Of a stretch of 64,000 bases of DNA, positions 1 through 64,000 are shown piece by piece. The translations under genes were made by a program, and so were the position numbers. Under the pieces are notes generated by a model that made no database searches, was not told where the DNA came from, and was given only the letters and a program-made list of their open reading frames with translations. Position 1 is the first letter of the stretch, and every line of letters starts with the position of its first letter. The stretch is from Roseateles puraquae (GTDB lineage: Bacteria; Pseudomonadota; Gammaproteobacteria; Burkholderiales; Burkholderiaceae_C), in contig NZ_NISI01000014.1 of NCBI RefSeq assembly GCF_002205845.1, positions 1-64,000 on the forward strand, given 5' to 3'.

Positions 1-43
1 CGCGCTCACGCACCTCGGGCGAGAACTTGTTCGACTTGCTCAT
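1..43 (-). CDS. IS3-family transposase OrfA, N-terminus only (runs off the window)
   Basis: The minus strand from 43 reads [15 protein letters not shown], the usual start of OrfA (helix-turn-helix subunit) in IS3-family elements. The gene continues beyond the left edge, so completeness cannot be judged. The start codon is intact here, unlike in the related remnant near 3.7 kb. OrfA normally forms an OrfAB fusion transposase with OrfB by frameshifting; that part lies outside the window. Confidence 0.75.
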   Translation of the reverse strand, partial: MSKSNKFSPEVRER

Positions 44-93
44 GGCTCAATCCTCTCAGAGTGTTGAGCCTCCTCGAAACCCGGGGCGATTCA
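1..93 (-). mobile_element. IS3-family element, left end with terminal inverted repeat
   Basis: Read on the minus strand, the sequence begins at 93 with TGAATCGCCCCGGG, the typical terminal repeat of an IS3-family element. A short leader with a GAGAGGATT ribosome-binding stretch and the OrfA start follow. The element body extends left of the window. About 85% of these bases recur in the same orientation at 3665-3758. Confidence 0.65.
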
Positions 94-168
94 GTCCGTC
101 TTGAACGGTGCTCCGTATGTACCTCGGTAGCCACATCGGCTCGCCTGTCCCAACCATGGAAGCACCTC

Positions 169-2034
169 ATGAAAGTTGAAAGCTTGTCGCGACGCGCGCT
201 GTGCGCCGCTGGCCTTGTTGCATTTGCCCTGACCGGCTGCGGAGGCGGTGGCAGCAGCTACCAAAGCGCCCCGATGTCCCAGCCGCCGGAAACCATCACG
301 GCCACGATGACCGGCGACCAGGAAGTACCGGTTCGTGTGAACAGTGGCGCGACTGGTGTAGCGACCTTCTCGCTCACGCGATCCACCCGCACGCTCAGTG
401 GCACCATCAAGGTCGATGGCGTGATCCCAACCGCTGCGCACATCCATCTCGGCGCGGCCGGAACGGCAGGCGCCGTTGCCATCCCGCTCTCCATCGCTGC
501 GAACTACGACGTGACTTTGGCGGCGACGGTACTCACTCCGGAACAACTGGCCAGCCTCGATGCAGGTCAGCTCTACGTCAATATCCACAGCTCGGCCAAC
601 CCGAATGGTGAGATTCGCGGGCAACTGGGCCGCGAGGTCTACGTGGCACGCCTGAATGGAAGCCAGGAGAACCCTGCGGTGACCTCCGCCGCGACCGGCC
701 AGGGTTACGTGGTGCTAAACCCAGCAACACGCGCGATCAGCGGCGAAGTAGAACTTGCCGGCATCACCGCGACGGCTGCTCACATCCACACTGGTGCCGT
801 CGGCAACAACGGCGCAGTCCTGGTGCCGTTGACGGACCATGGTGGCCACGACCACTTCGTGATCCCTGACAACACGGTATTGAGCCCGTCCGACGTTGAT
901 GCGCTGCGCAGTGGTGGCCTCTATTTCAACGCGCACAGCGCAGCCAACCCCAACGGCGAGGTGCGAGGTCAGATCGGCCGACGGGTGCTCTACGCCTTTG
1001 CATCGGGCATGCAAGAGGTGCCCAGCACCACCTCTTCAGCGACAGGCAAAGGCGTCTTCGTCTACGACCCCGTGACACGCGGCCTCACTGGCAATTTCAC
1101 GGTGTCCGATGTCACCGCAACGGCGGCGCATCTGCACACGGGCGCTGTGGGCGTCAATGGCGCCGTCAGCGTGCCGCTCACTGAATCCACCGCCGGCAGC
1201 GGCATCTGGGCTGTCCCTGCGAACACCGTCCTCGACGCGACCAAAGCCCAAGCTTTCCTCACCGGCGGCATGTATGCCAACGCGCACTCGGCCACATTCA
1301 CCGGCGGCGAGATCCGTGGGCAGGTCGGTCGTGAGGTCTATAACGCGAGCCTCACCGGCGCACAAGAGACGGCAGTCATCGCGACCAACGCCACCGGGAA
1401 AGCCTTCGCGATTGTCGATCCGGAGACGTTGAGTCTCACCGCGGACCTGACCATCACCGGCCTCAAGGCCACGCTGGCTCACATCCATACGGCTGCGCTC
1501 GGCACGGATGGTCCCGTGACGTTCCCGTTGACAGACGCCGGCACAGGAGACCATTTCATGCTGGCCAACGGCAGCATCACCGCGGCGCAGCTGGATAGTC
1601 TGCGATCGGGTGGGATGTACTTTAACGCTCACAGCGCTGCGCATCCGACTGGCGAGATCCGCGGCCAGGCTGGCCTGTGGGTCCTGGCAGCCGCCGCCGC
1701 GGGGAGCCAGGAAGTTCCTGCAAACACCTCGACCGCGTCAGGCCGTGCGCTGTTCTCCATGACCCCCTTCACGCGGGAGATCAAGGGCACCTTCAGACTC
1801 ACTGGCATCGCGGCGACGGCGGCACATATCCATGCGGCGCCTGTCGGAACCAACGGGCCAATCGTCCTTGCCTTCAGTGAGCTTCAGCCGCAGAGCGGCA
1901 TCTTTGGCCCGGCGGCTGGTGCCGTGTTCACTGCCTCCCAAGCGCAGCAACTGATGACGGGCGGCATGTACGTCAACGCACATTCGGCAACGCTGCCCGC
2001 CGGCGAAATTCGCGGTCAGCTCTCTCTGCAGTAG
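169..2034 (+). CDS. secreted lipoprotein with five tandem CHRD domains
   Basis: The 621-residue product starts at ATG 169, where a lipoprotein signal begins (RR, hydrophobic stretch, lipobox LTGC at about residues 21-24, then a Gly/Ser linker). An in-frame upstream extension lacks signal character and crosses the IS end, so I reject it. Five repeats of about 115-120 residues follow. Each carries a GxQExP start, a TAAHIH-like centre and a GGxYxNxHSAxxPxGEIRGQ-like end, which is the CHRD (chordin) domain. CHRD proteins are surface or periplasmic and their biochemical role in bacteria is largely unknown. It sits just inside an IS end, with a PEP-CTERM gene and a TPR gene downstream. Family call is firm; function is not. 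Confidence 0.85.
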   Translation: MKVESLSRRALCAAGLVAFALTGCGGGGSSYQSAPMSQPPETITATMTGDQEVPVRVNSGATGVATFSLTRSTRTLSGTIKVDGVIPTAAHIHLGAAGTAGAVAIPLSIAANYDVTLAATVLTPEQLASLDAGQLYVNIHSSANPNGEIRGQLGREVYVARLNGSQENPAVTSAATGQGYVVLNPATRAISGEVELAGITATAAHIHTGAVGNNGAVLVPLTDHGGHDHFVIPDNTVLSPSDVDALRSGGLYFNAHSAANPNGEVRGQIGRRVLYAFASGMQEVPSTTSSATGKGVFVYDPVTRGLTGNFTVSDVTATAAHLHTGAVGVNGAVSVPLTESTAGSGIWAVPANTVLDATKAQAFLTGGMYANAHSATFTGGEIRGQVGREVYNASLTGAQETAVIATNATGKAFAIVDPETLSLTADLTITGLKATLAHIHTAALGTDGPVTFPLTDAGTGDHFMLANGSITAAQLDSLRSGGMYFNAHSAAHPTGEIRGQAGLWVLAAAAAGSQEVPANTSTASGRALFSMTPFTREIKGTFRLTGIAATAAHIHAAPVGTNGPIVLAFSELQPQSGIFGPAAGAVFTASQAQQLMTGGMYVNAHSATLPAGEIRGQLSLQ

Positions 2035-2113
2035 TCGCCCACGCCACCTCGCGGCGGCCGAACCACCTGTTCTAGGGGTAGTCCGTCGCAGCCCAAGGCG
2101 CGTAGGTCTCACG

Positions 2114-2136
2114 GGTGGGCCCTGTGCCCACCTCTC
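2114..2136 (+). terminator. hairpin after the CHRD gene, possible terminator
   Basis: GGTGGGC, a five-base loop, then GCCCACC form a perfect seven-base-pair stem, followed by TCTCTT. The T tract is short, so this is a weak intrinsic terminator candidate or an mRNA-stabilising hairpin between the CHRD and PEP-CTERM genes. Confidence 0.4.
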
Positions 2137-2161
2137 TTACGTGCAACCTCAAGGAATCCGA

Positions 2162-2833
2162 ATGAAATCTGTTTCTCTCAGTCGTACCTCGGCCACGCGC
2201 ACGGTCGCGTTTGCCTCGCTGCTCGTGATGGCAGTCGCGGCCCACAAGAACGCCAGCGCTGATCCGGTGCTCTTGAATACTGACCCGTTTGCTGGTAGCA
2301 CCGCGCTCACCACGCCAGGCCGTCAGATCTTTGCTGGTCAGGAACGGACCCTGCCCGGCTTCTCCACGCAGAACGACAGCTTCGTTTTCGACCTGAAGGC
2401 CTTCAGCGCCTATGGCGTGACCAGCCTGAGCTTCCTCAATGCCCCGTCCAGTGGCATTCCGAGCTCGGGTTTCAACGTCATCGTGTTGCAGGACTTCGAC
2501 AATGACAACAACCCGGCCACACCGTTCGCCGCGGGCACCGCAGCCAACGTCATTGCGAACCGCATCGACACTGATGGGGCTGGTTTCTTCATCTACAAGA
2601 ACAGCGCCCTCGACGTGAACCGCCTCGTGTTTTCGACGAACCTGAATAGTGCTTCCGCGGATCTGAGCATCCTGGCGCGTATTGCCTCACCGACCGGACA
2701 AGCGGCCATCGACGAGCTCCCCCGTTTCACCGCGGACAACTTTGTCGCTACGGTGCCCGAGCCCTCCTCACTCGCCCTGATTGGCGCCGGCCTTACAGGC
2801 GTTGCCGCCATCCGGCGCCGCAAGAAGGCTTGA
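2162..2833 (+). CDS. PEP-CTERM sorting-signal protein
   Basis: The 223-residue protein has an N-terminal signal peptide (to about residue 33, ending ASA) and a C-terminal tripartite signal: VPEPSSLAL, a hydrophobic helix, and the basic tail IRRRKKA. This is the PEP-CTERM motif recognised by the exosortase/EpsH system that places proteins at the outer surface, often together with exopolysaccharide production. The middle is low-similarity and rich in Asn/Asp. Start ATG 2162 is chosen because AAGGA lies just upstream and the signal peptide begins there. No exosortase gene is in the window. Function of the exported domain is unknown. Confidence 0.85.
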   Translation: MKSVSLSRTSATRTVAFASLLVMAVAAHKNASADPVLLNTDPFAGSTALTTPGRQIFAGQERTLPGFSTQNDSFVFDLKAFSAYGVTSLSFLNAPSSGIPSSGFNVIVLQDFDNDNNPATPFAAGTAANVIANRIDTDGAGFFIYKNSALDVNRLVFSTNLNSASADLSILARIASPTGQAAIDELPRFTADNFVATVPEPSSLALIGAGLTGVAAIRRRKKA

Positions 2834-2907
2834 TCGACTGAGCAGGCAAGTCGGCCTTCACAGGTCGTCTTGCCGTTCAAGCGCGTTTGACAACCTAGGA
2901 GCTGAAT

Positions 2908-3411
2908 ATGAAATCAATGATGACGAAGAGCCTCGCGGCCACTGCCCTTGTCCTTCCGTTGATCTGCCAAACGGCTCGTGCGGCCGACATGTCGCCGCCT
3001 ATCGCTGCCACTGGTCCCGCTACTGCCCTCAATCGCCTCGCTACAGCTCGCAGTCTTATCGAGTCCCGTCAGTGGGCCGCGGCGCTGGCCGAGTTGAAAC
3101 GCGTCGATGACCGTGGTAGCGCCGACTGGAACAACCTGATGGGCTATACGCTGCGTAAGTCAGCGAACCCCGATCTGACTGCCTCGGAGCGCTACTACGA
3201 CACTGCGCTTCGCATCGATCCCCATCATAGGAACGCACTCGAGTATTCGGGTGAGCTCTACCTCATGAAGGGCGACCTGACTAAGGCCCAGGAACGCTTG
3301 GCTCTGCTAGCAGCAGAGTGCAGGATGGGCTGCGAGCAACTCGCGGATCTAAAGGAGTCCATCTCGCGCTTCCAAGCCAACGGCAACAAGTACGTCGCCA
3401 AGGGGGGGTGA
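2908..3411 (+). CDS. exported TPR-repeat protein
   Basis: The 167-residue product has a signal peptide ending QTARA-AD at about residue 26, so it is probably periplasmic. Residues about 40-150 contain TPR-like helical repeats, such as ALAELKRVDDRGSADWNNLMGY and YYDTALRIDPHHRNALEYSGELY. A good ribosome-binding site (TAGGAG) precedes ATG 2908. The 74-base gap after the PEP-CTERM gene suggests co-transcription. TPR proteins mediate protein contacts; a partner role for the neighbouring surface proteins is inference only. Confidence 0.75.
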   Translation: MKSMMTKSLAATALVLPLICQTARAADMSPPIAATGPATALNRLATARSLIESRQWAAALAELKRVDDRGSADWNNLMGYTLRKSANPDLTASERYYDTALRIDPHHRNALEYSGELYLMKGDLTKAQERLALLAAECRMGCEQLADLKESISRFQANGNKYVAKGG

Positions 3412-3429
3412 GCGCTTCTTCGGGCCCAT

Positions 3430-3708
3430 TGTGGATTGCAGGTTTGCGCGCGATTGGCTCAGGGCCTTATGCATCTCGCGTTCGAGTTTCTTCACATGCT
3501 AGGCCTCGCTGGTCGTAACGCCCTCACGCACACAGGCATCGACGTCAGCGCGGTTAACCTATTCGTTCAGCGTCTGCGGCAGCGGCTGGTCTCGAGTTCG
3601 ATGGTCACGATGGCCGTGTACCCCGACGGGTGTTCTCCTGGGCATTTCTGCACCTTCCTCACCGCGCGCTCACGCATCTCGGGCGAGAACTTGTTCGACT
3701 TGCTCTTA
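3430..3708 (-). pseudogene. decayed IS3-family OrfA remnant
   Basis: The minus strand matches OrfA of IS3-family elements but is clearly dead. The start codon is AAG instead of ATG ([17 protein letters not shown]). A frameshift separates the first part from PQTLNE-stop-VNRADVDACVREGVTT, and another stop follows before HVKKLEREMHKAL. The fragment stops near the TPR gene. It is a second copy, in the same orientation, of the element entering at the left edge. Confidence 0.75.
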
Positions 3709-3758
3709 GCTCAATCCTCTCAGAGTGTTGAGCCCGCTCGATATCGTGGGGCGATTCA
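3665..3758 (-). repeat. second copy of the IS3-family end (direct repeat of 1-93)
   Basis: This stretch matches 1-93 in the same orientation with one indel and scattered substitutions, and ends in the same terminal repeat TGAATCGCCCC. The CHRD, PEP-CTERM and TPR genes therefore lie between two same-orientation copies. The 178 bases from 3759 to the end of hoxJ hold no feature I recognise. Confidence 0.75.
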
Positions 3759-3936
3759 ATCCACCATTGTGCCGAGCGACAGAGCGGCGGTCTTCAACTT
3801 CGCGGAGATCCGTGGTGGGCGGATCGCACGAGACTTCCTGCAGGTTGGCACCGCTGCCGGCTGGCGTGGTAGCCTGCGGAGACTTCCAAGGTGGCAACTC
3901 AATGCCGTTTGCGAATTGGTGCGTCTATTCCATTGC

Positions 3937-5322
<1,386 letters not shown>

Positions 5323-5327
5323 GGCGG

Positions 5328-6788
5328 TCAATGAACGGTGCAGACCATGCACGGGTCGAAGGAGCGCACGACGTGCTGCACCGCCACCGGCGTGTCCTCG
5401 CCGTCCTGCACCGGCGTGTCGACGAGCGCCTGCTCCAGCGCGCCGGGCGTGCCGGCCGCGTCGCGTGGCGAGAAGTTCCAGCTCGTGGGCGCCACGATCT
5501 GGTAGTTGGCGATGCGCCCGCCGCGCACCTGCACCCAGTGCCCCAGCGCGCCACGCGCCGCCTCGTTCAGGCCCATGCCTTCGCCGTCCTGCGGCAGGCG
5601 CGTGGGCTCGCAATACGGCTGGCCGGGCTCCAGGGCGCGCAGCCAGGCTTCGATCAGCGGCACCACGCGCGCCAGCTCCAGCACGCGGGCCAGCACGCGC
5701 GTGAACACGGTGCCGCCGTGGCGACGAACTGCGTCCAGCACCAGCGGATGGCCCGCAGCGAGCTGGCGGGCGATGGCACCGGTCTCCACCACCTGCCCGG
5801 CCAGCCGCGGCGCCTTGTTCCAGGTGTAGGCGCCAGGCTTGTCGGCGTCGGGTTCGGTCACGCCCTCGCGTGGGTGGCGCGGGCCACCGGCGTCCAGCAA
5901 CCAGGCGTGCGTGGCGTCCTCGGTGATGACGGCGGTGTCCAGCGGCTGCAGGGCACCCAGCGCCGCATCCCAGACGCCCGCCGCCAAGGCGTGGCCGCCT
6001 TCGGGCTGCGGGTAGGCGCCGTAGCTCAGGTAGCGCCCCGGCCCCGGGCCGAGCGCTGCCAGCGCCGGGTCCAGCATGGCACTGAGGAAGAGGCGGAAGT
6101 CGCCGCGCTCGGGCTGCTGCGCATGCCAGGCCCACAGCGCGTCCTCGTCGGGCAGCACATCGAACGCTTCCAGCGGCGTGCCGCCGAACAGCTCGCGCTC
6201 CAGGAAACCGCGGAACTCACGCACCCGCGCGAGCAGCCGCGTGCGCTCGGCAGGCTCGACGGCGCGGGACGAGCCGCCCGGCTCCAGCCCCTGGGTGTGC
6301 GGCCATTTGCCCGCCAGGGTGCCCAGCAGCTCGAACCAGCGCTGGCGCGCGGCAATCGCCTTGCGCGTTTGCTCGCCCCGATCCGGCAGGAAGCGCTCCA
6401 CCGCCTCCGCATGCCAGGGCCGGCCGGCGTAGACGGCGCGGGCGAAGTCGGGCATGAAGAACAGGTAGAAGTGGCTCAGGTGGTCGGCCAGGTTCTCGAT
6501 GGCCAGGATGGTGTTGGTGACGTGGCGACCGTTCGCCGGCATCGCCACGCCGGCCAGGTCGGCCAGCGCATGCGCCGCCGCGACGGACTGCGACACCGAG
6601 CAGATGCCGCAGATGCGCGGCACATAGACCAGCGCGTCGTGCGGGGCCTTGCCCTGCAGGATCTGCTCGAAGCCACGGTACATCGGCGCGTTGACATGCG
6701 CCGCGCGCACGCGGCCGTCGGCGATGTCGAGCGTGACCTCCAGGTCACCTTCCACGCGGTTGAAAGGACCGACGAGCAGGCGCTTCAT
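5328..6788 (-). CDS. hoxC: regulatory [NiFe] hydrogenase large subunit HoxC/HupV
   Basis: The 486-residue protein carries the N-terminal Ni-binding motif RICGIC (C60, C63) and the C-terminal motif DPCMVCTVH. The polypeptide ends exactly at that His, so there is no C-terminal peptide for a maturation endoprotease to remove. This is the hallmark of H2-sensing (group 2b) hydrogenases and separates it from HoxG in the same cluster. Its ATG overlaps the hoxB stop (ATGA). With HoxB it forms the H2 receptor that signals to HoxJ in the cytoplasm. Confidence 0.93.
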   Translation of the reverse strand: MKRLLVGPFNRVEGDLEVTLDIADGRVRAAHVNAPMYRGFEQILQGKAPHDALVYVPRICGICSVSQSVAAAHALADLAGVAMPANGRHVTNTILAIENLADHLSHFYLFFMPDFARAVYAGRPWHAEAVERFLPDRGEQTRKAIAARQRWFELLGTLAGKWPHTQGLEPGGSSRAVEPAERTRLLARVREFRGFLERELFGGTPLEAFDVLPDEDALWAWHAQQPERGDFRLFLSAMLDPALAALGPGPGRYLSYGAYPQPEGGHALAAGVWDAALGALQPLDTAVITEDATHAWLLDAGGPRHPREGVTEPDADKPGAYTWNKAPRLAGQVVETGAIARQLAAGHPLVLDAVRRHGGTVFTRVLARVLELARVVPLIEAWLRALEPGQPYCEPTRLPQDGEGMGLNEAARGALGHWVQVRGGRIANYQIVAPTSWNFSPRDAAGTPGALEQALVDTPVQDGEDTPVAVQHVVRSFDPCMVCTVH

Positions 6789-7795
6789 TTCAGGCGGGTC
6801 TTGCGGATGGCCGGCGTGACGACGCGGTGGTCGGCCGTGGCGTTGAGTTTCACGCGCTTGGGCGTGGCCGACTTGGACAGCGAGGCCAGCGCCACGAACC
6901 AGGCCTTGGGCATGTCGGTGGGCAGGCCGATGGGGATGCCGGCGATCTTGGGCGTCTCGTGGAAAGGATGGCCGGGCTCCTGGAAGCCCGGCTCGGTGCA
7001 GGCGATGCAGGCGTAGCCGCCGCGCGTGCAGGAGCCCTCGCCATTCCACAGCCGCGTGTTGCAGTCGGCATGCACCTGGGTGCCCTTGCAGCCCATGTGT
7101 TCCATCATGCAGCCCAGGTCCGACGGCTTTTCGGCGCTGGCCTTGAACTCGTAGAACTCGTTGCGCGTGCAGCCGTGGTGCACGAGCTGGTCGGCATACA
7201 GGCGCGGCCGGCCCAGCGCGTCGAGCGACTCGGCCTGAAGCTCGCCCGCCGCCAGCGCCATCAGCGTGTCCATGACCCAGCCCGGGTGCGTCGGGCAGCC
7301 CGCCACGTTGACGACCGGCAGGCCCTGCTTAGACCGGAAGCCCGCGCCCAGCAGGCCGCCGATGCGGTCATCCTCGTACTGCAGGCCGCAGGCGTCGGTC
7401 GGGTTGGCACCGCCGGCGGTGATGCCGCCCCAGGCCGCACAGCTGCCGATGGCCGCGACGACACCCGCCACCTCCGCCAGCCGCTGCACCCAGTGGATCA
7501 TCGGCAGCCCCGTGCCGGCCAGCACGTGGAAGCGCCCCGTGCCGTTGGGGCCGCGCAGCAGCGCGCCTTCCACGCACAGCGCGTCCAGCCGCATCCGGCC
7601 TTCGAGCACATCGTTCAGCAAGGCGACGACGCTGCCGCCGGTCTCCAGCGACAGCGACGGGTGCCAGAGCAGGTGGATGCCCGCGTCGCGCAGCTGGCCG
7701 TGGAAATCGGTCGTGTCGGCGCACAGCAGCGACATGCTGCAGCCACCGCAGCCACCCGACTGCAGCCAGAGCACGTTGAACGGCTGACGTTCCAC
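6785..7795 (-). CDS. hoxB: regulatory [NiFe] hydrogenase small subunit HoxB/HupU
   Basis: The 336-residue protein has no Tat signal peptide, so it stays in the cytoplasm. It has the proximal-cluster CGGC motif (C16, C19) and GSCAAWGG, with Gly where the oxygen-tolerant HoxK has an extra Cys, so a standard [4Fe-4S] proximal cluster is expected. Further cysteines for the medial and distal clusters lie at about 215-275 (GCTRNEF, CNTRLWNGEGSC, CIAC). The start is GTG at 7795, two bases after the hoxA stop codon. Pairs with HoxC as H2 sensor. Confidence 0.92.
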   Translation of the reverse strand: MERQPFNVLWLQSGGCGGCSMSLLCADTTDFHGQLRDAGIHLLWHPSLSLETGGSVVALLNDVLEGRMRLDALCVEGALLRGPNGTGRFHVLAGTGLPMIHWVQRLAEVAGVVAAIGSCAAWGGITAGGANPTDACGLQYEDDRIGGLLGAGFRSKQGLPVVNVAGCPTHPGWVMDTLMALAAGELQAESLDALGRPRLYADQLVHHGCTRNEFYEFKASAEKPSDLGCMMEHMGCKGTQVHADCNTRLWNGEGSCTRGGYACIACTEPGFQEPGHPFHETPKIAGIPIGLPTDMPKAWFVALASLSKSATPKRVKLNATADHRVVTPAIRKTRLK

Positions 7796-7797
7796 TC

Positions 7798-9246
<1,449 letters not shown>

Positions 9247-9247
9247 G

Positions 9248-11008
9248 TCAGGCAGCGGCGCCGCGCTCGCGGTGCACGGCAAGGTGGCGCGGCGTCCAGG
9301 CCTGCGGCAGCTTGTGGACGAAGTGGTAGCGCGCCACGTGATAGCTGGGATCGAAACCGTAGAAGTTGCGGTGCATGCGGGAGAGTTCGTCCTGGCGGTA
9401 GGCGGCGAGCGGGCGGCGCGCCTCGTCGGCGTGGCGCGCTTGCTGCTTGGCAGCGATGCGCTGCGCCAGATTGTGCGACAGGGCCAGGGCCTCGCCGTCG
9501 AGGATGGCGCCCGCCTCGAAGGCGGTCGCGTCGGCGTCGACACAGCGGTCGATCAGGCCCAGGCGCGCCGCCTCGGCCGCGCCCAGCGGCAGGCGCCGCC
9601 GCATCAGCGCCCGGGCGCCGTCGGCACCCAGCCGGCGCGGCAGCAGATAGGTCCAGTACTCCGAGCCATAGAGATTGCCCATGTTCTTGTAGTGCGGGTT
9701 CAGCACCACGCCGCGGTGGGCCCAGACCTCGTCGGCGGCCAGCGCCAGGAAGGCACCGCCGGCACCGGCATTGCCGCGCAGCACGGCCACGGTCAACCGG
9801 TCCGTCGTCGTGATCAGCTCCAACGCCACATCGTCCATCGCGTTGATGTTGCGCCAGGACTCGTCGGCGGCACTGTCGCCCGGGCGGTGGGCGGCGGCCT
9901 CGATGCAGTTCAGGTGGATGCCGTTGCTGAAGAAGTCGCCACCGCCCAGCAGCAGCAGCACCCGCGTGTCGCGGCGCTTCACCTCGCGCAGCGCCGCCAG
10001 CAGCCGCTCGCACTGGGCGGTGGACATCGCGCCGTTGTGGAAGTCGAAGGACAGGCAGCCGAGCCGCCCGCCCGGCGGGCCGGACTCGCGGTAGCGCAGC
10101 TCGCCCCATTCGTCGTCGGGGCGCTCCAGAGGCACGGGCAGCTGGGGCAGGCGCTCCGCCTGGGCGGCGAAGGCCAGCGCGGCGGGCAGCTTGAAGGGCT
10201 GGCCGTCGCCGCAGGCCGACGCGGCGCGCGCCTGGCCGATCCAGACCGCACCGTCAACGGTGCGGCGCAGCAGCGCGCCATCGCGGCGGGCCAGCAGCTC
10301 GCCCGGCAGGCCAGGCGGCAACGAGGCCAGAAGGGCCACGCTGGCGGCATGGCCGTCGCTCAGGTGGCAGGCATGGCCGAACAGCTCGTCGGCGACGCCG
10401 GGCTGGCCATCGGCGCTGCGCAGCTTGGCGAGCACGCGGGCGCTGCCGTCCTGCTGCCAGTCGATGCGCCGCTCCGACTGCGGCATCGCGGGCCGCCACG
10501 TGCCGGCCGCTGCCGCCGCCGCAACCGGCGCGCTCGCGCCACCCTCGGCGAAGCGCGCCAGCGCGCGCAGCACGGCCTGCACGGCGGCCTCAGCCACCTC
10601 GCGGCGGTAGAGGCTGCCCTTGGACGCAGCGCGCATGGCCACATGGCCATGGTCGCAGACCGGGCCGGCATCGAACTCGGCATTGGCCTGCAGCACCGTG
10701 ACGCCCCACTCCGCCCGCCCTTCGAGCACCGCCCAGTCCAGCGCCGAAGGCCCACGATCACCCGGCGGGCCGGGGTGGACGACGAGGCAGGGCAGCCGCG
10801 TCCACACCGACTCGGGGATGCGCCGCTTCAGGAAGGGCGCGACGACCAGTTGCGGCTGGAAGAGCTCCACCGCCTCCTCGGTGACACGGTCGGCGATGTC
10901 GAACTCGACGGCCAGCGCATATCCGAGGGCGCCCAGCTCGACGAACAGCCGCTGCGTCAGGCTGTTGAAGCTGTGGCAGAGCAGCAGGATGCGCAGGGGC
11001 GCGGTCAT
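9248..11008 (-). CDS. hypX: HypX, CO-ligand synthesis from formyl-tetrahydrofolate
   Basis: The 586-residue two-domain protein has an N-terminal formyl-transferase-like domain (to about 270; HPGPPGDRGPS at about 78-88 is the folate/formyl-transfer motif) and a C-terminal enoyl-CoA hydratase/isomerase-like domain (about 290-560; GAGGAFLALAADEVW). HypX/HoxX is known to make the CO ligand of the NiFe(CN)2CO site from N10-formyl-tetrahydrofolate when oxygen is present, so it fits an aerobic H2 oxidiser. Its ATG overlaps the preceding stop (ATGA), and hoxA follows after one base. Confidence 0.9.
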   Translation of the reverse strand: MTAPLRILLLCHSFNSLTQRLFVELGALGYALAVEFDIADRVTEEAVELFQPQLVVAPFLKRRIPESVWTRLPCLVVHPGPPGDRGPSALDWAVLEGRAEWGVTVLQANAEFDAGPVCDHGHVAMRAASKGSLYRREVAEAAVQAVLRALARFAEGGASAPVAAAAAAGTWRPAMPQSERRIDWQQDGSARVLAKLRSADGQPGVADELFGHACHLSDGHAASVALLASLPPGLPGELLARRDGALLRRTVDGAVWIGQARAASACGDGQPFKLPAALAFAAQAERLPQLPVPLERPDDEWGELRYRESGPPGGRLGCLSFDFHNGAMSTAQCERLLAALREVKRRDTRVLLLLGGGDFFSNGIHLNCIEAAAHRPGDSAADESWRNINAMDDVALELITTTDRLTVAVLRGNAGAGGAFLALAADEVWAHRGVVLNPHYKNMGNLYGSEYWTYLLPRRLGADGARALMRRRLPLGAAEAARLGLIDRCVDADATAFEAGAILDGEALALSHNLAQRIAAKQQARHADEARRPLAAYRQDELSRMHRNFYGFDPSYHVARYHFVHKLPQAWTPRHLAVHRERGAAA

Positions 11009-11493
11009 GGCAGATCGCCCCCGGGGCGCAGGTCGGCGAGCAGGCTGCCGGCGCCCTTGCGGCCGAGATAGATGGCCAGCTTGGACTCGATCGCGGCCAG
11101 CGCCGTACCGTAGGCCTCGTTCGTGGCTGCCGCCAGCAGCGGGCGGCAGACGACATCGACATCGGGGCCGAAATGCGGCGTGAGCCGGACGATGGCCTTG
11201 CGCTTCAGTGATGCCAGACGCTCGTCGGCAGGGACCACCGGGGCGGGTGGCGGCGCAGGTGGCGCCGGGACGGGCGCGGCCACCACCTCCTCGATCAGCC
11301 TTCCGTCGAACAGCATCTCCACCAGCGCCACCGCATCCGCCCCCAGCTTGCCCGCCAGCAGCGCAAGCGAGTCGTGGCCGTTGACGAGGATCAACGCCAT
11401 CCGGGCGCGCGGTGCGAGCGCGCCGGAGCGCGTGGCGAGTGCCGCCACGCCCCGTGCGGTCTTGCGGTAGACGCTGTCGTCGGCCCGGTTCAT
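11005..11493 (-). CDS. uncharacterised protein between hypE and hypX
   Basis: I do not recognise a characterised family. The 162-residue product, starting at ATG 11493, has an N-terminal segment (about 8-65; KTARGVAALATRSGALAPRARMAL then LLAGKLG and LFDGRLIEE) that looks like a small winged-helix-type domain seen in many uncharacterised betaproteobacterial proteins. A Pro/Ala linker (about 68-88) leads to a helical C-terminal domain with LKRKAIVRLTPHFGPDVDVVCRPLLAA. It lacks metal-binding cysteine clusters and membrane segments. It begins 16 bases after the hypE stop, and its own stop overlaps the hypX start (ATGA). It is an extra gene compared with the R. eutropha order. Confidence 0.75.
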   Translation of the reverse strand: MNRADDSVYRKTARGVAALATRSGALAPRARMALILVNGHDSLALLAGKLGADAVALVEMLFDGRLIEEVVAAPVPAPPAPPPAPVVPADERLASLKRKAIVRLTPHFGPDVDVVCRPLLAAATNEAYGTALAAIESKLAIYLGRKGAGSLLADLRPGGDLP

Positions 11494-11509
11494 GCCGTTC
11501 GCGGGCCGG

Positions 11510-12562
11510 TCAGCAGATGCGCGGCAGCTGCTCGCCGCTGAGCCAGTCGACGACACGGCGGCCGCCGAAGCGCGTGGCCATCTGCACGAAGTGGTGCGGG
11601 TCTTCGGTCACGCTGCCGATGCGCACCGCCGCCGCGCCACGCGGGTGGGCGCGCATGGCCGCCAGCACAACCTCGGTCGCCTCGGGCGCGCAGACGGCCA
11701 CCAGCTTGCCCTCGTTGGCGACGTAGAGCGGGTCCAGGCCCAGCAGCTCGCAGGCCGCGTCGACCTGGGGCAGCACCGGGATGGCCGCCTCGTCGAGCAG
11801 CATGCCGACACCGGACTGGCGGGCGATCTCGTTCAGCGTCGTCGCCAGGCCGCCGCGCGTCGGGTCGCGCAGCACGCGCACGCCGCCCGGCGCGGCTTCC
11901 AGCATGGCCGCCACCAGGGTGTGCAGGGCCGCAGTGTCGGAGGCGATGGTGGTCTCGAACTCCAGCGACTCGCGCTTGGACAGCACCGCCACGCCGTGGT
12001 CGCCGATGGTGCCGGACAGCAGGATCACGTCGCCCGGGCGGGCGTTGGCACCACCCACGTCGACGCCCTGCGGCACGACGCCCAGGCCGGTGGTGCTGAT
12101 GAAGACGCCGTCGCCCTTGCCCTTCTCGACGACCTTGGTGTCGCCGGTGACGACCGGTACGCCGGCCTCGCGCGCGGCGGCCGCCATCGAGTCGACGATG
12201 CGCTTCAGCTCGGCCAGCGGGAAGCCCTCTTCCAGGATGAAGCTGGCCGTCAGATAGAGCGGGCGGGCGCCGCACATGGCCACGTCGTTGATCGTGCCGT
12301 GCACGCTCAGGCAGCCGACGTCGCCGCCAGGGAAGAACAACGGCGACACGACGTGGGCGTCCGTCGCCATCACGAGGCGGTGGCCGGCCGGGATGGCCAG
12401 CGCGGCGCCGTCGTTGCCCTGGCGCAGGTAGGGGTTGTCAAAGGCCTTGACGAAGACTTCCTCGATCAGCTGCGCCGCCGCACGGCCACCGGCGCCGTGG
12501 CCCATGTCGACACGGCCATGCTTGATGTCCAGCGGCCGTGTGTAGTCCTTGCGCGTCGTCAT
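11510..12562 (-). CDS. hypE: HypE, carbamoyl dehydratase for CN ligand synthesis
   Basis: The 350-residue protein of the PurM/SelD-like ATPase fold has GHGAGGRAAAQLI near the N-terminus and NDVAMCGARP in the first third. It ends in PRIC, whose terminal Cys is the residue that is carbamoylated by HypF and dehydrated to thiocyanate. The CN group then goes to the HypCD-bound iron. Start ATG 12562 overlaps the hypD stop (ATGA). Confidence 0.95.
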   Translation of the reverse strand: MTTRKDYTRPLDIKHGRVDMGHGAGGRAAAQLIEEVFVKAFDNPYLRQGNDGAALAIPAGHRLVMATDAHVVSPLFFPGGDVGCLSVHGTINDVAMCGARPLYLTASFILEEGFPLAELKRIVDSMAAAAREAGVPVVTGDTKVVEKGKGDGVFISTTGLGVVPQGVDVGGANARPGDVILLSGTIGDHGVAVLSKRESLEFETTIASDTAALHTLVAAMLEAAPGGVRVLRDPTRGGLATTLNEIARQSGVGMLLDEAAIPVLPQVDAACELLGLDPLYVANEGKLVAVCAPEATEVVLAAMRAHPRGAAAVRIGSVTEDPHHFVQMATRFGGRRVVDWLSGEQLPRIC

Positions 12563-13710
12563 GCCGCAGCCCTCTCGACGCGGACCGGAATGTCGCGGAA
12601 GCGCCCGTAGGAGTAGTGCGCCGCGCAGGCGCCTTCCGACGACACCATGCAGGAGCCGACCGGGTTCTCGGGTGTGCAGACGGTGCCGAAGATCTTGCAG
12701 TCGGTCGGCTTCTTCACGCCGCGCAGGATGGCGCCGCACTCGCAGGCCTTGTTGTCGGCCACCGAGCGGTAGCCCAGTTCGAAGCGACGTTCGGCGTCGA
12801 AGGCCGCGTAGGCGGGCCGGATCTTCAGCGCGCTGTAGGGCACCTCGCCCAGGCCCCGCCACTCGAAGCTGGTGCGCAGCTCGAACATCTCGGACACCAA
12901 CGTCTGCGCGGTGAGGTTGCCCTCCGGCGTGACGGCGCGGGTGAACTCGTTCTCCACCTCGGCCCGCCCTTCGTTGACCTGGCGCACCAGCATCAGCACG
13001 GCCTGCATCACGTCCAGCGGCTCGAAGCCGGCGATGACGACCGGCTTGCGGTATTCCTCGGCGAAGTGGTCGTAGGGCGCCGAGCCGATGACGATGCTGA
13101 CGTGGGCGGGGCCGACGAAGCCGTCGAGGGGCACGGTGCCGTACTGGCGCACCTCGGGGCTTTCGAGGATGTGGGTGATGGCCGAGGGCGTCAGCACATG
13201 GCAGCACAGCACGCTGAAGTTGGCCAGGCCCTCGCGTTCGGCCGTGCGGATGGCCAGCGCCGTCGGCGGCGTCGTCGTCTCGAAGCCGATGGCGAAGAAC
13301 ACGACCTCGCGCTGCGGGTTCTGGCGTGCGATCTGCAGCGCGTCCGCCGCCGAATAGACCATGCGGATGTCGCCGCCGCGCGCCTTGGCCTTGACCAGCG
13401 ACAGGCCGTCGGACGCCGGCACGCGCATGGTGTCGCCATAGGTGCAGACGATGGCGTCGCGTTCCAGCGCCAGCTGGATAGCGAGGTCGATGCGGCCGAT
13501 GGGCAGCACGCAGACCGGGCAGCCCGGGCCGTGCACCATGCGCACATTGGGCGGCAGCAGCTCGGCCACGCCGTAGCGCGAGATGGCGTGCGTGTGGCCG
13601 CCGCAGAACTCCATGAAGCTGTACTGCCGGCCCGGCAGCGCTTCGGCGCGCAGGCGCTCGGCAATCTTGCGGGCGATGTCGCCGTCGCGGAACTCGTCGA
13701 TGTACTTCAT
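12559..13710 (-). CDS. hypD: HypD, iron-site assembly scaffold
   Basis: The 383-residue protein shows all HypD signatures: FCGGHTH around C36, HGPGCPVC (C64, C67), GFETTTPPTA, and the C-terminal cysteine set for the [4Fe-4S] cluster (CECG, DCKIFGTVC, GSC). HypC and HypD hold the Fe(CN)2CO unit during assembly before transfer to the large subunit. The gene starts one base after the hypC stop and overlaps hypE, so it is translationally coupled. Confidence 0.95.
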   Translation of the reverse strand: MKYIDEFRDGDIARKIAERLRAEALPGRQYSFMEFCGGHTHAISRYGVAELLPPNVRMVHGPGCPVCVLPIGRIDLAIQLALERDAIVCTYGDTMRVPASDGLSLVKAKARGGDIRMVYSAADALQIARQNPQREVVFFAIGFETTTPPTALAIRTAEREGLANFSVLCCHVLTPSAITHILESPEVRQYGTVPLDGFVGPAHVSIVIGSAPYDHFAEEYRKPVVIAGFEPLDVMQAVLMLVRQVNEGRAEVENEFTRAVTPEGNLTAQTLVSEMFELRTSFEWRGLGEVPYSALKIRPAYAAFDAERRFELGYRSVADNKACECGAILRGVKKPTDCKIFGTVCTPENPVGSCMVSSEGACAAHYSYGRFRDIPVRVERAAA

Positions 13711-13711
13711 G

Positions 13712-13939
13712 TCAGCTCGCTTCCTGCGCCGTCAGCTCGCCGAACATGCGCAAGGTGCGCTCGGCTTCCTCGGGGTCGATCAGGCCGATGGCGTGGCCGA
13801 CATGGACGATGACGTAGTCACCAACGGCGGCCTCGGGCACGAGGGCAATGGAAATTTCCTTGCGGATGCCGCCCAGGTCCACCAGGGCCTGCGCGCCGGG
13901 GCGGATCTCGATCAATCGGGTGGGAATGGCTAGGCACAT
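13712..13939 (-). CDS. hypC: HypC, hydrogenase maturation chaperone
   Basis: The 75-residue protein starts MCLAIP, with the essential Cys2, followed by the HypC/HupF beta-barrel (VGDYVIVHVGHAIGLID). HypC partners HypD and carries the iron site to apo-large subunits. It may serve the HoxC pre-protein mainly, since a second family member (hoxL) is dedicated to the membrane-bound enzyme. The start overlaps the 3' end of hypF by ten bases. Confidence 0.93.
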   Translation of the reverse strand: MCLAIPTRLIEIRPGAQALVDLGGIRKEISIALVPEAAVGDYVIVHVGHAIGLIDPEEAERTLRMFGELTAQEAS

Positions 13940-15048
13940 GCGGCGGCCTCGGGTGAGATGACGAGTTGGTGGGCGGCGACCCAGGCCTGGCCCAGCGCCA
14001 GGCCGGCATCGCCGCAGTTGGTGGAGCGAGTGCCGAGCACGCGCAGGCCGTGCGACACCAGGCGGCGCACGACATGCTCGGTCAGCACCGCGTTGAAAAA
14101 GCAGCCGCCGCCAAGGCAGACGGTGCGCGTGCCGGTTTCGCGGGCGGCAGCGGCAGCCCAGTCGGCCAGGGCCTGGGCGAGCGACACGTGGAACCATGCA
14201 GCGTGCGCTGCGGCTTCGGCGGGCTCGGGGCTGTCGAGCAGGCGGGCCAGCAGCGGGCGCAGGTCGAGGCGCTGCAAAGCCTGCGAGTCGATCAGATCGG
14301 TACGTGGCTGCACGGTGGCCTGGGCCAGGTGCCGGGCGGCGAGCTTTTCCAGCGCGATGGCCGCCTCGGCCTCGTGAGCCTGGCGCACGCTCAGGCCCAG
14401 CGCGCCGGCGGCGGCGTCGAACCAGCGGCCGGTGCTGCTGGTGACGGGGCAGTTCAGGTTCGCCGCCAGCATGCGCTGCACACCCTTGGCGGCAGGCACC
14501 CCCACCACCGGGCCGAAGCGGCCCTCGATCTCGCCGCCACGGCCCAGCGCATGCAGCACCGCCGCGGCCATGCGCCAAGGCTCGCGGGCCGCCACGTCGC
14601 CGCCGGGCAGCTGCAGCGGCCACAGCCCGCCGAGGCGGCGCCATTCGCCGGGCGCCACCCACAGCAGCTCGCCACCCCAGGCCGTGCCATCGGTGCCCAG
14701 GCCCACGCCATCCAGCGCCAGGCCGACGACGGGCTCGTCCACGCCGTGGTCGGCCATCACCACGCCGATGTGGGCGTGGTGGTGCTGCACGGCCACGGCC
14801 GGCACACCCCACTCGGCAGCCAGTTCCAGCGCGAGACGGGTGCTGAAGAAGTCCGGGTGCAGGTCGTGCGCCACGGCCGCGACCAGCTCTGGCGATTGCG
14901 CGAAGAGCTGGCGCACCGACGCCTCCAGCGCGCGGCAGGCCTCCGGGTCGCCCAGGTCGCCGTGCACGGCCGACCACTGCGCCCGGCCGTCGGCCCGCAG
15001 GCAGGCGGCGTTCTTCAGCCAGGCGCCGAAGGCGAGCACGGCTGGCAT
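13930..15048 (-). CDS. hypF: short-form HypF, carbamoyltransferase C-terminal domain only
   Basis: The 372-residue protein corresponds to the Kae1/HSP70-like C-terminal half of HypF. It shows AFGAWLKNAACL at the start, the metal-binding QHHHAHIG at about 123-130, LALDGVGLGTDGTAWGGELL, GGCFFNAVL and NCGDAGLALGQAW. The acylphosphatase, zinc-finger and YrdC domains that activate carbamoyl phosphate in full HypF (about 750 residues) are missing. There is no sign of a frameshift: hypB stops directly before the ATG. R. eutropha HypF1 has the same short form. Either it works with another supply of activated carbamoyl or a full HypF is encoded elsewhere. Confidence 0.88.
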   Translation of the reverse strand: MPAVLAFGAWLKNAACLRADGRAQWSAVHGDLGDPEACRALEASVRQLFAQSPELVAAVAHDLHPDFFSTRLALELAAEWGVPAVAVQHHHAHIGVVMADHGVDEPVVGLALDGVGLGTDGTAWGGELLWVAPGEWRRLGGLWPLQLPGGDVAAREPWRMAAAVLHALGRGGEIEGRFGPVVGVPAAKGVQRMLAANLNCPVTSSTGRWFDAAAGALGLSVRQAHEAEAAIALEKLAARHLAQATVQPRTDLIDSQALQRLDLRPLLARLLDSPEPAEAAAHAAWFHVSLAQALADWAAAAARETGTRTVCLGGGCFFNAVLTEHVVRRLVSHGLRVLGTRSTNCGDAGLALGQAWVAAHQLVISPEAAACA

Positions 15049-15984
15049 TCAGCGCTCCAGTGCGGCGCGGGCCTGGGCCAGCTCGGCTTCGAGCGCCGCC
15101 ACGCGGGCGCGCAGCGCGGCCTGGCTGTCGTCCTCGGGCGCCGTCCATTCCAGCAGCCAGTCCAGCCAGGCGTCCATGCCCTCCCCGGTCGTCGCCGACA
15201 GCTGCAGCACCTGCAGCGTCGGGTTCACGCGCCGCGCCATCTCGATGCAGCGCTGCACGTCGAAGCGCAGATGCGGCAGCAGGTCCACCTTGTTGAGCAC
15301 CATCAGCTCGGCGGCGGCGAACATGTCGGGGTACTTCAGCGGCTTGTCCTCGCCCTCGGTCACCGACAGCACGACGACCTTGGCCGCCTCGCCCAGGTCC
15401 CACAGCGCCGGGCAGACGAGGTTGCCGACGTTCTCGATGAAGAGCAGGCTGGCCCGCTCGTCGTGGTGATGGTGGTGATCGTGGCTGTGCAGCTGGCCGA
15501 AGGCCTCGGCCACCATCGGCGCGTCCAGGTGGCAGCCCTTGCCGGTGTTGACCTGGATGGCCGGCGCGCCGGTGGCACGGATGCGGTCGGCGTCGAAGCT
15601 GGTCTGCTGGTCGCCCTCGATGACGGCCACGTCCACGCCCGGCGCGCGGGCTTTCAGCGCCTCGATGGTGGCGCACAACAGCGTCGTCTTGCCCGAGCCG
15701 GGGCTGGACAGCAGGTTGAGCGCCGTCACGCCATGGGCCTCGAAGTGATGGCGGTTCTGCCGCGCGATGCGACGGTTCTCGCCGAGGATGTCGGCCTCCA
15801 GCTTGACCGTGCGTGCCTGGCTCATGCCGGGCACCGACACGCGGGCCGCACCGGCGCCGAAGTGAAGGTCGCCATGGGTCGGGTCCACGTGAACATGGCC
15901 GTGGTCGTGCGCATGCCCGTGGGCATGTTCATGAGTCTTGGTCGTCGCCTCGCCACTGTCGGCGCATCCGCACACCACACACAT
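15049..15984 (-). CDS. hypB: HypB, GTPase for nickel insertion
   Basis: I start it at ATG 15984, which follows GAGGAG and gives the family N-terminus MCVVCGC with the high-affinity Ni site. An ATG 18 bases upstream would place that ribosome-binding site inside the gene. The 311-residue protein has a His-rich N-terminal stretch (ten or so His in [15 protein letters not shown]), the P-loop SSPGSGKTT, and the GTPase motif NKVD. It has an unusual second His run ([11 protein letters not shown]) inside the GTPase domain and a charged, probably coiled C-terminal tail. HypB works with HypA to deliver Ni after the iron site is installed. Confidence 0.93.
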
Positions 15985-15994
15985 CGTCGTCTCC

Positions 15995-16339
15995 TCAGTC
16001 ATCTACAAGCAGGTCCACCACGCGCAGCTCGGTCCCGCCGGTGGGCTGCAGCTGGTGGCTTGAACATTGGGGGCAGGGGTCGCCGCGACGCGCCAGCGGC
16101 ACGGTGGCAGCGCAGGGCAGGCACCAGGCCTGGCCCTCGGGCTCGTCGATGGCGATGCTGGCGCCCTGCAGCACCGTACCCGGGGCGATGGCCTCCAGCG
16201 CAAAACGCAGCGCGCGCACCTCCACGCCAGCCAGGCGGCCGGCCTCCAGGTGCAGCGCCGACACGCGGCGGAAGCCCTCGCGTCGCGCGGCGTCTTCCAC
16301 CAGTTTCAGGATGCCGCCGGCCAGGCTGGCTTCATGCAT
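15995..16339 (-). CDS. hypA: HypA, nickel metallochaperone
   Basis: The 114-residue protein starts MHE; His2 is the Ni ligand in HypA. A zinc-ribbon with two CxxC pairs follows (CLPC and CPQC, about residues 73-93). It hands Ni to the hydrogenase large subunit together with HypB. The 5' end overlaps the hoxV gene by eight bases and the stop lies ten bases before the hypB ATG. Confidence 0.93.
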
Positions 16340-17447
16340 GGGCGCCCTCCTCCTGCAAGGCCTGCGTCTCCACCTCGAAGCGCACGCAGGGATCGTAAGC
16401 GGCCATCAGCGCGGCAATGCGGCGCTGCGCGAACGCGCCATGCGCGGGGCGCAGGCCCTCCAGCGCAGCGGCCACGGCGCCCTCGGCGTGGAAGTTCCAC
16501 TCCGTTGGCGCGAGCACGCGGTAGGCGGCCACGCGACCGTCACCGTCCAGGCAGGCATGGTGCACGAGCAGGCCGCGCGCCATCTCCACCCAGGCCAGGC
16601 CTTCGCACGGCGCGATCTGCAGCGCACCGAAGGCCAGCCAGCCACTGCCGCTGCGGCCGGGCTCGTCGGGCTGGCTCAGCCGCACCAGCTCGGCCACGCG
16701 GGCGCCCAGGCGCTGCCAGGGCGTGGTGGGCATGGGGCGGGCGGCGTCGTGCAGGCGGGTCCAGCTGCCGGTCTCGGCGCAGTCGTCATGCCAGCGGGGC
16801 TGGCGGGTGTAGCCAGGGTTCTCGCGCAGACAGGCGGCCAGCTGGCGAAGCGACACCGTACCGGCGTGCACATGCAGCGGCTCCGCGGCGGCTACGGGCC
16901 AGTCGGCTGCCGAGCGGGCGCTGCGCACCAGGGCCGGCAGCCAGCCATGGCCGGTGGCGCTCCAGTCGGCCCACCAGTCGGGCCGGGCCTCCCAGCAGCG
17001 AAGCCAGTCTGCCGCCGGCATGCCCAGCAGATGGCGTTGCAGCCAGAGCCGGGTGTCCCGGGAATCGGCCTCGCGCGACCGCAGGACCGGGCAGCAGCGC
17101 AGCGACAGGGCCGCGTCCTTGGCCGCAGCGGGCGACAGCGCGCCGGGCCAGTCCAACCCGATGCGCCGCGCGTGCTCGCACAGCGTCTCCAACTGCAGCG
17201 CACGGGCCGCACCAGCGTCAGCGTCCACCGCGCCCTGCTCGGCGGCGCGCAGTGCCATCTGCGAGCACAGGCGGTGGGCGTGGCCGCACAGGCTGTAGAG
17301 GCTGGCCAGCAGGCCCGGCACCTCCGCAGCCAGCTTGCCGCGCGCCAGCGTGCCCGCCCAGTCGGGCCTGTTGTTGAGCACGCTGCCCGGCCGAGCCTGG
17401 CCCGGACGCAGGCGCACCACGCCGGCCAGGGTGTCGAGACTCGTCAT
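16332..17447 (-). CDS. hoxV: HoxV/HupK, large-subunit-like assembly scaffold
   Basis: The 371-residue protein resembles a degenerate hydrogenase large subunit. It keeps the C-terminal APTEWNFHAEG and YDPC stretches but has YSLCGHAHRLCS in place of the first Ni-binding motif and no second C-terminal CxxC. HoxV/HupK is known as an intermediate scaffold for the Fe(CN)2CO unit on the way to HoxG, used in aerobes. Its ATG overlaps the hoxT stop by four bases and its end overlaps hypA. Confidence 0.87.
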   Translation of the reverse strand: MTSLDTLAGVVRLRPGQARPGSVLNNRPDWAGTLARGKLAAEVPGLLASLYSLCGHAHRLCSQMALRAAEQGAVDADAGAARALQLETLCEHARRIGLDWPGALSPAAAKDAALSLRCCPVLRSREADSRDTRLWLQRHLLGMPAADWLRCWEARPDWWADWSATGHGWLPALVRSARSAADWPVAAAEPLHVHAGTVSLRQLAACLRENPGYTRQPRWHDDCAETGSWTRLHDAARPMPTTPWQRLGARVAELVRLSQPDEPGRSGSGWLAFGALQIAPCEGLAWVEMARGLLVHHACLDGDGRVAAYRVLAPTEWNFHAEGAVAAALEGLRPAHGAFAQRRIAALMAAYDPCVRFEVETQALQEEGAHA

Positions 17448-17923
17448 GCGCTGGCCTTCACGGCCGAGCGACCGAACAGGAAGCCGCGCCGCGCGCTGGA
17501 CGCCTGCGGCGCGGCAGGCCGCAGCTCAGCCAGCACCGCCCAGGCGGTGGCGCGCGCCTGCGCCTGGTCGGGGAACTCGAACATCGGCGAGGCCAGCGAG
17601 CAGGCCTCGTAGGCCCCCAGGCCGGGCTCGTGCGCGCCGATGAATTCGAAGCTCGTGCCCCCCACGTCCCGTGCCCTCGCCTGCCCGACGCGATCCGCGC
17701 CGGCCTCGGGCTGCAGCGGCAGCCAGACGAGGTTCATGAACCATGGCGTGACGAGCACGCCCACGGCGGCGGGCGGCTCGCCGGCCTCCACGGGCACCGG
17801 CTGGAAGCCCACGGCCTCGACCGCCAGCGCCGCGTTCAGCACCGGCACGCCCGCCATGCGCGTGGCCTGCACGTGGCGGAACAGCGCCTCCAGCGCCTGC
17901 ACGCGTGCCGTCAGCTCATTCAT
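17444..17923 (-). CDS. hoxT: HoxT/HupJ, HybE-family assembly chaperone
   Basis: The 159-residue protein belongs to the HupJ/HybE family (VGVLVTPWFMNLVWLPL and SFEFIGAHEPGLGAYEACSLASPMFEF are the recognisable blocks). Members help assemble the membrane-bound hydrogenase, and in R. eutropha HoxT supports maturation under high oxygen. ATG 17923 overlaps the hoxR stop (ATGA). Confidence 0.85.
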   Translation of the reverse strand: MNELTARVQALEALFRHVQATRMAGVPVLNAALAVEAVGFQPVPVEAGEPPAAVGVLVTPWFMNLVWLPLQPEAGADRVGQARARDVGGTSFEFIGAHEPGLGAYEACSLASPMFEFPDQAQARATAWAVLAELRPAAPQASSARRGFLFGRSAVKASA

Positions 17924-18132
17924 GCCGCCAGCACCATGAACTGCTCGGCATCGCCGTCGCACTGCGGGCAGCGCCAGTGCGGCGGCAGGTCGGTGAAGGC
18001 CGTGCCGGGCGCCACCTGCCAGACCTCGTCGCCCAGCGCCGGGTCGTACACCCACCAGCAGATCTTGCACTCCAGCCGCGCCGCAGCCGGCAGCCGCGCT
18101 GCGTCGCCGAGGTAGCTGCCCTCGAACGTCAT
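17920..18132 (-). CDS. hoxR: HoxR/HupI rubredoxin
   Basis: The 70-residue protein has two metal-binding knuckles, CKIC (C22, C25) and CPQC (C55, C58), with WVYDPALGD between them, which defines a rubredoxin with one Fe(Cys)4 site. In hydrogenase operons HoxR/HupI is needed for correct maturation of the small subunit's special proximal cluster in air. The N-terminal extension of about 20 residues before the first knuckle is typical of this subgroup. Confidence 0.92.
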   Translation of the reverse strand: MTFEGSYLGDAARLPAAARLECKICWWVYDPALGDEVWQVAPGTAFTDLPPHWRCPQCDGDAEQFMVLAA

Positions 18133-18214
18133 GACAGCCCCTCGCCCGCCGCGAACGGCGGTCGGTCCCCCGAGGGGACGCGTGCCGGCTTGGGAGCGGC
18201 CCGGCGCTCGGCAC

Positions 18215-19081
18215 TCATGCCTGCTCCACCCACGCCAGCACTTCCTTCAGGCGCTCCAGCGAATCCTCCAGGTCCTCGGCGGCGGCTTGAGCCACCTCGG
18301 GCAGCTCGCTGATCTCGACCGAGTTCAGGATCACGACGTCCTGCGAGTTGTAGTAGACGACCCGCCAGGTGTTGGGCCGGTGCGTGTTCGTGATGCGGCA
18401 GTTGCCGTAGCCGCGCGACAGGATGAGGACGCGACCGGTGCCCAAGTGATGGTCAAGGAAGCCAATGTCCTCGACCGACATGGGCAGCAGCGTGAGGTTC
18501 ACGACATGCGCCGGCTGGCCCGGGCGCCACAGGCGCCACTGGTCCTCGATCTCGGCGAGCAGCGCCGGCGCGTTCTGCACATTGGGCGGCAGCCCGCCCT
18601 GCCAGCGCGGCACGACAGGGTCGACATCCTGGCGGGCCGCAAGCTTGAGCACCTCGGGGATGTGGCCCAGCTCGATAATGTCGGACACCACGCGGCCCTG
18701 GGCCGTGGTCACGACGCGCCAGACGCCGGCGAACACGGCCTCCTGCACCTGCACGCCGAGTGCGGCATCGCCAGCCGCGTGCACCACGGCGCTGACCTCG
18801 CCTTCGCCCAGCACCTGGTTCACGAGGGCCAGATCGTCGGCGTCCAGCCCGGCCAGGTCCACATGGCGGTTGCCACCGCCGCGGCAGACGACCTCGAGCT
18901 GGGCCAGCGCATCACGCAAGGCGGCGTGGGCGCGGTGCCGGCCGGCCAACTGCTCGGGTTCCGGCAGCAACGGCGCGCGGAAGGTTTCCATGCCCTGGGG
19001 CATGGGCATGTAGTCCAGCACCTCGTCCTCGACCTGGCTGCCGGGGCCGATGCTGCGCACGGGGATGGGGAAGTCTTTCAT
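18215..19081 (-). CDS. hoxQ: HoxQ/HupH, HyaF-family small-subunit chaperone
   Basis: The 288-residue protein of the HupH/HyaF family starts MKDFPIPVRSIGPGSQ and contains NVQNAPALLAEI and DHHLGTGRVLILSRGYGNCRITNT. With HoxO it is thought to hold the HoxK precursor until its clusters are in place and to prevent early Tat export. It lies 20 bases after hoxO; 82 bases then separate it from hoxR. Confidence 0.9.
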   Translation of the reverse strand: MKDFPIPVRSIGPGSQVEDEVLDYMPMPQGMETFRAPLLPEPEQLAGRHRAHAALRDALAQLEVVCRGGGNRHVDLAGLDADDLALVNQVLGEGEVSAVVHAAGDAALGVQVQEAVFAGVWRVVTTAQGRVVSDIIELGHIPEVLKLAARQDVDPVVPRWQGGLPPNVQNAPALLAEIEDQWRLWRPGQPAHVVNLTLLPMSVEDIGFLDHHLGTGRVLILSRGYGNCRITNTHRPNTWRVVYYNSQDVVILNSVEISELPEVAQAAAEDLEDSLERLKEVLAWVEQA

Positions 19082-19100
19082 GGGGTGTGTGGTGTGAAGG

Positions 19101-19589
19101 TCAGTGGCAGCTGCTGTCGTTGGCGGCAGCGCTGACGAGGGGGATGCCGATGGTGGGCGCCCGCGAGACGGGGGCGGCAAGAGCCTCCTCGGTCAGGCGC
19201 AGGAAGTCCTCCCAGTCGTGCATGCCCGACAGCGTGGTGACGTACTGGCCGTCACGCAGGAAGAGCAGCGTGGGCCAGCGCTGCGAGCCGAAGCGGCGGG
19301 CCAGCGCCTCTTCCTGATGGCGCTGCACGACGCCGATCTGGAAGCGGCCGGGCAGGCAGCGTTGCAGCTCGGGCAGCACGACGGCCACGTCCTGGCCTTC
19401 GGGGAAGCGCACCGCATCGCCCGCGAACAGCACGACGCGGTCGCCGCCCTGGGCGGCCCAGGCGTCGATGCTGTCGCCGTCCACCCAGGTGGCGCCGCAG
19501 GACTCGGCCAGGCGGGTGACCAGGGGCGAGGTGTCGGGGCGGGATTGCGGCGCCTGCACGGGCAGGCTCAGCAAGGATTCGGTGCTCAT
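19101..19589 (-). CDS. hoxO: HoxO/HupG, HyaE-family thioredoxin-like chaperone
   Basis: The 162-residue protein has a thioredoxin fold (VVLFAGDAVRFPEGQDVAVVLPEL, FGSQRWPTLLFLRDGQYV) without the CxxC active site, as in HyaE/HupG/HoxO. The family binds the Tat signal region of the hydrogenase small subunit. The ATG overlaps the hoxL stop by four bases, which couples the two genes. Confidence 0.88.
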   Translation of the reverse strand: MSTESLLSLPVQAPQSRPDTSPLVTRLAESCGATWVDGDSIDAWAAQGGDRVVLFAGDAVRFPEGQDVAVVLPELQRCLPGRFQIGVVQRHQEEALARRFGSQRWPTLLFLRDGQYVTTLSGMHDWEDFLRLTEEALAAPVSRAPTIGIPLVSAAANDSSCH

Positions 19590-19915
19590 GTCGTCGTCTC
19601 CATCGTGGGGTTGTTGGCGCCGGTCAGGGCCAGCAGTTCGTGGGCGCTGAGTTGCGAGGGCAGCGCGAAGGCGGCGTCGGCCCCGCCGCCCTCGCCCGCC
19701 TGCACGGCGGCCAGCAGGTCCAGCGTGGCGTTGACCTCGGCGGCGCGCTTGGCGGTGATGCGTTCCTGGGCGCTGTCCAGGAACACCAGCAGCCAGTCGC
19801 CCGGCGCCGGCTCACCGACGAGGGCCGTGCGCACGCGGCGGCGCTCGCCGCGGCCCAGGCAGACCGCGTGGCCCGGCTCCAGCTCGAACACCTGCATGGG
19901 AATGCCGATGCACAT
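19586..19915 (-). CDS. hoxL: HoxL/HupF, HypC-family chaperone dedicated to the large subunit
   Basis: The 109-residue protein starts MCIGIPMQVFELE with the essential Cys2 of the HypC family, but is longer than HypC through a C-terminal helical extension. HupF/HoxL protects and delivers the iron unit to the large subunit under oxygen. It begins two bases after the hoxM stop. Confidence 0.9.
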   Translation of the reverse strand: MCIGIPMQVFELEPGHAVCLGRGERRRVRTALVGEPAPGDWLLVFLDSAQERITAKRAAEVNATLDLLAAVQAGEGGGADAAFALPSQLSAHELLALTGANNPTMETTT

Positions 19916-19917
19916 GG

Positions 19918-20595
19918 TCAGCCCGCCTCGCGCACGGGCATGAAGCGCTCGTCGCCGCTGCGGCAGGCGAGGTCTTCGGGCGGGCGCTCCGCCTCATAGC
20001 GGCCCAGGGCCAGCTCGGCGAAGGTCACCGTCTCGACGTCGCTGAGCGGCCGCTGGCGCGGCGTGGGCTGGGCACCCCAGTCGCGCAATGCGTCCAGCCC
20101 GAGGGCCAGCGCGTCTTCCAGCGCCTGCTTGACGACCGGGCGCAGGCTGCCACCGTAGTCCTCGATCTCCTGGGGCTGGCAGCCGATCAGCAGCACCTCC
20201 TTGGGGTACTTCTCGGTCAGCAGGGCCAGCATCAGCACCTCCTGGAAGCCGGTCTGGTGCAGGCTCATCTTCTTGGCGCCCATGAAGCGGGGCACGTCCT
20301 CGTTGAGCACGAGCTTGAGCTCGCCGGGTGCGAGGCCGTAGTCGATGGCATCGAAGATCAGCAGGCGGTCGGCCTGCTGCACATGCTGCACGAGGTAGAG
20401 GCCCTGCGTGCCGCCGTCGATGAGCTGCACATGCGGCGCGAACTCGTAGCGCTGCTGCAGAGCCTCGATGCAGCGCACGCCGAAGCCCTCGTCGGCCCAC
20501 AGCACGTTGCCGATGCCGAGCACGCAGATGGACTCCAGGCTGTCACCGCCGGGGTGACAGGTGCTCGCAGGCGAAATGGGGCGTAGCGGGTCCAT
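19918..20595 (-). CDS. hoxM: HoxM/HupD, maturation endopeptidase for HoxG
   Basis: The 225-residue protein of the HyaD/HupD/HoxM peptidase family has VLGIGNVLWADEGFG with the conserved metal-binding Glu, IFDAIDYGLAPGEL with the Asp, and SLHQTGFQEVL with the His. It removes the 15-residue tail of HoxG after Ni insertion. I prefer ATG 20595; an in-frame GTG one codon earlier is possible. The C-terminal 40 residues are longer than in E. coli HyaD, as in other aerobic homologues. Confidence 0.9.
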   Translation of the reverse strand: MDPLRPISPASTCHPGGDSLESICVLGIGNVLWADEGFGVRCIEALQQRYEFAPHVQLIDGGTQGLYLVQHVQQADRLLIFDAIDYGLAPGELKLVLNEDVPRFMGAKKMSLHQTGFQEVLMLALLTEKYPKEVLLIGCQPQEIEDYGGSLRPVVKQALEDALALGLDALRDWGAQPTPRQRPLSDVETVTFAELALGRYEAERPPEDLACRSGDERFMPVREAG

Positions 20596-20606
20596 CACGA
20601 AACGAT

Positions 20607-20942
20607 TCAGGGTTGGGGGAGGAGGCGCGACTGCGCGCGCATCTGCTTCCAGGCGTGGAAGCTGTCCCAGGCGGACTGCATGGCCAGCAGGAAGGCGGCG
20701 TCGCTGCCGAAGACCAGGGCGCAGCGCAGCGCGGTGTCGGGCGACACGGCGCGCTGGCCGTGCACCAGTTCATGCAGGCGGCGGCGCGACATGCCCAGGC
20801 GGCGTGCGGCGTCACTCTGGTTCATCGCCAGCGGCGCCAGGTAGTGGCGCTGCAGGAAACGGCCTGGATGGGGCGGCAGGCGCACCGGCACGCCGGCGGG
20901 CGGGTGCCGCAGGTGTTGACCGGTGCGCTGCACGAAGCTCAT
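20607..20942 (-). CDS. HigA-like helix-turn-helix protein inside the hox operon
   Basis: The 111-residue protein has an N-terminal basic, proline-rich segment (about 1-27) and then HPGRFLQRHYLAPLAMNQSDAARRLGMSRRRLHELVHGQRAVS, a Cro/C1-type helix-turn-helix of the HigA (addiction-module antidote) subgroup. No HigB-like toxin gene is adjacent; the flanking genes are hoxZ and hoxM, in frame with the operon and 7-12 bases apart. It may be a DNA-binding regulator that moved into the operon. It is not part of the classic R. eutropha order. Confidence 0.75.
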   Translation of the reverse strand: MSFVQRTGQHLRHPPAGVPVRLPPHPGRFLQRHYLAPLAMNQSDAARRLGMSRRRLHELVHGQRAVSPDTALRCALVFGSDAAFLLAMQSAWDSFHAWKQMRAQSRLLPQP

Positions 20943-20949
20943 CGCGGGT

Positions 20950-21684
20950 TCAGTCTTTGAACGTGCGGTGGCCGGAGATCATGGTGCTCACGACGCTGGA
21001 GCGGCCCATGATGTCTTCGCGGATAGCGGCGTAGATGTGCAGGATGATGAAGCAGATCAGCGCCCACATGCCGACGTGGTGCCAGGTGTGCACGTCCTGC
21101 GACTGGCCGAACAGCGGGATGACCCAGCCGAACAGCCGCTCCTGCCACGACCCCATCTGCGCGCCCTCCGCGTAGAGCGCGAAGCCGGTGACGATCATGA
21201 AGAGCGTCAGCAGGAAGAAGCCGAAGAACATCGCGAAGCGCGCCAGCGGGTTGTGGCCCACGTAGCGCCCCGGCCGGGCGGCGATGAAGGCATACCACTT
21301 CATCATCCCCCACACCTCGGTCCAGTAGGCGCGCTGGAACAGCGGAACCCAGAAGAGCTCCCGGGCGTGGTGGTTGCCCACCAGCGCCCAGTAGAGGCGG
21401 CCGATGAGCCCCACCGCCAGCAGATAGCCAGCAGCGAAGTGGGCGAAGCGGATATAGCCCATCAGGTAGTTGGCGCTGGCCTCACCCGGCTGGGTGGGCA
21501 GGGGCGAGCCGATGAAGTAGCCCGTCAGGGCCAGCACCGTGATGGCCAGCGCATTGATCCAGTGCCAGATGCGCACCGGCGCCTCGTAGACATAGACCGA
21601 CTTGATCGAGCGCGCCGCGGCGACCTCGCTCGCGTTGGTGATGTCCTCACGGCTGAGGCCGTGGTGGGTGGTGGTGTTGGACAT
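20950..21684 (-). CDS. hoxZ: HoxZ/HupC, cytochrome b anchor of the membrane-bound hydrogenase
   Basis: The 244-residue integral membrane protein of the Ni/Fe-hydrogenase b-type cytochrome family has four hydrophobic helices. Histidines suitable as haem ligands occur in IWHWINALAITVL, RFAHFAAGYLLAVGL and VHTWHHVGMWALICFIILHIYAA. It anchors HoxKG at the periplasmic face and passes H2 electrons to the quinone pool. Confidence 0.93.
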   Translation of the reverse strand: MSNTTTHHGLSREDITNASEVAAARSIKSVYVYEAPVRIWHWINALAITVLALTGYFIGSPLPTQPGEASANYLMGYIRFAHFAAGYLLAVGLIGRLYWALVGNHHARELFWVPLFQRAYWTEVWGMMKWYAFIAARPGRYVGHNPLARFAMFFGFFLLTLFMIVTGFALYAEGAQMGSWQERLFGWVIPLFGQSQDVHTWHHVGMWALICFIILHIYAAIREDIMGRSSVVSTMISGHRTFKD

Positions 21685-21709
21685 GGGTTGCCCTCCTGTG
21701 GCGGCCGGC

Positions 21710-22321
21710 TCAGAGGCGCCCGGCCAGCAGGGCCAGGCCGCTGAAGCCCACCAGCCCGGCCGTGGCGCGCCAGGCCCAGGTTTGGCCGGCCTGCAGCAGC
21801 CAGCCGCCCACCGCCAGGCCCGCGCCGTGCAGCAGGGCCGAGGCGGTCATGAAGCCGACGGCATAGCCCGCGAAGGACTGGCCCGCGCCCAGCTCGGCGC
21901 CGTGCGCCAGGCCGTGCAGCAGCGCAGCGACGCCGACCAGGGCCAGGCCGGCCGGCACCGGAAGGCGCAGCGCGGGCGAGCGGGCTGCGATCATCAGCCC
22001 GGCCAGCGCCGTCACGCTCAGCGCGACACCGGCTTCCAGCCCCGGCAGCTGCAGGCCGAACTGCGGCAGCGCCGCGCCCAGCAGCAGCATCGTCAGGAAG
22101 GCGGCGGGGCCGGCGACGCGCCGGCCGGCCGGCAGCGCGGCCGCCGACCACAGGCCCACGGCCACCATGGCCAGCAGGTGGTCGAAGCCCGTGAAGGGGT
22201 GAACCAGGCCGTCGACGAGGCTGGTCGTGTCGTGGCCGGGGTGGGCCTGCGCGGCGCCTGCCGCGAGCAGGGCCAGCGTGGCCAGGCCGCCGCGGCGGGC
22301 CAGCGAGTTGAAGCGTGTCAT
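21710..22321 (-). CDS. hupE: HupE/UreJ-family metal permease
   Basis: The 203-residue protein has a cleavable signal (ending AAQA-HPGHD) followed by about six hydrophobic helices. The HPFTGFDHLLAMVAVG motif in the first helix is the metal-binding signature of HupE/UreJ, and HGLAHGAELG occurs further on. The family is linked to nickel (or cobalt) entry for hydrogenase or urease. Here it sits between hoxG and hoxZ, a position that differs from R. eutropha, and would serve Ni supply for both hydrogenases. Confidence 0.9.
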   Translation of the reverse strand: MTRFNSLARRGGLATLALLAAGAAQAHPGHDTTSLVDGLVHPFTGFDHLLAMVAVGLWSAAALPAGRRVAGPAAFLTMLLLGAALPQFGLQLPGLEAGVALSVTALAGLMIAARSPALRLPVPAGLALVGVAALLHGLAHGAELGAGQSFAGYAVGFMTASALLHGAGLAVGGWLLQAGQTWAWRATAGLVGFSGLALLAGRL

Positions 22322-22344
22322 GTTGTCTCCTGTTCTTGTGGGGT

Positions 22345-24201
22345 TCAGCGCACCTTGACGGTGGTGAGTTCCTGACCGTCGGGGCTCATCACGTGCGTGG
22401 AGCAGGCCAGGCAGGGGTCGAAGGAGTGCAGGGTGCGCAGGATCTCCACCGGCTGCTCGGGGTTGACCATGGGCGTGTTCATGAGGCTGGCCTCGAAGGC
22501 GCCGATCTGGCCCTTGGTGTCGCGCGGCGAGCCGTTCCAGGTGGTGGGCACCACGCACTGGTAGTTCTCGATGCGGCCGTCCTTGATCCTGATCCAGTGG
22601 CCCAGCGCGCCGCGCGGTGCGGCCACCGTGCCCACGCCCTTGGCCTCCTTGGGCCAGGTGGACGGGTCCCACTTCTCGACGTTGGCGGTGGTGAGGTCGC
22701 CGGCCTTGATGTTGGCGACCAGCTCCTTGTAGTCCTCCAGCATCATTTCGCCGCAGTACTGCGACTCCAGTGCCCGAGCCAGCGTGCGGCCGATGGTGGT
22801 GGGCAGCAGCTGCTTGGCCGTGTAGTTCGTCGTCGGCAGGCCCAGGGCCTTGGGGATGTCGGTGTTGATCGCGCGCGCCGAGCTTTCGACCTGCTCCTTC
22901 ACGCGCTGCGAGTACTTGTGGCCCTTGAGCGCGTGGGCGTAGCCGAGGATGTAGCGCGACAGCGGCCCCACCTCCACCGCATGGCCGCGCCAGCGCGGCG
23001 ACTTGATCCACGAGTACTTGGCGCTCTCGTCCAGCTCCTTGATGTCGGTGCGCGTGCCCTTGGTGTTGGCACCGAGCTGGTAGTTGGGCTCCGTGACGCC
23101 GTCCCACGGGTGCAGGCCCTTGCTCTCGTCGGCGTACTTGTACCAACTGTGGGCCACGAACTCCTGCACCTGCTCGGGGTCGCGCGGGTCCACGGGCAGG
23201 ATCTCGTCCCAGTTGCCGCCGATGATGGCGCCGCCCGGCAGCTGCTGGGTGCCAGCCTGGCCCATCACCTTCTCGTAGGTGCCGTAGTCCATCACGTTGG
23301 TGGCCGACAGGCCGCCGCCGTGCAGCCAGCCGGCCTGCTTGTAGATCGTGCCGATGGCCAGCACGTCCGGGATGTAGACGTTGTTGTTGAACTCGATCAT
23401 TTCCCGGATGCGGGCCTCGACGAAGTTCAGGCGCTCCATGTTGATCGGCGCACCGGCGGCGCCGTTGCCGTCGATGTTGATCGCGCAGGGCACACCGCCC
23501 ACCAGGTAGTTCGGGTGCGGGTTCTTGCCGCCGAAGATGGTGTGCACCTTGACCCATTCCTTCTGCAGGTCCAGCGCCTCCAGGTAGTGGGTCACGGCCA
23601 TCAGGTTGGCCTCGGGCGGCAGCACGTAGGCCTTGTTGCCCCAGTAGCCGTTCATGAAGGGGCCCAGTTGGCCGCTCTCGACGAACTTCTTCAGCCGGTT
23701 CTGGATGTCGCGGAAGTAGCCCGGCGACGACAGCGGGTGGGAGGGCGACACCAGCTGCTGCAGCTCGCTGGTCTTCTTGGGGTCGGCCTTCAGGGCCGAC
23801 ACCACGTCCACCCAGTCCAGCGCATGCAGGTGATAGAAGTGCACGGCGTGGTCGTGCACCTGCAGCGTCTTGGCCATGATCTCGCGGATCAGGTAGGCGT
23901 TCTTGGGGATGGTGATGCCCAGCGCATCCTCCACGGCGCGCACCGAGGTCAGCGCGTGGCAGCCCGTGCACACGCCGCAGATGCGCTCCACGAACGCCCA
24001 GGCATCGCGCGGGTCGCGGCCCTTGAGGATGACCTCCAGGCCGCGCCACATCGTGCCGGTGGAGACGGCGTTGCGGATGACGTTGTTGCTGTCGACGTTG
24101 ACCTCGCAGCGCATGTGGCCTTCGATGCGGGTCACCGGGTCGACGACGATGCGCCGCCCCGAGTTGTCCATCTTGAAGCCTTGAGTTTCGTAAGCACCCA
24201 T
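22345..24201 (-). CDS. hoxG: membrane-bound [NiFe] hydrogenase large subunit HoxG/HupL
   Basis: The 618-residue protein has [14 protein letters not shown] (C75, C78) and DPCLACSTH (C597, C600, H603), the four Ni-site cysteines. A 15-residue tail starting VMSPDGQEL follows the His and is removed by HoxM. The sequence is close to HoxG of R. eutropha over its whole length, which places it in the oxygen-tolerant group 1d. Start ATG 24201 lies 17 bases after hoxK. Exported with HoxK by the Tat route; it has no signal of its own. Confidence 0.96.
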
Positions 24202-24218
24202 GTCGTGTCGTCTCCGCC

Positions 24219-25307
24219 TCAGACCTTGGAGGTCGTGTCGTTGTTCTGTTCGCGCTTCTGCGAGGCGCGCTTGATGGCCGAGGCCGCGGCGTGGGCCACC
24301 GCGGCGGCGCCAACCACACCGGCCGCCGTGCCACCCACCTTGTCGGCGTTGGCCTCGATGCCGAACTGGTGGATGTCGGTCAGGCGGTTGTAGAACGAGC
24401 CCTTGTCCCAGAAGCCGTCCTCGGAGCAGCCGATGCAGCCATGACCGGCCTTGATCGGGAAGCTCGTGCCCTCGTTCCACTGCACCGTGGAGCAAGCGTT
24501 GTAGGTCGTCGGGCCCTTGCAGCCGACCTTGTAGAGGCAGTAGCCCTTGCGCGCAGATTCGTCGTCGAAGGCCTCGACGAACTGGCCGGCGTCGAAGTGG
24601 GGCCGGCGGTAGCACTTGTCGTGGATGCGCTGGCTGTAGAACATCTTCGGCCGGCCCTGGCGGTCCAGCTCGGGGATGCGGTCGAAGGTCAGCATGTAGG
24701 TGATGACGCCCGTCATGACCTCGGCGATGGGCGGGCAGCCCGGCACCTTGATGATGGGCTTGTCGAAGATGACCTTGTGCACCGGCGTCGCCTGCGTCGG
24801 GTTGGGCTTGGCGGCCTGCACGCAGCCCCAGCTGGCGCAGCTGCCCCAGCTGATGATGGCCTTGGCGTCCTTGGCGACGTGCTTGAGCTGGTCGATGAAG
24901 GGCTTGCCGCCGATGATGCAGCTCATGCCGTCCTGGTTCAGCGGCGGGTTGCCCTCCACGGCCAGGATGTAGTTGCCCTTGTACTTCGTCATGATCTCTT
25001 CGAGGATGGCCTCGGCCTGGTGGCCGGCGGCGGCCATCAGCGTGTCGTCGTAGTCGAGCGAGATCATCGAAAGCACCACGTCCTTGGCGAGCGGGTGCGC
25101 GGAGCGGATGAAGGACTCGGAGCAGCAGGTGCACTCCAGCCCGTGCAGCCACAGCACCGGCGTGCGCGGCTTGGTTTCCATCGCGTGGGCGATCTGCGGC
25201 ACGAAGGCCGGGCCCAGGCCCAGCGATGTGGCGGTGAGCGAGCAGTACTTCAGCAGGCTGCGGCGCGAGATGCCTTGCCGGCGCATGACCTCGTAGAAGG
25301 TTTCCAT
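24219..25307 (-). CDS. hoxK: membrane-bound [NiFe] hydrogenase small subunit HoxK/HupS (oxygen-tolerant type)
   Basis: The 362-residue precursor has a Tat signal (SRRSLLKY, cleavage after AHA at residue 42) and a C-terminal hydrophobic anchor. In mature numbering C17, C19, C20 (CTCCSES), C115 and C120 (GSCASWGC) are all present. C19 and C120 are the two extra cysteines that convert the proximal cluster to the [4Fe-3S] form and give oxygen tolerance. Further cysteines and His for the medial and distal clusters follow. ATG 25307 has AAGGAG upstream. First gene of the 21-kb hox/hyp unit. Confidence 0.96.
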
Positions 25308-25376
25308 CTGGGCTTGTCTCCTTGGCCTCATCAGGCCTTGTCGTTGGGCCGCTCCTCGGCGGGTGACGTTCTTCTT

Positions 25377-25391
25377 ACAAGTCGCGCGCCA
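25377..25391 (-). promoter_or_regulatory. sigma-54 promoter candidate upstream of hoxK
   Basis: The minus strand reads TGGCGCGCGACTTGT. The -24 box TGGCRCG is perfect and the spacing of ten bases between GG and the -12 dinucleotide is exact; the -12 box is TTGT rather than TTGC. It lies about 70 bases before the hoxK ATG and is the only well-spaced candidate in the gap. HoxA, a sigma-54 activator encoded in the same operon, would act here. Confidence 0.65.
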
Positions 25392-25452
25392 GTTCCGGGG
25401 CGTCCAGGGAAAACACCGAACGGGCGCTGCAAGTCCTTGATCTGCCTCAACT

Positions 25453-25486
25453 AAAAAAAGGGCCTCGGCGACGCGTCGCGAGGTCC
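25453..25486 (-). terminator. intrinsic terminator after the chemoreceptor gene
   Basis: On the minus strand GGACCTCG and CGAGGCCC pair around a CG-rich centre (one mismatch, some extra pairing in the loop) and run straight into seven T residues. It lies about 60 bases after the chemoreceptor stop and separates that unit from the hoxK promoter. Confidence 0.75.
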
Positions 25487-25543
25487 GTGCAAGCGACGCT
25501 TCCAGTCGGCTCGACGCACTGGAAGCCGCGCTTGCAGCCGACC

Positions 25544-27184
25544 TCAATCGAGATGCCAGACGCCTATGGCCGCCTGCAGCCGCGCCGTTTCCTGGCGAGC
25601 CTGGGCGCTGGCGTCCACGCTGTCGCGGGCCAGCGTGGCATTGAGTCGGGTGGAGCCGTCCAGCGCGCGCAGGCGGTCGTTGATCTGCTGCACGCCCTCG
25701 GATTGGGCCTGGGCCGCCTGGCGGATCTGTGCCACCTGCTCGCCCAGGGCGCGGATACGCTGCGCGGCGCCATCGACCTTGTCGGCCATGGCCTGCGCCA
25801 GGCGCAGGCCGGCCTCGGTCTTGTCGCGCGACTCACCACTCAGCGCGCGGATCTGCTGGGCCGCCTCGCCGCTGCCGCGGGCCAGCGAGCGGACCTCGGC
25901 GGCCACGACGGCGAAGGTGCGCCCCAGCTCCCGGTCCCGGCTGGCCGCGGCCGCGGCGTTCAGCGCCAGGATGCCGGTCTGCACCGAGATGCCGTCGATG
26001 CGGCCACTGATCTCGCCGATGCGCTCGCCGAAGGCCGAGATGTCCTGCATGGACGCCTGCAGCGTGCGGGCGATGGCACAGGCCTCGTCCGCCTGAGCCG
26101 TGGCCAGCTGCGACATCTCGTGGGCCAGCCGGGCCGACTCCGCCGTGCCCGTGCTCAGCCCGTCGATGGCCGCGGTGTGCTGGGCCACGTCGCCCACGTC
26201 GCCCGACTGCTCGGCCGAGCGCACGGCCAGCCGCTCGGCGCCGTCGGCCAGGCCGGCCACCTGCTCGCCGACCTGCACCGAGTGGTCGTGCGCGTCGCGC
26301 AGCACGGCGGCCATCTTGGCGACGAGCTGATTCAGCGCGCGGTTCAGGTCGCGCAGCTCGCCGGCCTGCGGGCTGTCGTCGAAGGGGCGATGGATGTCCC
26401 CGCCGGCAATCGCTGTGGCGGCATCACACGACGCACGCAGCGGCGTCACGATGCGCCCCTGGAAGTACACGGCAATCGCGCCCGAGGCCACGATGCCGAG
26501 CAGCCCGCCCGCCACGGCCCAGGCCTGCCAGCCACCCAGGCCCGCGAGCAGGCCGGCGACGACCTGCGGCGCCAGCGCACCGCCCACACCCGCCGCGAAC
26601 AACATCGCCAGCAGCCCGGCCGAGCCCTGCACGCGGCGCTGCACCGGCAGGTCCAGCGGGTTGCGCAGGGCGCGCATCCAAGCCGTCCAGCCGGTCTCCA
26701 CGATGCGGCCCTGGCGGATCTGGTGGCCGCTGCCATGGCCGGCCTGCCAGGCGCGGTAGACCGCTTCGGCACGCTCGATCTCGTCGCGCGACGGCGGCAA
26801 CTGGATGGAGGTGTAGCCGATGGCCTCGTCGCCGCGCCGCGCCGGGATGACGTTGGCCTGCACCCAGTAGTCGCGCCCGTCGCGGTGGCGGTTGCGGATC
26901 AGGCCCGTCCAGGGCTGGCCGCGGCGCAGCGAGGCCCAGAGGTCGGCGAACACGCGCGCCGGCATCTCGGGGTGGCGCACCACGCTGTGCGGCGCGCCCA
27001 CCGCCTGGTCCACCGCCAGCCCGGAGGCGCGCTGGAAGGCGGAGTTGGCATAGGTGATGCGGCCCTGCGCATCGGTGACGGTGACGATGGGCGCGCCGGC
27101 GGCCGCAGCCTGCAAGAGTTGAGGCAAGAGGATGTCTCCAGAGCTGTTGTTGTGCCTGGCGCCCTGCAAGCTCTGCGCCTGCAC
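25544..27184 (-). CDS. PAS-domain methyl-accepting chemotaxis protein (Aer-like)
   Basis: The 546-residue protein has a PAS domain (about 25-130; [22 protein letters not shown], then [16 protein letters not shown]), two hydrophobic helices (about 195-245), a HAMP-like region and an MCP signalling domain. The hairpin tip of that domain is the variant [22 protein letters not shown]. The architecture is that of Aer energy/redox receptors. The start is GTG at 27184 by default; no better start is seen. Close to the hydrogenase and cbb operons it may steer cells along redox or oxygen gradients. Placement with cbbR and DUF3422 on the same strand allows co-transcription. Confidence 0.82.
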
Positions 27185-27285
27185 CCCTGGCGTGACATCC
27201 GCACGCCCTGCCGGGCCACAAGTTCAACAACACCGGTCATCGCCGTGCCGGAGTGGCAGCGCCACCGGAAGGCTGGCTTCCAGCG

Positions 27286-31142
<3,857 letters not shown>

Positions 31143-31230
31143 CCTTTCCATCCCCAAGTCGCCAGCGTGGCCGCGCAGATTCGCGGCCAGCGCGGGCGGC
31201 GCTCGCCCCGACACACCAGGAGCGCACACC

Positions 31231-31650
31231 ATGCGAATCACCCAAGGCACTTTCTCCTTCCTCCCCGACCTCAGCGACGCGCAGATCGTCAAGCAGATCG
31301 ATCACTGCCTGGCCCGCGGCTGGGCCATCGGCATCGAGTACACCGACGACCCGCACCCCCGCAACACCTACTGGGAGATGTTCGGCAACCCGATGTTCGA
31401 CATCGGCGACGCGGCCGGCGTGATGCTGGAACTCAAGAGCGCCCGCAAGAGTTTTCCCAGCCACTACATCCGGCTGAGTGCCTTCGACTCCACGCACGGC
31501 ACGGAGTCGGTCGTGCTGTCCTTCATCGTCAACCGGCCGGCGGCCGAGCCGGGCTTCCGGCTGATCCGCACGGAGGAGCCGGGCCGGACGGTGCGCTACG
31601 CCATCGAGAGCTACTCGGTGCAGCGCGCCGCCGAGGGTGCCCGCTACTGA
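31231..31650 (+). CDS. cbbS: RubisCO small subunit, red-type
   Basis: The 139-residue protein has [21 protein letters not shown] at the start, [22 protein letters not shown] in the middle, and the C-terminal beta-hairpin extension ([12 protein letters not shown]) found only in red-type small subunits, which fills the central channel of the L8S8 enzyme. CCAGGAG precedes the ATG. Confidence 0.96.
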
Positions 31651-31660
31651 GGCCACCGCG

Positions 31661-32566
31661 ATGACTGCCCTGACCACACCCCCTGTCGACCAGACCCCGG
31701 CCGCCCTGCTCGAATCCTCGGGCGTGCGCGAGGTGCTGGACCAGCTCGACCGCGAGCTGATCGGCCTTGCGCCGGTGAAGGGCCGCATCCGCGACATCGC
31801 GGCCCTGCTGCTCATCGACAAGCTGCGGGCGGCCCAGGGGTTGCAGTCCACGCCGCCCTCGTTGCACATGTGCTTCACCGGCAACCCCGGCACCGGCAAG
31901 ACGACGGTGGCCCTGCGCATGGCCGCCGTGCTCAAGCAGCTCGGCTACGTGCGCAAGGGCCACCTCGTTGCCGTCACCCGCGACGACCTCGTCGGCCAGT
32001 TCATCGGCCACACGGCGCCCAAGACGCGCGAGGTCATCAAGAAGGCCATGGGCGGCGTGCTCTTCATCGACGAGGCCTACTACCTCTACAAGCCCGAGAA
32101 CGAGCGCGACTACGGGCAGGAGTCCATCGAGATCCTGCTGCAGGTGATGGAAAACCATCGTGACGACCTCGTCGTCATCCTGGCCGGCTATCGGGACCGC
32201 ATGGACACCTTCTTCTCCAGCAACCCCGGGATGGCCTCGCGCATCGCCCACCACATCGACTTCCCCGACTACAGCGAGGCCGAGCTGATGCAGATCGCGC
32301 AGCTGATGCTGGGGCAGCTGAACTACCGCTTCGACGACGCGGCCGAACCCGCCTTCGCCCGCTACGTGGGCCTGCGCCGCCAGCAGCCCCACTTCGCCAA
32401 CGCCCGCTCCATCCGCAACGCGCTGGACCGCATCCGCCTGCGCCACGCCACACGGCTGTTCACCGCCGATTCGGCGCTCACACGCGACCAGCTGTGCACG
32501 CTGCGGGCCGAGGACGTGCTGGCCAGTCGCGTGTTCGCGCCGACAGGAGACCGCCATGGCGATTGA
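31661..32566 (+). CDS. cbbX: CbbX, red-type RubisCO activase
   Basis: The 301-residue AAA+ protein has Walker [10 protein letters not shown], Walker [12 protein letters not shown], and the pore loop around [11 protein letters not shown]. CbbX pulls on the C-terminus of CbbL to release inhibitory sugar phosphates. It is found with red-type RubisCO, consistent with cbbLS here. I start it at ATG 31661 after the cbbS stop; an upstream in-frame GTG would overlap cbbS. Its 3' end overlaps cbbY by 11 bases. Confidence 0.95.
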
Positions 32567-33362
32567 AGCCCTGATCTTCGACGTGGACGGCACGCTGGCC
32601 GACACCGAGGAGGCCCACCGCGTGGCCTTCAACCTGGCCTTCGAGCGCCATCGCCTGGGTTGGACCTGGAACCGCGCCGACTACCGCCATTTGCTGGAGG
32701 TAACCGGCGGCAAGGAGCGCATCGCCAGCTACATCGACACGCTGGCTGTGTCACCCGCCGAACGCGCACGGCTGCGCAGCCTGGTGCCGGCTCTGCATGC
32801 CGAGAAGACGCGCTTCTACACGGCCGCCGTGCAGGACGGCGGCTTGGGCCTGCGCGCGGGCGTGGCCCGCCTCATCGACGAGGCCCTGCACGCCGGCTGC
32901 CGCCTCGCCATCGCCAGCACGACGACCGCCGCGAACATCCACGCGCTGCTGGCCAGCACGCTGGGCCCGCGCGGGCTGGACCTGTTCAGCGTCATCGCCT
33001 GCGGCGACCAGGTGCGCGCCAAGAAGCCCGCGCCCGACATCTACCGGCTCGCCTTGGCCACGCTGGGCCTGCAGCCCGAGCAGGCCGTGGCGCTGGAGGA
33101 CTCCGTCAACGGCCTGCGCTCCGCCACTGGCGCCGGCCTGTGGACGCTGGTGACACCGACCTTCTGGACCGAGGGCGGCGAGTTCGGCGCCGCCGCCCTG
33201 GTGTTGCCCGGCCTGGGCGAGCCCGACGCCCCTCTTGCCGGCGAGCCCGGCTGCCAGCTCCACACCGCCGGCTGGCTGCGCTTCGACGAACTCTGCGCCC
33301 GCGCCAGCCCACCGCCCGCCCTCACACCCCTTCAAGCACTCTATCGAGGCCTGACGACATGA
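32556..33362 (+). CDS. cbbY: CbbY, xylulose-1,5-bisphosphate phosphatase
   Basis: The 268-residue HAD-family protein has [14 protein letters not shown] at the N-terminus (nucleophile and acid Asp), [10 protein letters not shown] (motif II), AKKPAPDIY (motif III Lys) and [12 protein letters not shown] (motif IV). CbbY removes the inhibitory misfire product xylulose 1,5-bisphosphate released from RubisCO by CbbX. The last 45 residues are more variable. It overlaps both neighbours. Confidence 0.92.
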
Positions 33363-34048
33363 CCTCCCTGCGCATCGCTCCCAGCCTGCTGTCCGCCGAT
33401 TTCGCCCGCCTGGGCGAGGAGGTGCGCGCCGTCATCGCCGCCGGCGCGGACCTCATCCATTTCGACGTGATGGACAACCACTACGTGCCCAACCTGACGG
33501 TGGGCCCCATGGTGTGCCAAGCCATCCGCCCGCACTGCCAGACGGCCGACGGCCGGCCCGTGCCCATCGACGTGCACCTGATGGTGCAGCCAGTGGACGC
33601 GCTGATCCCGATGTTCGCCGAGGCTGGCGCGTCCCTCATCACCTTCCACCCCGAGGCAAGCCTGCATGTGGACCGCACGCTGCAGCTGATCCGCTCGCTC
33701 GGCATGAAGGCCGGCCTGGCGCTGAACCCGGCCACACCTCTGCACCTCATCGACCATGTGATGGACCGGCTGGATCTGGTGCTGCTGATGTCGGTCAACC
33801 CGGGCTTCGGCGGCCAGGCCTTCATCGAGAGCAGCCTGCCCAAGATCGAGCTGCTGCGCAAACGCATTGACGCCAGCGGCCGCGACATCTGGCTGGAGGT
33901 GGATGGCGGCGTCAACGCCCGCAACATCCGCCGCGTCGTGGCGGCCGGTGCCGACACGGTGGTCGCCGGCTCGGCCGTGTTCACCGGCGGCGACTACCGC
34001 CACAGCATCGCTGCCCTGCGCGATGAAGCCGCTGGAGGCAAGGCATGA
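33359..34048 (+). CDS. cbbE: ribulose-phosphate 3-epimerase
   Basis: The 229-residue TIM-barrel enzyme has [39 protein letters not shown]-like [17 protein letters not shown] and VDGGVNARN motifs, which carry the metal ligands and catalytic Asp residues. It interconverts xylulose 5-phosphate and ribulose 5-phosphate in the regeneration phase. ATG overlaps the cbbY stop (ATGA), and its own stop overlaps cbbZ the same way. Confidence 0.95.
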
Positions 34049-34725
34049 ACCTCCAGGCCATCGCCTTCGACCTCGACGGCACGCTGGTGGACAGCGCCGC
34101 CGGCGTCGCCCTCGCGCTGAATGCCGCGCTGATGAACGCGGGCCTGGCGCGCTTCGACCTCGCCACCGTGCGCGGCTGGATCGGCGACGGTCCGGACGCC
34201 CTCATCCAGCGCGCACTGCGCGCCTCCGACCTGGACGGCGTGGCGCCCGCGACGCTGGCCTGGCGGCTGCGCCGCGACTTCGACGAAGTCACGCTGCAGG
34301 ACCCGGCCGCGCAGGGCACGCCCTTTCCCGGCATGGCCGACCTGCTGCGGGCGCTGAGCGACGTCTACCCGCTGGTGGTCGTCACCAACAAGCCCACGCC
34401 GCTGGCACGCGCCGTGCTGGAAGCCGCCGGACTGCTGGCGTTTTTCTCGGCCGTCCACGGCGCCGACACCCCGGCGCAGCGCAAGCCCTCGCCGCTGCTG
34501 ATCGAGCAGGCGGCGCAGCGACTGGGCCTGCCCACGGCCGAGCTGCTGATGGTGGGCGACGGCTCCGCCGACCTGCGCGCCGCCCGCGCTGCCGGCTGCC
34601 GCGCGGCCTGGGTGAGCTGGGGCTACGGCGAGCCGCCGGCCGTGCTGGTCGGCGACATCTGGCGCCTGGACACGCCGCGCGACCTCATCGCCCGCCTGCA
34701 GCCCGACACCGAATCCATTCAATAG
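34045..34725 (+). CDS. cbbZ: phosphoglycolate phosphatase
   Basis: The 226-residue HAD phosphatase has [35 protein letters not shown] and [16 protein letters not shown] motifs in the right order. It removes phosphate from 2-phosphoglycolate formed by RubisCO oxygenation, feeding photorespiratory salvage. In R. eutropha cbbZ lies after cbbT; here it stands between cbbE and cbbF. Confidence 0.92.
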
Positions 34726-34734
34726 GAGACAAGC

Positions 34735-35808
34735 ATGCCCACCGGAGGACGTTCCACCCTCACCCAGTTCCTCATCGAGGAGCGCCGCCGCCACCCGGAC
34801 GCCACCGGCGACCTCAACGCGCTGATCACCGACGTGTCGCTGGCCTGCAAGGCCATCGCTCGCAAGGTGGCCTACGGGGCGCTGGCCGACGTGCTGGGCA
34901 GCGCCGGCACGGGCAATGTGCAGGGCGAAGACCAGAAGACGCTGGACGTGCTTGCCAACGACATGTTCCTGCGCGCCGCCGAATGGGGTGGACACAGCGC
35001 TGGCATGTTGTCCGAGGAACTGGAAGCGCCGTATGCGCTGCCGTCCCAGCACCCGCGCGGCAAATACCTGCTGCTGTTCGACCCGCTGGACGGCTCCTCC
35101 AACATCGACGTCAACGTGTCGGTCGGCAGCATCTTCTCGGTGCTGCGCGCGGCCACGCCGGGCGAGGACCCGCAGCCGGCGGACTTCCTGCAGCCCGGCA
35201 CCCAACAGGTCTGCGCCGGCTACGCCATCTACGGCCCCTCCACCATGCTGGTGCTGACGCTGGGCCGCGGCACGCACGCCTTCACGCTGGACCCGCAGCT
35301 GGGCGAATGGGTGCTCAGCCACCCCGACCTGAAGCTGCCCGAGAAGACCAGCGAGTTCGCCATCAATGCGTCCAACAGCCGCTTCTGGGAGCCGGCCGTG
35401 AAGCGCTATGTCGACGAGTGCATGGCCGGCAAGGCCGGCCCGCGCGGGCATGACTTCAACATGCGCTGGATCGCGTCGCTGGTGGCCGAGACCCACCGCA
35501 TCCTGATGCGCGGCGGCGTCTTCCTCTACCCGCGCGACAGCAAGGACCCGTCCAAGGCCGGCCGCCTGCGCCTGCTCTACGAGGCCAGCCCGATCTCCTT
35601 CCTCATCGAGCAGGCCGGCGGCCGCGCCAGCACCGGCCGCAGCCGGCTGATGGACGTGCAGCCCGACGCGCTGCACCAGCGCATCGGCTTCGTCTTCGGC
35701 TCGGCGCAGGAAGTGGCGCGCATCGAGAAATACCACGCCGAGGAACCCGGCCAGAGCTACGACTCGCCCCTCTTCGGCCGGCGCGGCCTGTTCGCCGCCA
35801 ACGCCTGA
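34735..35808 (+). CDS. cbbF: fructose/sedoheptulose-1,6-bisphosphatase, class I
   Basis: The 357-residue protein has the class I FBPase metal site [12 protein letters not shown] and the substrate-binding region [24 protein letters not shown] near the C-terminus. Early [16 protein letters not shown] also fits the family. It dephosphorylates fructose 1,6-bisphosphate and, in cbb operons, sedoheptulose 1,7-bisphosphate. AGGAGA lies before ATG 34735. Confidence 0.95.
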
Positions 35809-35832
35809 TCCAGCAACCCGACGGGGAACCCC

Positions 35833-36711
35833 ATGTCCGCCAAGCATCCCATCATCGCCATCACCGGCTCGTCCGGCGCCGGCACCACCTCGGTGACGCG
35901 CACCTTCGAGAACATCTTCCGCCGCGAGGGCGTGGCCGCCGCCGTCATCGAGGGCGACAGCTTCCATCGCCATGATCGCCAGGCCATGAAGGCTGCCATG
36001 GCCGAGGCCGAGAAGAACGACCAGCCCCACTTCAGCCATTTCGGCGAAGACGCCAACCTCTTCGGCGAACTGCAGGAGCTGTTCCGCAGCTACGGCGAGA
36101 CCGGCACCGGCCAGAGCCGCAAATACCTGCACAACGACGAGGAGGCCGCGCCCTACCAGCAGCCCCCTGGCACCTTCACCGCCTGGGAGCCGCTGCCCAG
36201 GAGCGACCTGCTGTTCTACGAGGGCCTGCACGGCGGCGTGACCACCGACAAGGTGGACGTGGCCCGCTTCGTGGACCTGTTGATCGGCGTCGTGCCCGTC
36301 ATCAACCTGGAATGGATCCAGAAGATCCACCGCGACCGCAGCACGCGCGGCTACTCCACCGAGGCCGTCACCGACGTCATCCTGCGCCGCATGCACGAGT
36401 ACGTGCACTACATCTGCCCGCAGTTCACGCGCACCCACATCAACTTCCAGCGCGTGCCGGTGGTGGACACGTCGGACCCCTTCATCGCCCGCACCATCCC
36501 GACGGCGGACGAAAGCCTGGTCGTCATCCGCTTCGCCAACCCGCGCGGCTTCGACTTCCCCTACCTGCTCAGCATGCTGCACGACTCCTGGATGTCGCGC
36601 GCCAACACGCTGGTGGTGCCGGGCGGCAAGATGGAGCTGGCCATGCAGCTGATCTTCACGCCGATGATCATGCGGCTGGTGGAGCGCCGTCGCAACCTGC
36701 TGGCCGCGTGA
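35833..36711 (+). CDS. cbbP: phosphoribulokinase
   Basis: The 292-residue proteobacterial-type phosphoribulokinase has the P-loop GSSGAGTTSVTR, IEGDSFHRHDR with the catalytic Asp, and FYEGLHGG. It makes ribulose 1,5-bisphosphate from ribulose 5-phosphate and ATP, the reaction specific to the Calvin cycle. Length and motifs match the octameric bacterial class. Confidence 0.96.
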   Translation: MSAKHPIIAITGSSGAGTTSVTRTFENIFRREGVAAAVIEGDSFHRHDRQAMKAAMAEAEKNDQPHFSHFGEDANLFGELQELFRSYGETGTGQSRKYLHNDEEAAPYQQPPGTFTAWEPLPRSDLLFYEGLHGGVTTDKVDVARFVDLLIGVVPVINLEWIQKIHRDRSTRGYSTEAVTDVILRRMHEYVHYICPQFTRTHINFQRVPVVDTSDPFIARTIPTADESLVVIRFANPRGFDFPYLLSMLHDSWMSRANTLVVPGGKMELAMQLIFTPMIMRLVERRRNLLAA

Positions 36712-36722
36712 GGGAGCGTGCG

Positions 36723-38735
36723 ATGAAGAACGACCTCCCCACCCGCACCCTGCGCCAGAGCTGCGCCAACGCGCTGCGCATGCTGGCCGTCGACGCCGTG
36801 CAGGCCGCCCACTCCGGCCACCCCGGCATGCCGATGGGCATGGCTGACATCGCCGAGGCCCTGTGGCGCCACCACCTGCGCCACGACCCGGCCGACCCGG
36901 CCTGGCTGGACCGCGACCGCTTCGTGCTGTCCAACGGCCACGGCTCCATGCTGCTCTACGCGCTGCTGCACCTGAGCGGCTACGAGCTGCCCATGGACGA
37001 GCTGAAGCGCTTCCGCCAGCTGCACAGCAAGACCCCCGGCCACCCCGAGTTCGGCATGACGCCGGGTGTCGAGACCACCACCGGTCCGCTGGGCCAGGGC
37101 ATCGCCAACGCGGTGGGCATGGCGCTGGCCGAGAAGCTGCTGGCCGACGAGTTCAACCGCCCCGGCCACGAGGTCGTCAACCACCGCACCTATGCCTTCC
37201 TGGGCGACGGCTGCCTGATGGAAGGCATCAGCCACGAGGTCTGCTCGCTGGCCGGCACCTGGCGGCTGAACAAGCTCATCGCCTTCTACGACGACAACGG
37301 CATCTCCATCGACGGCGACGTGAAGGGCTGGTTCGGCGACGACACGCCGGGCCGCTTCGAGGCCTATGGCTGGACGGTGCTGCGCGAAGTGGACGGCCAC
37401 GACTTCGACGCGCTGGACCGCGCCATCGCCGCAGCCCACCAGTCCGACAAGCCGGTGCTGATCTGCTGCCGCACCACCATCGGCAAGGGCTCGCCCAACC
37501 GCGCCGGCACGGCCAAGGTCCACGGCGAGGCCCTGGGCGCCGACGAGATCGCGCTGACCCGCGCGGCGCTGGGCTGGACGGCCGCGCCCTTCGTGGTGCC
37601 GGCCGACGTGCAGCAGGCCTGGTCGGCCCGCGAGCGCGGCGCGGCGCTGAACGGCGCCTGGCGGCAACGCCTGTCCGCCTATGCCCTCGCCTACCCCGAC
37701 CTCGCCCGCGAGCTGCTGCGCCGCTGCGACCGCCACGCACCGCTGACGCCCGAGACGGAAGAAGCGCTGGCCCACGCCTGCGCCACGGCAGAAACCAAGG
37801 CGGTGGCCGTCGCCACCCGCAAGGCTTCGCAGGACGTGCTGCAGGACCTCGGCCCCGCGACCCCCGAGCTGCTGGGCGGCTCGGCCGACCTGACCGGCTC
37901 CAACCTCACGGACTGGAAGGGTCACCGCGCGCTGAAGGGCACCGGTACCGGCAACCACGTGCACTACGGCGTGCGCGAGTTCGGCATGGCGGCCGTTATG
38001 AACGGCCTGGCCCTGCACGGCGGCTACCGGCCCTTCGGTGGCACCTTCCTGGCCTTCTCGGACTACGCCCGCAACGGCGTTCGCATGGCGGCACTGATGA
38101 AGCTGCCGGTCGTGCACGTCTACACCCACGATTCCATCGGCCTGGGCGAGGACGGCCCCACCCACCAGCCGGTGGAACATGCCAGCAGCCTGCGGCTGAT
38201 CCCCGGCCTGGACGTCTGGCGCCCCGCCGACGCGACCGAAACGGCCGTGGCCTGGCGCGAGTCCATGCGCCGGCTGGACGGGCCCAGCGCGCTGCTGCTG
38301 TCGCGCCAGGCCCTGCCGCATGCCGGCGACGGCCGCGCGCGCCTGGACGACATCGCCCGCGGCGGCTACGTGCTGCGCCGGCCCGAAGGCGAGCGCGTCG
38401 CGCTGCTGGCCAGCGGCTCTGAGGTCGGCCTCGCACTGGCAGCGGCCCCGCTGCTCGCCGAGGCCGGCATCCCGGCCCGCGTCGTGTCCCTGCCCTGCCT
38501 GGATGTGTTCGACCGCCAGGACGCCGCCTGGCGTGCTGACGTCATCCCCCGCCACCTGCCCCGCCTGGCCATCGAGGCCGGCAGCACCGGCCTGTGGTGG
38601 AAGTACGTCGGCGAGAACGGCGACGTGGTCGGCATCGACCGCTTCGGCGAATCCGCCCCGGCCGGCGAGCTGTTCCCGCTGTTCGGCCTCACCGCCGAGG
38701 CCGTGGCCGCGCGTGCCCGCGCCCTGCTTTCATAA
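36723..38735 (+). CDS. cbbT: transketolase
   Basis: The 670-residue enzyme has the N-terminal thiamine-diphosphate domain ([35 protein letters not shown]), the pyrimidine-binding domain ([18 protein letters not shown]) and the C-terminal domain. It moves two-carbon units between sugar phosphates in RuBP regeneration. ATG 36723 is 11 bases after the cbbP stop. Confidence 0.96.
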
Positions 38736-38757
38736 CGACAACCCGAGAGACATTCCC

Positions 38758-39771
38758 TTGACCCTCCGCATCGCCATCAACGGCTATGGCCGCATCGGCC
38801 GCAACGTGCTGCGCGCGCTGTTCGAGACCCAGCGCACGCACGAGATCGACATCGTCGCCATCAACGACCTGGGCGACGCCCGCGTCAACGCCCACCTGAC
38901 CCGCCACGACACGGCCCACGGCCGCTTCGGCCTGCCGGTGTCCTGCGAGGGCGAGCACCTCGTCGTGGACGGCCGGCGCATCCGCGTCACCTCCATTCGC
39001 AACCCCGCCGAGCTGCCGTGGCGTGACATGGGCGTGGACCTCGTCATGGAATGCACCGGCCTGTTCACCAGCAAGGCCAAGGCCGGCGCCCACCTGGCGG
39101 CCGGCGCGAAGCAGGTGCTGATCAGCGCGCCCGGCGGTGCCGACGTGGACGCCACCATCGTCTATGGCGTCAACCACGGCGTGCTGAAGGCCGAGCACCG
39201 CGTCGTCTCCAACGCCTCCTGCACCACCAACTGCCTGGCACCCGTGGCCCGGGTGCTGCACGCGGGCGTCGGCATCGCGCACGGCCTGATGACCACCATC
39301 CACAGCTACACGAATGACCAGGTGCTGACCGACGTCTATCACGAGGACCTGCGCCGCGCCCGCTCGGCCACGCAGTCCATGATCCCGACCAAGACCGGCG
39401 CCGCCGCCGCAGTGGGCCTAGTGTTGCCCGAACTGGCCGGGCGGCTGGACGGCTTCGCGGTGCGGGTGCCGACGATCAATGTCTCGATGGTGGATCTCGT
39501 GTTCACCGCCGGGCGCGACACGACGGTCGAGGAGGTCAACGGCCTGCTGCGCGAGGCGGCCTTCGCCGGCCCGCTGCAGGGCATCCTCGGCTACAGCGAC
39601 GAACCGCTGGTGTCGGTGGACTTCAACCACGATGCGCGCTCCAGCATCGTCGACGCCAGCTGCACCAAGGTGGCCAGTGGCCGCCTCGTCAAGGTCTGTG
39701 CCTGGTACGACAACGAGTGGGGCTTCTCCAACCGCATGCTCGACACGGCCCTTGCCATGTCCCGCGCCTGA
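38758..39771 (+). CDS. cbbG: glyceraldehyde-3-phosphate dehydrogenase
   Basis: The 337-residue protein has the Rossmann start [15 protein letters not shown], the catalytic [10 protein letters not shown] and the C-terminal [12 protein letters not shown]. The only plausible start is TTG at 38758, giving (M)[14 protein letters not shown] and preceded by GAGAG; no ATG is available at the N-terminus. It reduces 1,3-bisphosphoglycerate in the fixation phase. Confidence 0.94.
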
Positions 39772-39782
39772 GGAGGCGCGGC

Positions 39783-40964
39783 ATGGCCTTCAAGACTCTC
39801 CACGAGATCAACCTGCGCGGCCAGCGCGTCTTCATCCGCTGCGACCTCAACGTGCCGCTGGACGCCGCCGGCCGCGTGGCCGATGACACCCGCATCCGCG
39901 CCAGCCTGCCCGGCATCCAGCAGGCGCTGCAGCAGGGCGCCCGCGTGATGGTGACCTCCCACCTGGGCCGGCCCGCGGAAGGCAGGCTCGAAGCGCGTGA
40001 CTCGCTGCGCCCCGTCGCCGAGCGGCTGGCGCATCTGCTGCGCACACCCGTGCCACTGGTCACCGACTGGCTCGACCAGCCCTTCGACGTGGCGCCCGGC
40101 GCGGTGGTGATGCTGGAGAACTGCCGCGCCAACCCCGGCGAGAAGGCGAATTCGCGCGAGCTGGCCCACCGCATGGCCGCGCTCTGCGACGTCTATGTGA
40201 ACGATGCCTTCGGCACCGCCCACCGCGCCGAAGCCACCACCGAGGCCCTGGCCCGGCTGGCCGGCGAGGCCTGCGCCGGGCCGCTGATGGCGTCGGAGCT
40301 CCAGGCGCTGGGTCGCGCGCTGGCGGCGCCCGAGCGGCCCATGGCGGCCATCGTCGGCGGCTCCAAGGTGTCCACCAAGCTGGCCATCCTGAACGCGCTG
40401 GCGCAGCGCGTGGAGCTGCTGATCGTCGGCGGCGGCATGGCCAACACCTTCCTGCTGGCGGCCGGCCAGCCGGTGGGCAAGTCGCTGTGCGAGCCCGGCA
40501 TGGTGGACGCCGCCCGCGAGGTGATGGCCACGCTGAAGGCCCGCGGCGCGCGGCTCTTCCTGCCGAGCGACGTCGTCGTGGCCGACGCCGTCTCCGAGAC
40601 CGCCCTGCCCGCCATCAAGCCGGTGGCCGAGGTCGGCGGCAGCGACCTCATCCTCGACTTCGGTCCGCAGTCCATGCGCCGCCTCGTCGACGAGTTGGAG
40701 ACCTGCAAGACCATCGTCTGGAACGGGCCGCTCGGCGTGTTCGAGATCGAGAAGTTCTCGCACGGCACGCGCATGCTGGCCACGGCCATCGCCAACTCCA
40801 AGGCCTTTTCCATCGCCGGCGGCGGCGACACGGTGGCCGCCGTCAACCAGTTCGACGTGGCCGACCGCATCGACTACGTCTCCACGGCCGGCGGCGCCTT
40901 CCTCGAATTCCTGGAAGGCAAGACCCTGCCCGCCGTGCGCGCGCTCGAAGACCGCGCCAACTGA
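39783..40964 (+). CDS. cbbK: phosphoglycerate kinase
   Basis: The 393-residue protein has [41 protein letters not shown] and the nucleotide-binding GGGDTVAA near the C-terminus, all in family order. It phosphorylates 3-phosphoglycerate, the first product of RubisCO. GAGGAGGCG precedes ATG 39783, 11 bases after the cbbG stop. Confidence 0.96.
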
Positions 40965-40989
40965 ATACTCAAACCCACCGGAGTCCCCG

Positions 40990-41847
40990 ATGCCCATGAT
41001 TTCCCTGCGCCGCCTGCTCGACCACGCCGCCGAGCACCGCTACGGCGTGCCCGCCTTCAACGTCAACAACCTGGAACAGATCCAGGCCATCCTGCAGGCC
41101 GCCCAGAAGACCGATAGCCCGGTCATCCTGCAAGCCTCGGCCGGCGCGCGCAAATACGCGGGCGAGCCCTTCCTGCGCAAGATGGTGGAGGCCGCCGTCG
41201 AGATGTATCCGCGCCTGCCCATCGTCATGCACCAGGATCACGGCGCCAGCCCCGCGGTGTGCATGCAGTCCATCCGTTCGGGCTTCACCAGCGTGATGAT
41301 GGACGGCTCGCTGCTGGAGGACGCCAAGACCCCAGCCAGCTACGAGTACAACGTGGCCGTGACCCGGCGCGTCGTGGAGATGGCGCATGCGGTGGACGTG
41401 TCGGTGGAAGGCGAACTGGGCTGCCTGGGCTCGCTCGAATCCGGCACCGCCGGCGAGGAGGACGGTGTGGGCGCCGAAGGCGTGCTGACCCACGAGCAGA
41501 TGCTGACCGACCCCGACCAGGCCGCCGACTTCGTCGCCCAGACCGGCGTGGACGCCCTGGCCATCGCCATCGGCACCTCGCACGGCGCCTACAAGTTCAG
41601 CCGCAAGCCCACGGGCGACATCCTCGCGATCGACCGCATCAAGCAGATCCACGCGCGCATCCCCGACACCCATCTCGTCATGCACGGCTCGTCGTCGGTG
41701 CCGCAGGAGTGGCTGACCGTCATCCGCGAGCACGGCGGCGACATCAAGGAAACCTACGGCGTGCCGGTCGAGGAGATCCAGGAAGGCATCCGCCACGGCG
41801 TGCGCAAGATGGGGTTTGGGGAGCAATGGAACCAAAAACCAACGTAA
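40990..41847 (+). pseudogene. cbbA: class II fructose-bisphosphate aldolase, 3' end lost to a transposon
   Basis: The first 274 residues are a normal class II aldolase: [11 protein letters not shown], the Zn ligands in MHQDHGAS and [20 protein letters not shown] and MHGSSSVP. After GIRHGVRKM the family continues with an Asn/Asp block (NIDTD) and about 70 more residues. Here the frame enters the transposon end at 41811 and finishes as [11 protein letters not shown]. The lost part binds the substrate phosphate, so activity is doubtful. The missing 3' end is not found in the window. Confidence 0.9.
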
Positions 41848-41848
41848 G
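41811..41848 (+). repeat. Tn3-family left inverted repeat (38 bp)
   Basis: The sequence starts GGGGTTTGGGGAGC and ends AACGTAAG, the form and length of Tn3-family terminal repeats. It lies exactly at the point where cbbA loses similarity to its family. Its inverted partner is not seen in the window. Confidence 0.85.
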
Positions 41849-41850
41849 CC

Positions 41851-42780
41851 CTACCAACGCTTTTCGGTGTCTTCTTCCCAGGCGCCCATCTCGACAAAAC
41901 AGTTGCGCATGTCGGCCTCCTGGCTGATCTCGGTCAGCAGGTCATGCACGCTCTTGTCCAGCTCATCGTCGCTCCGATACGGAATGGTCAACTCATAGTG
42001 GCCGGCATCCAGCCGCTTCATGCCATAGGGCTCCAGGCAGTAGCGCTCAATGTTCTCCGTGGCCCGCTTCCGGCCGCGCACGAACTTGCTGTTATTCACC
42101 ACCGCGAGGCGCAGGGTGACGGTGGCCACCCGCTCGGCGGCGGGCGGCTCTGCCGGCGACGCGGCCGAAGGCTGCTGGTCGCGTGACCTGGCGCTCTTCT
42201 GGTACGCGCCGATCTCGACACCACGGTGGCGCAGGTAGCTGTACAGCGTGCTCTTGGAGATGTGCAGCTTCTCGCCGATCGCGCTGACGCTCAGGCGACC
42301 TTCGCGGTAGAGGGTTTCGGCCGCCATGGCGGTGGCCTCAGCCTTGGCTGGCAGGCCCTTGGGACGGCCACCGATCCGGCCACGCGCCCGTGCGGCCGAC
42401 AGACCCGCCTGAGTCCGCTCGCGGATCAGCTCGCGCTCGAACTCCGCCAGCGAGGCGAACAGGTTGAACACCAGGCGGCCTTGGGCGTGGGTGGTGTCGA
42501 TGGGGTCATTCAGGCTCTGTAAGCCGACCTTGCGCTCTGCCAGCTCGCCGACCAACTCGACCAGGTGCTTGAGGGAACGCCCAAGGCGATCCAGCTTCCA
42601 GATCACCACGGCATCACCCGGCCGCACGTTGGCCAGCAGTTTGTCCAACTCCGGCCGGGCGCTTTTCGCGCCGCTGGCGATGTCTTGGTAGATGCGTTCG
42701 CACCCGGCCTGTTTCAGGGCATCGACTTGTAGGTCGGCTTTCTGATCCCGAGTGCTCACTCGCGCATAACCGATCTTCAT
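41851..42780 (-). CDS. tnpR: Tn3-family serine resolvase TnpR with C-terminal extension
   Basis: The 309-residue protein starts MKIGYARVSTRDQ with the catalytic Ser. It has the serine-recombinase core to about 140 (WKLDRLGRSLKHLVEL, FERELIRERT) and a helix-turn-helix (about 160-190; RLSVSAIGEKLHISKSTLYSYLR). About 115 further residues with no obvious motif follow, as in some long Tn3-family resolvases. It resolves cointegrates at res. ATG 42780 is preferred over a TTG one codon earlier. Confidence 0.88.
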   Translation of the reverse strand: MKIGYARVSTRDQKADLQVDALKQAGCERIYQDIASGAKSARPELDKLLANVRPGDAVVIWKLDRLGRSLKHLVELVGELAERKVGLQSLNDPIDTTHAQGRLVFNLFASLAEFERELIRERTQAGLSAARARGRIGGRPKGLPAKAEATAMAAETLYREGRLSVSAIGEKLHISKSTLYSYLRHRGVEIGAYQKSARSRDQQPSAASPAEPPAAERVATVTLRLAVVNNSKFVRGRKRATENIERYCLEPYGMKRLDAGHYELTIPYRSDDELDKSVHDLLTEISQEADMRNCFVEMGAWEEDTEKRW

Positions 42781-42981
42781 CAAAAGTACTGTTTACTCGA
42801 CTACGTTAGTAATAGTTGAACTTTGATTAAGCGTACCAGTTATTTGAACCGTAGCGCGGGGAGCTTAACGAACCGAGCCATTCCTCGATAGAGTTCGGCA
42901 AAACCTTCGTTTTGTCGAACCATTGCATCGCCCTTTGTGATTGGCGTATAAACACACAAACACCTATTAGCGGAGAACGCT
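42781..42981. promoter_or_regulatory. res-like resolution and promoter region of the Tn3 element
   Basis: This AT-rich stretch between tnpR and the antitoxin gene contains a near-perfect palindrome at 42894-42919 (arms TTCGGCAAAAC and GTTTTGTCGAA, one mismatch, four-base centre) and other A/T-rich inverted segments. Such arrays are resolvase sites that also hold the divergent promoters. Individual subsites are not resolved by eye. Confidence 0.6.
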
Positions 42982-43221
42982 ATGAATACCATTCGCTGGA
43001 ATGTCGCCGTCTCGGCCGACACCGACCAGTCGCTTCGGATGTTTCTGGCCAGCCAGGGCGGCGGCCGTAAGGGCGACCTGTCGCGCTTCATCGAAGAAGC
43101 GGTACGGGCACACATCCTGGAGCTGAGCGCTGAGCAGGCCAAGGCCGCTAACGCCCATCTGAGTGAGGCAGAATTGACCAACGCGGTTGACGAAGCGCTC
43201 GACTGGGCACGTAAGCGCTGA
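42982..43221 (+). CDS. ribbon-helix-helix-type antitoxin
   Basis: The 79-residue protein has the pattern RWNVAVSADTDQSLRMFLASQGGGRKGDLSRFIEEAVRAHI, with an N-terminal strand then two helices, as in RHH/CopG-like antitoxins. An acidic helical C-terminus would bind the toxin. The stop codon overlaps the toxin start by one base, so the two are coupled. It probably represses its own promoter in the res region. Confidence 0.75.
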   Translation: MNTIRWNVAVSADTDQSLRMFLASQGGGRKGDLSRFIEEAVRAHILELSAEQAKAANAHLSEAELTNAVDEALDWARKR

Positions 43222-43631
43222 TGCGGGTCGTGTTGGATACCAACATCCTGTTCAGCGCCCTGATCTCGCCACATGGCGCGCCCGATGCGATCTACCGTGC
43301 CTGGCGGGCGGCGCGTTTCGAGGTGGTGACCTCGCGGATGCAACTCGATGAAATTCGTCGAGCCAGCCGCTATCCCAAGCTTCAGGCCATCCTACAGCCC
43401 GCCAAGGTGGGCGCCATGATCAATAACCTGCAACGGGCTGTGGTACTGGAGCGCCTGACCATCGAGGTCGAAGCCGATGATCCGGATGACTCGTTTTTGC
43501 TGGCCATGGCCTTGGCGGGCGATGCGGACTACCTGGTAACCGGTGATCGCCGCGCCGGCCTGCTGCAACGCGGGCACATCGAACGCACGCGGATCGTCAC
43601 GCCCGCCGTGTTCTGCGTCGAGGTGCTGTGA
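43221..43631 (+). CDS. PIN-domain toxin
   Basis: The 136-residue protein has a PIN nuclease fold with VVLDTNILFSAL at the start and acidic residues in LDEIRRASRY, DDPDDSFLLAMALAGDADYLVTGD. These give the Asp/Glu set for Mg-dependent RNA cleavage, as in VapC-like toxins. It is the second gene of the toxin-antitoxin pair in the transposon and ends three bases before the tnpA ATG. Confidence 0.85.
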   Translation: MRVVLDTNILFSALISPHGAPDAIYRAWRAARFEVVTSRMQLDEIRRASRYPKLQAILQPAKVGAMINNLQRAVVLERLTIEVEADDPDDSFLLAMALAGDADYLVTGDRRAGLLQRGHIERTRIVTPAVFCVEVL

Positions 43632-43634
43632 TCA

Positions 43635-44774
43635 ATGCCGGTCGGTTTTCTGACTCAAGAGCAACGCGACGGTTTTGGCCGCTATGTTGATTCGCCCAGC
43701 CGTGAAGAGCTGGAACGTTACTTCCACCTGAGCGATGAAGACCGTGAAGCCATCCAGGTGCTGCGGGGTAACCATAACCGTCTGGGTTATGCCGTTCTGC
43801 TGACCACCGTCCGCTTCGTTGGCGTTCTGCCGGACAAGCCCGCCGCCGTGCCGGTGGAAGTCCTGCAGGTGCTTTGCCGACAACTGGCGATTCCAGACCC
43901 CGACTGCCTCCAGCGCTATAGCGATCATCGCCGCTGGATACATGCCACCGATATTCAGAACCGCTTTGGCTATCGTCATTTCACCGATCCGGGCATCGGC
44001 TTTCGCTTGAGCCGCTGGCTGTATGCCCTCTGCTGGACGGGCACCGACCGGCCGGGAGTGCTGTTTGAGCGAGCCACCTCGTGGCTGTTCACACAGAAAG
44101 TCCTCCTGCCTGGTGTGTCTCAACTAGAGCGCTTTATCGCCCAGTTGCGCAGTCGGGTCGAAGAACGCCTCTGGTTTACGCTGGGCCGCAGCGTGACTGA
44201 GGAACAGCGATTGCAACTGCAAGACTTGCTGACGGTGGCCGAAGGCAACCGCAGCTCCCGGCTGGATCAATTGCGCTCCGGCCCGGTCATGGTCAGTGGC
44301 CCCGCGTTGATTCGGGCACTGCGCCGGCTCGATGACGTGCGCGGCATCGGCATCACCTTGCCGGCGGCGGCGCACATCCCTCCCAGCCGTATCGCCGCCC
44401 TGGCCCGCTTCGCCAACACGGCCAAGGTCACCGCGATTAATCGGCTGCCGGCGTCGCGGCGGATGGCGACACTGGTGGCCTTCGCACTCTGCCTGGAGGC
44501 GACTGCGCACGACGACGCACTGGAAGTCCTGGAGGCCTTGCTGCGCGACCTGTTCAGCAACGCGGAGAAGGCCGACAAGAAAGCCCGCATGCGCAGCCTG
44601 AAAGACCTGGATCGGTCGGCCGCGACGCTCGCCGCCGCGTGCAAGGTCGTGCTGGACAGCTCGATCAGCGATGACAACGTGCGCGCCCGGCTGTTCAACG
44701 ACCTGCCGAGGACCACCCTGGAAAAGGCCCTGGAAGGGGTGATGTTGGTTTCGATGCAGGAACTGGCGGTTTAA
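43635..44774 (+). pseudogene. tnpA: Tn3-family transposase TnpA, N-terminal third only
   Basis: The 379-residue fragment starts PVGFLTQEQRDGFGRYVD and follows the normal N-terminal DNA-binding region of Tn3-family TnpA (usual length close to 1000). It ends abruptly after RTTLEKALE, where GGGG at 44736 begins foreign sequence that adds VMLVSMQELAV and a stop. The catalytic DDE region is missing, so the element cannot transpose by itself. Confidence 0.85.
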
Positions 44775-44782
44775 AGTTAGCG
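44736..44782 (+). repeat. putative terminal repeat of a second Tn3-type element, inserted in tnpA
   Basis: The sequence begins GGGGTGATGTTGG and ends TTTAAAGTTAGCG. The GGGG start and AAGTTAGCG end resemble Tn3-type terminal repeats, and it sits exactly where tnpA is broken. A full-length divergent transposase follows on the opposite strand with its 3' end toward this repeat, the usual geometry. No clear partner repeat was found to the right. Confidence 0.5.
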
Positions 44783-44978
44783 TAAACCCGATGCTCCGGT
44801 GCCGATGTTTTCCGCAGCGCGGCCGAGCCGCAGCCCGGTCTAGGTGCCAGCAACGCCTGCGAGCGGTTTGTCCCAAACCGCCAGTTTTTGCACCGAAAGC
44901 CAGGCGCCTACAAAATCACCGCGCCTGTAAGTGCTTGATCTGTAGGTGCGCTTCTATCCAAGGCGCCAGTTTTTGCAC
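44749..44978. repeat. inverted and direct copies of an AAACCGCCAGTT-type motif
   Basis: A 24-base motif on the minus strand at 44749-44772 recurs on the plus strand at 44875-44898 with three mismatches. A 15-base core, CGCCAGTTTTTGCAC, occurs at 44879 and again at 44964. They lie in the 230-base non-coding gap between the broken tnpA and the second transposase. They may be transposase-binding sites or remains of a second nested end. Confidence 0.55.
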
Positions 44979-45004
44979 GACCAACCATGGCGCCTTCGAG
45001 ATGC

Positions 45005-47956
45005 TCAGCCCCTAGCCTTCCGCTTGGCGGACCCCTGGTTGCGCAACAGCGCATCGACGTACTTGTCGATGCTGAAGGTCAGCATGCCTCGGAAGTTCAC
45101 GTGCCCGAAGTGAGCCGGGCCCATCCTGCGCAGCCAGGAATCCTCCAAGGGATGCTTGTGCTTCTCTTTGCGCCACTTATCGACGACGGACTGCATCTGC
45201 GCCGTGTTCCATGCGATGAGGATGTTGGACAGCAGCGCGTGCGACCCGGAGATCGCGCGCATCTCCGAATCACGGCGACCGCGCTCGGGCTCCAGCCGGC
45301 CGGAGTAGACCGCGCGCTGCAGTTGGTGCACCGACTCGCCCCGGTTCAGTAGCGTATGGATCTCGCGGCGGAACTCGGGGTTGCTGTGGTACTCGCAGAG
45401 ATAGATGGTCCGCAGGAGGCGGCCCAGCGAGTCCAGCGTTTTGTGCAGTGGATCCCCCTGGGCCGCACTGCCGAGTTTTTCAAGGAGGAACTTCGGCGTG
45501 ACTCGACCGGTCTTGACAGACGCCAGCATGCGCAGGTAATCGTCGTATCCGTCTTTGATCGTCTTCAACGCGATGGTCCCTACCGCGGCCCGCTCCAGGG
45601 ATTCCGGCACTTCGAATCCCCTGGGGACGAACAGCTTCTGTTCGGAGAGGTTCTTCAGCCGAGGGCAAAGATCGAAGCCGAGACCCTTGGCCGTCGCCAT
45701 CGCGGCGTTGGTGTATCCGTGGGTGTCTACCGCCAGCAGCGAAAGTTTGATCTCATCGCTTTGACGCGATGCGTTGTAGGTCTCAGCGCCGTGCACGGCC
45801 ATGCTGTGTTGGCGGACGTTGAGCACAATGGCCTCGTCGTGGAAGATGCCGTACGAGCCCAACACGTGGGTGTAGATTCCCACGGCATGTGTGCGCCGCC
45901 GCGGATCCACGCGCGCGTTGTACAAGTGCTGGGTCGCGTCCAAGGACATCATGTCCGATGAGGCCTTGTCGCCGCGGTCCCAGAGCTTGGTGATCGCGAA
46001 CTGGTGTTGGTAGGCCAGCACACGTTCGTTGGCCTTCCTCAGCCGCCCTGGCACTTCCAGCGACCGCATCGCAGACGTGATCTGCGACACCTCGATGTTG
46101 GGAATCATGGCCGCAACCGCCTTGGCAGAGACTTCAGTGCCGTGCGCCAGCAAGGCGCCATAGTTGGCCAGCAACTCGTTGACGGAGTCGGCCTTACGGC
46201 CTAGCAGCGCTTCGGTGAAGTTGCACGCCACGTCGACGGCGACCATCACGTCGCTGAGCTGCGTCTCACCGATGGCCTGGAAAATGGCGTTGCGAGTGTT
46301 GATGACGTTGTCGTCGACCTCCATTGCCTCGATGGGCGGGATGTGCAACTCGCCCTTCGGACCGATGGTGACCCTCTCCGCGTCCACGGTCTCGGCCAAC
46401 GCCTGCAGACTGACTCTCAGCGTGGCCAGCAGCGGCTCAAGGAAACGCTCAGGATCGACGGGCATGTTCAGCGTGCCCATGAGGATGCTGCGCTTCTTCT
46501 TCCACTCCTCCTTGGAAATCAGCATGCCGTCGCGGCTACGGAAGTCCTCGCTGTGGTCGATCCACATCCGGCCACCCTTGAGGCATTTGCGCACCGCCAT
46601 CAGCGCGCATGCACGCAGACCGGTGAGGCCTTGCTTGCGGTCTGCACCGTTGACGATCGAGTGCCAGACCGGGTCAACCATGCTGGCGTCGAAGCCCTCC
46701 GGCAGCTCGGCCAAGTCCTTCTCATGCAGATCGCGAAGCGCGGCGATCTGTTTCATGGCCGGGAGGCCATCGCGGCCTTGGAAGTCCAGCGCCATCATGT
46801 CCTTGATGAGGTTCTTCACGCGCACGTGGTCCTCGCTCAAAGCCTGGCGCACCATCGCGGCGTTGCTCATGTCGATGGGCTTGCTGTCGTCGGGGAACAT
46901 CTCCTGGAGCGCGGAGATCTTCTGTTCAGCGCTCTTGCTGTCGTCATACAGCACCGACCGCGTCTGCGTCTCGCGCGTCCGGAACTCGCCCAGCGTCTGT
47001 ATCTTGCGGCGGTTCACGGTCGTGCCGGCCTGGCTGACCAGGTTGCAGATCCGCCGGCCGCACATGAAGAGCGCGACGTCCGTCAATTCAAGTAGGGAAC
47101 TGCGCAGGAAGCAGACGATCTCCAGGTGAAGGGTGTCTCGAGCCAGACGCTGGCTGTGCGCCGGCGGGCGGTTGACGATGCCCTGGCCAAAGGCATGCAT
47201 GCGCAGCAATGGGATGCCTTCCAGCGTCCATTCATGCACGCCCAGGCCCTTGAGAAACTGGACCTTGCCGATGACGTCGGTCAGGTTGCTCGGGCTGTGT
47301 TTTCCGGTTGGCACCTTCAACCATTCGACGACGGTCGTGCTCTTGCGGCCCTTTCTCTTGGCGAATACCTCGGCCACTACGCGATCGAGCTTGTCGGGCG
47401 GCACGTGCTTTCGCACCACTTCAAGCGCCGAGACTTCTGCCGAATTGAACGCGTCGCGGGCCACGTCGCGAATGGCCCGGTCGGACGGCAACTGGACCTT
47501 GCGATCGAAGAGCCATAGCTCACCCGCCCTGACCAGGTCATCGACGGAGATGGCATTGCCTGCGTGCGACTGCAGCGAGGCCAACAGCTCAAGCAGATCG
47601 GCATCCTCGGCTGACCTGAAGCCAGCCTCCTCGAACGCCCATTTCCGGTGGTCGAAGAGCGTCTTCTCCCGCGAATACAGTGCCTTGATCGACGCGATCG
47701 ACGTGTCACTGACGCCGAGTGTGCGTGACAGGTACTGCAGCAGCGTGGCTGGCAGCACCTTGCTGTGCGTGAAGCTTCGACCCGTCGCCCGAGCCAACAC
47801 CAGTTGCGCCGCAGCCGCCAGGCGAGCCTTGGTCGGGAACTTCCGTATCTTCTCGACGTCCGTCTGCGAGAGGCCGAAGGCATGTTCGGCATCGAACTCA
47901 CTCAGTCCTCTAGGAAGCTCGGTCAGGCCGACAAATCGCTGGCGGTAGGACGACAA
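45005..47956 (-). CDS. tnpA: full-length Tn3-family transposase, divergent type
   Basis: The 983-residue protein has the Tn3 DDE transposase C-terminal half with SSDMMSLDATQHLYNARVD, LLAVDTHGYTNAAMATAKGLGFDLCPRL and RDSEMRAISGSHALLSNILIAWN supplying the acidic residues. The N-terminal third (GLTELPRGLSEFDAEHAFGLS) differs strongly from the transposase fragment at 43.6-44.8 kb, so it belongs to another subgroup. No frameshifts are seen, so it may be active. A tyrosine recombinase gene lies behind it in the same direction. Confidence 0.9.
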   Translation of the reverse strand: MSSYRQRFVGLTELPRGLSEFDAEHAFGLSQTDVEKIRKFPTKARLAAAAQLVLARATGRSFTHSKVLPATLLQYLSRTLGVSDTSIASIKALYSREKTLFDHRKWAFEEAGFRSAEDADLLELLASLQSHAGNAISVDDLVRAGELWLFDRKVQLPSDRAIRDVARDAFNSAEVSALEVVRKHVPPDKLDRVVAEVFAKRKGRKSTTVVEWLKVPTGKHSPSNLTDVIGKVQFLKGLGVHEWTLEGIPLLRMHAFGQGIVNRPPAHSQRLARDTLHLEIVCFLRSSLLELTDVALFMCGRRICNLVSQAGTTVNRRKIQTLGEFRTRETQTRSVLYDDSKSAEQKISALQEMFPDDSKPIDMSNAAMVRQALSEDHVRVKNLIKDMMALDFQGRDGLPAMKQIAALRDLHEKDLAELPEGFDASMVDPVWHSIVNGADRKQGLTGLRACALMAVRKCLKGGRMWIDHSEDFRSRDGMLISKEEWKKKRSILMGTLNMPVDPERFLEPLLATLRVSLQALAETVDAERVTIGPKGELHIPPIEAMEVDDNVINTRNAIFQAIGETQLSDVMVAVDVACNFTEALLGRKADSVNELLANYGALLAHGTEVSAKAVAAMIPNIEVSQITSAMRSLEVPGRLRKANERVLAYQHQFAITKLWDRGDKASSDMMSLDATQHLYNARVDPRRRTHAVGIYTHVLGSYGIFHDEAIVLNVRQHSMAVHGAETYNASRQSDEIKLSLLAVDTHGYTNAAMATAKGLGFDLCPRLKNLSEQKLFVPRGFEVPESLERAAVGTIALKTIKDGYDDYLRMLASVKTGRVTPKFLLEKLGSAAQGDPLHKTLDSLGRLLRTIYLCEYHSNPEFRREIHTLLNRGESVHQLQRAVYSGRLEPERGRRDSEMRAISGSHALLSNILIAWNTAQMQSVVDKWRKEKHKHPLEDSWLRRMGPAHFGHVNFRGMLTFSIDKYVDALLRNQGSAKRKARG

Positions 47957-48010
47957 GAAGCACCTCCAAAGAAGATGTAGTTGCGACGTCAGCGTCGCTC
48001 GATCGGATCC

Positions 48011-48970
48011 CTATGACGACGAGGGCGCACTGCGCGCGAGCCCGCTTTCAAACTTGGTCTTCATCCCGTCCAGCGAGATGTCGATGTAGCGCAGCGCGGA
48101 GCTGACGTCGCGCCAGCCAACGTGCTCCATCAGTTCCTTGAGGTCCCAGCCGTTGCTGCTGGCCCAGTTGGCGAAACCACGGCGAAGCGAGTGGCTGGAA
48201 TAACTGGCGGCCTCCTCGGCGCCAGCCGCGTGCAGGATGCGCCGCAGCAGCGGCAGCACAGTCTTGCTCAGCATGTGCTCGTTCGAGACGTTGCCCCAAC
48301 GATCGATGCTAGGGAACACCGGCCCGGTCTTGCGGCCGCTCAGCTCGATCCAGTCGAGGTAGGCGTCCACAGGGCACAGCCGCGACAGCGCCGGGCAATG
48401 GAATGCACGGTCCTCGCCCTCGTCAGTGGTCTTGGTCTTTCGAGGCCGGCAGGTCAGCCCTTTGCCCCGCTGGGCTTGGACCTCCTCGATGCGCATGCTG
48501 GCCAGCTCGTCGGATCGGAATGCGCGCCAAAAGCCCAGCAGGAGCATCGCGCGGTCGCGGCTGCGGCGCAGCTGCTCGGTCTGGCGGCCGTGCTCGCGTG
48601 CCGACGCCTGCGCCTTCAGCAGCCAGTCGGACACCGCTTCGAGCACGTCGAGCTGCAGCGGCCGGGCCCGCTTCTGCGGCACCGCGTGCTTGGCCCGGAC
48701 GCCACGCAGCACCTTCTGCACCAGCGGCGACCGGGTGGGATCGCCGAAGCCGTTGTCGGCATGCCATCGCGCCAGTGCCGCCAGATGCAGACGCAGCGTG
48801 CTGATGCGGTAGACCTCAGCGTGCTCGGCCACGTAGCGCGCCACCGTGTCAGCCGTTGCGGGCAGCAGCCCGCTCCAGACTTGCTCGAAGTTGCGCAGCG
48901 CTGCGGCATAGCTCTTGACCGTGTTGTCCCGGTCGGCCGCTAGGACGTACTGCTCAACGGTGGCGCTCAT
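48011..48970 (-). CDS. tyrosine recombinase (probable cointegrate resolvase)
   Basis: The 319-residue protein has a SAM-like N-terminal core-binding domain and a catalytic domain with Arg (LGFWRAFRSDELASMR), HSLRRGFANWAS, the second His (HVGWRDV) and Tyr (ALRYIDIS). Some Tn3-family elements (Tn4651 type) use a tyrosine recombinase for resolution, so a role with the adjacent tnpA is likely. An integrase role is the alternative. ATG overlaps the stop of the LysR gene by four bases. Confidence 0.85.
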   Translation of the reverse strand: MSATVEQYVLAADRDNTVKSYAAALRNFEQVWSGLLPATADTVARYVAEHAEVYRISTLRLHLAALARWHADNGFGDPTRSPLVQKVLRGVRAKHAVPQKRARPLQLDVLEAVSDWLLKAQASAREHGRQTEQLRRSRDRAMLLLGFWRAFRSDELASMRIEEVQAQRGKGLTCRPRKTKTTDEGEDRAFHCPALSRLCPVDAYLDWIELSGRKTGPVFPSIDRWGNVSNEHMLSKTVLPLLRRILHAAGAEEAASYSSHSLRRGFANWASSNGWDLKELMEHVGWRDVSSALRYIDISLDGMKTKFESGLARSAPSSS

Positions 48971-49950
48971 GGCGCCAAGCTCGTCGCTTCCAATCGGCGG
49001 AAGGACTTCGGTGAAGGCCGTCGCCGCATAGCCGCCCGTTCCAGCGCCGCCAGGCGGGTTTCCGATGGTGCAAATGCCTGGCTGCCTTGCAAGCGGTCCA
49101 GCGCGAACTCGACGAAGGCGCCGACCTGCGGCAGCACTTCACCGCTGTAGTGGCAAAGGAACAGGTGGGCCGAATCGACCCCCAACGACGGTAGCGGCAC
49201 AAGCGTGCCGTCCTCGATGTACGGCATCGCAGTCAGTGAGATCAGCTGCATCGCCAAGCGGCCAGACCGGGCGATCTGCAGTTCGAGTTGGTCGTCGTTG
49301 GTCGAAAGCATCGGCCCGCGATCCTTGCCGCCCGTCCGGGCCTCAAGCACCGGCATCCCGGCTTGGCGCGCGTCCAGCGCCTCGACCGACCGCGGCACCC
49401 CGTGCTTGGCCAGGTAGCCCGGCGAGGCGCAGTACAGGAGTAGCGCTTCCATCAGGAAGGTGCTGCTGACGGCCTGCTCCAGCATCGGCCCGAAGCTGAA
49501 GCACACCTCGTCTTCCCCCTGGAGCGCCGGCGTGGCTTGGTCGACGGACCTGACGTGCAGGTTCAGCTTGGGATGCAGCGCGCTGAAGGCGTCGACCACC
49601 GGCGCCAGCACGGTCGACACCACCATCCGCGGCGCTGCGATGGACAGGTGGCCGGTGAGCGGCTTGAACGACGCCTTGCGCACGGCGTCCAACGCTGCGT
49701 TCATCGCCTCCAGTGCTGGTCGGGATGCGTCGACCAGCACCTGACCTTCGGGTGTCAGCGCCAGCCGCCGCGTCGTGCGCTCCAGCAGCTTGACTCCGAG
49801 CTGCCGCTCCAGCTGTGCCAGCGTCTTGCTCGCGGCCTGGGGCGTGATGCCCTGGTCGGCAGCGGCGTTGGTCAGGCTACCGAGTTCGTCCGCCTTCAAC
49901 AACGTGGCAAGGGCTCTAAGTTCGCGCATAGGGGTTGGCATGGTTGCCAT
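48967..49950 (-). CDS. LysR-family regulator coupled to the recombinase
   Basis: The 327-residue protein has a LysR winged helix at 10-70 (LGSLTNAAADQGITPQAASKTLAQLERQLG) and an effector-binding domain (95-300). Its stop overlaps the recombinase start (ATGA), so regulator and recombinase are made together. In the divergent gap lies a promoter for the RES toxin operon. What it senses is not evident. Confidence 0.85.
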   Translation of the reverse strand: MATMPTPMRELRALATLLKADELGSLTNAAADQGITPQAASKTLAQLERQLGVKLLERTTRRLALTPEGQVLVDASRPALEAMNAALDAVRKASFKPLTGHLSIAAPRMVVSTVLAPVVDAFSALHPKLNLHVRSVDQATPALQGEDEVCFSFGPMLEQAVSSTFLMEALLLYCASPGYLAKHGVPRSVEALDARQAGMPVLEARTGGKDRGPMLSTNDDQLELQIARSGRLAMQLISLTAMPYIEDGTLVPLPSLGVDSAHLFLCHYSGEVLPQVGAFVEFALDRLQGSQAFAPSETRLAALERAAMRRRPSPKSFRRLEATSLAP

Positions 49951-50049
49951 CTACAACAGACGGTTGTAAATCATATGTATTTTAAACCGTGTGTCTACTG
50001 GAGCCCGTTCTCCGAGTGCGCCCCGGTTAGGTGCGTGGAGTCGGTGGCC

Positions 50050-50077
50050 TTGCATCCCTAGCGCTGTTTTCTATAAT
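50050..50077 (+). promoter_or_regulatory. sigma-70-type promoter before the Xre/RES operon
   Basis: TTGCAT at 50050-50055 and a perfect TATAAT at 50072-50077 are 16 bases apart, about 30 bases before the TTG start at 50110. Sequence between them and the gene (AACTTAACGAACTT) could hold an operator. The LysR gene is divergent. Confidence 0.6.
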
Positions 50078-50109
50078 CCAACTTAACGAACTTTTCTGAG
50101 TTATCCGTT

Positions 50110-50616
50110 TTGACCTGGGACACCCTTCACCTGCTTGCAGCGCATGACGCCGGACTGGACTCAGTCATGGCGGAGATGCGCCAACTGCGCCGGTACGGCC
50201 TGTCCGAGCGCGAGCGGCTCGCTGGCGCTGCCGGCTGGAACGAGGTGGTTCGCCATGCCCGCGAGATGCGCGGACTGGGCCTCGACGACACGATGCTGGA
50301 AGTGCTGCGCGAGGTGCAGCGCATCAAGGCGGCGGCAGTCTCGCTGCCGCCCCACTTCCTAAACGAGATCAGCGCTGCCCTGGAACAGCAGCGCTGGCTG
50401 GCTGCCTACCGGACCGCCACGCTGGAGTTGTTGAACAACTGCCGGCGCTTCTTGCTGAGCCGACGGTTGCGCCTGCGCAACCTCATCAGCCTGCTGGACA
50501 CGTTCTGCCGATCCGTGAGGTTGAGGCCGCCAAGGCGGGTCCGTGGCATCACGCTGGTCCGCCGGGCCCTCGGCTTTTTCAGCGCCGCGAAGGTCGATGG
50601 GCGGAATCTCCCATGA
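50110..50616 (+). CDS. hypothetical protein, first gene of the Xre/RES operon
   Basis: I do not recognise the family. The product is helical and Arg/Leu-rich. TTG 50110 is the first possible start (168 residues); ATG 50167 is an alternative. The C-terminal part is strongly basic (LLSRRLRLRNLISLLDTF, VRLRPPRRVRG). It stands 37 bases before the antitoxin gene and under a good promoter, so it is probably expressed with the toxin-antitoxin pair. Confidence 0.55.
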   Translation: MTWDTLHLLAAHDAGLDSVMAEMRQLRRYGLSERERLAGAAGWNEVVRHAREMRGLGLDDTMLEVLREVQRIKAAAVSLPPHFLNEISAALEQQRWLAAYRTATLELLNNCRRFLLSRRLRLRNLISLLDTFCRSVRLRPPRRVRGITLVRRALGFFSAAKVDGRNLP

Positions 50617-50653
50617 GGGTTCTCTCAATTGGTGCGCATTGCGCGACTTCACG

Positions 50654-51112
50654 ATGATTTATCCCTCAACCACCTCCGCGCGGCGCCCCGATGAGGCGCC
50701 CGGCGAGCAAGCAACACCCTATGTCTCGGCCTCTGAAACCCAAGCACTGCTGCGCAGCAGTCTGGCCGCGCGCAACGCGCGCCTCGAGGCCTCCGACATG
50801 GTGAACACCGATCAAGCGGCCAAGCTGGCCGGGACTACTCGAGTGACGATCAACGCCTGGATTGCCAAGGGACGCGCCATCGGCGTGCCACGCATGCAGC
50901 GCGGCTTTCGGCTGCCGGCATGGCAGTTCGAGCCGATGCTGTGGGACGTGATCCCCAAGCTGTCCAAGGCGTTGGGCACCCTCGATGGCTGGACCCTGCT
51001 GGCATTTCTGGAGACCCCGCACGGCGGCCTTGGTGGAGTTCCCCCCCGCCAGGCTCTTGAACAGGGCCAAGCAGATCGGGTGTTGGCGTTGGCCAGCGCG
51101 GAGGGTCTCTGA
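50654..51112 (+). CDS. Xre/MbcA-type antitoxin of a RES toxin
   Basis: The 152-residue protein has a central helix-turn-helix (VNTDQAAKLAGTTRVTINAWIAKGRAIGVPR) and a C-terminal MbcA/ParS-like toxin-binding domain (WQFEPMLWDVIPKLSKALGTLDGWTLLAFLETPHGGLGG...LEQGQADRVLALA). This domain pair is typical of the antitoxin that precedes RES toxins. It ends nine bases before the toxin ATG. Confidence 0.82.
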   Translation: MIYPSTTSARRPDEAPGEQATPYVSASETQALLRSSLAARNARLEASDMVNTDQAAKLAGTTRVTINAWIAKGRAIGVPRMQRGFRLPAWQFEPMLWDVIPKLSKALGTLDGWTLLAFLETPHGGLGGVPPRQALEQGQADRVLALASAEGL

Positions 51113-51121
51113 CCCTCCAAG

Positions 51122-51700
51122 ATGAACTTCCAAGACTTTGATGAACTCCCACCGTATCGTCTGACGCCAGACCGACATCTCTTCAGGATCCAGCCGGTGC
51201 GCTCACGTCCCGGCAACCGCGCCGTCGGCCCCCTCCGCGTCTCGCTGCCAGGCGCGCTGAGCGGCCGCTTCTGTCTGCCGGACCAGCGCGTCGCCTACTT
51301 CGCCGACTCGCCAGAGACAGCCGGCTACGAGGCGTTCGGGCGCCGCGAGCAGACACTTCTTTCGCTGGACCGCCTGCGCCGCGGCGAGCTGCTCTGTGCC
51401 GGAGTGGCCGACGGCATAACCTTGCTCGACATGACGCCGCATGCGGCCGATTACCCGGCGCTGCAGTCGACCCGTTTCGGCCCGACCCAGGGCCTGGCCG
51501 CCCGCGCCGCTTCAGCTGGCTACGACGGCATCGCCTACCTGTCGGCGCAGCGCTACGCCGGCATCTGCTACGCGCTCTTCGAGCACGTCCTCCCAGCCAT
51601 TCGCGCCCGCTGGCGCCAGCGCCTGATCGACCCTGAGACTGGCAACCTGCACCGCGTTGTGGCAACTGTTGCTCGGGGCAGCGGTCTGCCACTTGCATGA
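51122..51700 (+). CDS. RES-domain toxin
   Basis: The 192-residue protein has the RES-domain Arg (HLFRIQPVRSRPGNR), VAYFADSPETAGYEAFGRRE, and a late Gly/Ser-rich stretch. RES toxins such as MbcT degrade NAD+ as hydrolases or phosphorylases. The pair with the upstream Xre/MbcA antitoxin forms a complete toxin-antitoxin operon. Converges with the gene at 51717. Confidence 0.85.
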   Translation: MNFQDFDELPPYRLTPDRHLFRIQPVRSRPGNRAVGPLRVSLPGALSGRFCLPDQRVAYFADSPETAGYEAFGRREQTLLSLDRLRRGELLCAGVADGITLLDMTPHAADYPALQSTRFGPTQGLAARAASAGYDGIAYLSAQRYAGICYALFEHVLPAIRARWRQRLIDPETGNLHRVVATVARGSGLPLA

Positions 51701-51716
51701 GGCCTAGCCGGGAGGC

Positions 51717-52127
51717 TCAACGAGCCCAGGCCCATGTCCAGATCGATCGCTTGAACTCCGGCCGCGCGTCCGGAAGGCGTGACACTGCCACCAGGGCCGC
51801 CAGCTCTTCGCCCCTCAAGCGCTCGCACCGCTCAAGCTGGAGCACCGGCTCAGGCTCAGGCCACAGCCGACCGGGCCAACGCGTCTCGCCAGCCGACCAG
51901 GACGTGTCGAACTGCTCGACCCAGACGCGGTCGCGGTCCGGCGACAGCGTCAGCACATGGACACGGCTGAGGGCGAGTTCGCGCAGCGGCACCGGCAGCA
52001 GATGCGTCATGACGCGGGTGAATGCGGGGATTTCGCTGCCAAGGTTGAAGGCAGCGACGCTGCCGGAAAGGGCCATTGGTGTTTCTTGTTGAAGTCGCAA
52101 CTGAACGTCGAAGTCGCAACTCGACAT
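51717..52127 (-). CDS. hypothetical protein, third gene of an unknown operon
   Basis: The 136-residue protein has no family I recognise. It has a Trp-rich C-terminus (WVEQFDTSWSAGETRWPGRLW, RSIWTWAWAR) and no signal or membrane segment. Its start overlaps the stop of the preceding gene by one base (TGATG). Similar size and tight coupling suggest it works with the two genes before it. Confidence 0.6.
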   Translation of the reverse strand: MSSCDFDVQLRLQQETPMALSGSVAAFNLGSEIPAFTRVMTHLLPVPLRELALSRVHVLTLSPDRDRVWVEQFDTSWSAGETRWPGRLWPEPEPVLQLERCERLRGEELAALVAVSRLPDARPEFKRSIWTWAWAR

Positions 52128-52501
52128 CAGCAGATTTGGACCTGATCCCAGGCGAGCACGCTGACGTCGACGGCGTCGCCCAGGCCCAACCTGACAGCCC
52201 CGCCCTGTAGCAGCTCGCGCTCGAACTCTCGCTCCTCGGCCGGCCGCATCAGCGCGTACTGCCGACCCGATGAGGTGGTCACGATTCCGGCTTCCTGGTC
52301 GACGGCCGTGATCGCCGAGGTGACGCGAACGGTACCGCGCTCTTCGGTAAGGTCCCTGAGGGTCACCAGGTGAAGGGTTCCGGCTGGCGCCCGGATCAAC
52401 CGCCAGGAATGCACCTCAATGCGCGGCTGTGCGTAGACCGCCGGCCCATCCCTCAGATTGACGAAGGCAACGGCGGGAACCCCCGGCTCACTTTCGCTCA
52501 T
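52127..52501 (-). CDS. hypothetical protein, second gene of an unknown operon
   Basis: The 124-residue protein is of unknown family. It is mainly beta-strand in character (VEVHSWRLIRAPAGTLHLVTLRDLTEERGTVRVTSAITAVDQEAG, then SGRQYALMRP). The ATG overlaps the stop of the gene before it (ATGA). Confidence 0.6.
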   Translation of the reverse strand: MSESEPGVPAVAFVNLRDGPAVYAQPRIEVHSWRLIRAPAGTLHLVTLRDLTEERGTVRVTSAITAVDQEAGIVTTSSGRQYALMRPAEEREFERELLQGGAVRLGLGDAVDVSVLAWDQVQIC

Positions 52502-53025
52502 GCGGCGTCCTTGCGCGCGCCGGCCCGACGAGTGCCGCGGTTTCCCGCAGGCGGTGTCTTGCGCCGGCTGCGCGGCTGGCGCCCAGCCTTGGCGGGCGAG
52601 ACACGCAGCAAAAGATCCTTCGTCGTCGGCTCCACGTGCTCCGGCACCAACCCACAGTCGAACTCCTGACCGGCCGCGTCGAGCAGGAACACGCTCTGCC
52701 CCGCCGGGGAACTGCACATCCAAACCTCGCGGACCTCTCGCGACGACCATTGACCGTTGGGGGATGCCCAGGCCGGCATCATGCAGACGATCCCCCGAAC
52801 AAGATCGGGATCGAGCCCGCGAAGCACTTCGGCCAGGTCGTAGTCCCAGGCGATGCAGATGGTGCGCGTCATGCTGCAGTCGTGGATCTCAGCGTCGACG
52901 ACTTCCACCGACAGCAGGAACCAAGGAGCATGCAAGGTCAGTTCGACCATGCGCCAGTGCTGGGAGCCGGGCTGCTCCAGGGCCGGCGGAAAGGGAAATT
53001 CATATTGCGGCTGGGACACGAACAT
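52498..53025 (-). CDS. hypothetical protein, first gene of an unknown operon
   Basis: The 175-residue protein is of unknown family. It has an aromatic-rich N-terminal half (MFVSQPQYEFPFPPAL, LHAPWFLLSVEVVDAEIHDCS) and a basic, disordered C-terminal tail (RQPRSRRKTPPAGNRGTRRAGARK). The tail suggests nucleic-acid contact, but this is a guess. Divergent from an XRE gene, with a palindromic operator between them. Confidence 0.6.
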   Translation of the reverse strand: MFVSQPQYEFPFPPALEQPGSQHWRMVELTLHAPWFLLSVEVVDAEIHDCSMTRTICIAWDYDLAEVLRGLDPDLVRGIVCMMPAWASPNGQWSSREVREVWMCSSPAGQSVFLLDAAGQEFDCGLVPEHVEPTTKDLLLRVSPAKAGRQPRSRRKTPPAGNRGTRRAGARKDAA

Positions 53026-53100
53026 TGGGTGCGAGGCCGTGAACAGCTACAGGTTCAGCGGCCGGATTGTTGAACTCCCATAAATTGTTCGACCTACCTG

Positions 53101-53125
53101 GCCATATCAAAATTCCTGATATGGC
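53101..53125. promoter_or_regulatory. palindromic operator between divergent accessory genes
   Basis: GCCATATCA, seven bases, then TGATATGGC form a perfect nine-base inverted repeat in the 141-base gap between the unknown operon (minus) and the XRE gene at 53167 (plus). Position and symmetry fit an operator for that XRE protein. Confidence 0.65.
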
Positions 53126-53166
53126 GCCGGCTCAGCTACGGTGCGAGGCTGAGAACCATCGCGTCC

Positions 53167-53556
53167 ATGTCCAAAGCCCTGCACAGTCGCCACAACAAAA
53201 TCTTCCTGGACAAGCTTCGCAAGCTGCGAGAGTCCCGCCAGCTTCGGCAAGCCGACCTTTGCAAATTGCTCGGCCGCAGCCAGGGCTGGGTCAGCTACGT
53301 CGAATCCGGCCAAACAACCCTGCACATCATCGAGCTGCGGCAGTGGCTCGCCGCGCTGGGTGTCGAGTTCCTGGAGTTCCTCAACGAGCTGGATGCCGAA
53401 CTGCGGCTTCTTGAGGCGATACGACTTCGGGCCAAGCCTCCCCACCGGCTGGCGCGCAGTCCGTTGAGCCAACTCGTGCAGGCCGGCCTGTCCATGGACC
53501 AGTCCACGGCGACGCCGGCGCAGGCGAAGCCCGTCAAGCGACAGGTGCGGCGATGA
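53167..53556 (+). CDS. XRE-family transcriptional regulator
   Basis: The 129-residue protein has a Cro/C1 helix-turn-helix at about 15-65 (LRESRQLRQADLCKLLGRSQGWVSYVESGQTT) and a C-terminal tail with basic residues. Divergent from the unknown three-gene operon and likely to bind the palindrome at 53101. Its stop overlaps the next gene (ATGA). Confidence 0.8.
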   Translation: MSKALHSRHNKIFLDKLRKLRESRQLRQADLCKLLGRSQGWVSYVESGQTTLHIIELRQWLAALGVEFLEFLNELDAELRLLEAIRLRAKPPHRLARSPLSQLVQAGLSMDQSTATPAQAKPVKRQVRR

Positions 53557-53852
53557 CAACGCCAGACGAGAGACGGCGCAACCTGATCTGGGGGCGGGAG
53601 GCGCTTGAGGAGCAGTCAGTCGACGTAGCACTGCCCAAAAACTGGCGCGAGGCGTCGGCCGAGCTGCTCATCCGCTACCCCGCGCTTGCCATGATCAGGG
53701 ACTGTGGCGACCACGACCTGGAGTCGCTGCAGATTCAGTACGCCAATGTTCTGGCGGCTGCCAGGGACCTGTTCCAGCGTATGCGCGTGAGTTCGGCCTG
53801 CTCAGAAGGCCGCCGATACACCTTGCTGGTGATACTGCGGCATTTCTATTGA
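53553..53852 (+). CDS. small protein of a BPSL0761-like family
   Basis: The 99-residue protein starts MTTPDERRRNLIWGREALEEQ and has LPKNWREASAELLIRYPALAMI, which resembles a family of small uncharacterised Burkholderiales proteins. It is translationally coupled to the XRE gene and ends seven bases inside the convergent gene at 53846. Function unknown. Confidence 0.55.
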   Translation: MTTPDERRRNLIWGREALEEQSVDVALPKNWREASAELLIRYPALAMIRDCGDHDLESLQIQYANVLAAARDLFQRMRVSSACSEGRRYTLLVILRHFY

Positions 53853-54094
53853 GGAATTCGGGCGTCCAGGCGCCGGCCGAAATCTTCCAGGGTCGATCCG
53901 CACGTGAAAGCCCAGAGCTGCAGTTCCACGACACCGACGCGCCGCATACCCGCTTCGGCCCGCGTCACGACACACGCCTTGACGCCCAAGCGCCGAGCGA
54001 GCTCTTGCGGAGTGAGACCGGCCTGCATGCGAAGTCGAACCAGCTCGTCAAGGAACACCGCGTGGGCCAGTCCCTGGCCAGTACGAGCGGTCAT
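53846..54094 (-). CDS. small XRE-family protein
   Basis: The 82-residue protein has a helix-turn-helix RMQAGLTPQELARRLGVKACVVTRAEAGMRRVGVVEL and little else. The start overlaps the stop of the other XRE gene (ATGA), so it forms an operon with it. Family call is clear; target unknown. Confidence 0.75.
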   Translation of the reverse strand: MTARTGQGLAHAVFLDELVRLRMQAGLTPQELARRLGVKACVVTRAEAGMRRVGVVELQLWAFTCGSTLEDFGRRLDARIPQ

Positions 54095-54420
54095 GGCCCA
54101 GGCCTGCGCCGGTCACGCCGTCCCAAGCTCAGGTCTTTGAACGAGGCGATCTCTTCCTTCACACCGTCGAGCAGCCGCTCGACCTCGGCGGGCGTCCCCT
54201 TGCTGCAGAAGGCCAGCGTGAGCAGCGTCAGCGGGTGAGTGCCCATGACCTGGGCCAACTGAACAATTTTGTTGAGCGAAGGCTCAGCGCCGTTGTTTTC
54301 GAGCCGGCTGACGTACGTCCGCCCGGAGACCTCGTAGAAGTCTTCCTGTGAGAGGTCGCGCTCAAGCCTCACGGCGCGCAGCGCCTTGCCGAAGTTGGGA
54401 ACGGAAGCCTTGGAACTCAT
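54091..54420 (-). CDS. XRE-family regulator
   Basis: The 109-residue protein (ATG 54420; a TTG 12 bases earlier is less likely) has a Cro/C1 helix-turn-helix (LRAVRLERDLSQEDFYEVSGRTYVSRLENNGAEPSLNKIVQLA). Two palindromes sit 38-64 bases before its start, which suggests self-repression. It is the first gene of a two-gene XRE operon. Confidence 0.8.
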   Translation of the reverse strand: MSSKASVPNFGKALRAVRLERDLSQEDFYEVSGRTYVSRLENNGAEPSLNKIVQLAQVMGTHPLTLLTLAFCSKGTPAEVERLLDGVKEEIASFKDLSLGRRDRRRPGP

Positions 54421-54457
54421 TGCGGGCGTCAATCGGCCCGCATTGGCTCATCACGTA

Positions 54458-54484
54458 CCTTAAAGGACTACACCTTATAAGGTG
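54458..54484. promoter_or_regulatory. tandem palindromic operators before the XRE operon
   Basis: CCTTAAAGG (54458-54466) and the perfect 14-base palindrome CACCTTATAAGGTG (54471-54484) share the core CCTT/AAGG. They lie upstream of the XRE gene on the minus strand and probably overlap its promoter. The rest of the 483-base gap up to 54903 holds no gene I can support, only the terminator at 54675-54705. Confidence 0.65.
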
Positions 54485-54674
54485 CGTTGCCTCGGTGCCC
54501 ATCCCGAGTACCACTCCAGGCGACATGGACCACGCCGAATCTGCAAAGCATCCCTCTGCCACTACTGATTCAGGCTGCGCGAGACTCAACACATAGATCG
54601 TCTGGTCGATCAGGAGTCAGCACCACTTGTGCCGGCGACTCGCCGTGAAAAGTCCTGCTGGACATGCGGCATGG

Positions 54675-54705
54675 AAAAAACGAGGCCCCGGGCGAAGCCG
54701 GGGCC
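54675..54705 (-). terminator. intrinsic terminator of the ECF sigma/anti-sigma operon
   Basis: On the minus strand GGCCCCGG, a six-base loop and CCGGGGCC form a perfect eight-base-pair stem, followed by TCG and six T residues. It lies about 200 bases after the anti-sigma gene stop. Confidence 0.8.
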
Positions 54706-54903
54706 GTAAAGCTTCGTCGGTGTCATCACGCCGGAGCTCCTGCTCAGGGAGGTTTAGCAGGGAGGCCAGCAGCGCTGGCCTCTGCGATACTTTAGCAGGC
54801 CGGGCCAATATGAATCCGACCACCCTGCGCCCATGAGAAGCACCATCCGTACGCGGTGGCTGTGCGTGGTTCGAGCTCCGTCGCCTGGAGGAAAGTTTGG
54901 GTC

Positions 54904-55122
54904 CTATATCGGACCGCGCTCGCCCTTTGACGGATCGTCCGTCACGGCGCGCCCCTCTGCGTAGGTTTGCATGGCCTGACGAATGACGCGCAAGTGCCGA
55001 CGATAGTTTGTGCAACCGGAGCACATCATCAGATGAGCGCCCAGGCCAAGTCGCTGCCCGAATGAAATCGGCTCTTCCATTTCCAGGGAGCAGATTTCGG
55101 TCACCTCCTTGCAGCTCAGCAT
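54904..55122 (-). CDS. zinc-binding anti-sigma factor (ZAS type)
   Basis: The 72-residue protein (ATG 55122) has MLSCKEVTEICSLEME and the motif HLMMCSGC, the H-x3-C-x2-C signature of zinc-containing anti-sigma domains. No membrane segment follows, so it is a short soluble form. Its start overlaps the end of the sigma gene by seven bases. It should hold the sigma factor inactive until a redox or metal signal alters the Zn site. Confidence 0.78.
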   Translation of the reverse strand: MLSCKEVTEICSLEMEEPISFGQRLGLGAHLMMCSGCTNYRRHLRVIRQAMQTYAEGRAVTDDPSKGERGPI

Positions 55123-55748
55123 GCGGTCTCCCCGGGACGGCCCCAGCCCATTTCCATACAACCTCGCAATTTGTGCCTAGCTCGATGCAGGATGACGTGC
55201 AGATTGGTTGACGTGATGCTCAACTGCGCGCAGATCTCCTCGGTGTCAAACCCGAGAAACTCGCGCATCATGAAGACGCGTCCTGTGTTGGGCGGCAGGT
55301 GATCAAGGCAGGCTTCGAACACCCGCCAGAACTGCTTGGACTCCATCGACTCCTCCGGCGCCGGCCAGGTCTTCGGCCTGGCTGACTCGCGCCATGCCCC
55401 CTTCTCGCTGAAGAGCGCGTCCTGCCGCTCGATCCAGCTGTCATCTTCCTCAAGCAAGCTTGAGATTGGCACAGTGCGGCCCGCCTGGCGGACATGGTCA
55501 ATGATGCGATTGCGCAGGATCGCAAACACCCAAGTCTTGAGGGTTGAACGTCCTGCAAAGGTGGATGACTGCTTGAGGGCGGCTTCAATGGATTCCTGCA
55601 CCAGGTCCTCCGCCGTCTCGGCGTTACGAACCTGAAGCCTGGCGAACTTCAGCATGTCCGCTCTGAGCGCAATTAACGCTTCTGCACTGATCGCCTGGAC
55701 GGCGGCATCAGGCGTGTCATTGCGGAGAGGATCCGTGGCACGGCTCAT
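55116..55748 (-). CDS. ECF-family RNA polymerase sigma factor
   Basis: The 210-residue protein has sigma region 2 (about 28-95; ARLQVRNAETAEDLVQESIEAALKQ, LKTWVFAILRNRIIDHVR) and region 4 (about 140-200; CLDHLPPNTGRVFMMREFLGFDTEEICAQLSITSTNLHVILHRARHKLR). It follows an nrtS-like gene by three bases and overlaps the anti-sigma gene. Target promoters are unknown; the divergent arsS cluster is the obvious candidate. Confidence 0.9.
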   Translation of the reverse strand: MSRATDPLRNDTPDAAVQAISAEALIALRADMLKFARLQVRNAETAEDLVQESIEAALKQSSTFAGRSTLKTWVFAILRNRIIDHVRQAGRTVPISSLLEEDDSWIERQDALFSEKGAWRESARPKTWPAPEESMESKQFWRVFEACLDHLPPNTGRVFMMREFLGFDTEEICAQLSITSTNLHVILHRARHKLRGCMEMGWGRPGETAC

Positions 55749-55751
55749 TGA

Positions 55752-55982
55752 TCAATCACCTCGTTCCCTTGCGGCCTCGTTGCGCGCCGCGCTGTAAGCA
55801 GAGACGCAGAACGGCACCAGGTAGTTCAACACCAGATGCCACGGATCGACGGCCTGTCCGGCCATGATCCGCCCACCATTGTTGATGACGTTCAGCACCG
55901 TCCCAACCACCAGCGCTACCTTCAGCGCCGGCCGGGCGATGCGTCCGCTGACCATCAGCTTGAGTACCGCCCGCAGGTTCAT
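55752..55982 (-). CDS. NrtS-like small membrane protein
   Basis: The 76-residue protein has two hydrophobic helices (ALKVALVVGTVLNVINNGG and HLVLNYLVPFCVSAYSAA), the layout and core residues of the NrtS family linked to nitrate/nitrite transport in some bacteria. Here it sits in an ECF sigma operon beside an arsenic-type cluster, so another small-molecule role is possible. Confidence 0.6.
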   Translation of the reverse strand: MNLRAVLKLMVSGRIARPALKVALVVGTVLNVINNGGRIMAGQAVDPWHLVLNYLVPFCVSAYSAARNEAARERGD

Positions 55983-56016
55983 GGTGGCCGTTTCCGCGCT
56001 CGGGCAAGGCGCAACT

Positions 56017-56478
56017 TCATGAGAACAGCATGCGGATCGCCGAGATCGCAGCCTCTTGCATTGCACCCTGCTGCAAGTCCTCCTTGCGCAGGATCAGGAA
56101 CGTCGAAGCTCGGTCCTGAGGCCGGGCGAGTCGAAAACCTGCAGGTCCAACTGCCCTGGCTTCGGGCTGCAAATCCCTGACGGCTCGCATCACCACCGCT
56201 TCCATGGTGGCGAGGTCCGCCATGCCTGCAAAAACCACGGGAAGGCTGGCGTTCGACTCGCGGATCTTGCGGAAGACTGTGGCGGCGTCGGCCCCCAAAG
56301 AAGACGTGACTGCAGTCGAAATGATGGCACCTTGAGCCGGCGTTCGGATCTCTTGGTCGAGCTGGTGCAGGCCGTCGATCCGCACGGGTGCGAAGCCGGC
56401 CGTGACCAGGAAGGGACGCATTTCATTGACGATGAATGCGTGCGGGCGGGCGAGAAGTACGCGTCGCAGGGGTGTCAT
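56017..56478 (-). CDS. receiver-like protein without clear phosphoacceptor
   Basis: The 153-residue protein (ATG 56478) begins RRVLLARPHAFIVNEMRPFLVTAGFAPVRIDGLHQLDQEI, a response-regulator-like fold start. The acidic pair and phosphoacceptor Asp are not where expected; the fourth strand reads GAIISTAV. It is the first gene of the group nrtS-like/sigma/anti-sigma, 34 bases before the nrtS-like gene. It may be a pseudo-receiver. Function unknown. Confidence 0.5.
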   Translation of the reverse strand: MTPLRRVLLARPHAFIVNEMRPFLVTAGFAPVRIDGLHQLDQEIRTPAQGAIISTAVTSSLGADAATVFRKIRESNASLPVVFAGMADLATMEAVVMRAVRDLQPEARAVGPAGFRLARPQDRASTFLILRKEDLQQGAMQEAAISAIRMLFS

Positions 56479-56576
56479 GGCTCGGCTTCGATTCGGTTCG
56501 GTTCTGGGCGCTTGTCTCATGGCGAAATGCCACGACCGGCGTCCTACCTGCCTGTTGACGGATCGAACTCCTTTTC

Positions 56577-56595
56577 CTTACAGACGCTCTGTAAG
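56577..56595. promoter_or_regulatory. palindrome in the sigma operon-arsS divergent gap
   Basis: CTTACAGA, CGC, TCTGTAAG form a perfect eight-base inverted repeat about 50 bases before arsS. A TTGACG box lies at 56555-56560, so the palindrome would cover a -10 region. It fits a repressor or activator site for the arsS-like operon. Confidence 0.55.
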
Positions 56596-56645
56596 AAACA
56601 GGCTCCGCCGTCGTCCAAGCGTCATCGCCCACCGAAAGCTCACGC

Positions 56646-57614
56646 ATGCACGCCACTCTGCCGCTGCTGGCCAAGACCGATTTCCCTCCGCTGGCCCGCC
56701 AGGTGATCAGTACCTTGCAGGTCAACCTGGGATATCGGTGCAATCAGTCCTGCGTTCACTGCCACGTGGGTGCTGGCCCGAACCGGACGGAAGAGATGTC
56801 GCGTGAAACCGTCGACGCGGTAATCGACTTCATGGATGCCAATGCATCCATCCAAAGCCTGGACTTGACTGGCGGTGCGCCGGAGCTCAACCCACACTTC
56901 CGTCAATTGGTCATTGCCGCTCGTGCACGAGGCCTGAAGGTGATCGATCGCTGCAACCTGACGATTCTTGAAGAACCGGGGCATGAGGATCTCACGGAAT
57001 TCCTGGCCGCACATCATGTGGAGGTCGTCGCTTCCTTGCCGTGCTACCTCGAGGACAACGTGGACCGGCAGCGGGGCAAGGGGGTCTTCGACGCCAGCAT
57101 GCGAGCGTTGAAGCGCCTGAACGACCTAGGGTATGGCGCGCCGGGCAGCGGCCTCGTGCTCAACCTCGTCTACAACCCGCAGGGCCCCGTACTCCCCCCC
57201 GCCCAGGGACCACTTGAGCGCGACTACAAGCGGCACCTGGATGAAAAGTTCGGGGCGCGCTTCAACAGCCTGTTCACCCTGGCCAACATGCCCATTCAGC
57301 GATTCGGCTCGATGCTGGTTTCCAAGGGCCAGTTCAACACCTACATGACCCTGTTGCGGGAGGCCCATCGTGCGGCCAATCTCGAACAGGTGATGTGCCG
57401 CAGCCTGCTCAGCGTGGATTGGCAGGGCTACCTCTACGACTGCGACTTCAATCAGCAGCTCGGGCTCGGGCTCCAGAGCTCGGGCGGCCGTCGTGCGCAC
57501 ATCACGGAAATCACCGCAGCGGCACTAGAAGCCTCGCCGGTCCGCGTCGCCGACCACTGCTTCGGCTGCACAGCCGGGCAAGGTTCCAGCTGCGGCGGCG
57601 CCCTCGATCAATAA
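56646..57614 (+). CDS. arsS: radical SAM protein of the arsenosugar ArsS family
   Basis: The 322-residue protein has the radical SAM motif CNQSCVHC (CxxxCxxC), LDLTGGAPELNPHF, and a Cys-rich C-terminal domain ending DHCFGCTAGQGSSCGGALDQ, where some relatives carry selenocysteine. ArsS-type enzymes act with ArsM to attach the adenosyl-derived sugar part to dimethylated arsenic. It is the first gene of an eight-gene cluster including an ArsM-type gene. Specific product not proved by sequence. Confidence 0.85.
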   Translation: MHATLPLLAKTDFPPLARQVISTLQVNLGYRCNQSCVHCHVGAGPNRTEEMSRETVDAVIDFMDANASIQSLDLTGGAPELNPHFRQLVIAARARGLKVIDRCNLTILEEPGHEDLTEFLAAHHVEVVASLPCYLEDNVDRQRGKGVFDASMRALKRLNDLGYGAPGSGLVLNLVYNPQGPVLPPAQGPLERDYKRHLDEKFGARFNSLFTLANMPIQRFGSMLVSKGQFNTYMTLLREAHRAANLEQVMCRSLLSVDWQGYLYDCDFNQQLGLGLQSSGGRRAHITEITAAALEASPVRVADHCFGCTAGQGSSCGGALDQ

Positions 57615-57634
57615 ACACCCTTGAGGAGAATCTG

Positions 57635-58510
57635 ATGTCCCGCAGGCATTTCTTGCTTCAATCGGCTGCGCTCTTGGCCGGTGCGCTGCCAGCGCCCGCC
57701 ATCATGGCCCAGTCCCGCAAGCTTCGATTTGGCGTGGGGCCCTTCATGCCCACGGCAGAAGACACCCGCAAGGCGTTTTTGCCTCTGTTTGCGCACATTG
57801 CGAAGAGCCTTGGCGCCCCGGACTTCGATCTTGCTGTGAGCACCGACTGGGCGGGGCTCGCGGTTGCGATGGGCTCGGGCCAGCTCGACGCGGCCTGGAT
57901 GGGCCCGTGGGGCTACGTCATCGCCAACAACGCGACCGACTGCCAGGCCATCGCGACGGTCAAGTACGACGACAAGCCCACTTACCAAGCCATCATCGTC
58001 GGTCGCCCCGACATCAGTGTGGCCCGCTTTCCGGACGACACGCGCGGCCGATCGATCTCGTTCGCCGACGTGGGTTCCACCTCGGGTTGGCTGATTCCCA
58101 CCTTCTATGCGTCGAAGGTGTGGAAGATCGATCCCAAAGCGTTCTGGAAGTACAGCGAAGGCGCCTCGCATCCGGCCAACGAGGTGGCTGTCGCTTCTGG
58201 ACAGGTCGACCTCGCCACGGACTACGACCGCAACAGAAACGCCATGATTGCGGCCGGGCGGATCAAGCCCGACGCCACGAAGATCGTCTGGACCTCGGAC
58301 CCTCTGCCCAACGATGCCTTCGCCGTTCCGAAGCAGGCGCCCCGGGAGTTCACGCAGCAGTTGCAGTCCATCTTGCTGGCTTTGAGCGGTGACGCGGCCA
58401 AGGCCCTCATGCCCCCCCGCTACACCGGCTTCGTTGCCGCCACCCACGCCAGCTACAAGATGATCGAGGACGCGGGCCTCGCCATTGGCCGGATCAAGGC
58501 TCGTGGCTGA
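57635..58510 (+). CDS. PhnD-like ABC transporter substrate-binding protein
   Basis: The 291-residue protein (ATG 57635, after TTGAGGAGAA) has a Tat-like or Sec signal (SRRHFLLQSAALLAGALPAPAIMAQ) and a type-II binding-protein fold of the PhnD group (LRFGVGPFMPTAEDTRKAFLPLFAHIAKSLG, AWMGPWGYVIAN, VGSTSGWLIPTFY). PhnD relatives bind phosphonates, phosphite or other oxyanions; some have been annotated as selenate binders. Together with the permease and ATPase below it makes one transporter. Substrate here is probably an arsenic or phosphorus oxyanion or organic form, by context. Confidence 0.82.
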   Translation: MSRRHFLLQSAALLAGALPAPAIMAQSRKLRFGVGPFMPTAEDTRKAFLPLFAHIAKSLGAPDFDLAVSTDWAGLAVAMGSGQLDAAWMGPWGYVIANNATDCQAIATVKYDDKPTYQAIIVGRPDISVARFPDDTRGRSISFADVGSTSGWLIPTFYASKVWKIDPKAFWKYSEGASHPANEVAVASGQVDLATDYDRNRNAMIAAGRIKPDATKIVWTSDPLPNDAFAVPKQAPREFTQQLQSILLALSGDAAKALMPPRYTGFVAATHASYKMIEDAGLAIGRIKARG

Positions 58511-58523
58511 TTCCGCGCCGATC

Positions 58524-59513
58524 ATGGGCGGATACCTCGCCGCCGCTCAGGCTTTCTACGATGCGGCCGCCGAGACACCTGCACTGGGCGCGTGCTGCGT
58601 GCAGCGCAATGACCTGGAGCTGCCAGGCTTGGTGGTGCCGTCAGCGATGGAGGCTTTGACCTTCAGCTGTGGGACAACCGTCCATCCCGGCGAGTTGGCC
58701 GATGCCCCGACGGCGCTGTACATCGGCGTCGGCGGTGGGCTGGAAGCCCTTCAATTCGCGTGGTTCTCTCGCCGGCCTGCAAGCGTGATTGCCGTGGAGC
58801 CCGCGCCGCGCATGCGGCAGGCGGCGGAGGCAAACCTCATTCAGGCGGCAAGCCTCAATCCTTGGTTCGACCCAGCCTTCGTACGTGTCATGGCGGGCGA
58901 CGCCTTCGCGCTGCCAGTTCCCGACGAGAGCGTGGACCTGGTGGCGCAGAACTGCCTGTTCAACATCTTTGAGCCCGCCGACCTGCGCCGTGCACTGGCC
59001 GAGGCAGCCCGAGTGCTGCGTCCGGGTGGGCGGTTGATGATGAGCGATCCCATCGCCGAACGTGACATGCCCAAGCACTTGCGGGCTGACGACCGCTTGC
59101 GCGCCATGTGCATGGCTGGCGCGTTGCGATTCGAGGACTATGTGGCTGAAATCGCCGCGGCGGGATTCGGTGTCATCGAGGTTCGGTCACGAAAGCCCTA
59201 TCGCTCGTTGGAGCGCGTCGCTTTCGGACTGGACGCGGACCTCGCGCTCGACGCACTCGACACGGTCTCTCGCAAGACCGGACCGTATGGATCTGTCTGC
59301 GAGGCGGAGATCTTCACTGGGCGCCGCGCGGTCTACGTTGGACCGAACGACCGTATCGAGAGCGGCGGCGTTGAATTGCCCAGGCACCTGCCGATTGCTG
59401 TCAGTGATCGCACGGCTCTGCGACTGCAGACACGCCCGGAGAAGGATGTATTGATCACCCCGCCCACCTGGCGTCATGCGCCGGTGCGCACGGAAGTGGA
59501 GACGCTTGCATGA
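58524..59513 (+). CDS. arsM: arsenite S-adenosylmethionine methyltransferase, arsenosugar type
   Basis: The 329-residue protein (ATG 58524; a GTG at 58503 overlapping the previous stop is possible) has the SAM-binding LYIGVGGGLEAL, ALPVPDESVDLVAQNCLFNIF and LRPGGRLMMSDP. Cys24/25, Cys144 and Cys196 (AMCMAGALRFEDY) lie where ArsM enzymes hold their arsenic-binding cysteines. The C-terminal third (to TRPEKDVLI) matches the long arsenosugar-type ArsM. Next to arsS this supports organoarsenical synthesis. Confidence 0.85.
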   Translation: MGGYLAAAQAFYDAAAETPALGACCVQRNDLELPGLVVPSAMEALTFSCGTTVHPGELADAPTALYIGVGGGLEALQFAWFSRRPASVIAVEPAPRMRQAAEANLIQAASLNPWFDPAFVRVMAGDAFALPVPDESVDLVAQNCLFNIFEPADLRRALAEAARVLRPGGRLMMSDPIAERDMPKHLRADDRLRAMCMAGALRFEDYVAEIAAAGFGVIEVRSRKPYRSLERVAFGLDADLALDALDTVSRKTGPYGSVCEAEIFTGRRAVYVGPNDRIESGGVELPRHLPIAVSDRTALRLQTRPEKDVLITPPTWRHAPVRTEVETLA

Positions 59514-60514
59514 ATTCCCCTGGCCAGTCTTGCCCCATCGAGTACCAGTACGCCGCTGCAGACTTTCGCGGCATGACGGTGGACCGAGTCGATACCGCTT
59601 ACGTGATCGGTGGCCTGTACGGCAACCTCGACGCTTTGCACGCCATCCTGCGCATGCAGCAGGCCGAGGCCCGCCAGGGCAAACACGTGAGTCTCGTCTT
59701 CAACGGCGACCACAACTGGTTCAACGTCGACGCAGCGAGCTTCAAGGAAGTCAATCAGGTAGCGCTTGCGAGCCTGTCGATACGAGGCAACGTCGAGGCC
59801 GAACTCTCACGGCCGACGGACGCAGGTTGTGGCTGCAACTATCCCGACTACTTCAATGCCGACTACGTCGCCCGATCCAACGCGATCATGTCGCGGTTGC
59901 AGGGTACGGCGCGCGAGTTGCCGGTGCTGTGCCGAGGTCTGCAGGATTTGCCATTTTTCCGCGTCCTGGCTGTAGGCGAGACGCGGGTGGGCATTGTTCA
60001 TGGTGACCCAGAGATGCTCGCGGGCTGGTCGTTCGCCGCTGAGCGCTTGAGCCCGATCGGCAAGTGCTGCTCGGGCGATGAGGCGGTTGCAGAACTCACG
60101 CCACCATCGAAGCTGGAACGTTGGTTCCGCGACGCGGATGTCGATGTCTTCGCCAGCTCCCATACCTGCCTTGCGCATGCGCGCGACCTGCAAGTCGACG
60201 GGCGAACCCGAGCGATTTTCAATAACGGCGCCGCAGGCCTGCCCAACTTTGCCAACGAAGGCTTCGGCATCGTGACCCGGATCTCCGCCGACCCGACGAT
60301 CCCACGGGGAAGCTTGTACGGTTTGAACCTAAACGGTGTTCGCTACGACGCGATGCCGGTGCACTACGACGCGGCGAGCTGGGTCAGACACTTTCTTGCC
60401 AACTGGCCGCAGGGTTCACCGGCCTATGAGGCCTATTTCAAGCGCATCGTTGCCGGACCGGATTTTGACCGCCACGACGCAGTCGGCGGGGGCGTGACCC
60501 TGACGGTTCAATGA
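59510..60514 (+). CDS. calcineurin-like metallophosphoesterase in the arsS/arsM cluster
   Basis: The 334-residue protein carries a metallophosphoesterase pattern: YVIGGLYGNLDALHAIL, FNGDHNWFN (Asp/His/Asn ligands), RGNVEAEL, GIVHGDPEM, and ASSHTCLAHA for the late His. Some residues are shifted from the classic GDxxDRG and GHT motifs. ATGA overlaps at both ends couple it to arsM and the permease. It may dephosphorylate a sugar-phosphate or phospho-arsenical intermediate; this is inference. Confidence 0.75.
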   Translation: MNSPGQSCPIEYQYAAADFRGMTVDRVDTAYVIGGLYGNLDALHAILRMQQAEARQGKHVSLVFNGDHNWFNVDAASFKEVNQVALASLSIRGNVEAELSRPTDAGCGCNYPDYFNADYVARSNAIMSRLQGTARELPVLCRGLQDLPFFRVLAVGETRVGIVHGDPEMLAGWSFAAERLSPIGKCCSGDEAVAELTPPSKLERWFRDADVDVFASSHTCLAHARDLQVDGRTRAIFNNGAAGLPNFANEGFGIVTRISADPTIPRGSLYGLNLNGVRYDAMPVHYDAASWVRHFLANWPQGSPAYEAYFKRIVAGPDFDRHDAVGGGVTLTVQ

Positions 60515-61338
60515 TGCAAGAGCCCAGTTCCGCCGTCTTGCGGGCCTTGGAGGCGCGCGCTCGGGAAAGCGTTGGATGGAGCGGCCGACGAGTGCTTCGG
60601 GCTGCCTGCCTGGTCGCACTGCTGGTCCTGCTGGCTGCGAGCGCCCGTCTCGCCCAAGTGGACCTGGGGCGACTCATCGAGGGTCTGCCTAAGTTGGGCC
60701 ACTGGTTGGCTACCGCCTGGCCGCCCAAGCTTGACGAGGTACCGATCTTCCTTTGGCGTACGGCCGAAACGGTGGCGATGGCAGCCGTAGGCACCGCCAT
60801 CGCCACGCTGCTCGCAGTCCCAATGGCGCTGCTGGCCAGCCGCAACCTCACGCCCTGGCCCAGGCTGTACCTGCCTGCTCGCTGGCTGCTCAACGGACTG
60901 CGAGGAATCGACTCCTTCGTCTTCGCACTGCTCTTTGTCGCCGCTGTCGGGCTGGGGCCGTTCGCAGGTGTCTTGGGCATCGCGCTGCATACCTGGGGCA
61001 GCGCCGGCAAGTTCATGGCAGACACCATCGAGAGCGCGCCTCTCGGACCCATGCAGGCCGTCGAAACCACCGGGGCCGGGCGCCTGATCGCAGCGCGATA
61101 TGCCCTTGTCCCTGAGGTGCTGCCCGCGATCCTGTCCAGCACGCTGTATTTGTTCGAGTTCAATGTGCGCGCATCCACCGTGCTGGGTGTCGTGGGCGCC
61201 GGCGGCATCGGCCAGGAACTGAAGAACAGCATGGATCTGCTGGACTTCGCGCGACTGGCCACCATCATCGCCATCGTCTTGCTGGTTGTGACCGCGATTG
61301 ACCAAGTGGCAGCTTGGCTGCGTCGGAGGCTCGTGTGA
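60511..61338 (+). CDS. PhnE-like ABC transporter permease
   Basis: The 275-residue membrane protein has about six helices, including VLRAACLVALLVLLAASARL at the N-terminus, and the binding-protein-dependent permease motif in GPMQAVETTGAGRLIAARYALVPEVLPAIL (EAA loop). RASTVLGVVGAGGIGQELKNSMDLLDF is the PhnE/PtxC-type conserved block. Overlaps its neighbours (ATGA and GTGA). Confidence 0.88.
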   Translation: MMQEPSSAVLRALEARARESVGWSGRRVLRAACLVALLVLLAASARLAQVDLGRLIEGLPKLGHWLATAWPPKLDEVPIFLWRTAETVAMAAVGTAIATLLAVPMALLASRNLTPWPRLYLPARWLLNGLRGIDSFVFALLFVAAVGLGPFAGVLGIALHTWGSAGKFMADTIESAPLGPMQAVETTGAGRLIAARYALVPEVLPAILSSTLYLFEFNVRASTVLGVVGAGGIGQELKNSMDLLDFARLATIIAIVLLVVTAIDQVAAWLRRRLV

Positions 61339-62132
61339 TCGGGGCGGCTGGCGTGACACTGGCCGTGCATGGCCTCACCAAGCGGATGGGTGGTCGCCAG
61401 GTGATCGACGACCTGAGCCTTTCCGTTCATCCGGGCGAATGCATCGCCTTGCTCGGGCCAAGTGGTGCGGGCAAGACCACGTTGATTCGATGCATGTCAG
61501 GGCAGTTGCCGCCCGACAGCGGTCACGTTCTGCTGGATGGCCAGGATGTGTTGTCAATGCGCCGGTCGACCCGTCGCCGCATCGCGGTGGTGTTTCAGCA
61601 GTTCAACCTCGTCGGTCGGCTTGACGCAACGGACAACGTTCTGGCTGGACGCCTGGGTCACATGTCCGCGTGGCGGGCGATGCTGCGCCGCTTCGATTCC
61701 AATGACCAGTTGCTGGCTCTGCAGTGCCTGGAGCGGGTGGGCATGCTTGAGCACGCCTCTCAGCGCGCGGATACCTTGTCCGGCGGGCAGCAGCAGCGAG
61801 TCGCGATCGCGCGAGCTCTCGCGCAACGGCCGAAGGTGATCTTGGCTGACGAGCCCATTGCCAGCCTGGATCCGGTCAACGGCGAGGCGATCCTCGATCT
61901 GCTGCGCGACATCGCGCGCACCGAGGGTGTTGCGGTCGTGTGCAGCCTGCATCAGCTTGAATTTGCGCGCGAATGGGCCGACCGGATCGTGGGGATGGCG
62001 CCCGATGGAGCCGTCGTTAATCTGCCCGCCAGGAGCTTTGATGCCCGGGCCAGGGACGACATCTACGGGCGGGTTTGGGGCAGCAAGGAAGAAGCCGGGC
62101 TGTCCCGCCTGCTGCGGGACCTGTACGTGTGA
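61335..62132 (+). CDS. PhnC-like ABC transporter ATPase
   Basis: The 265-residue protein starts at GTG 61335, which overlaps the permease stop. It has Walker A LLGPSGAGKTTLIR, the Q-loop VVFQQFNLV, the signature LSGGQQQR and Walker B VILADEPIASLD, and belongs to the PhnC group. With the PhnD-like and PhnE-like proteins it completes an importer inside the arsS/arsM cluster. Confidence 0.9.
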   Translation: MIGAAGVTLAVHGLTKRMGGRQVIDDLSLSVHPGECIALLGPSGAGKTTLIRCMSGQLPPDSGHVLLDGQDVLSMRRSTRRRIAVVFQQFNLVGRLDATDNVLAGRLGHMSAWRAMLRRFDSNDQLLALQCLERVGMLEHASQRADTLSGGQQQRVAIARALAQRPKVILADEPIASLDPVNGEAILDLLRDIARTEGVAVVCSLHQLEFAREWADRIVGMAPDGAVVNLPARSFDARARDDIYGRVWGSKEEAGLSRLLRDLYV

Positions 62133-62148
62133 GCCTCAGGAGCACTGG

Positions 62149-62868
62149 ATGCCGATTCGCGCTTTGACTTTCGATACTGGCGGCACCGTCCTCGATTGGC
62201 ATGGCGGGCTCGTCCGAAGGCTGAACGCCGTCTGTGGAGATCGCCTCGCGGGCATGGAGCCGCACGTCCTCGTCAATGACTGGCGCAAGCGAGCGATGAA
62301 GGCCATCGTGGGGCAACTACAGCCCGCGTTCAACATGGACGACGTGCACCGCGAAACGCTGGGGGCAACGCTGCAGGCGTTTGGGCTCGTCGACCTGAGC
62401 GCATCGGAGCGGGAGGCCCTCTGGCGCGGTTGGTACGAACTTGACGCCTGGCCTGACTTCCCTGCAGCCTTGCAGGCGCTTGGCCGGGCCTTGCCGGTCG
62501 TCTCCTTCACCATGTTGCCGACGGCACTCGTCATGGGCGTCTCGCGGCGCAATGCTTTGGCTTGGGATGCCATCATCTCTTGCGAAATGATCGGCGTATA
62601 CAAGCCGCACGCCGAGGCCTACGCCACAGCCGCTCGCTGGCTTGGCTTGGCGCCGCAAGACATCCTGATGGTGGCCTGCCACAACTTCGATCTCAACGCG
62701 GCCCAGGCAGCTGGATTCAAAACTGCCTTTGTTCGCCGCCCCGATGAATGGGGCCCACAGGGACCGCAGGATCCGCACCCGAATCGTCCGTATGACTTGG
62801 TGGTGGACGGCTTCGAAGAACTCAGGCGACAAGTTCTGAATGGGCCAGGAGCGTTCCCCGGACCGTGA
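62149..62868 (+). CDS. HAD-superfamily hydrolase, haloacid dehalogenase type II-like
   Basis: The 239-residue protein has FDTGGTVLDWHGGL (nucleophile Asp but no second Asp of phosphatase-type HADs), SFTMLPTALV, the motif III Lys in VYKPHAEAY, and HNFDLNAAQAAGFKTAFVRRPDEWG. This pattern is that of type II 2-haloacid dehalogenases rather than phosphatases. It stands 16 bases after the ATPase gene. Its substrate in an arsenosugar-type pathway is unknown. Confidence 0.8.
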   Translation: MPIRALTFDTGGTVLDWHGGLVRRLNAVCGDRLAGMEPHVLVNDWRKRAMKAIVGQLQPAFNMDDVHRETLGATLQAFGLVDLSASEREALWRGWYELDAWPDFPAALQALGRALPVVSFTMLPTALVMGVSRRNALAWDAIISCEMIGVYKPHAEAYATAARWLGLAPQDILMVACHNFDLNAAQAAGFKTAFVRRPDEWGPQGPQDPHPNRPYDLVVDGFEELRRQVLNGPGAFPGP

Positions 62869-63029
62869 TTGACGACAAGGTTTCCCGATGCCGACCTTTC
62901 CGATCGTCATCGCGCGGAAAGTGGCTGTGAGATCCGGCATGAGAGCTCATCAGGCATCCCGTGCAAGTCAAGTTGCTCAGCACCGAGTCAAGTCGGACCT
63001 GAGCACACCAATTTTTCAGGAGACAACGA

Positions 63030-63605
63030 GTGGCCTTCCTTTCCACCTTGCCTGACGATGCCGGCGTACGACACATCCTCGCCCTGAACCCGGCCGCCGG
63101 TCGCGCGCTGATCGAGTTCCACAGCGCTGCGCTTCGTTCCGACTCGCAGCTTGACGCCAAGGACAAGGAGCTCATCGCCGCCTTTGTGTCCGGACTGAAT
63201 GCATGCCAGTACTGCTACGGCGTCCACAAGGAGACGGCCAAGGCCTTCGGCGTTCCGGAGAGCGTCATCGAGGCCTTGCTTGCCGATGTCAACAGCGCGC
63301 CCGTCGATGAGCGCCTGAAGCCCCTGCTTTCCTACGCCAGGGTGCTCACCTTGACGCCGACCCGGGCGCAGCAAAGTCACGCCGATGCGATCCTTGCCGC
63401 CGGCTGGACCGAGCGCGACTTGCACGATGCCATCCTCACGGTCTGCCTCTTCAACTTCATGAACCGCTTGCTTGAAGGTCATGGGGTCAAGGGATCGGCC
63501 GAGCTGTACCAGGCCAGGGGGCAGGCGCTACACGCCGTGGGCTATGCGCCGCTGCTCGACATGCTGTCGACGTCCGAGGCCAAGCCGATCAGCTTGAAAC
63601 CCTAA
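63030..63605 (+). CDS. AhpD/carboxymuconolactone-decarboxylase-like peroxidase of the arsenosugar cluster
   Basis: The 191-residue protein (GTG 63030 after CAGGAGACA) has the AhpD-like core with the redox motif CQYCYGVH (CxxC then His), AKDKELIAAFVSGLN before it and DLHDAILTVCLFNFMNRL after it. Members of this subgroup are commonly found beside arsM/arsS and are described as arsenosugar-associated peroxidase-like proteins. A gap of 161 bases without another gene separates it from the HAD gene, so it could have its own promoter. Confidence 0.82.
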   Translation: MAFLSTLPDDAGVRHILALNPAAGRALIEFHSAALRSDSQLDAKDKELIAAFVSGLNACQYCYGVHKETAKAFGVPESVIEALLADVNSAPVDERLKPLLSYARVLTLTPTRAQQSHADAILAAGWTERDLHDAILTVCLFNFMNRLLEGHGVKGSAELYQARGQALHAVGYAPLLDMLSTSEAKPISLKP

Positions 63606-63644
63606 TGCCCGAATGCGTCTCTTTGCGTGTGACGTGGAGCGGTC

Positions 63645-64000
63645 TCAAAGGGGCTTGAGCTGCTGCAGCAGGGTCGGCACGAGTTCGGTCACCGTCGGAT
63701 GGATGTGAACCGTACGCGCGATTACTGTGTAGGGTTGCCGCGCTGCCATCACATCGAGCAAGGAGTGCACGACTTCGTCGCCGTTTAGGCCAAGGATCGC
63801 GGCCCCCAGGATTTGTTGGCTGTCGGCGTCGACGAGCACCTTCATGAAGCCCTGTGATTCGCCGGCCTCGCGCGCCCGCCCAACACGCTGCATCGGCATC
63901 TTTGCGCGCAGCAGGCGCTTGCCGCTGGCGACCGCATCGGCTTCGGACAGGCCGACGCGGCCGAGCGCCGGGTCGATGAATAGCGCGTAGCAGGGAATGC
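63645..64000 (-). CDS. FAD-dependent pyridine nucleotide-disulfide oxidoreductase, C-terminus (runs off the window)
   Basis: The visible 118 residues are the dimerisation domain of a mercuric-reductase/dihydrolipoamide-dehydrogenase-like flavoprotein: ALFIDPALGRVGLSEADAVASG, GFMKVLVDADSQQILGAAILGLNGDEVVHSLLDVM and VHIHPTVTELVPTLLQQL. The HIHPTVTE stretch supplies the active-site base (His-x-His-Pro-Thr-x-x-Glu). The rest lies beyond the right edge. Convergent with the peroxidase-like gene. Confidence 0.88.
   Translation of the reverse strand, partial: IPCYALFIDPALGRVGLSEADAVASGKRLLRAKMPMQRVGRAREAGESQGFMKVLVDADSQQILGAAILGLNGDEVVHSLLDVMAARQPYTVIARTVHIHPTVTELVPTLLQQLKPL

Follow-up and report, generated by a model that had tools for sequence, protein, structure and literature searches.

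Gene content and organization of the locus

The window, a 64,000-nucleotide stretch of a contig of Roseateles puraquae (Burkholderiales; NZ_NISI01000014.1), carries between positions 56646 and 63605 eight open reading frames, all on the plus strand and tightly packed as far as the gene for a HAD hydrolase (Table 1). ArsS, the product of the first, matches both PF12345 and PF04055 and contains the cluster motif CNQSCVHC, and ArsM, the product of the third, passes the cut-off of the arsenosugar-type family NF038099 barely (400.7 against 400 bits). The initial annotation had described these two genes as interleaved with all three parts of a PhnCDE-like importer, and the reading frames with their above-threshold family matches agree with this description. 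It had also claimed overlapping or adjacent junctions from arsM to the ATPase gene, which can indeed be read in the sequence: arsM meets the gene for a calcineurin-fold protein (MPE) in ATGA, MPE meets phnE likewise in ATGA, and phnE meets phnC in GTGA. The arsS and phnD genes are separated by 20 nt, phnD and arsM overlap by 8 nt with the GTG start at 58503 or lie 13 nt apart with the ATG at 58524, and gaps of 16 nt and 161 nt precede the HAD and AhpD-like genes, respectively. A simple scan of 54500-63700 found no terminator-like site on the plus strand.

Table 1. Genes of the locus and its immediate flanks, in window coordinates
Feature	Coordinates	Strand	Evidence
Small protein similar to the zf-HC2 gene product next to a sigma factor on a B. 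glumae plasmid	54904..55161	-	
ECF sigma factor, divergent	55116..55748	-	TIGR02943 240.4 bits, cut-off 162.2
arsS, radical SAM enzyme of arsenosugar biosynthesis	56646..57614	+	TIGR04167 456.6 bits, cut-off 300
Binding protein (phnD), HtxB/PtxB/PhnD superfamily	57635..58510	+	PF12974 159.9 bits, cut-off 27
arsM, arsenite methyltransferase	58503..59513 (GTG) or from ATG 58524	+	NF038099 400.7 bits, cut-off 400
Calcineurin-fold protein, MPE	59510..60514	+	Fold prediction; unnamed family
PhnE-type ABC permease	60511..61338	+	TIGR01097 259.5 bits, cut-off 216.7
PhnC-type ABC ATPase	61335..62132	+	TIGR02315 273.2 bits, cut-off 266.1
HAD hydrolase, haloacid dehalogenase type II	62149..62868	+	TIGR01428 128.9 bits, cut-off 125.4
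AhpD-like protein	63030..63605	+	TIGR01926 85.4 bits, cut-off 81.8
FAD oxidoreductase gene, 3' part	63645..64000	-	Runs on beyond the window

Given the 161-nt gap, the AhpD-like gene may fall outside the gene unit. Its inclusion in the cluster, as originally annotated, was not borne out by the loci compared, in which it is no recurring neighbor (a single 28% match in one locus set and only the own-genome copy in another), and we place it probably outside the conserved module. The HAD hydrolase belongs to a motif subgroup defined by DTGGT[VI]LDWH. The HADs at nine further loci with arsS or MPE share this motif, and a tenth HAD (L061) does not; its D-T-G-G-T form lacks the second Asp typical of HAD phosphatases. 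Among 115 MPE loci a HAD gene lies on the same strand in six, our own genome counted, and three further loci have it on the opposite strand, so that its proposed membership holds for a minority of loci and it was rejected as a general partner.

The locus sits in a metalloid island, with genes for a Tn3 transposase, a resolvase and an integrase to its left and selenoneine, mercury and RND efflux genes to its right, and its GC content is below that of most of the 4-42 kb region of the window. Genes related to that of the divergent sigma factor also occur near arsS elsewhere (e.g. L035, L098, L118 and L214), and the product of the small gene beside it, which itself has no Pfam match, is a 36% match to the annotated zf-HC2 gene of L035. 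On the other side, the FAD oxidoreductase gene (L223 3645-5021; NF004992 730 bits, cut-off 629) starts a neighboring block of PhnC/PhnE and selenoneine genes. About 20-25 kb rightward, beyond the selenoneine cluster, the same contig encodes an MTAP-like phosphorylase, a TVP38-FAD oxidoreductase and two arsenosugar-annotated glycosyltransferases, of the TIGR04283 (C3:86380, 256.1 bits, cut-off 182) and TIGR04282 (C3:87089, 195.2 bits, cut-off 134) families. By its gene content, with the ArsS and ArsM families over cut-off and the glycosyltransferases on the contig, the cluster is very probably of the arsenosugar type, as first annotated, and the fuller route that had been suggested finds a counterpart in this fuller gene set.

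The binding protein combines HtxB and PtxB features

The binding protein also passes the cut-off of TIGR01098 (134.9 bits, cut-off 112.05) and begins with an RR signal, MSRRHFLL; together with the permease and the ATPase it makes up a complete importer of the HtxB-like PhnCDE type. Two narrower identities were rejected. Against the PhnD of C-P lyase operons (TIGR03431) it scores 140.4 bits with a cut-off of 261.1, and the genome lacks PhnJ and hence a C-P lyase, which argues against phosphonate use by that enzyme; against the putative selenate binder of TIGR04553 it scores 69.5 bits with a cut-off of 250.

Its nearest solved relative is HtxB (5me4; 114 of 259 residues identical, 44%), which is also the nearest characterized one and binds hypophosphite (PMC5700983). 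That paper gives the pocket of HtxB as W52, N128, F158, R178 and D206 and that of the phosphite-binding PtxB as Y55, S130, H160 and Y208. The corresponding pocket of the window protein comprises W72, S148, H179, R199 and D227, a pattern kept in 34 of 38 aligned relatives. It retains W52, R178 and D206 of HtxB, whereas N128 and F158 are replaced by S148 and H179; conversely, it shares the Ser and His of PtxB as S148 and H179, but has W72 in place of Y55 and the HtxB-type R199/D227 pair, and so departs from both sets (from that of PtxB with Y55, S130 and H160 compared). On these residues the protein falls in the 'hybrid' class of Bisson et al. 2017, known to us by its description, in which PtxB and HtxB features are mixed and for which the available text reports no ligand (PMC5700983). 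The main text of that paper makes no mention of arsenic; what distinguishes the window protein from the class as described is its genomic link to ArsS.

The pattern of pocket residues would suit either phosphite or arsenite. The binding protein is distantly related to AioX and ArrX (6esk, E 1.2e-8; 6x6b, E 0.0071). In the arsenite sensor AioX a Cys binds arsenite. A Cys that may correspond to it, at position 103 of the window protein, is present in 14 of 39 sequences, a frequency that does not favor an AioX-like bond between Cys and arsenic as a conserved feature. The neighbors of the binding-protein gene include ArsR and ArsI (over cut-off) and arsC-type and MIP genes (below cut-off) in L235, and ArsR (over cut-off) and again arsC-type and MIP genes (below cut-off) in L233. 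Some operons with binding proteins of the window clade (L225 and L226) are instead near apparent tungstate/molybdate transport genes, named from sequence, and not near arsenic genes.

An unnamed family with a calcineurin-like fold

No family of Pfam or NCBIfam matched the MPE protein at E 0.01, and the profile of its own family recovered no chain from the PDB sequences at E up to 1. Its AlphaFold model (pLDDT 94.5, pTM 0.93), in a Foldseek search, matches the Ap4A hydrolase SapH (3qfm; E 8.5e-11, TM-score 0.52 by query length) and other metallophosphoesterases. Classical two-metal metallophosphoesterases are recognized by the motifs D-x-H, GD, GNH[DE], H and GHxH. The MPE family shares with SapH and the asymmetric Ap4A hydrolase type the common fold as well as D67, N94, H164 and H218, which all 120 aligned sequences retain, but differs from them in three of the motifs: the D-x-H ligands are G35 and Y37 in all 120, the His of GNH[DE] is V or I (N94-V95 in the window protein), and the last His of GHxH is replaced by C220 (C in 118 sequences, G in two). 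Further, Cys 8, 107 and 109 are invariant and Cys 220 nearly so. The family thus has the calcineurin-like fold and lacks the classical two-metal motifs: the earlier call of a metallophosphoesterase stands at the level of the fold, whereas for the chemistry the absent canonical ligands and the invariant cysteines make the label doubtful, and the alignment suggests that MPE is probably not a classical two-metal phosphoesterase.

The family is represented by at least 509 confirmed stretches in genome contigs and is annotated as 'hypothetical protein' on B. glumae plasmids. We collected 115 non-redundant loci by MPE similarity, a biased sample in which transporters within 6.5 kb are of the SSS (27 loci), PhnC/D/E (26, some with the ATPase only) and MFS (8) types; in 56 loci, some cut by contig ends, none of the three is found within that distance. 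Gene order recurs in many of the loci; Denitromonas ohlonensis (L207), for one, has the arrangement arsS-SSS-MPE. Two genomes with no match to ArsS (TIGR04167) have MPE near arsenic-type genes. In Pseudonocardia (L172) it comes immediately after an arsC-type gene (TIGR02689 at 71.0 bits, short of the cut-off of 157.6; PF01451 over cut-off), and L219 has genes for ArsR (96.6 bits, cut-off 55) and ArsI (189 bits, cut-off 116) at a distance of about 2 kb from it. Of 35 genomes without an adjacent arsS, ten gave no ArsS match. The occurrence of arsM within the transporter operon is, among the loci examined, confined to the window and L143, which is from the same or a near-identical genome.

Co-occurrence with ArsS

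Among 300 sampled genomes of the order, 48 have MPE (a count that includes a mere short, stop-containing piece in G010 and partial matches in G212 and G241), 93 have ArsS and 47 have both (Fisher 1.4e-27, related genomes not being independent). At the genus level ArsS is found in all 27 MPE genera as against 43 of 135 genera overall (1.4e-17). The binding protein, counted at E < 1e-50, occurs in 24 genomes, 23 of which have ArsS and 22 MPE; the count leaves out the weak matches of G226 and G251 (E about 2e-31 to 4e-31, 30% identity), of which G251 has ArsS and G226 lacks it. In 34 of the 48 MPE genomes the MPE gene and arsS are no more than 10 kb apart. One genome listed as 100% complete (G242) has both MPE and the binding protein and no ArsS match.

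Across the phylum the picture differs: in a sample of 349 genomes MPE is absent from 114 of 116 ArsS genomes (beyond the order, from 113 of 114) and the binding protein from 115, and ArsS is absent from three of the five MPE genomes. Hence, the association of importer and MPE with ArsS, which the initial annotation had made the touchstone of its proposal, holds within the order and not beyond it. These distributions point to a functional tie of both to arsenic, which we consider highly likely, and the unnamed MPE family is likely a component of arsenic metabolism.

A possible uptake-and-handling module for arsenic

The reading that we favor, to which we give an even chance, is that of an arsenosugar-type organoarsenical cluster with a built-in module for uptake and handling. 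The hybrid pocket would take, for import, a small oxyanion that has three oxygens and a single apolar position, with arsenite or a methylated arsenical as candidate ligands and phosphite as the natural rival. ArsM would methylate the arsenic, ArsS would add a deoxyadenosyl group, the MTAP-like phosphorylase would remove adenine and the glycosyltransferases would complete the product, with the HAD as an optional tailoring enzyme. The cysteine-rich MPE may handle or pass on the incoming arsenical; action at this point would explain its presence beside three unrelated kinds of transporter (PhnCDE, SSS and MFS). That the imported substrate is an arsenical is slightly less than an even proposition. 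More tentative is the general form of the proposal, namely that members of the order might deliberately bring in an arsenical, by an HtxB/PtxB-type ABC system with a hybrid pocket or by an SSS or MFS transporter in its stead, and pass it to the thiolate-rich MPE, a new protein family, as the first step toward an organoarsenical product.

The importer could instead carry an anion of phosphorus, be it phosphite, hypophosphite or an analogue of phosphate, and thereby relieve arsenate-phosphate competition or feed the phosphorolysis step. With HtxB as the nearest solved relative, the phosphite O3 residues His and Ser kept in the pocket, and the phn1 operons of arsenite-oxidase islands already discussed in connection with phosphorus uptake in the available text of PMC3834237, this has some appeal. 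We nevertheless hold it, a serious rival though it is, to be less likely than not, given that the genome has no C-P lyase, that no phosphite or hypophosphite oxidation gene is found among the cluster genes scanned, that the link to ArsS (23 of 24) exceeds what a general phosphorus role would lead one to expect, and that MPE is also found beside SSS and MFS transporters.

Similarly doubtful is the idea of MPE as an active phosphatase or phosphodiesterase whose site, altered or reduced to one metal, would serve to dephosphorylate the sugar-phosphate from the MTAP-like phosphorylase. The SapH-like fold, the four residues common to all 120 sequences and the MTAP-like gene on the contig would fit such an enzyme; the substitutions at D-x-H and at the last His, the three invariant and one near-invariant cysteines, and the presence of the family near ars genes in Pseudonocardia, where ArsS is missing, would not. 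That metal-resistance genes came together by chance in a mobile island, with importer and MPE sharing no role with ArsS, would agree with the mobile-element genes at the left, the selenoneine, mercury and efflux genes at the right and the lowered GC, and is made very improbable by the presence of ArsS in every MPE genus of the order sample and by the recurring gene order. Equally improbable is a binding protein that serves mainly in AioX-like sensing rather than uptake: AioX and ArrX are distantly related, but the genes for a permease and an ATPase belong to the same string of overlapping genes, and no histidine kinase is found among the window genes scanned.

Comparison with known systems

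Bacterial arsenic uptake is generally viewed as accidental, by way of phosphate transporters and aquaglyceroporins. This view would change if organoarsenical synthesis indeed has a dedicated importer of its own, and the locus hints that some bacteria may acquire arsenic deliberately as starting material for a product. The 'hybrid' reduced-phosphorus-type binding proteins also gain a genomic context, and the MPE family is singled out for attention in arsenic metabolism. In the open-licence PMC literature we found no paper linking any two of HtxB-like proteins, Rv1680, Rv1681 and arsenosugar, none joining arsenosugar, ArsS and ArsM with phosphonate, none joining an arsenosugar gene cluster with a glycosyltransferase and a phosphorylase, and none joining a selenoneine/SenA gene cluster with a transporter.

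With the known arsenosugar cluster of ArsM and ArsS the locus shares the enzyme families, over cut-off, and has both glycosyltransferases on the contig; it differs in having an importer and a calcineurin-fold protein inside the arsS gene string and a gene set split into two blocks that flank the selenoneine cluster. By their description, the phn1 operons, 6 of which occur among 21 arsenite-oxidase (aioBA) islands with a role given as unclear, likewise place a PhnCDE-type transporter in an arsenic island, though those are aioBA islands and the available text does not mention ArsS (Li et al. 2013, PMC3834237). The neighboring selenoneine genes (SenABC) lead to a selenium product and have separate transporter genes, with none of the genes scanned in that block encoding a binding protein, yet they too stand beside PhnC/PhnE-type transporter genes on the same contig. 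If the proposed reading is true, arsenic would be a nutrient-like building block, mirrored by this selenoneine block with PhnC/PhnE-type transporter genes of its own.

The arsS-linked cluster and its setting

All eight genes reported in the initial annotation at 56646-63605 are real and packed tightly as far as the HAD gene, in the order arsS, binding protein (phnD), arsM, calcineurin-fold protein (its "metallophosphoesterase", hereafter MPE), PhnE, PhnC, HAD and AhpD-like. The phnD/arsM (given a GTG start at 58503), arsM/MPE, MPE/phnE and phnE/phnC pairs overlap, while HAD follows PhnC by 16 nt and AhpD follows HAD by 161 nt. Relatives of the 104-aa ORF upstream lie next to sigma genes at loci L062, L089, L098, L100 and L214.

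Features of the contig and of comparison loci
Feature	Position	Strand	Evidence or remark
ECF sigma factor, small zf-HC2-like partner	54904-55748		divergent, upstream of cluster
104-aa ORF	55752-56066		adjoins sigma factor; no Pfam match
arsS		+	TIGR04167, 456.6 bits (cut-off 300)
Binding protein	57635-58510	+	PF12974, TIGR01098 member; far under PhnD and selenate-binder cut-offs
arsM		+	NF038099, 400.7 bits (cut-off 400)
MPE	59510-60514	+	no Pfam or NCBIfam match at E 0.01
PhnE, PhnC		+	each above own equivalog cut-off
Whole cluster	56646-63605	+	eight genes
Resolvase, PIN-domain protein, DUF4158 fragment, Tn3 transposase, phage-type integrase	41851-48970		at GC drop
RES-domain protein, small gene upstream	50543-51700		RES-type toxin-antitoxin pair layout; small gene without Pfam match
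SenA-SenB-SelD (selenoneine) beside PhnC, two PhnE	63645-71131 (L223 3645-11131)		right of window; SenA 514 bits (cut-off 420), SenB 411.8 (300), PhnC 167.7 (below 266.1); one PhnE below cut-off
FAD oxidoreductase, MerA			right of window, same contig
Second arsenosugar block: MTAP-type phosphorylase, TVP38-FAD oxidoreductase, TIGR04283, TIGR04282, SelD-N-terminus-like oxidoreductase	83131-88794 (L224 3131-8794)		same contig
CzcA-type RND pump			same contig, beyond 83-89 kb block
arsS then MPE, Burkholderia glumae plasmid bglu_2p	L035 10982-12996		MPE annotated "hypothetical protein"
Radical SAM gene in ArsS position beside SSS and MPE	L244 4700-5659; L246 4897-5856

The genome holding the window comprises 6.06 Mb in 43 contigs, and the same genes recur at 99-100% identity in RXJW01000112.1 (MAG Burkholderiales bacterium AWTP1-25, locus L143). 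GC content is 67-75% across most of 4-42 kb versus 61-67% across 42 to 64 kb. The arsenosugar gene set is present on the contig, divided around the selenoneine cluster, in which no binding-protein gene was found among the genes scanned. NCBIfam already names TIGR04282 and TIGR04283 as arsenosugar glycosyltransferases, and ArsS-type radical SAM enzymes adenosylate arsenic during oxo-arsenosugar synthesis (PMC12159101). ArsS, ArsM, the MTAP-like phosphorylase and the two glycosyltransferases plausibly constitute a route for arsenosugar synthesis in this genome.

Co-occurrence of the MPE with ArsS

In a sample of 300 genomes drawn from the Burkholderiales the MPE was detected in 48 and ArsS in 93, with both together in 47, and the MPE gene lies within 10 kb of arsS in 34 of the 48. 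G242, the sole MPE genome without ArsS, has a listed completeness of 100% and contamination of 6%, and carries the MPE on a 6.2-kb contig. All 27 MPE genera have ArsS, versus 43 of 135 genera overall; Fisher's test gives P 1.4e-27 for genomes and 1.4e-17 for genera, kinship among genomes making these values overstate independence. The binding protein was found in 26 of the 300 genomes at E 1e-30; the 24 with E below 1e-50 include 23 with ArsS and 22 with the MPE.

A phylum-wide sample of 349 genomes had ArsS in 116 (114 over the cut-off), the MPE (E 1e-10) in five and the binding protein (E 1e-30) in one, namely the genome studied here. ArsS accompanies the MPE in that genome and, with about 1.4 kb separating the genes, in G580; the remaining three MPE genomes, which lack ArsS, belong to one genus. 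The module is mainly a trait of the Burkholderiales and ArsS elsewhere usually occurs without it, since 113 of 114 ArsS genomes in this sample, the order's own two excluded, lack the MPE. Among plasmid records carrying an MPE-family protein, 47 of 48 are from Burkholderia.

Gene neighborhoods and a proposed role

We compared 115 MPE loci, the own genome's among them, after removing redundancy at 97% identity; they are a biased sample, having been picked by similarity to the window. Labeled same-strand genes within 6.5 kb were counted. The commonest neighbors are arsS (68), TVP38-FAD (57), TIGR04283 (44), DUF547 (41) and TIGR04282 (39); HAD is found at six. Transporters comprise SSS-type symporters (27), PhnE/PhnD/PhnC-type components (22/21/19, some PhnC labels possibly denoting other ABC ATPases) and MFS proteins (8), all kinds that usually import. 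These three are non-homologous and seldom found together (SSS with PhnC/D/E-type at two loci); at least one occurs at 59 loci and none at 56.

Among 80 MPE loci listed, 35 have no confident arsS nearby; 25 of these genomes show an ArsS match elsewhere (24 over the cut-off) and ten show none. In the ArsS-less Pseudonocardia locus L172 an arsC-type gene, below NCBIfam cut-offs and above Pfam's, directly precedes the MPE gene, and in L219, also without ArsS, ArsR and ArsI genes lie about 2 kb away. In L147 the MPE gene and a different radical SAM gene (TIGR04167 79.6 bits, cut-off 300) are divergent. In the ArsS-less genus of the phylum-wide sample, two loci, L244 and L246, encode in this order TVP38-FAD, a radical SAM protein, SSS and the MPE, their SSS being 63-66% identical to the ArsS-linked SSS of L207. 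The best model for the L244 radical SAM protein is the Rv1681 family (101.6 bits, under the cut-off of 380). The window's binding protein weakly matches the Rv1680 family model; a parallel with Rv1680-Rv1681 is therefore no more than a lead.

Foldseek groups the AlphaFold model of the MPE (pLDDT 94.5, pTM 0.93) with SapH (3qfm, E 8.5e-11), 1nnw, 2gju and 3rqz, with TM-scores of about 0.5 when normalized to query length. Across 120 aligned sequences C8, G35, Y37, D67, N94, C107, C109, H164, D166 and H218 never vary. V95, E96 and C220 are each kept in 118, and at C220 the two exceptions, both Gly, are the Pseudonocardia proteins. By the usual motif scheme of the fold, one metal site has lost its D-x-H pair and last His, and the other keeps its D, N, H and H. 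The protein would then have a one-metal site adjoining a thiolate site. Handling of an imported compound would best account for the presence of this one cysteine-rich protein next to importers of three unrelated types, and its location beside ars genes in Pseudonocardia suggests that this compound would be tied to arsenic.

The binding protein and known systems

The main rival explanation is that the importer carries a phosphorus anion. The nearest solved relative of the binding protein is HtxB (5me4; 253 bits, 114 of 259 positions identical). H160, Y55 and S130 of PtxB correspond to F158, W52 and N128 of HtxB, a swap favoring hypophosphite over phosphite, and HtxB carries a D206-R178 pair; a "hybrid" class is also mentioned, the passages using that word giving no ligand (Bisson et al., PMC5700983). 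The window protein, with W72, S148, H179, R199 and D227, resembles HtxB at W, R and D and PtxB at S and H. With this pattern, recognition of a three-oxygen ligand would be expected; phosphite, arsenite or methylarsonate would each fit, sequence alone not deciding among them.

The W-S-H-R-D pattern holds in 34 of 38 aligned relatives, a set with some duplicates (L143 being the own or a near-identical genome); the 34 include eight loci without the MPE in view (L225-L228, L232-L235). One distant stretch departs from it, as do the L229-L231 proteins, which read A, T and E at the final three pocket positions and whose loci lack the MPE and whose genomes carry it elsewhere. These three form a third subfamily near HtxB, with a LysR-like gene, named from sequence, upstream in L229 and L230. 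In a FastTree tree the pattern spans two clades. HtxB and the three deviating proteins, themselves joined at support 0.77, fall together with the window clade at support 0.98, suggesting that the HtxB pocket arose later than the hybrid one. RR-type signal sequences occur in the window clade; by the same search pattern, 18 of 21 proteins in the other clade lack them. Two hybrid binding-protein operons adjoin genes that, from sequence only, appear to serve the transport of tungstate in L225 and of molybdate in L226, where a DsrE-like gene lies upstream.

Our search of open-licence literature found no report of the MPE family, nor of this importer with ArsS. PhnCDE-type operons as such have already been reported, in a role described as unclear, from arsenite-oxidase islands, with six phn1 operons among 21 islands (PMC3834237).
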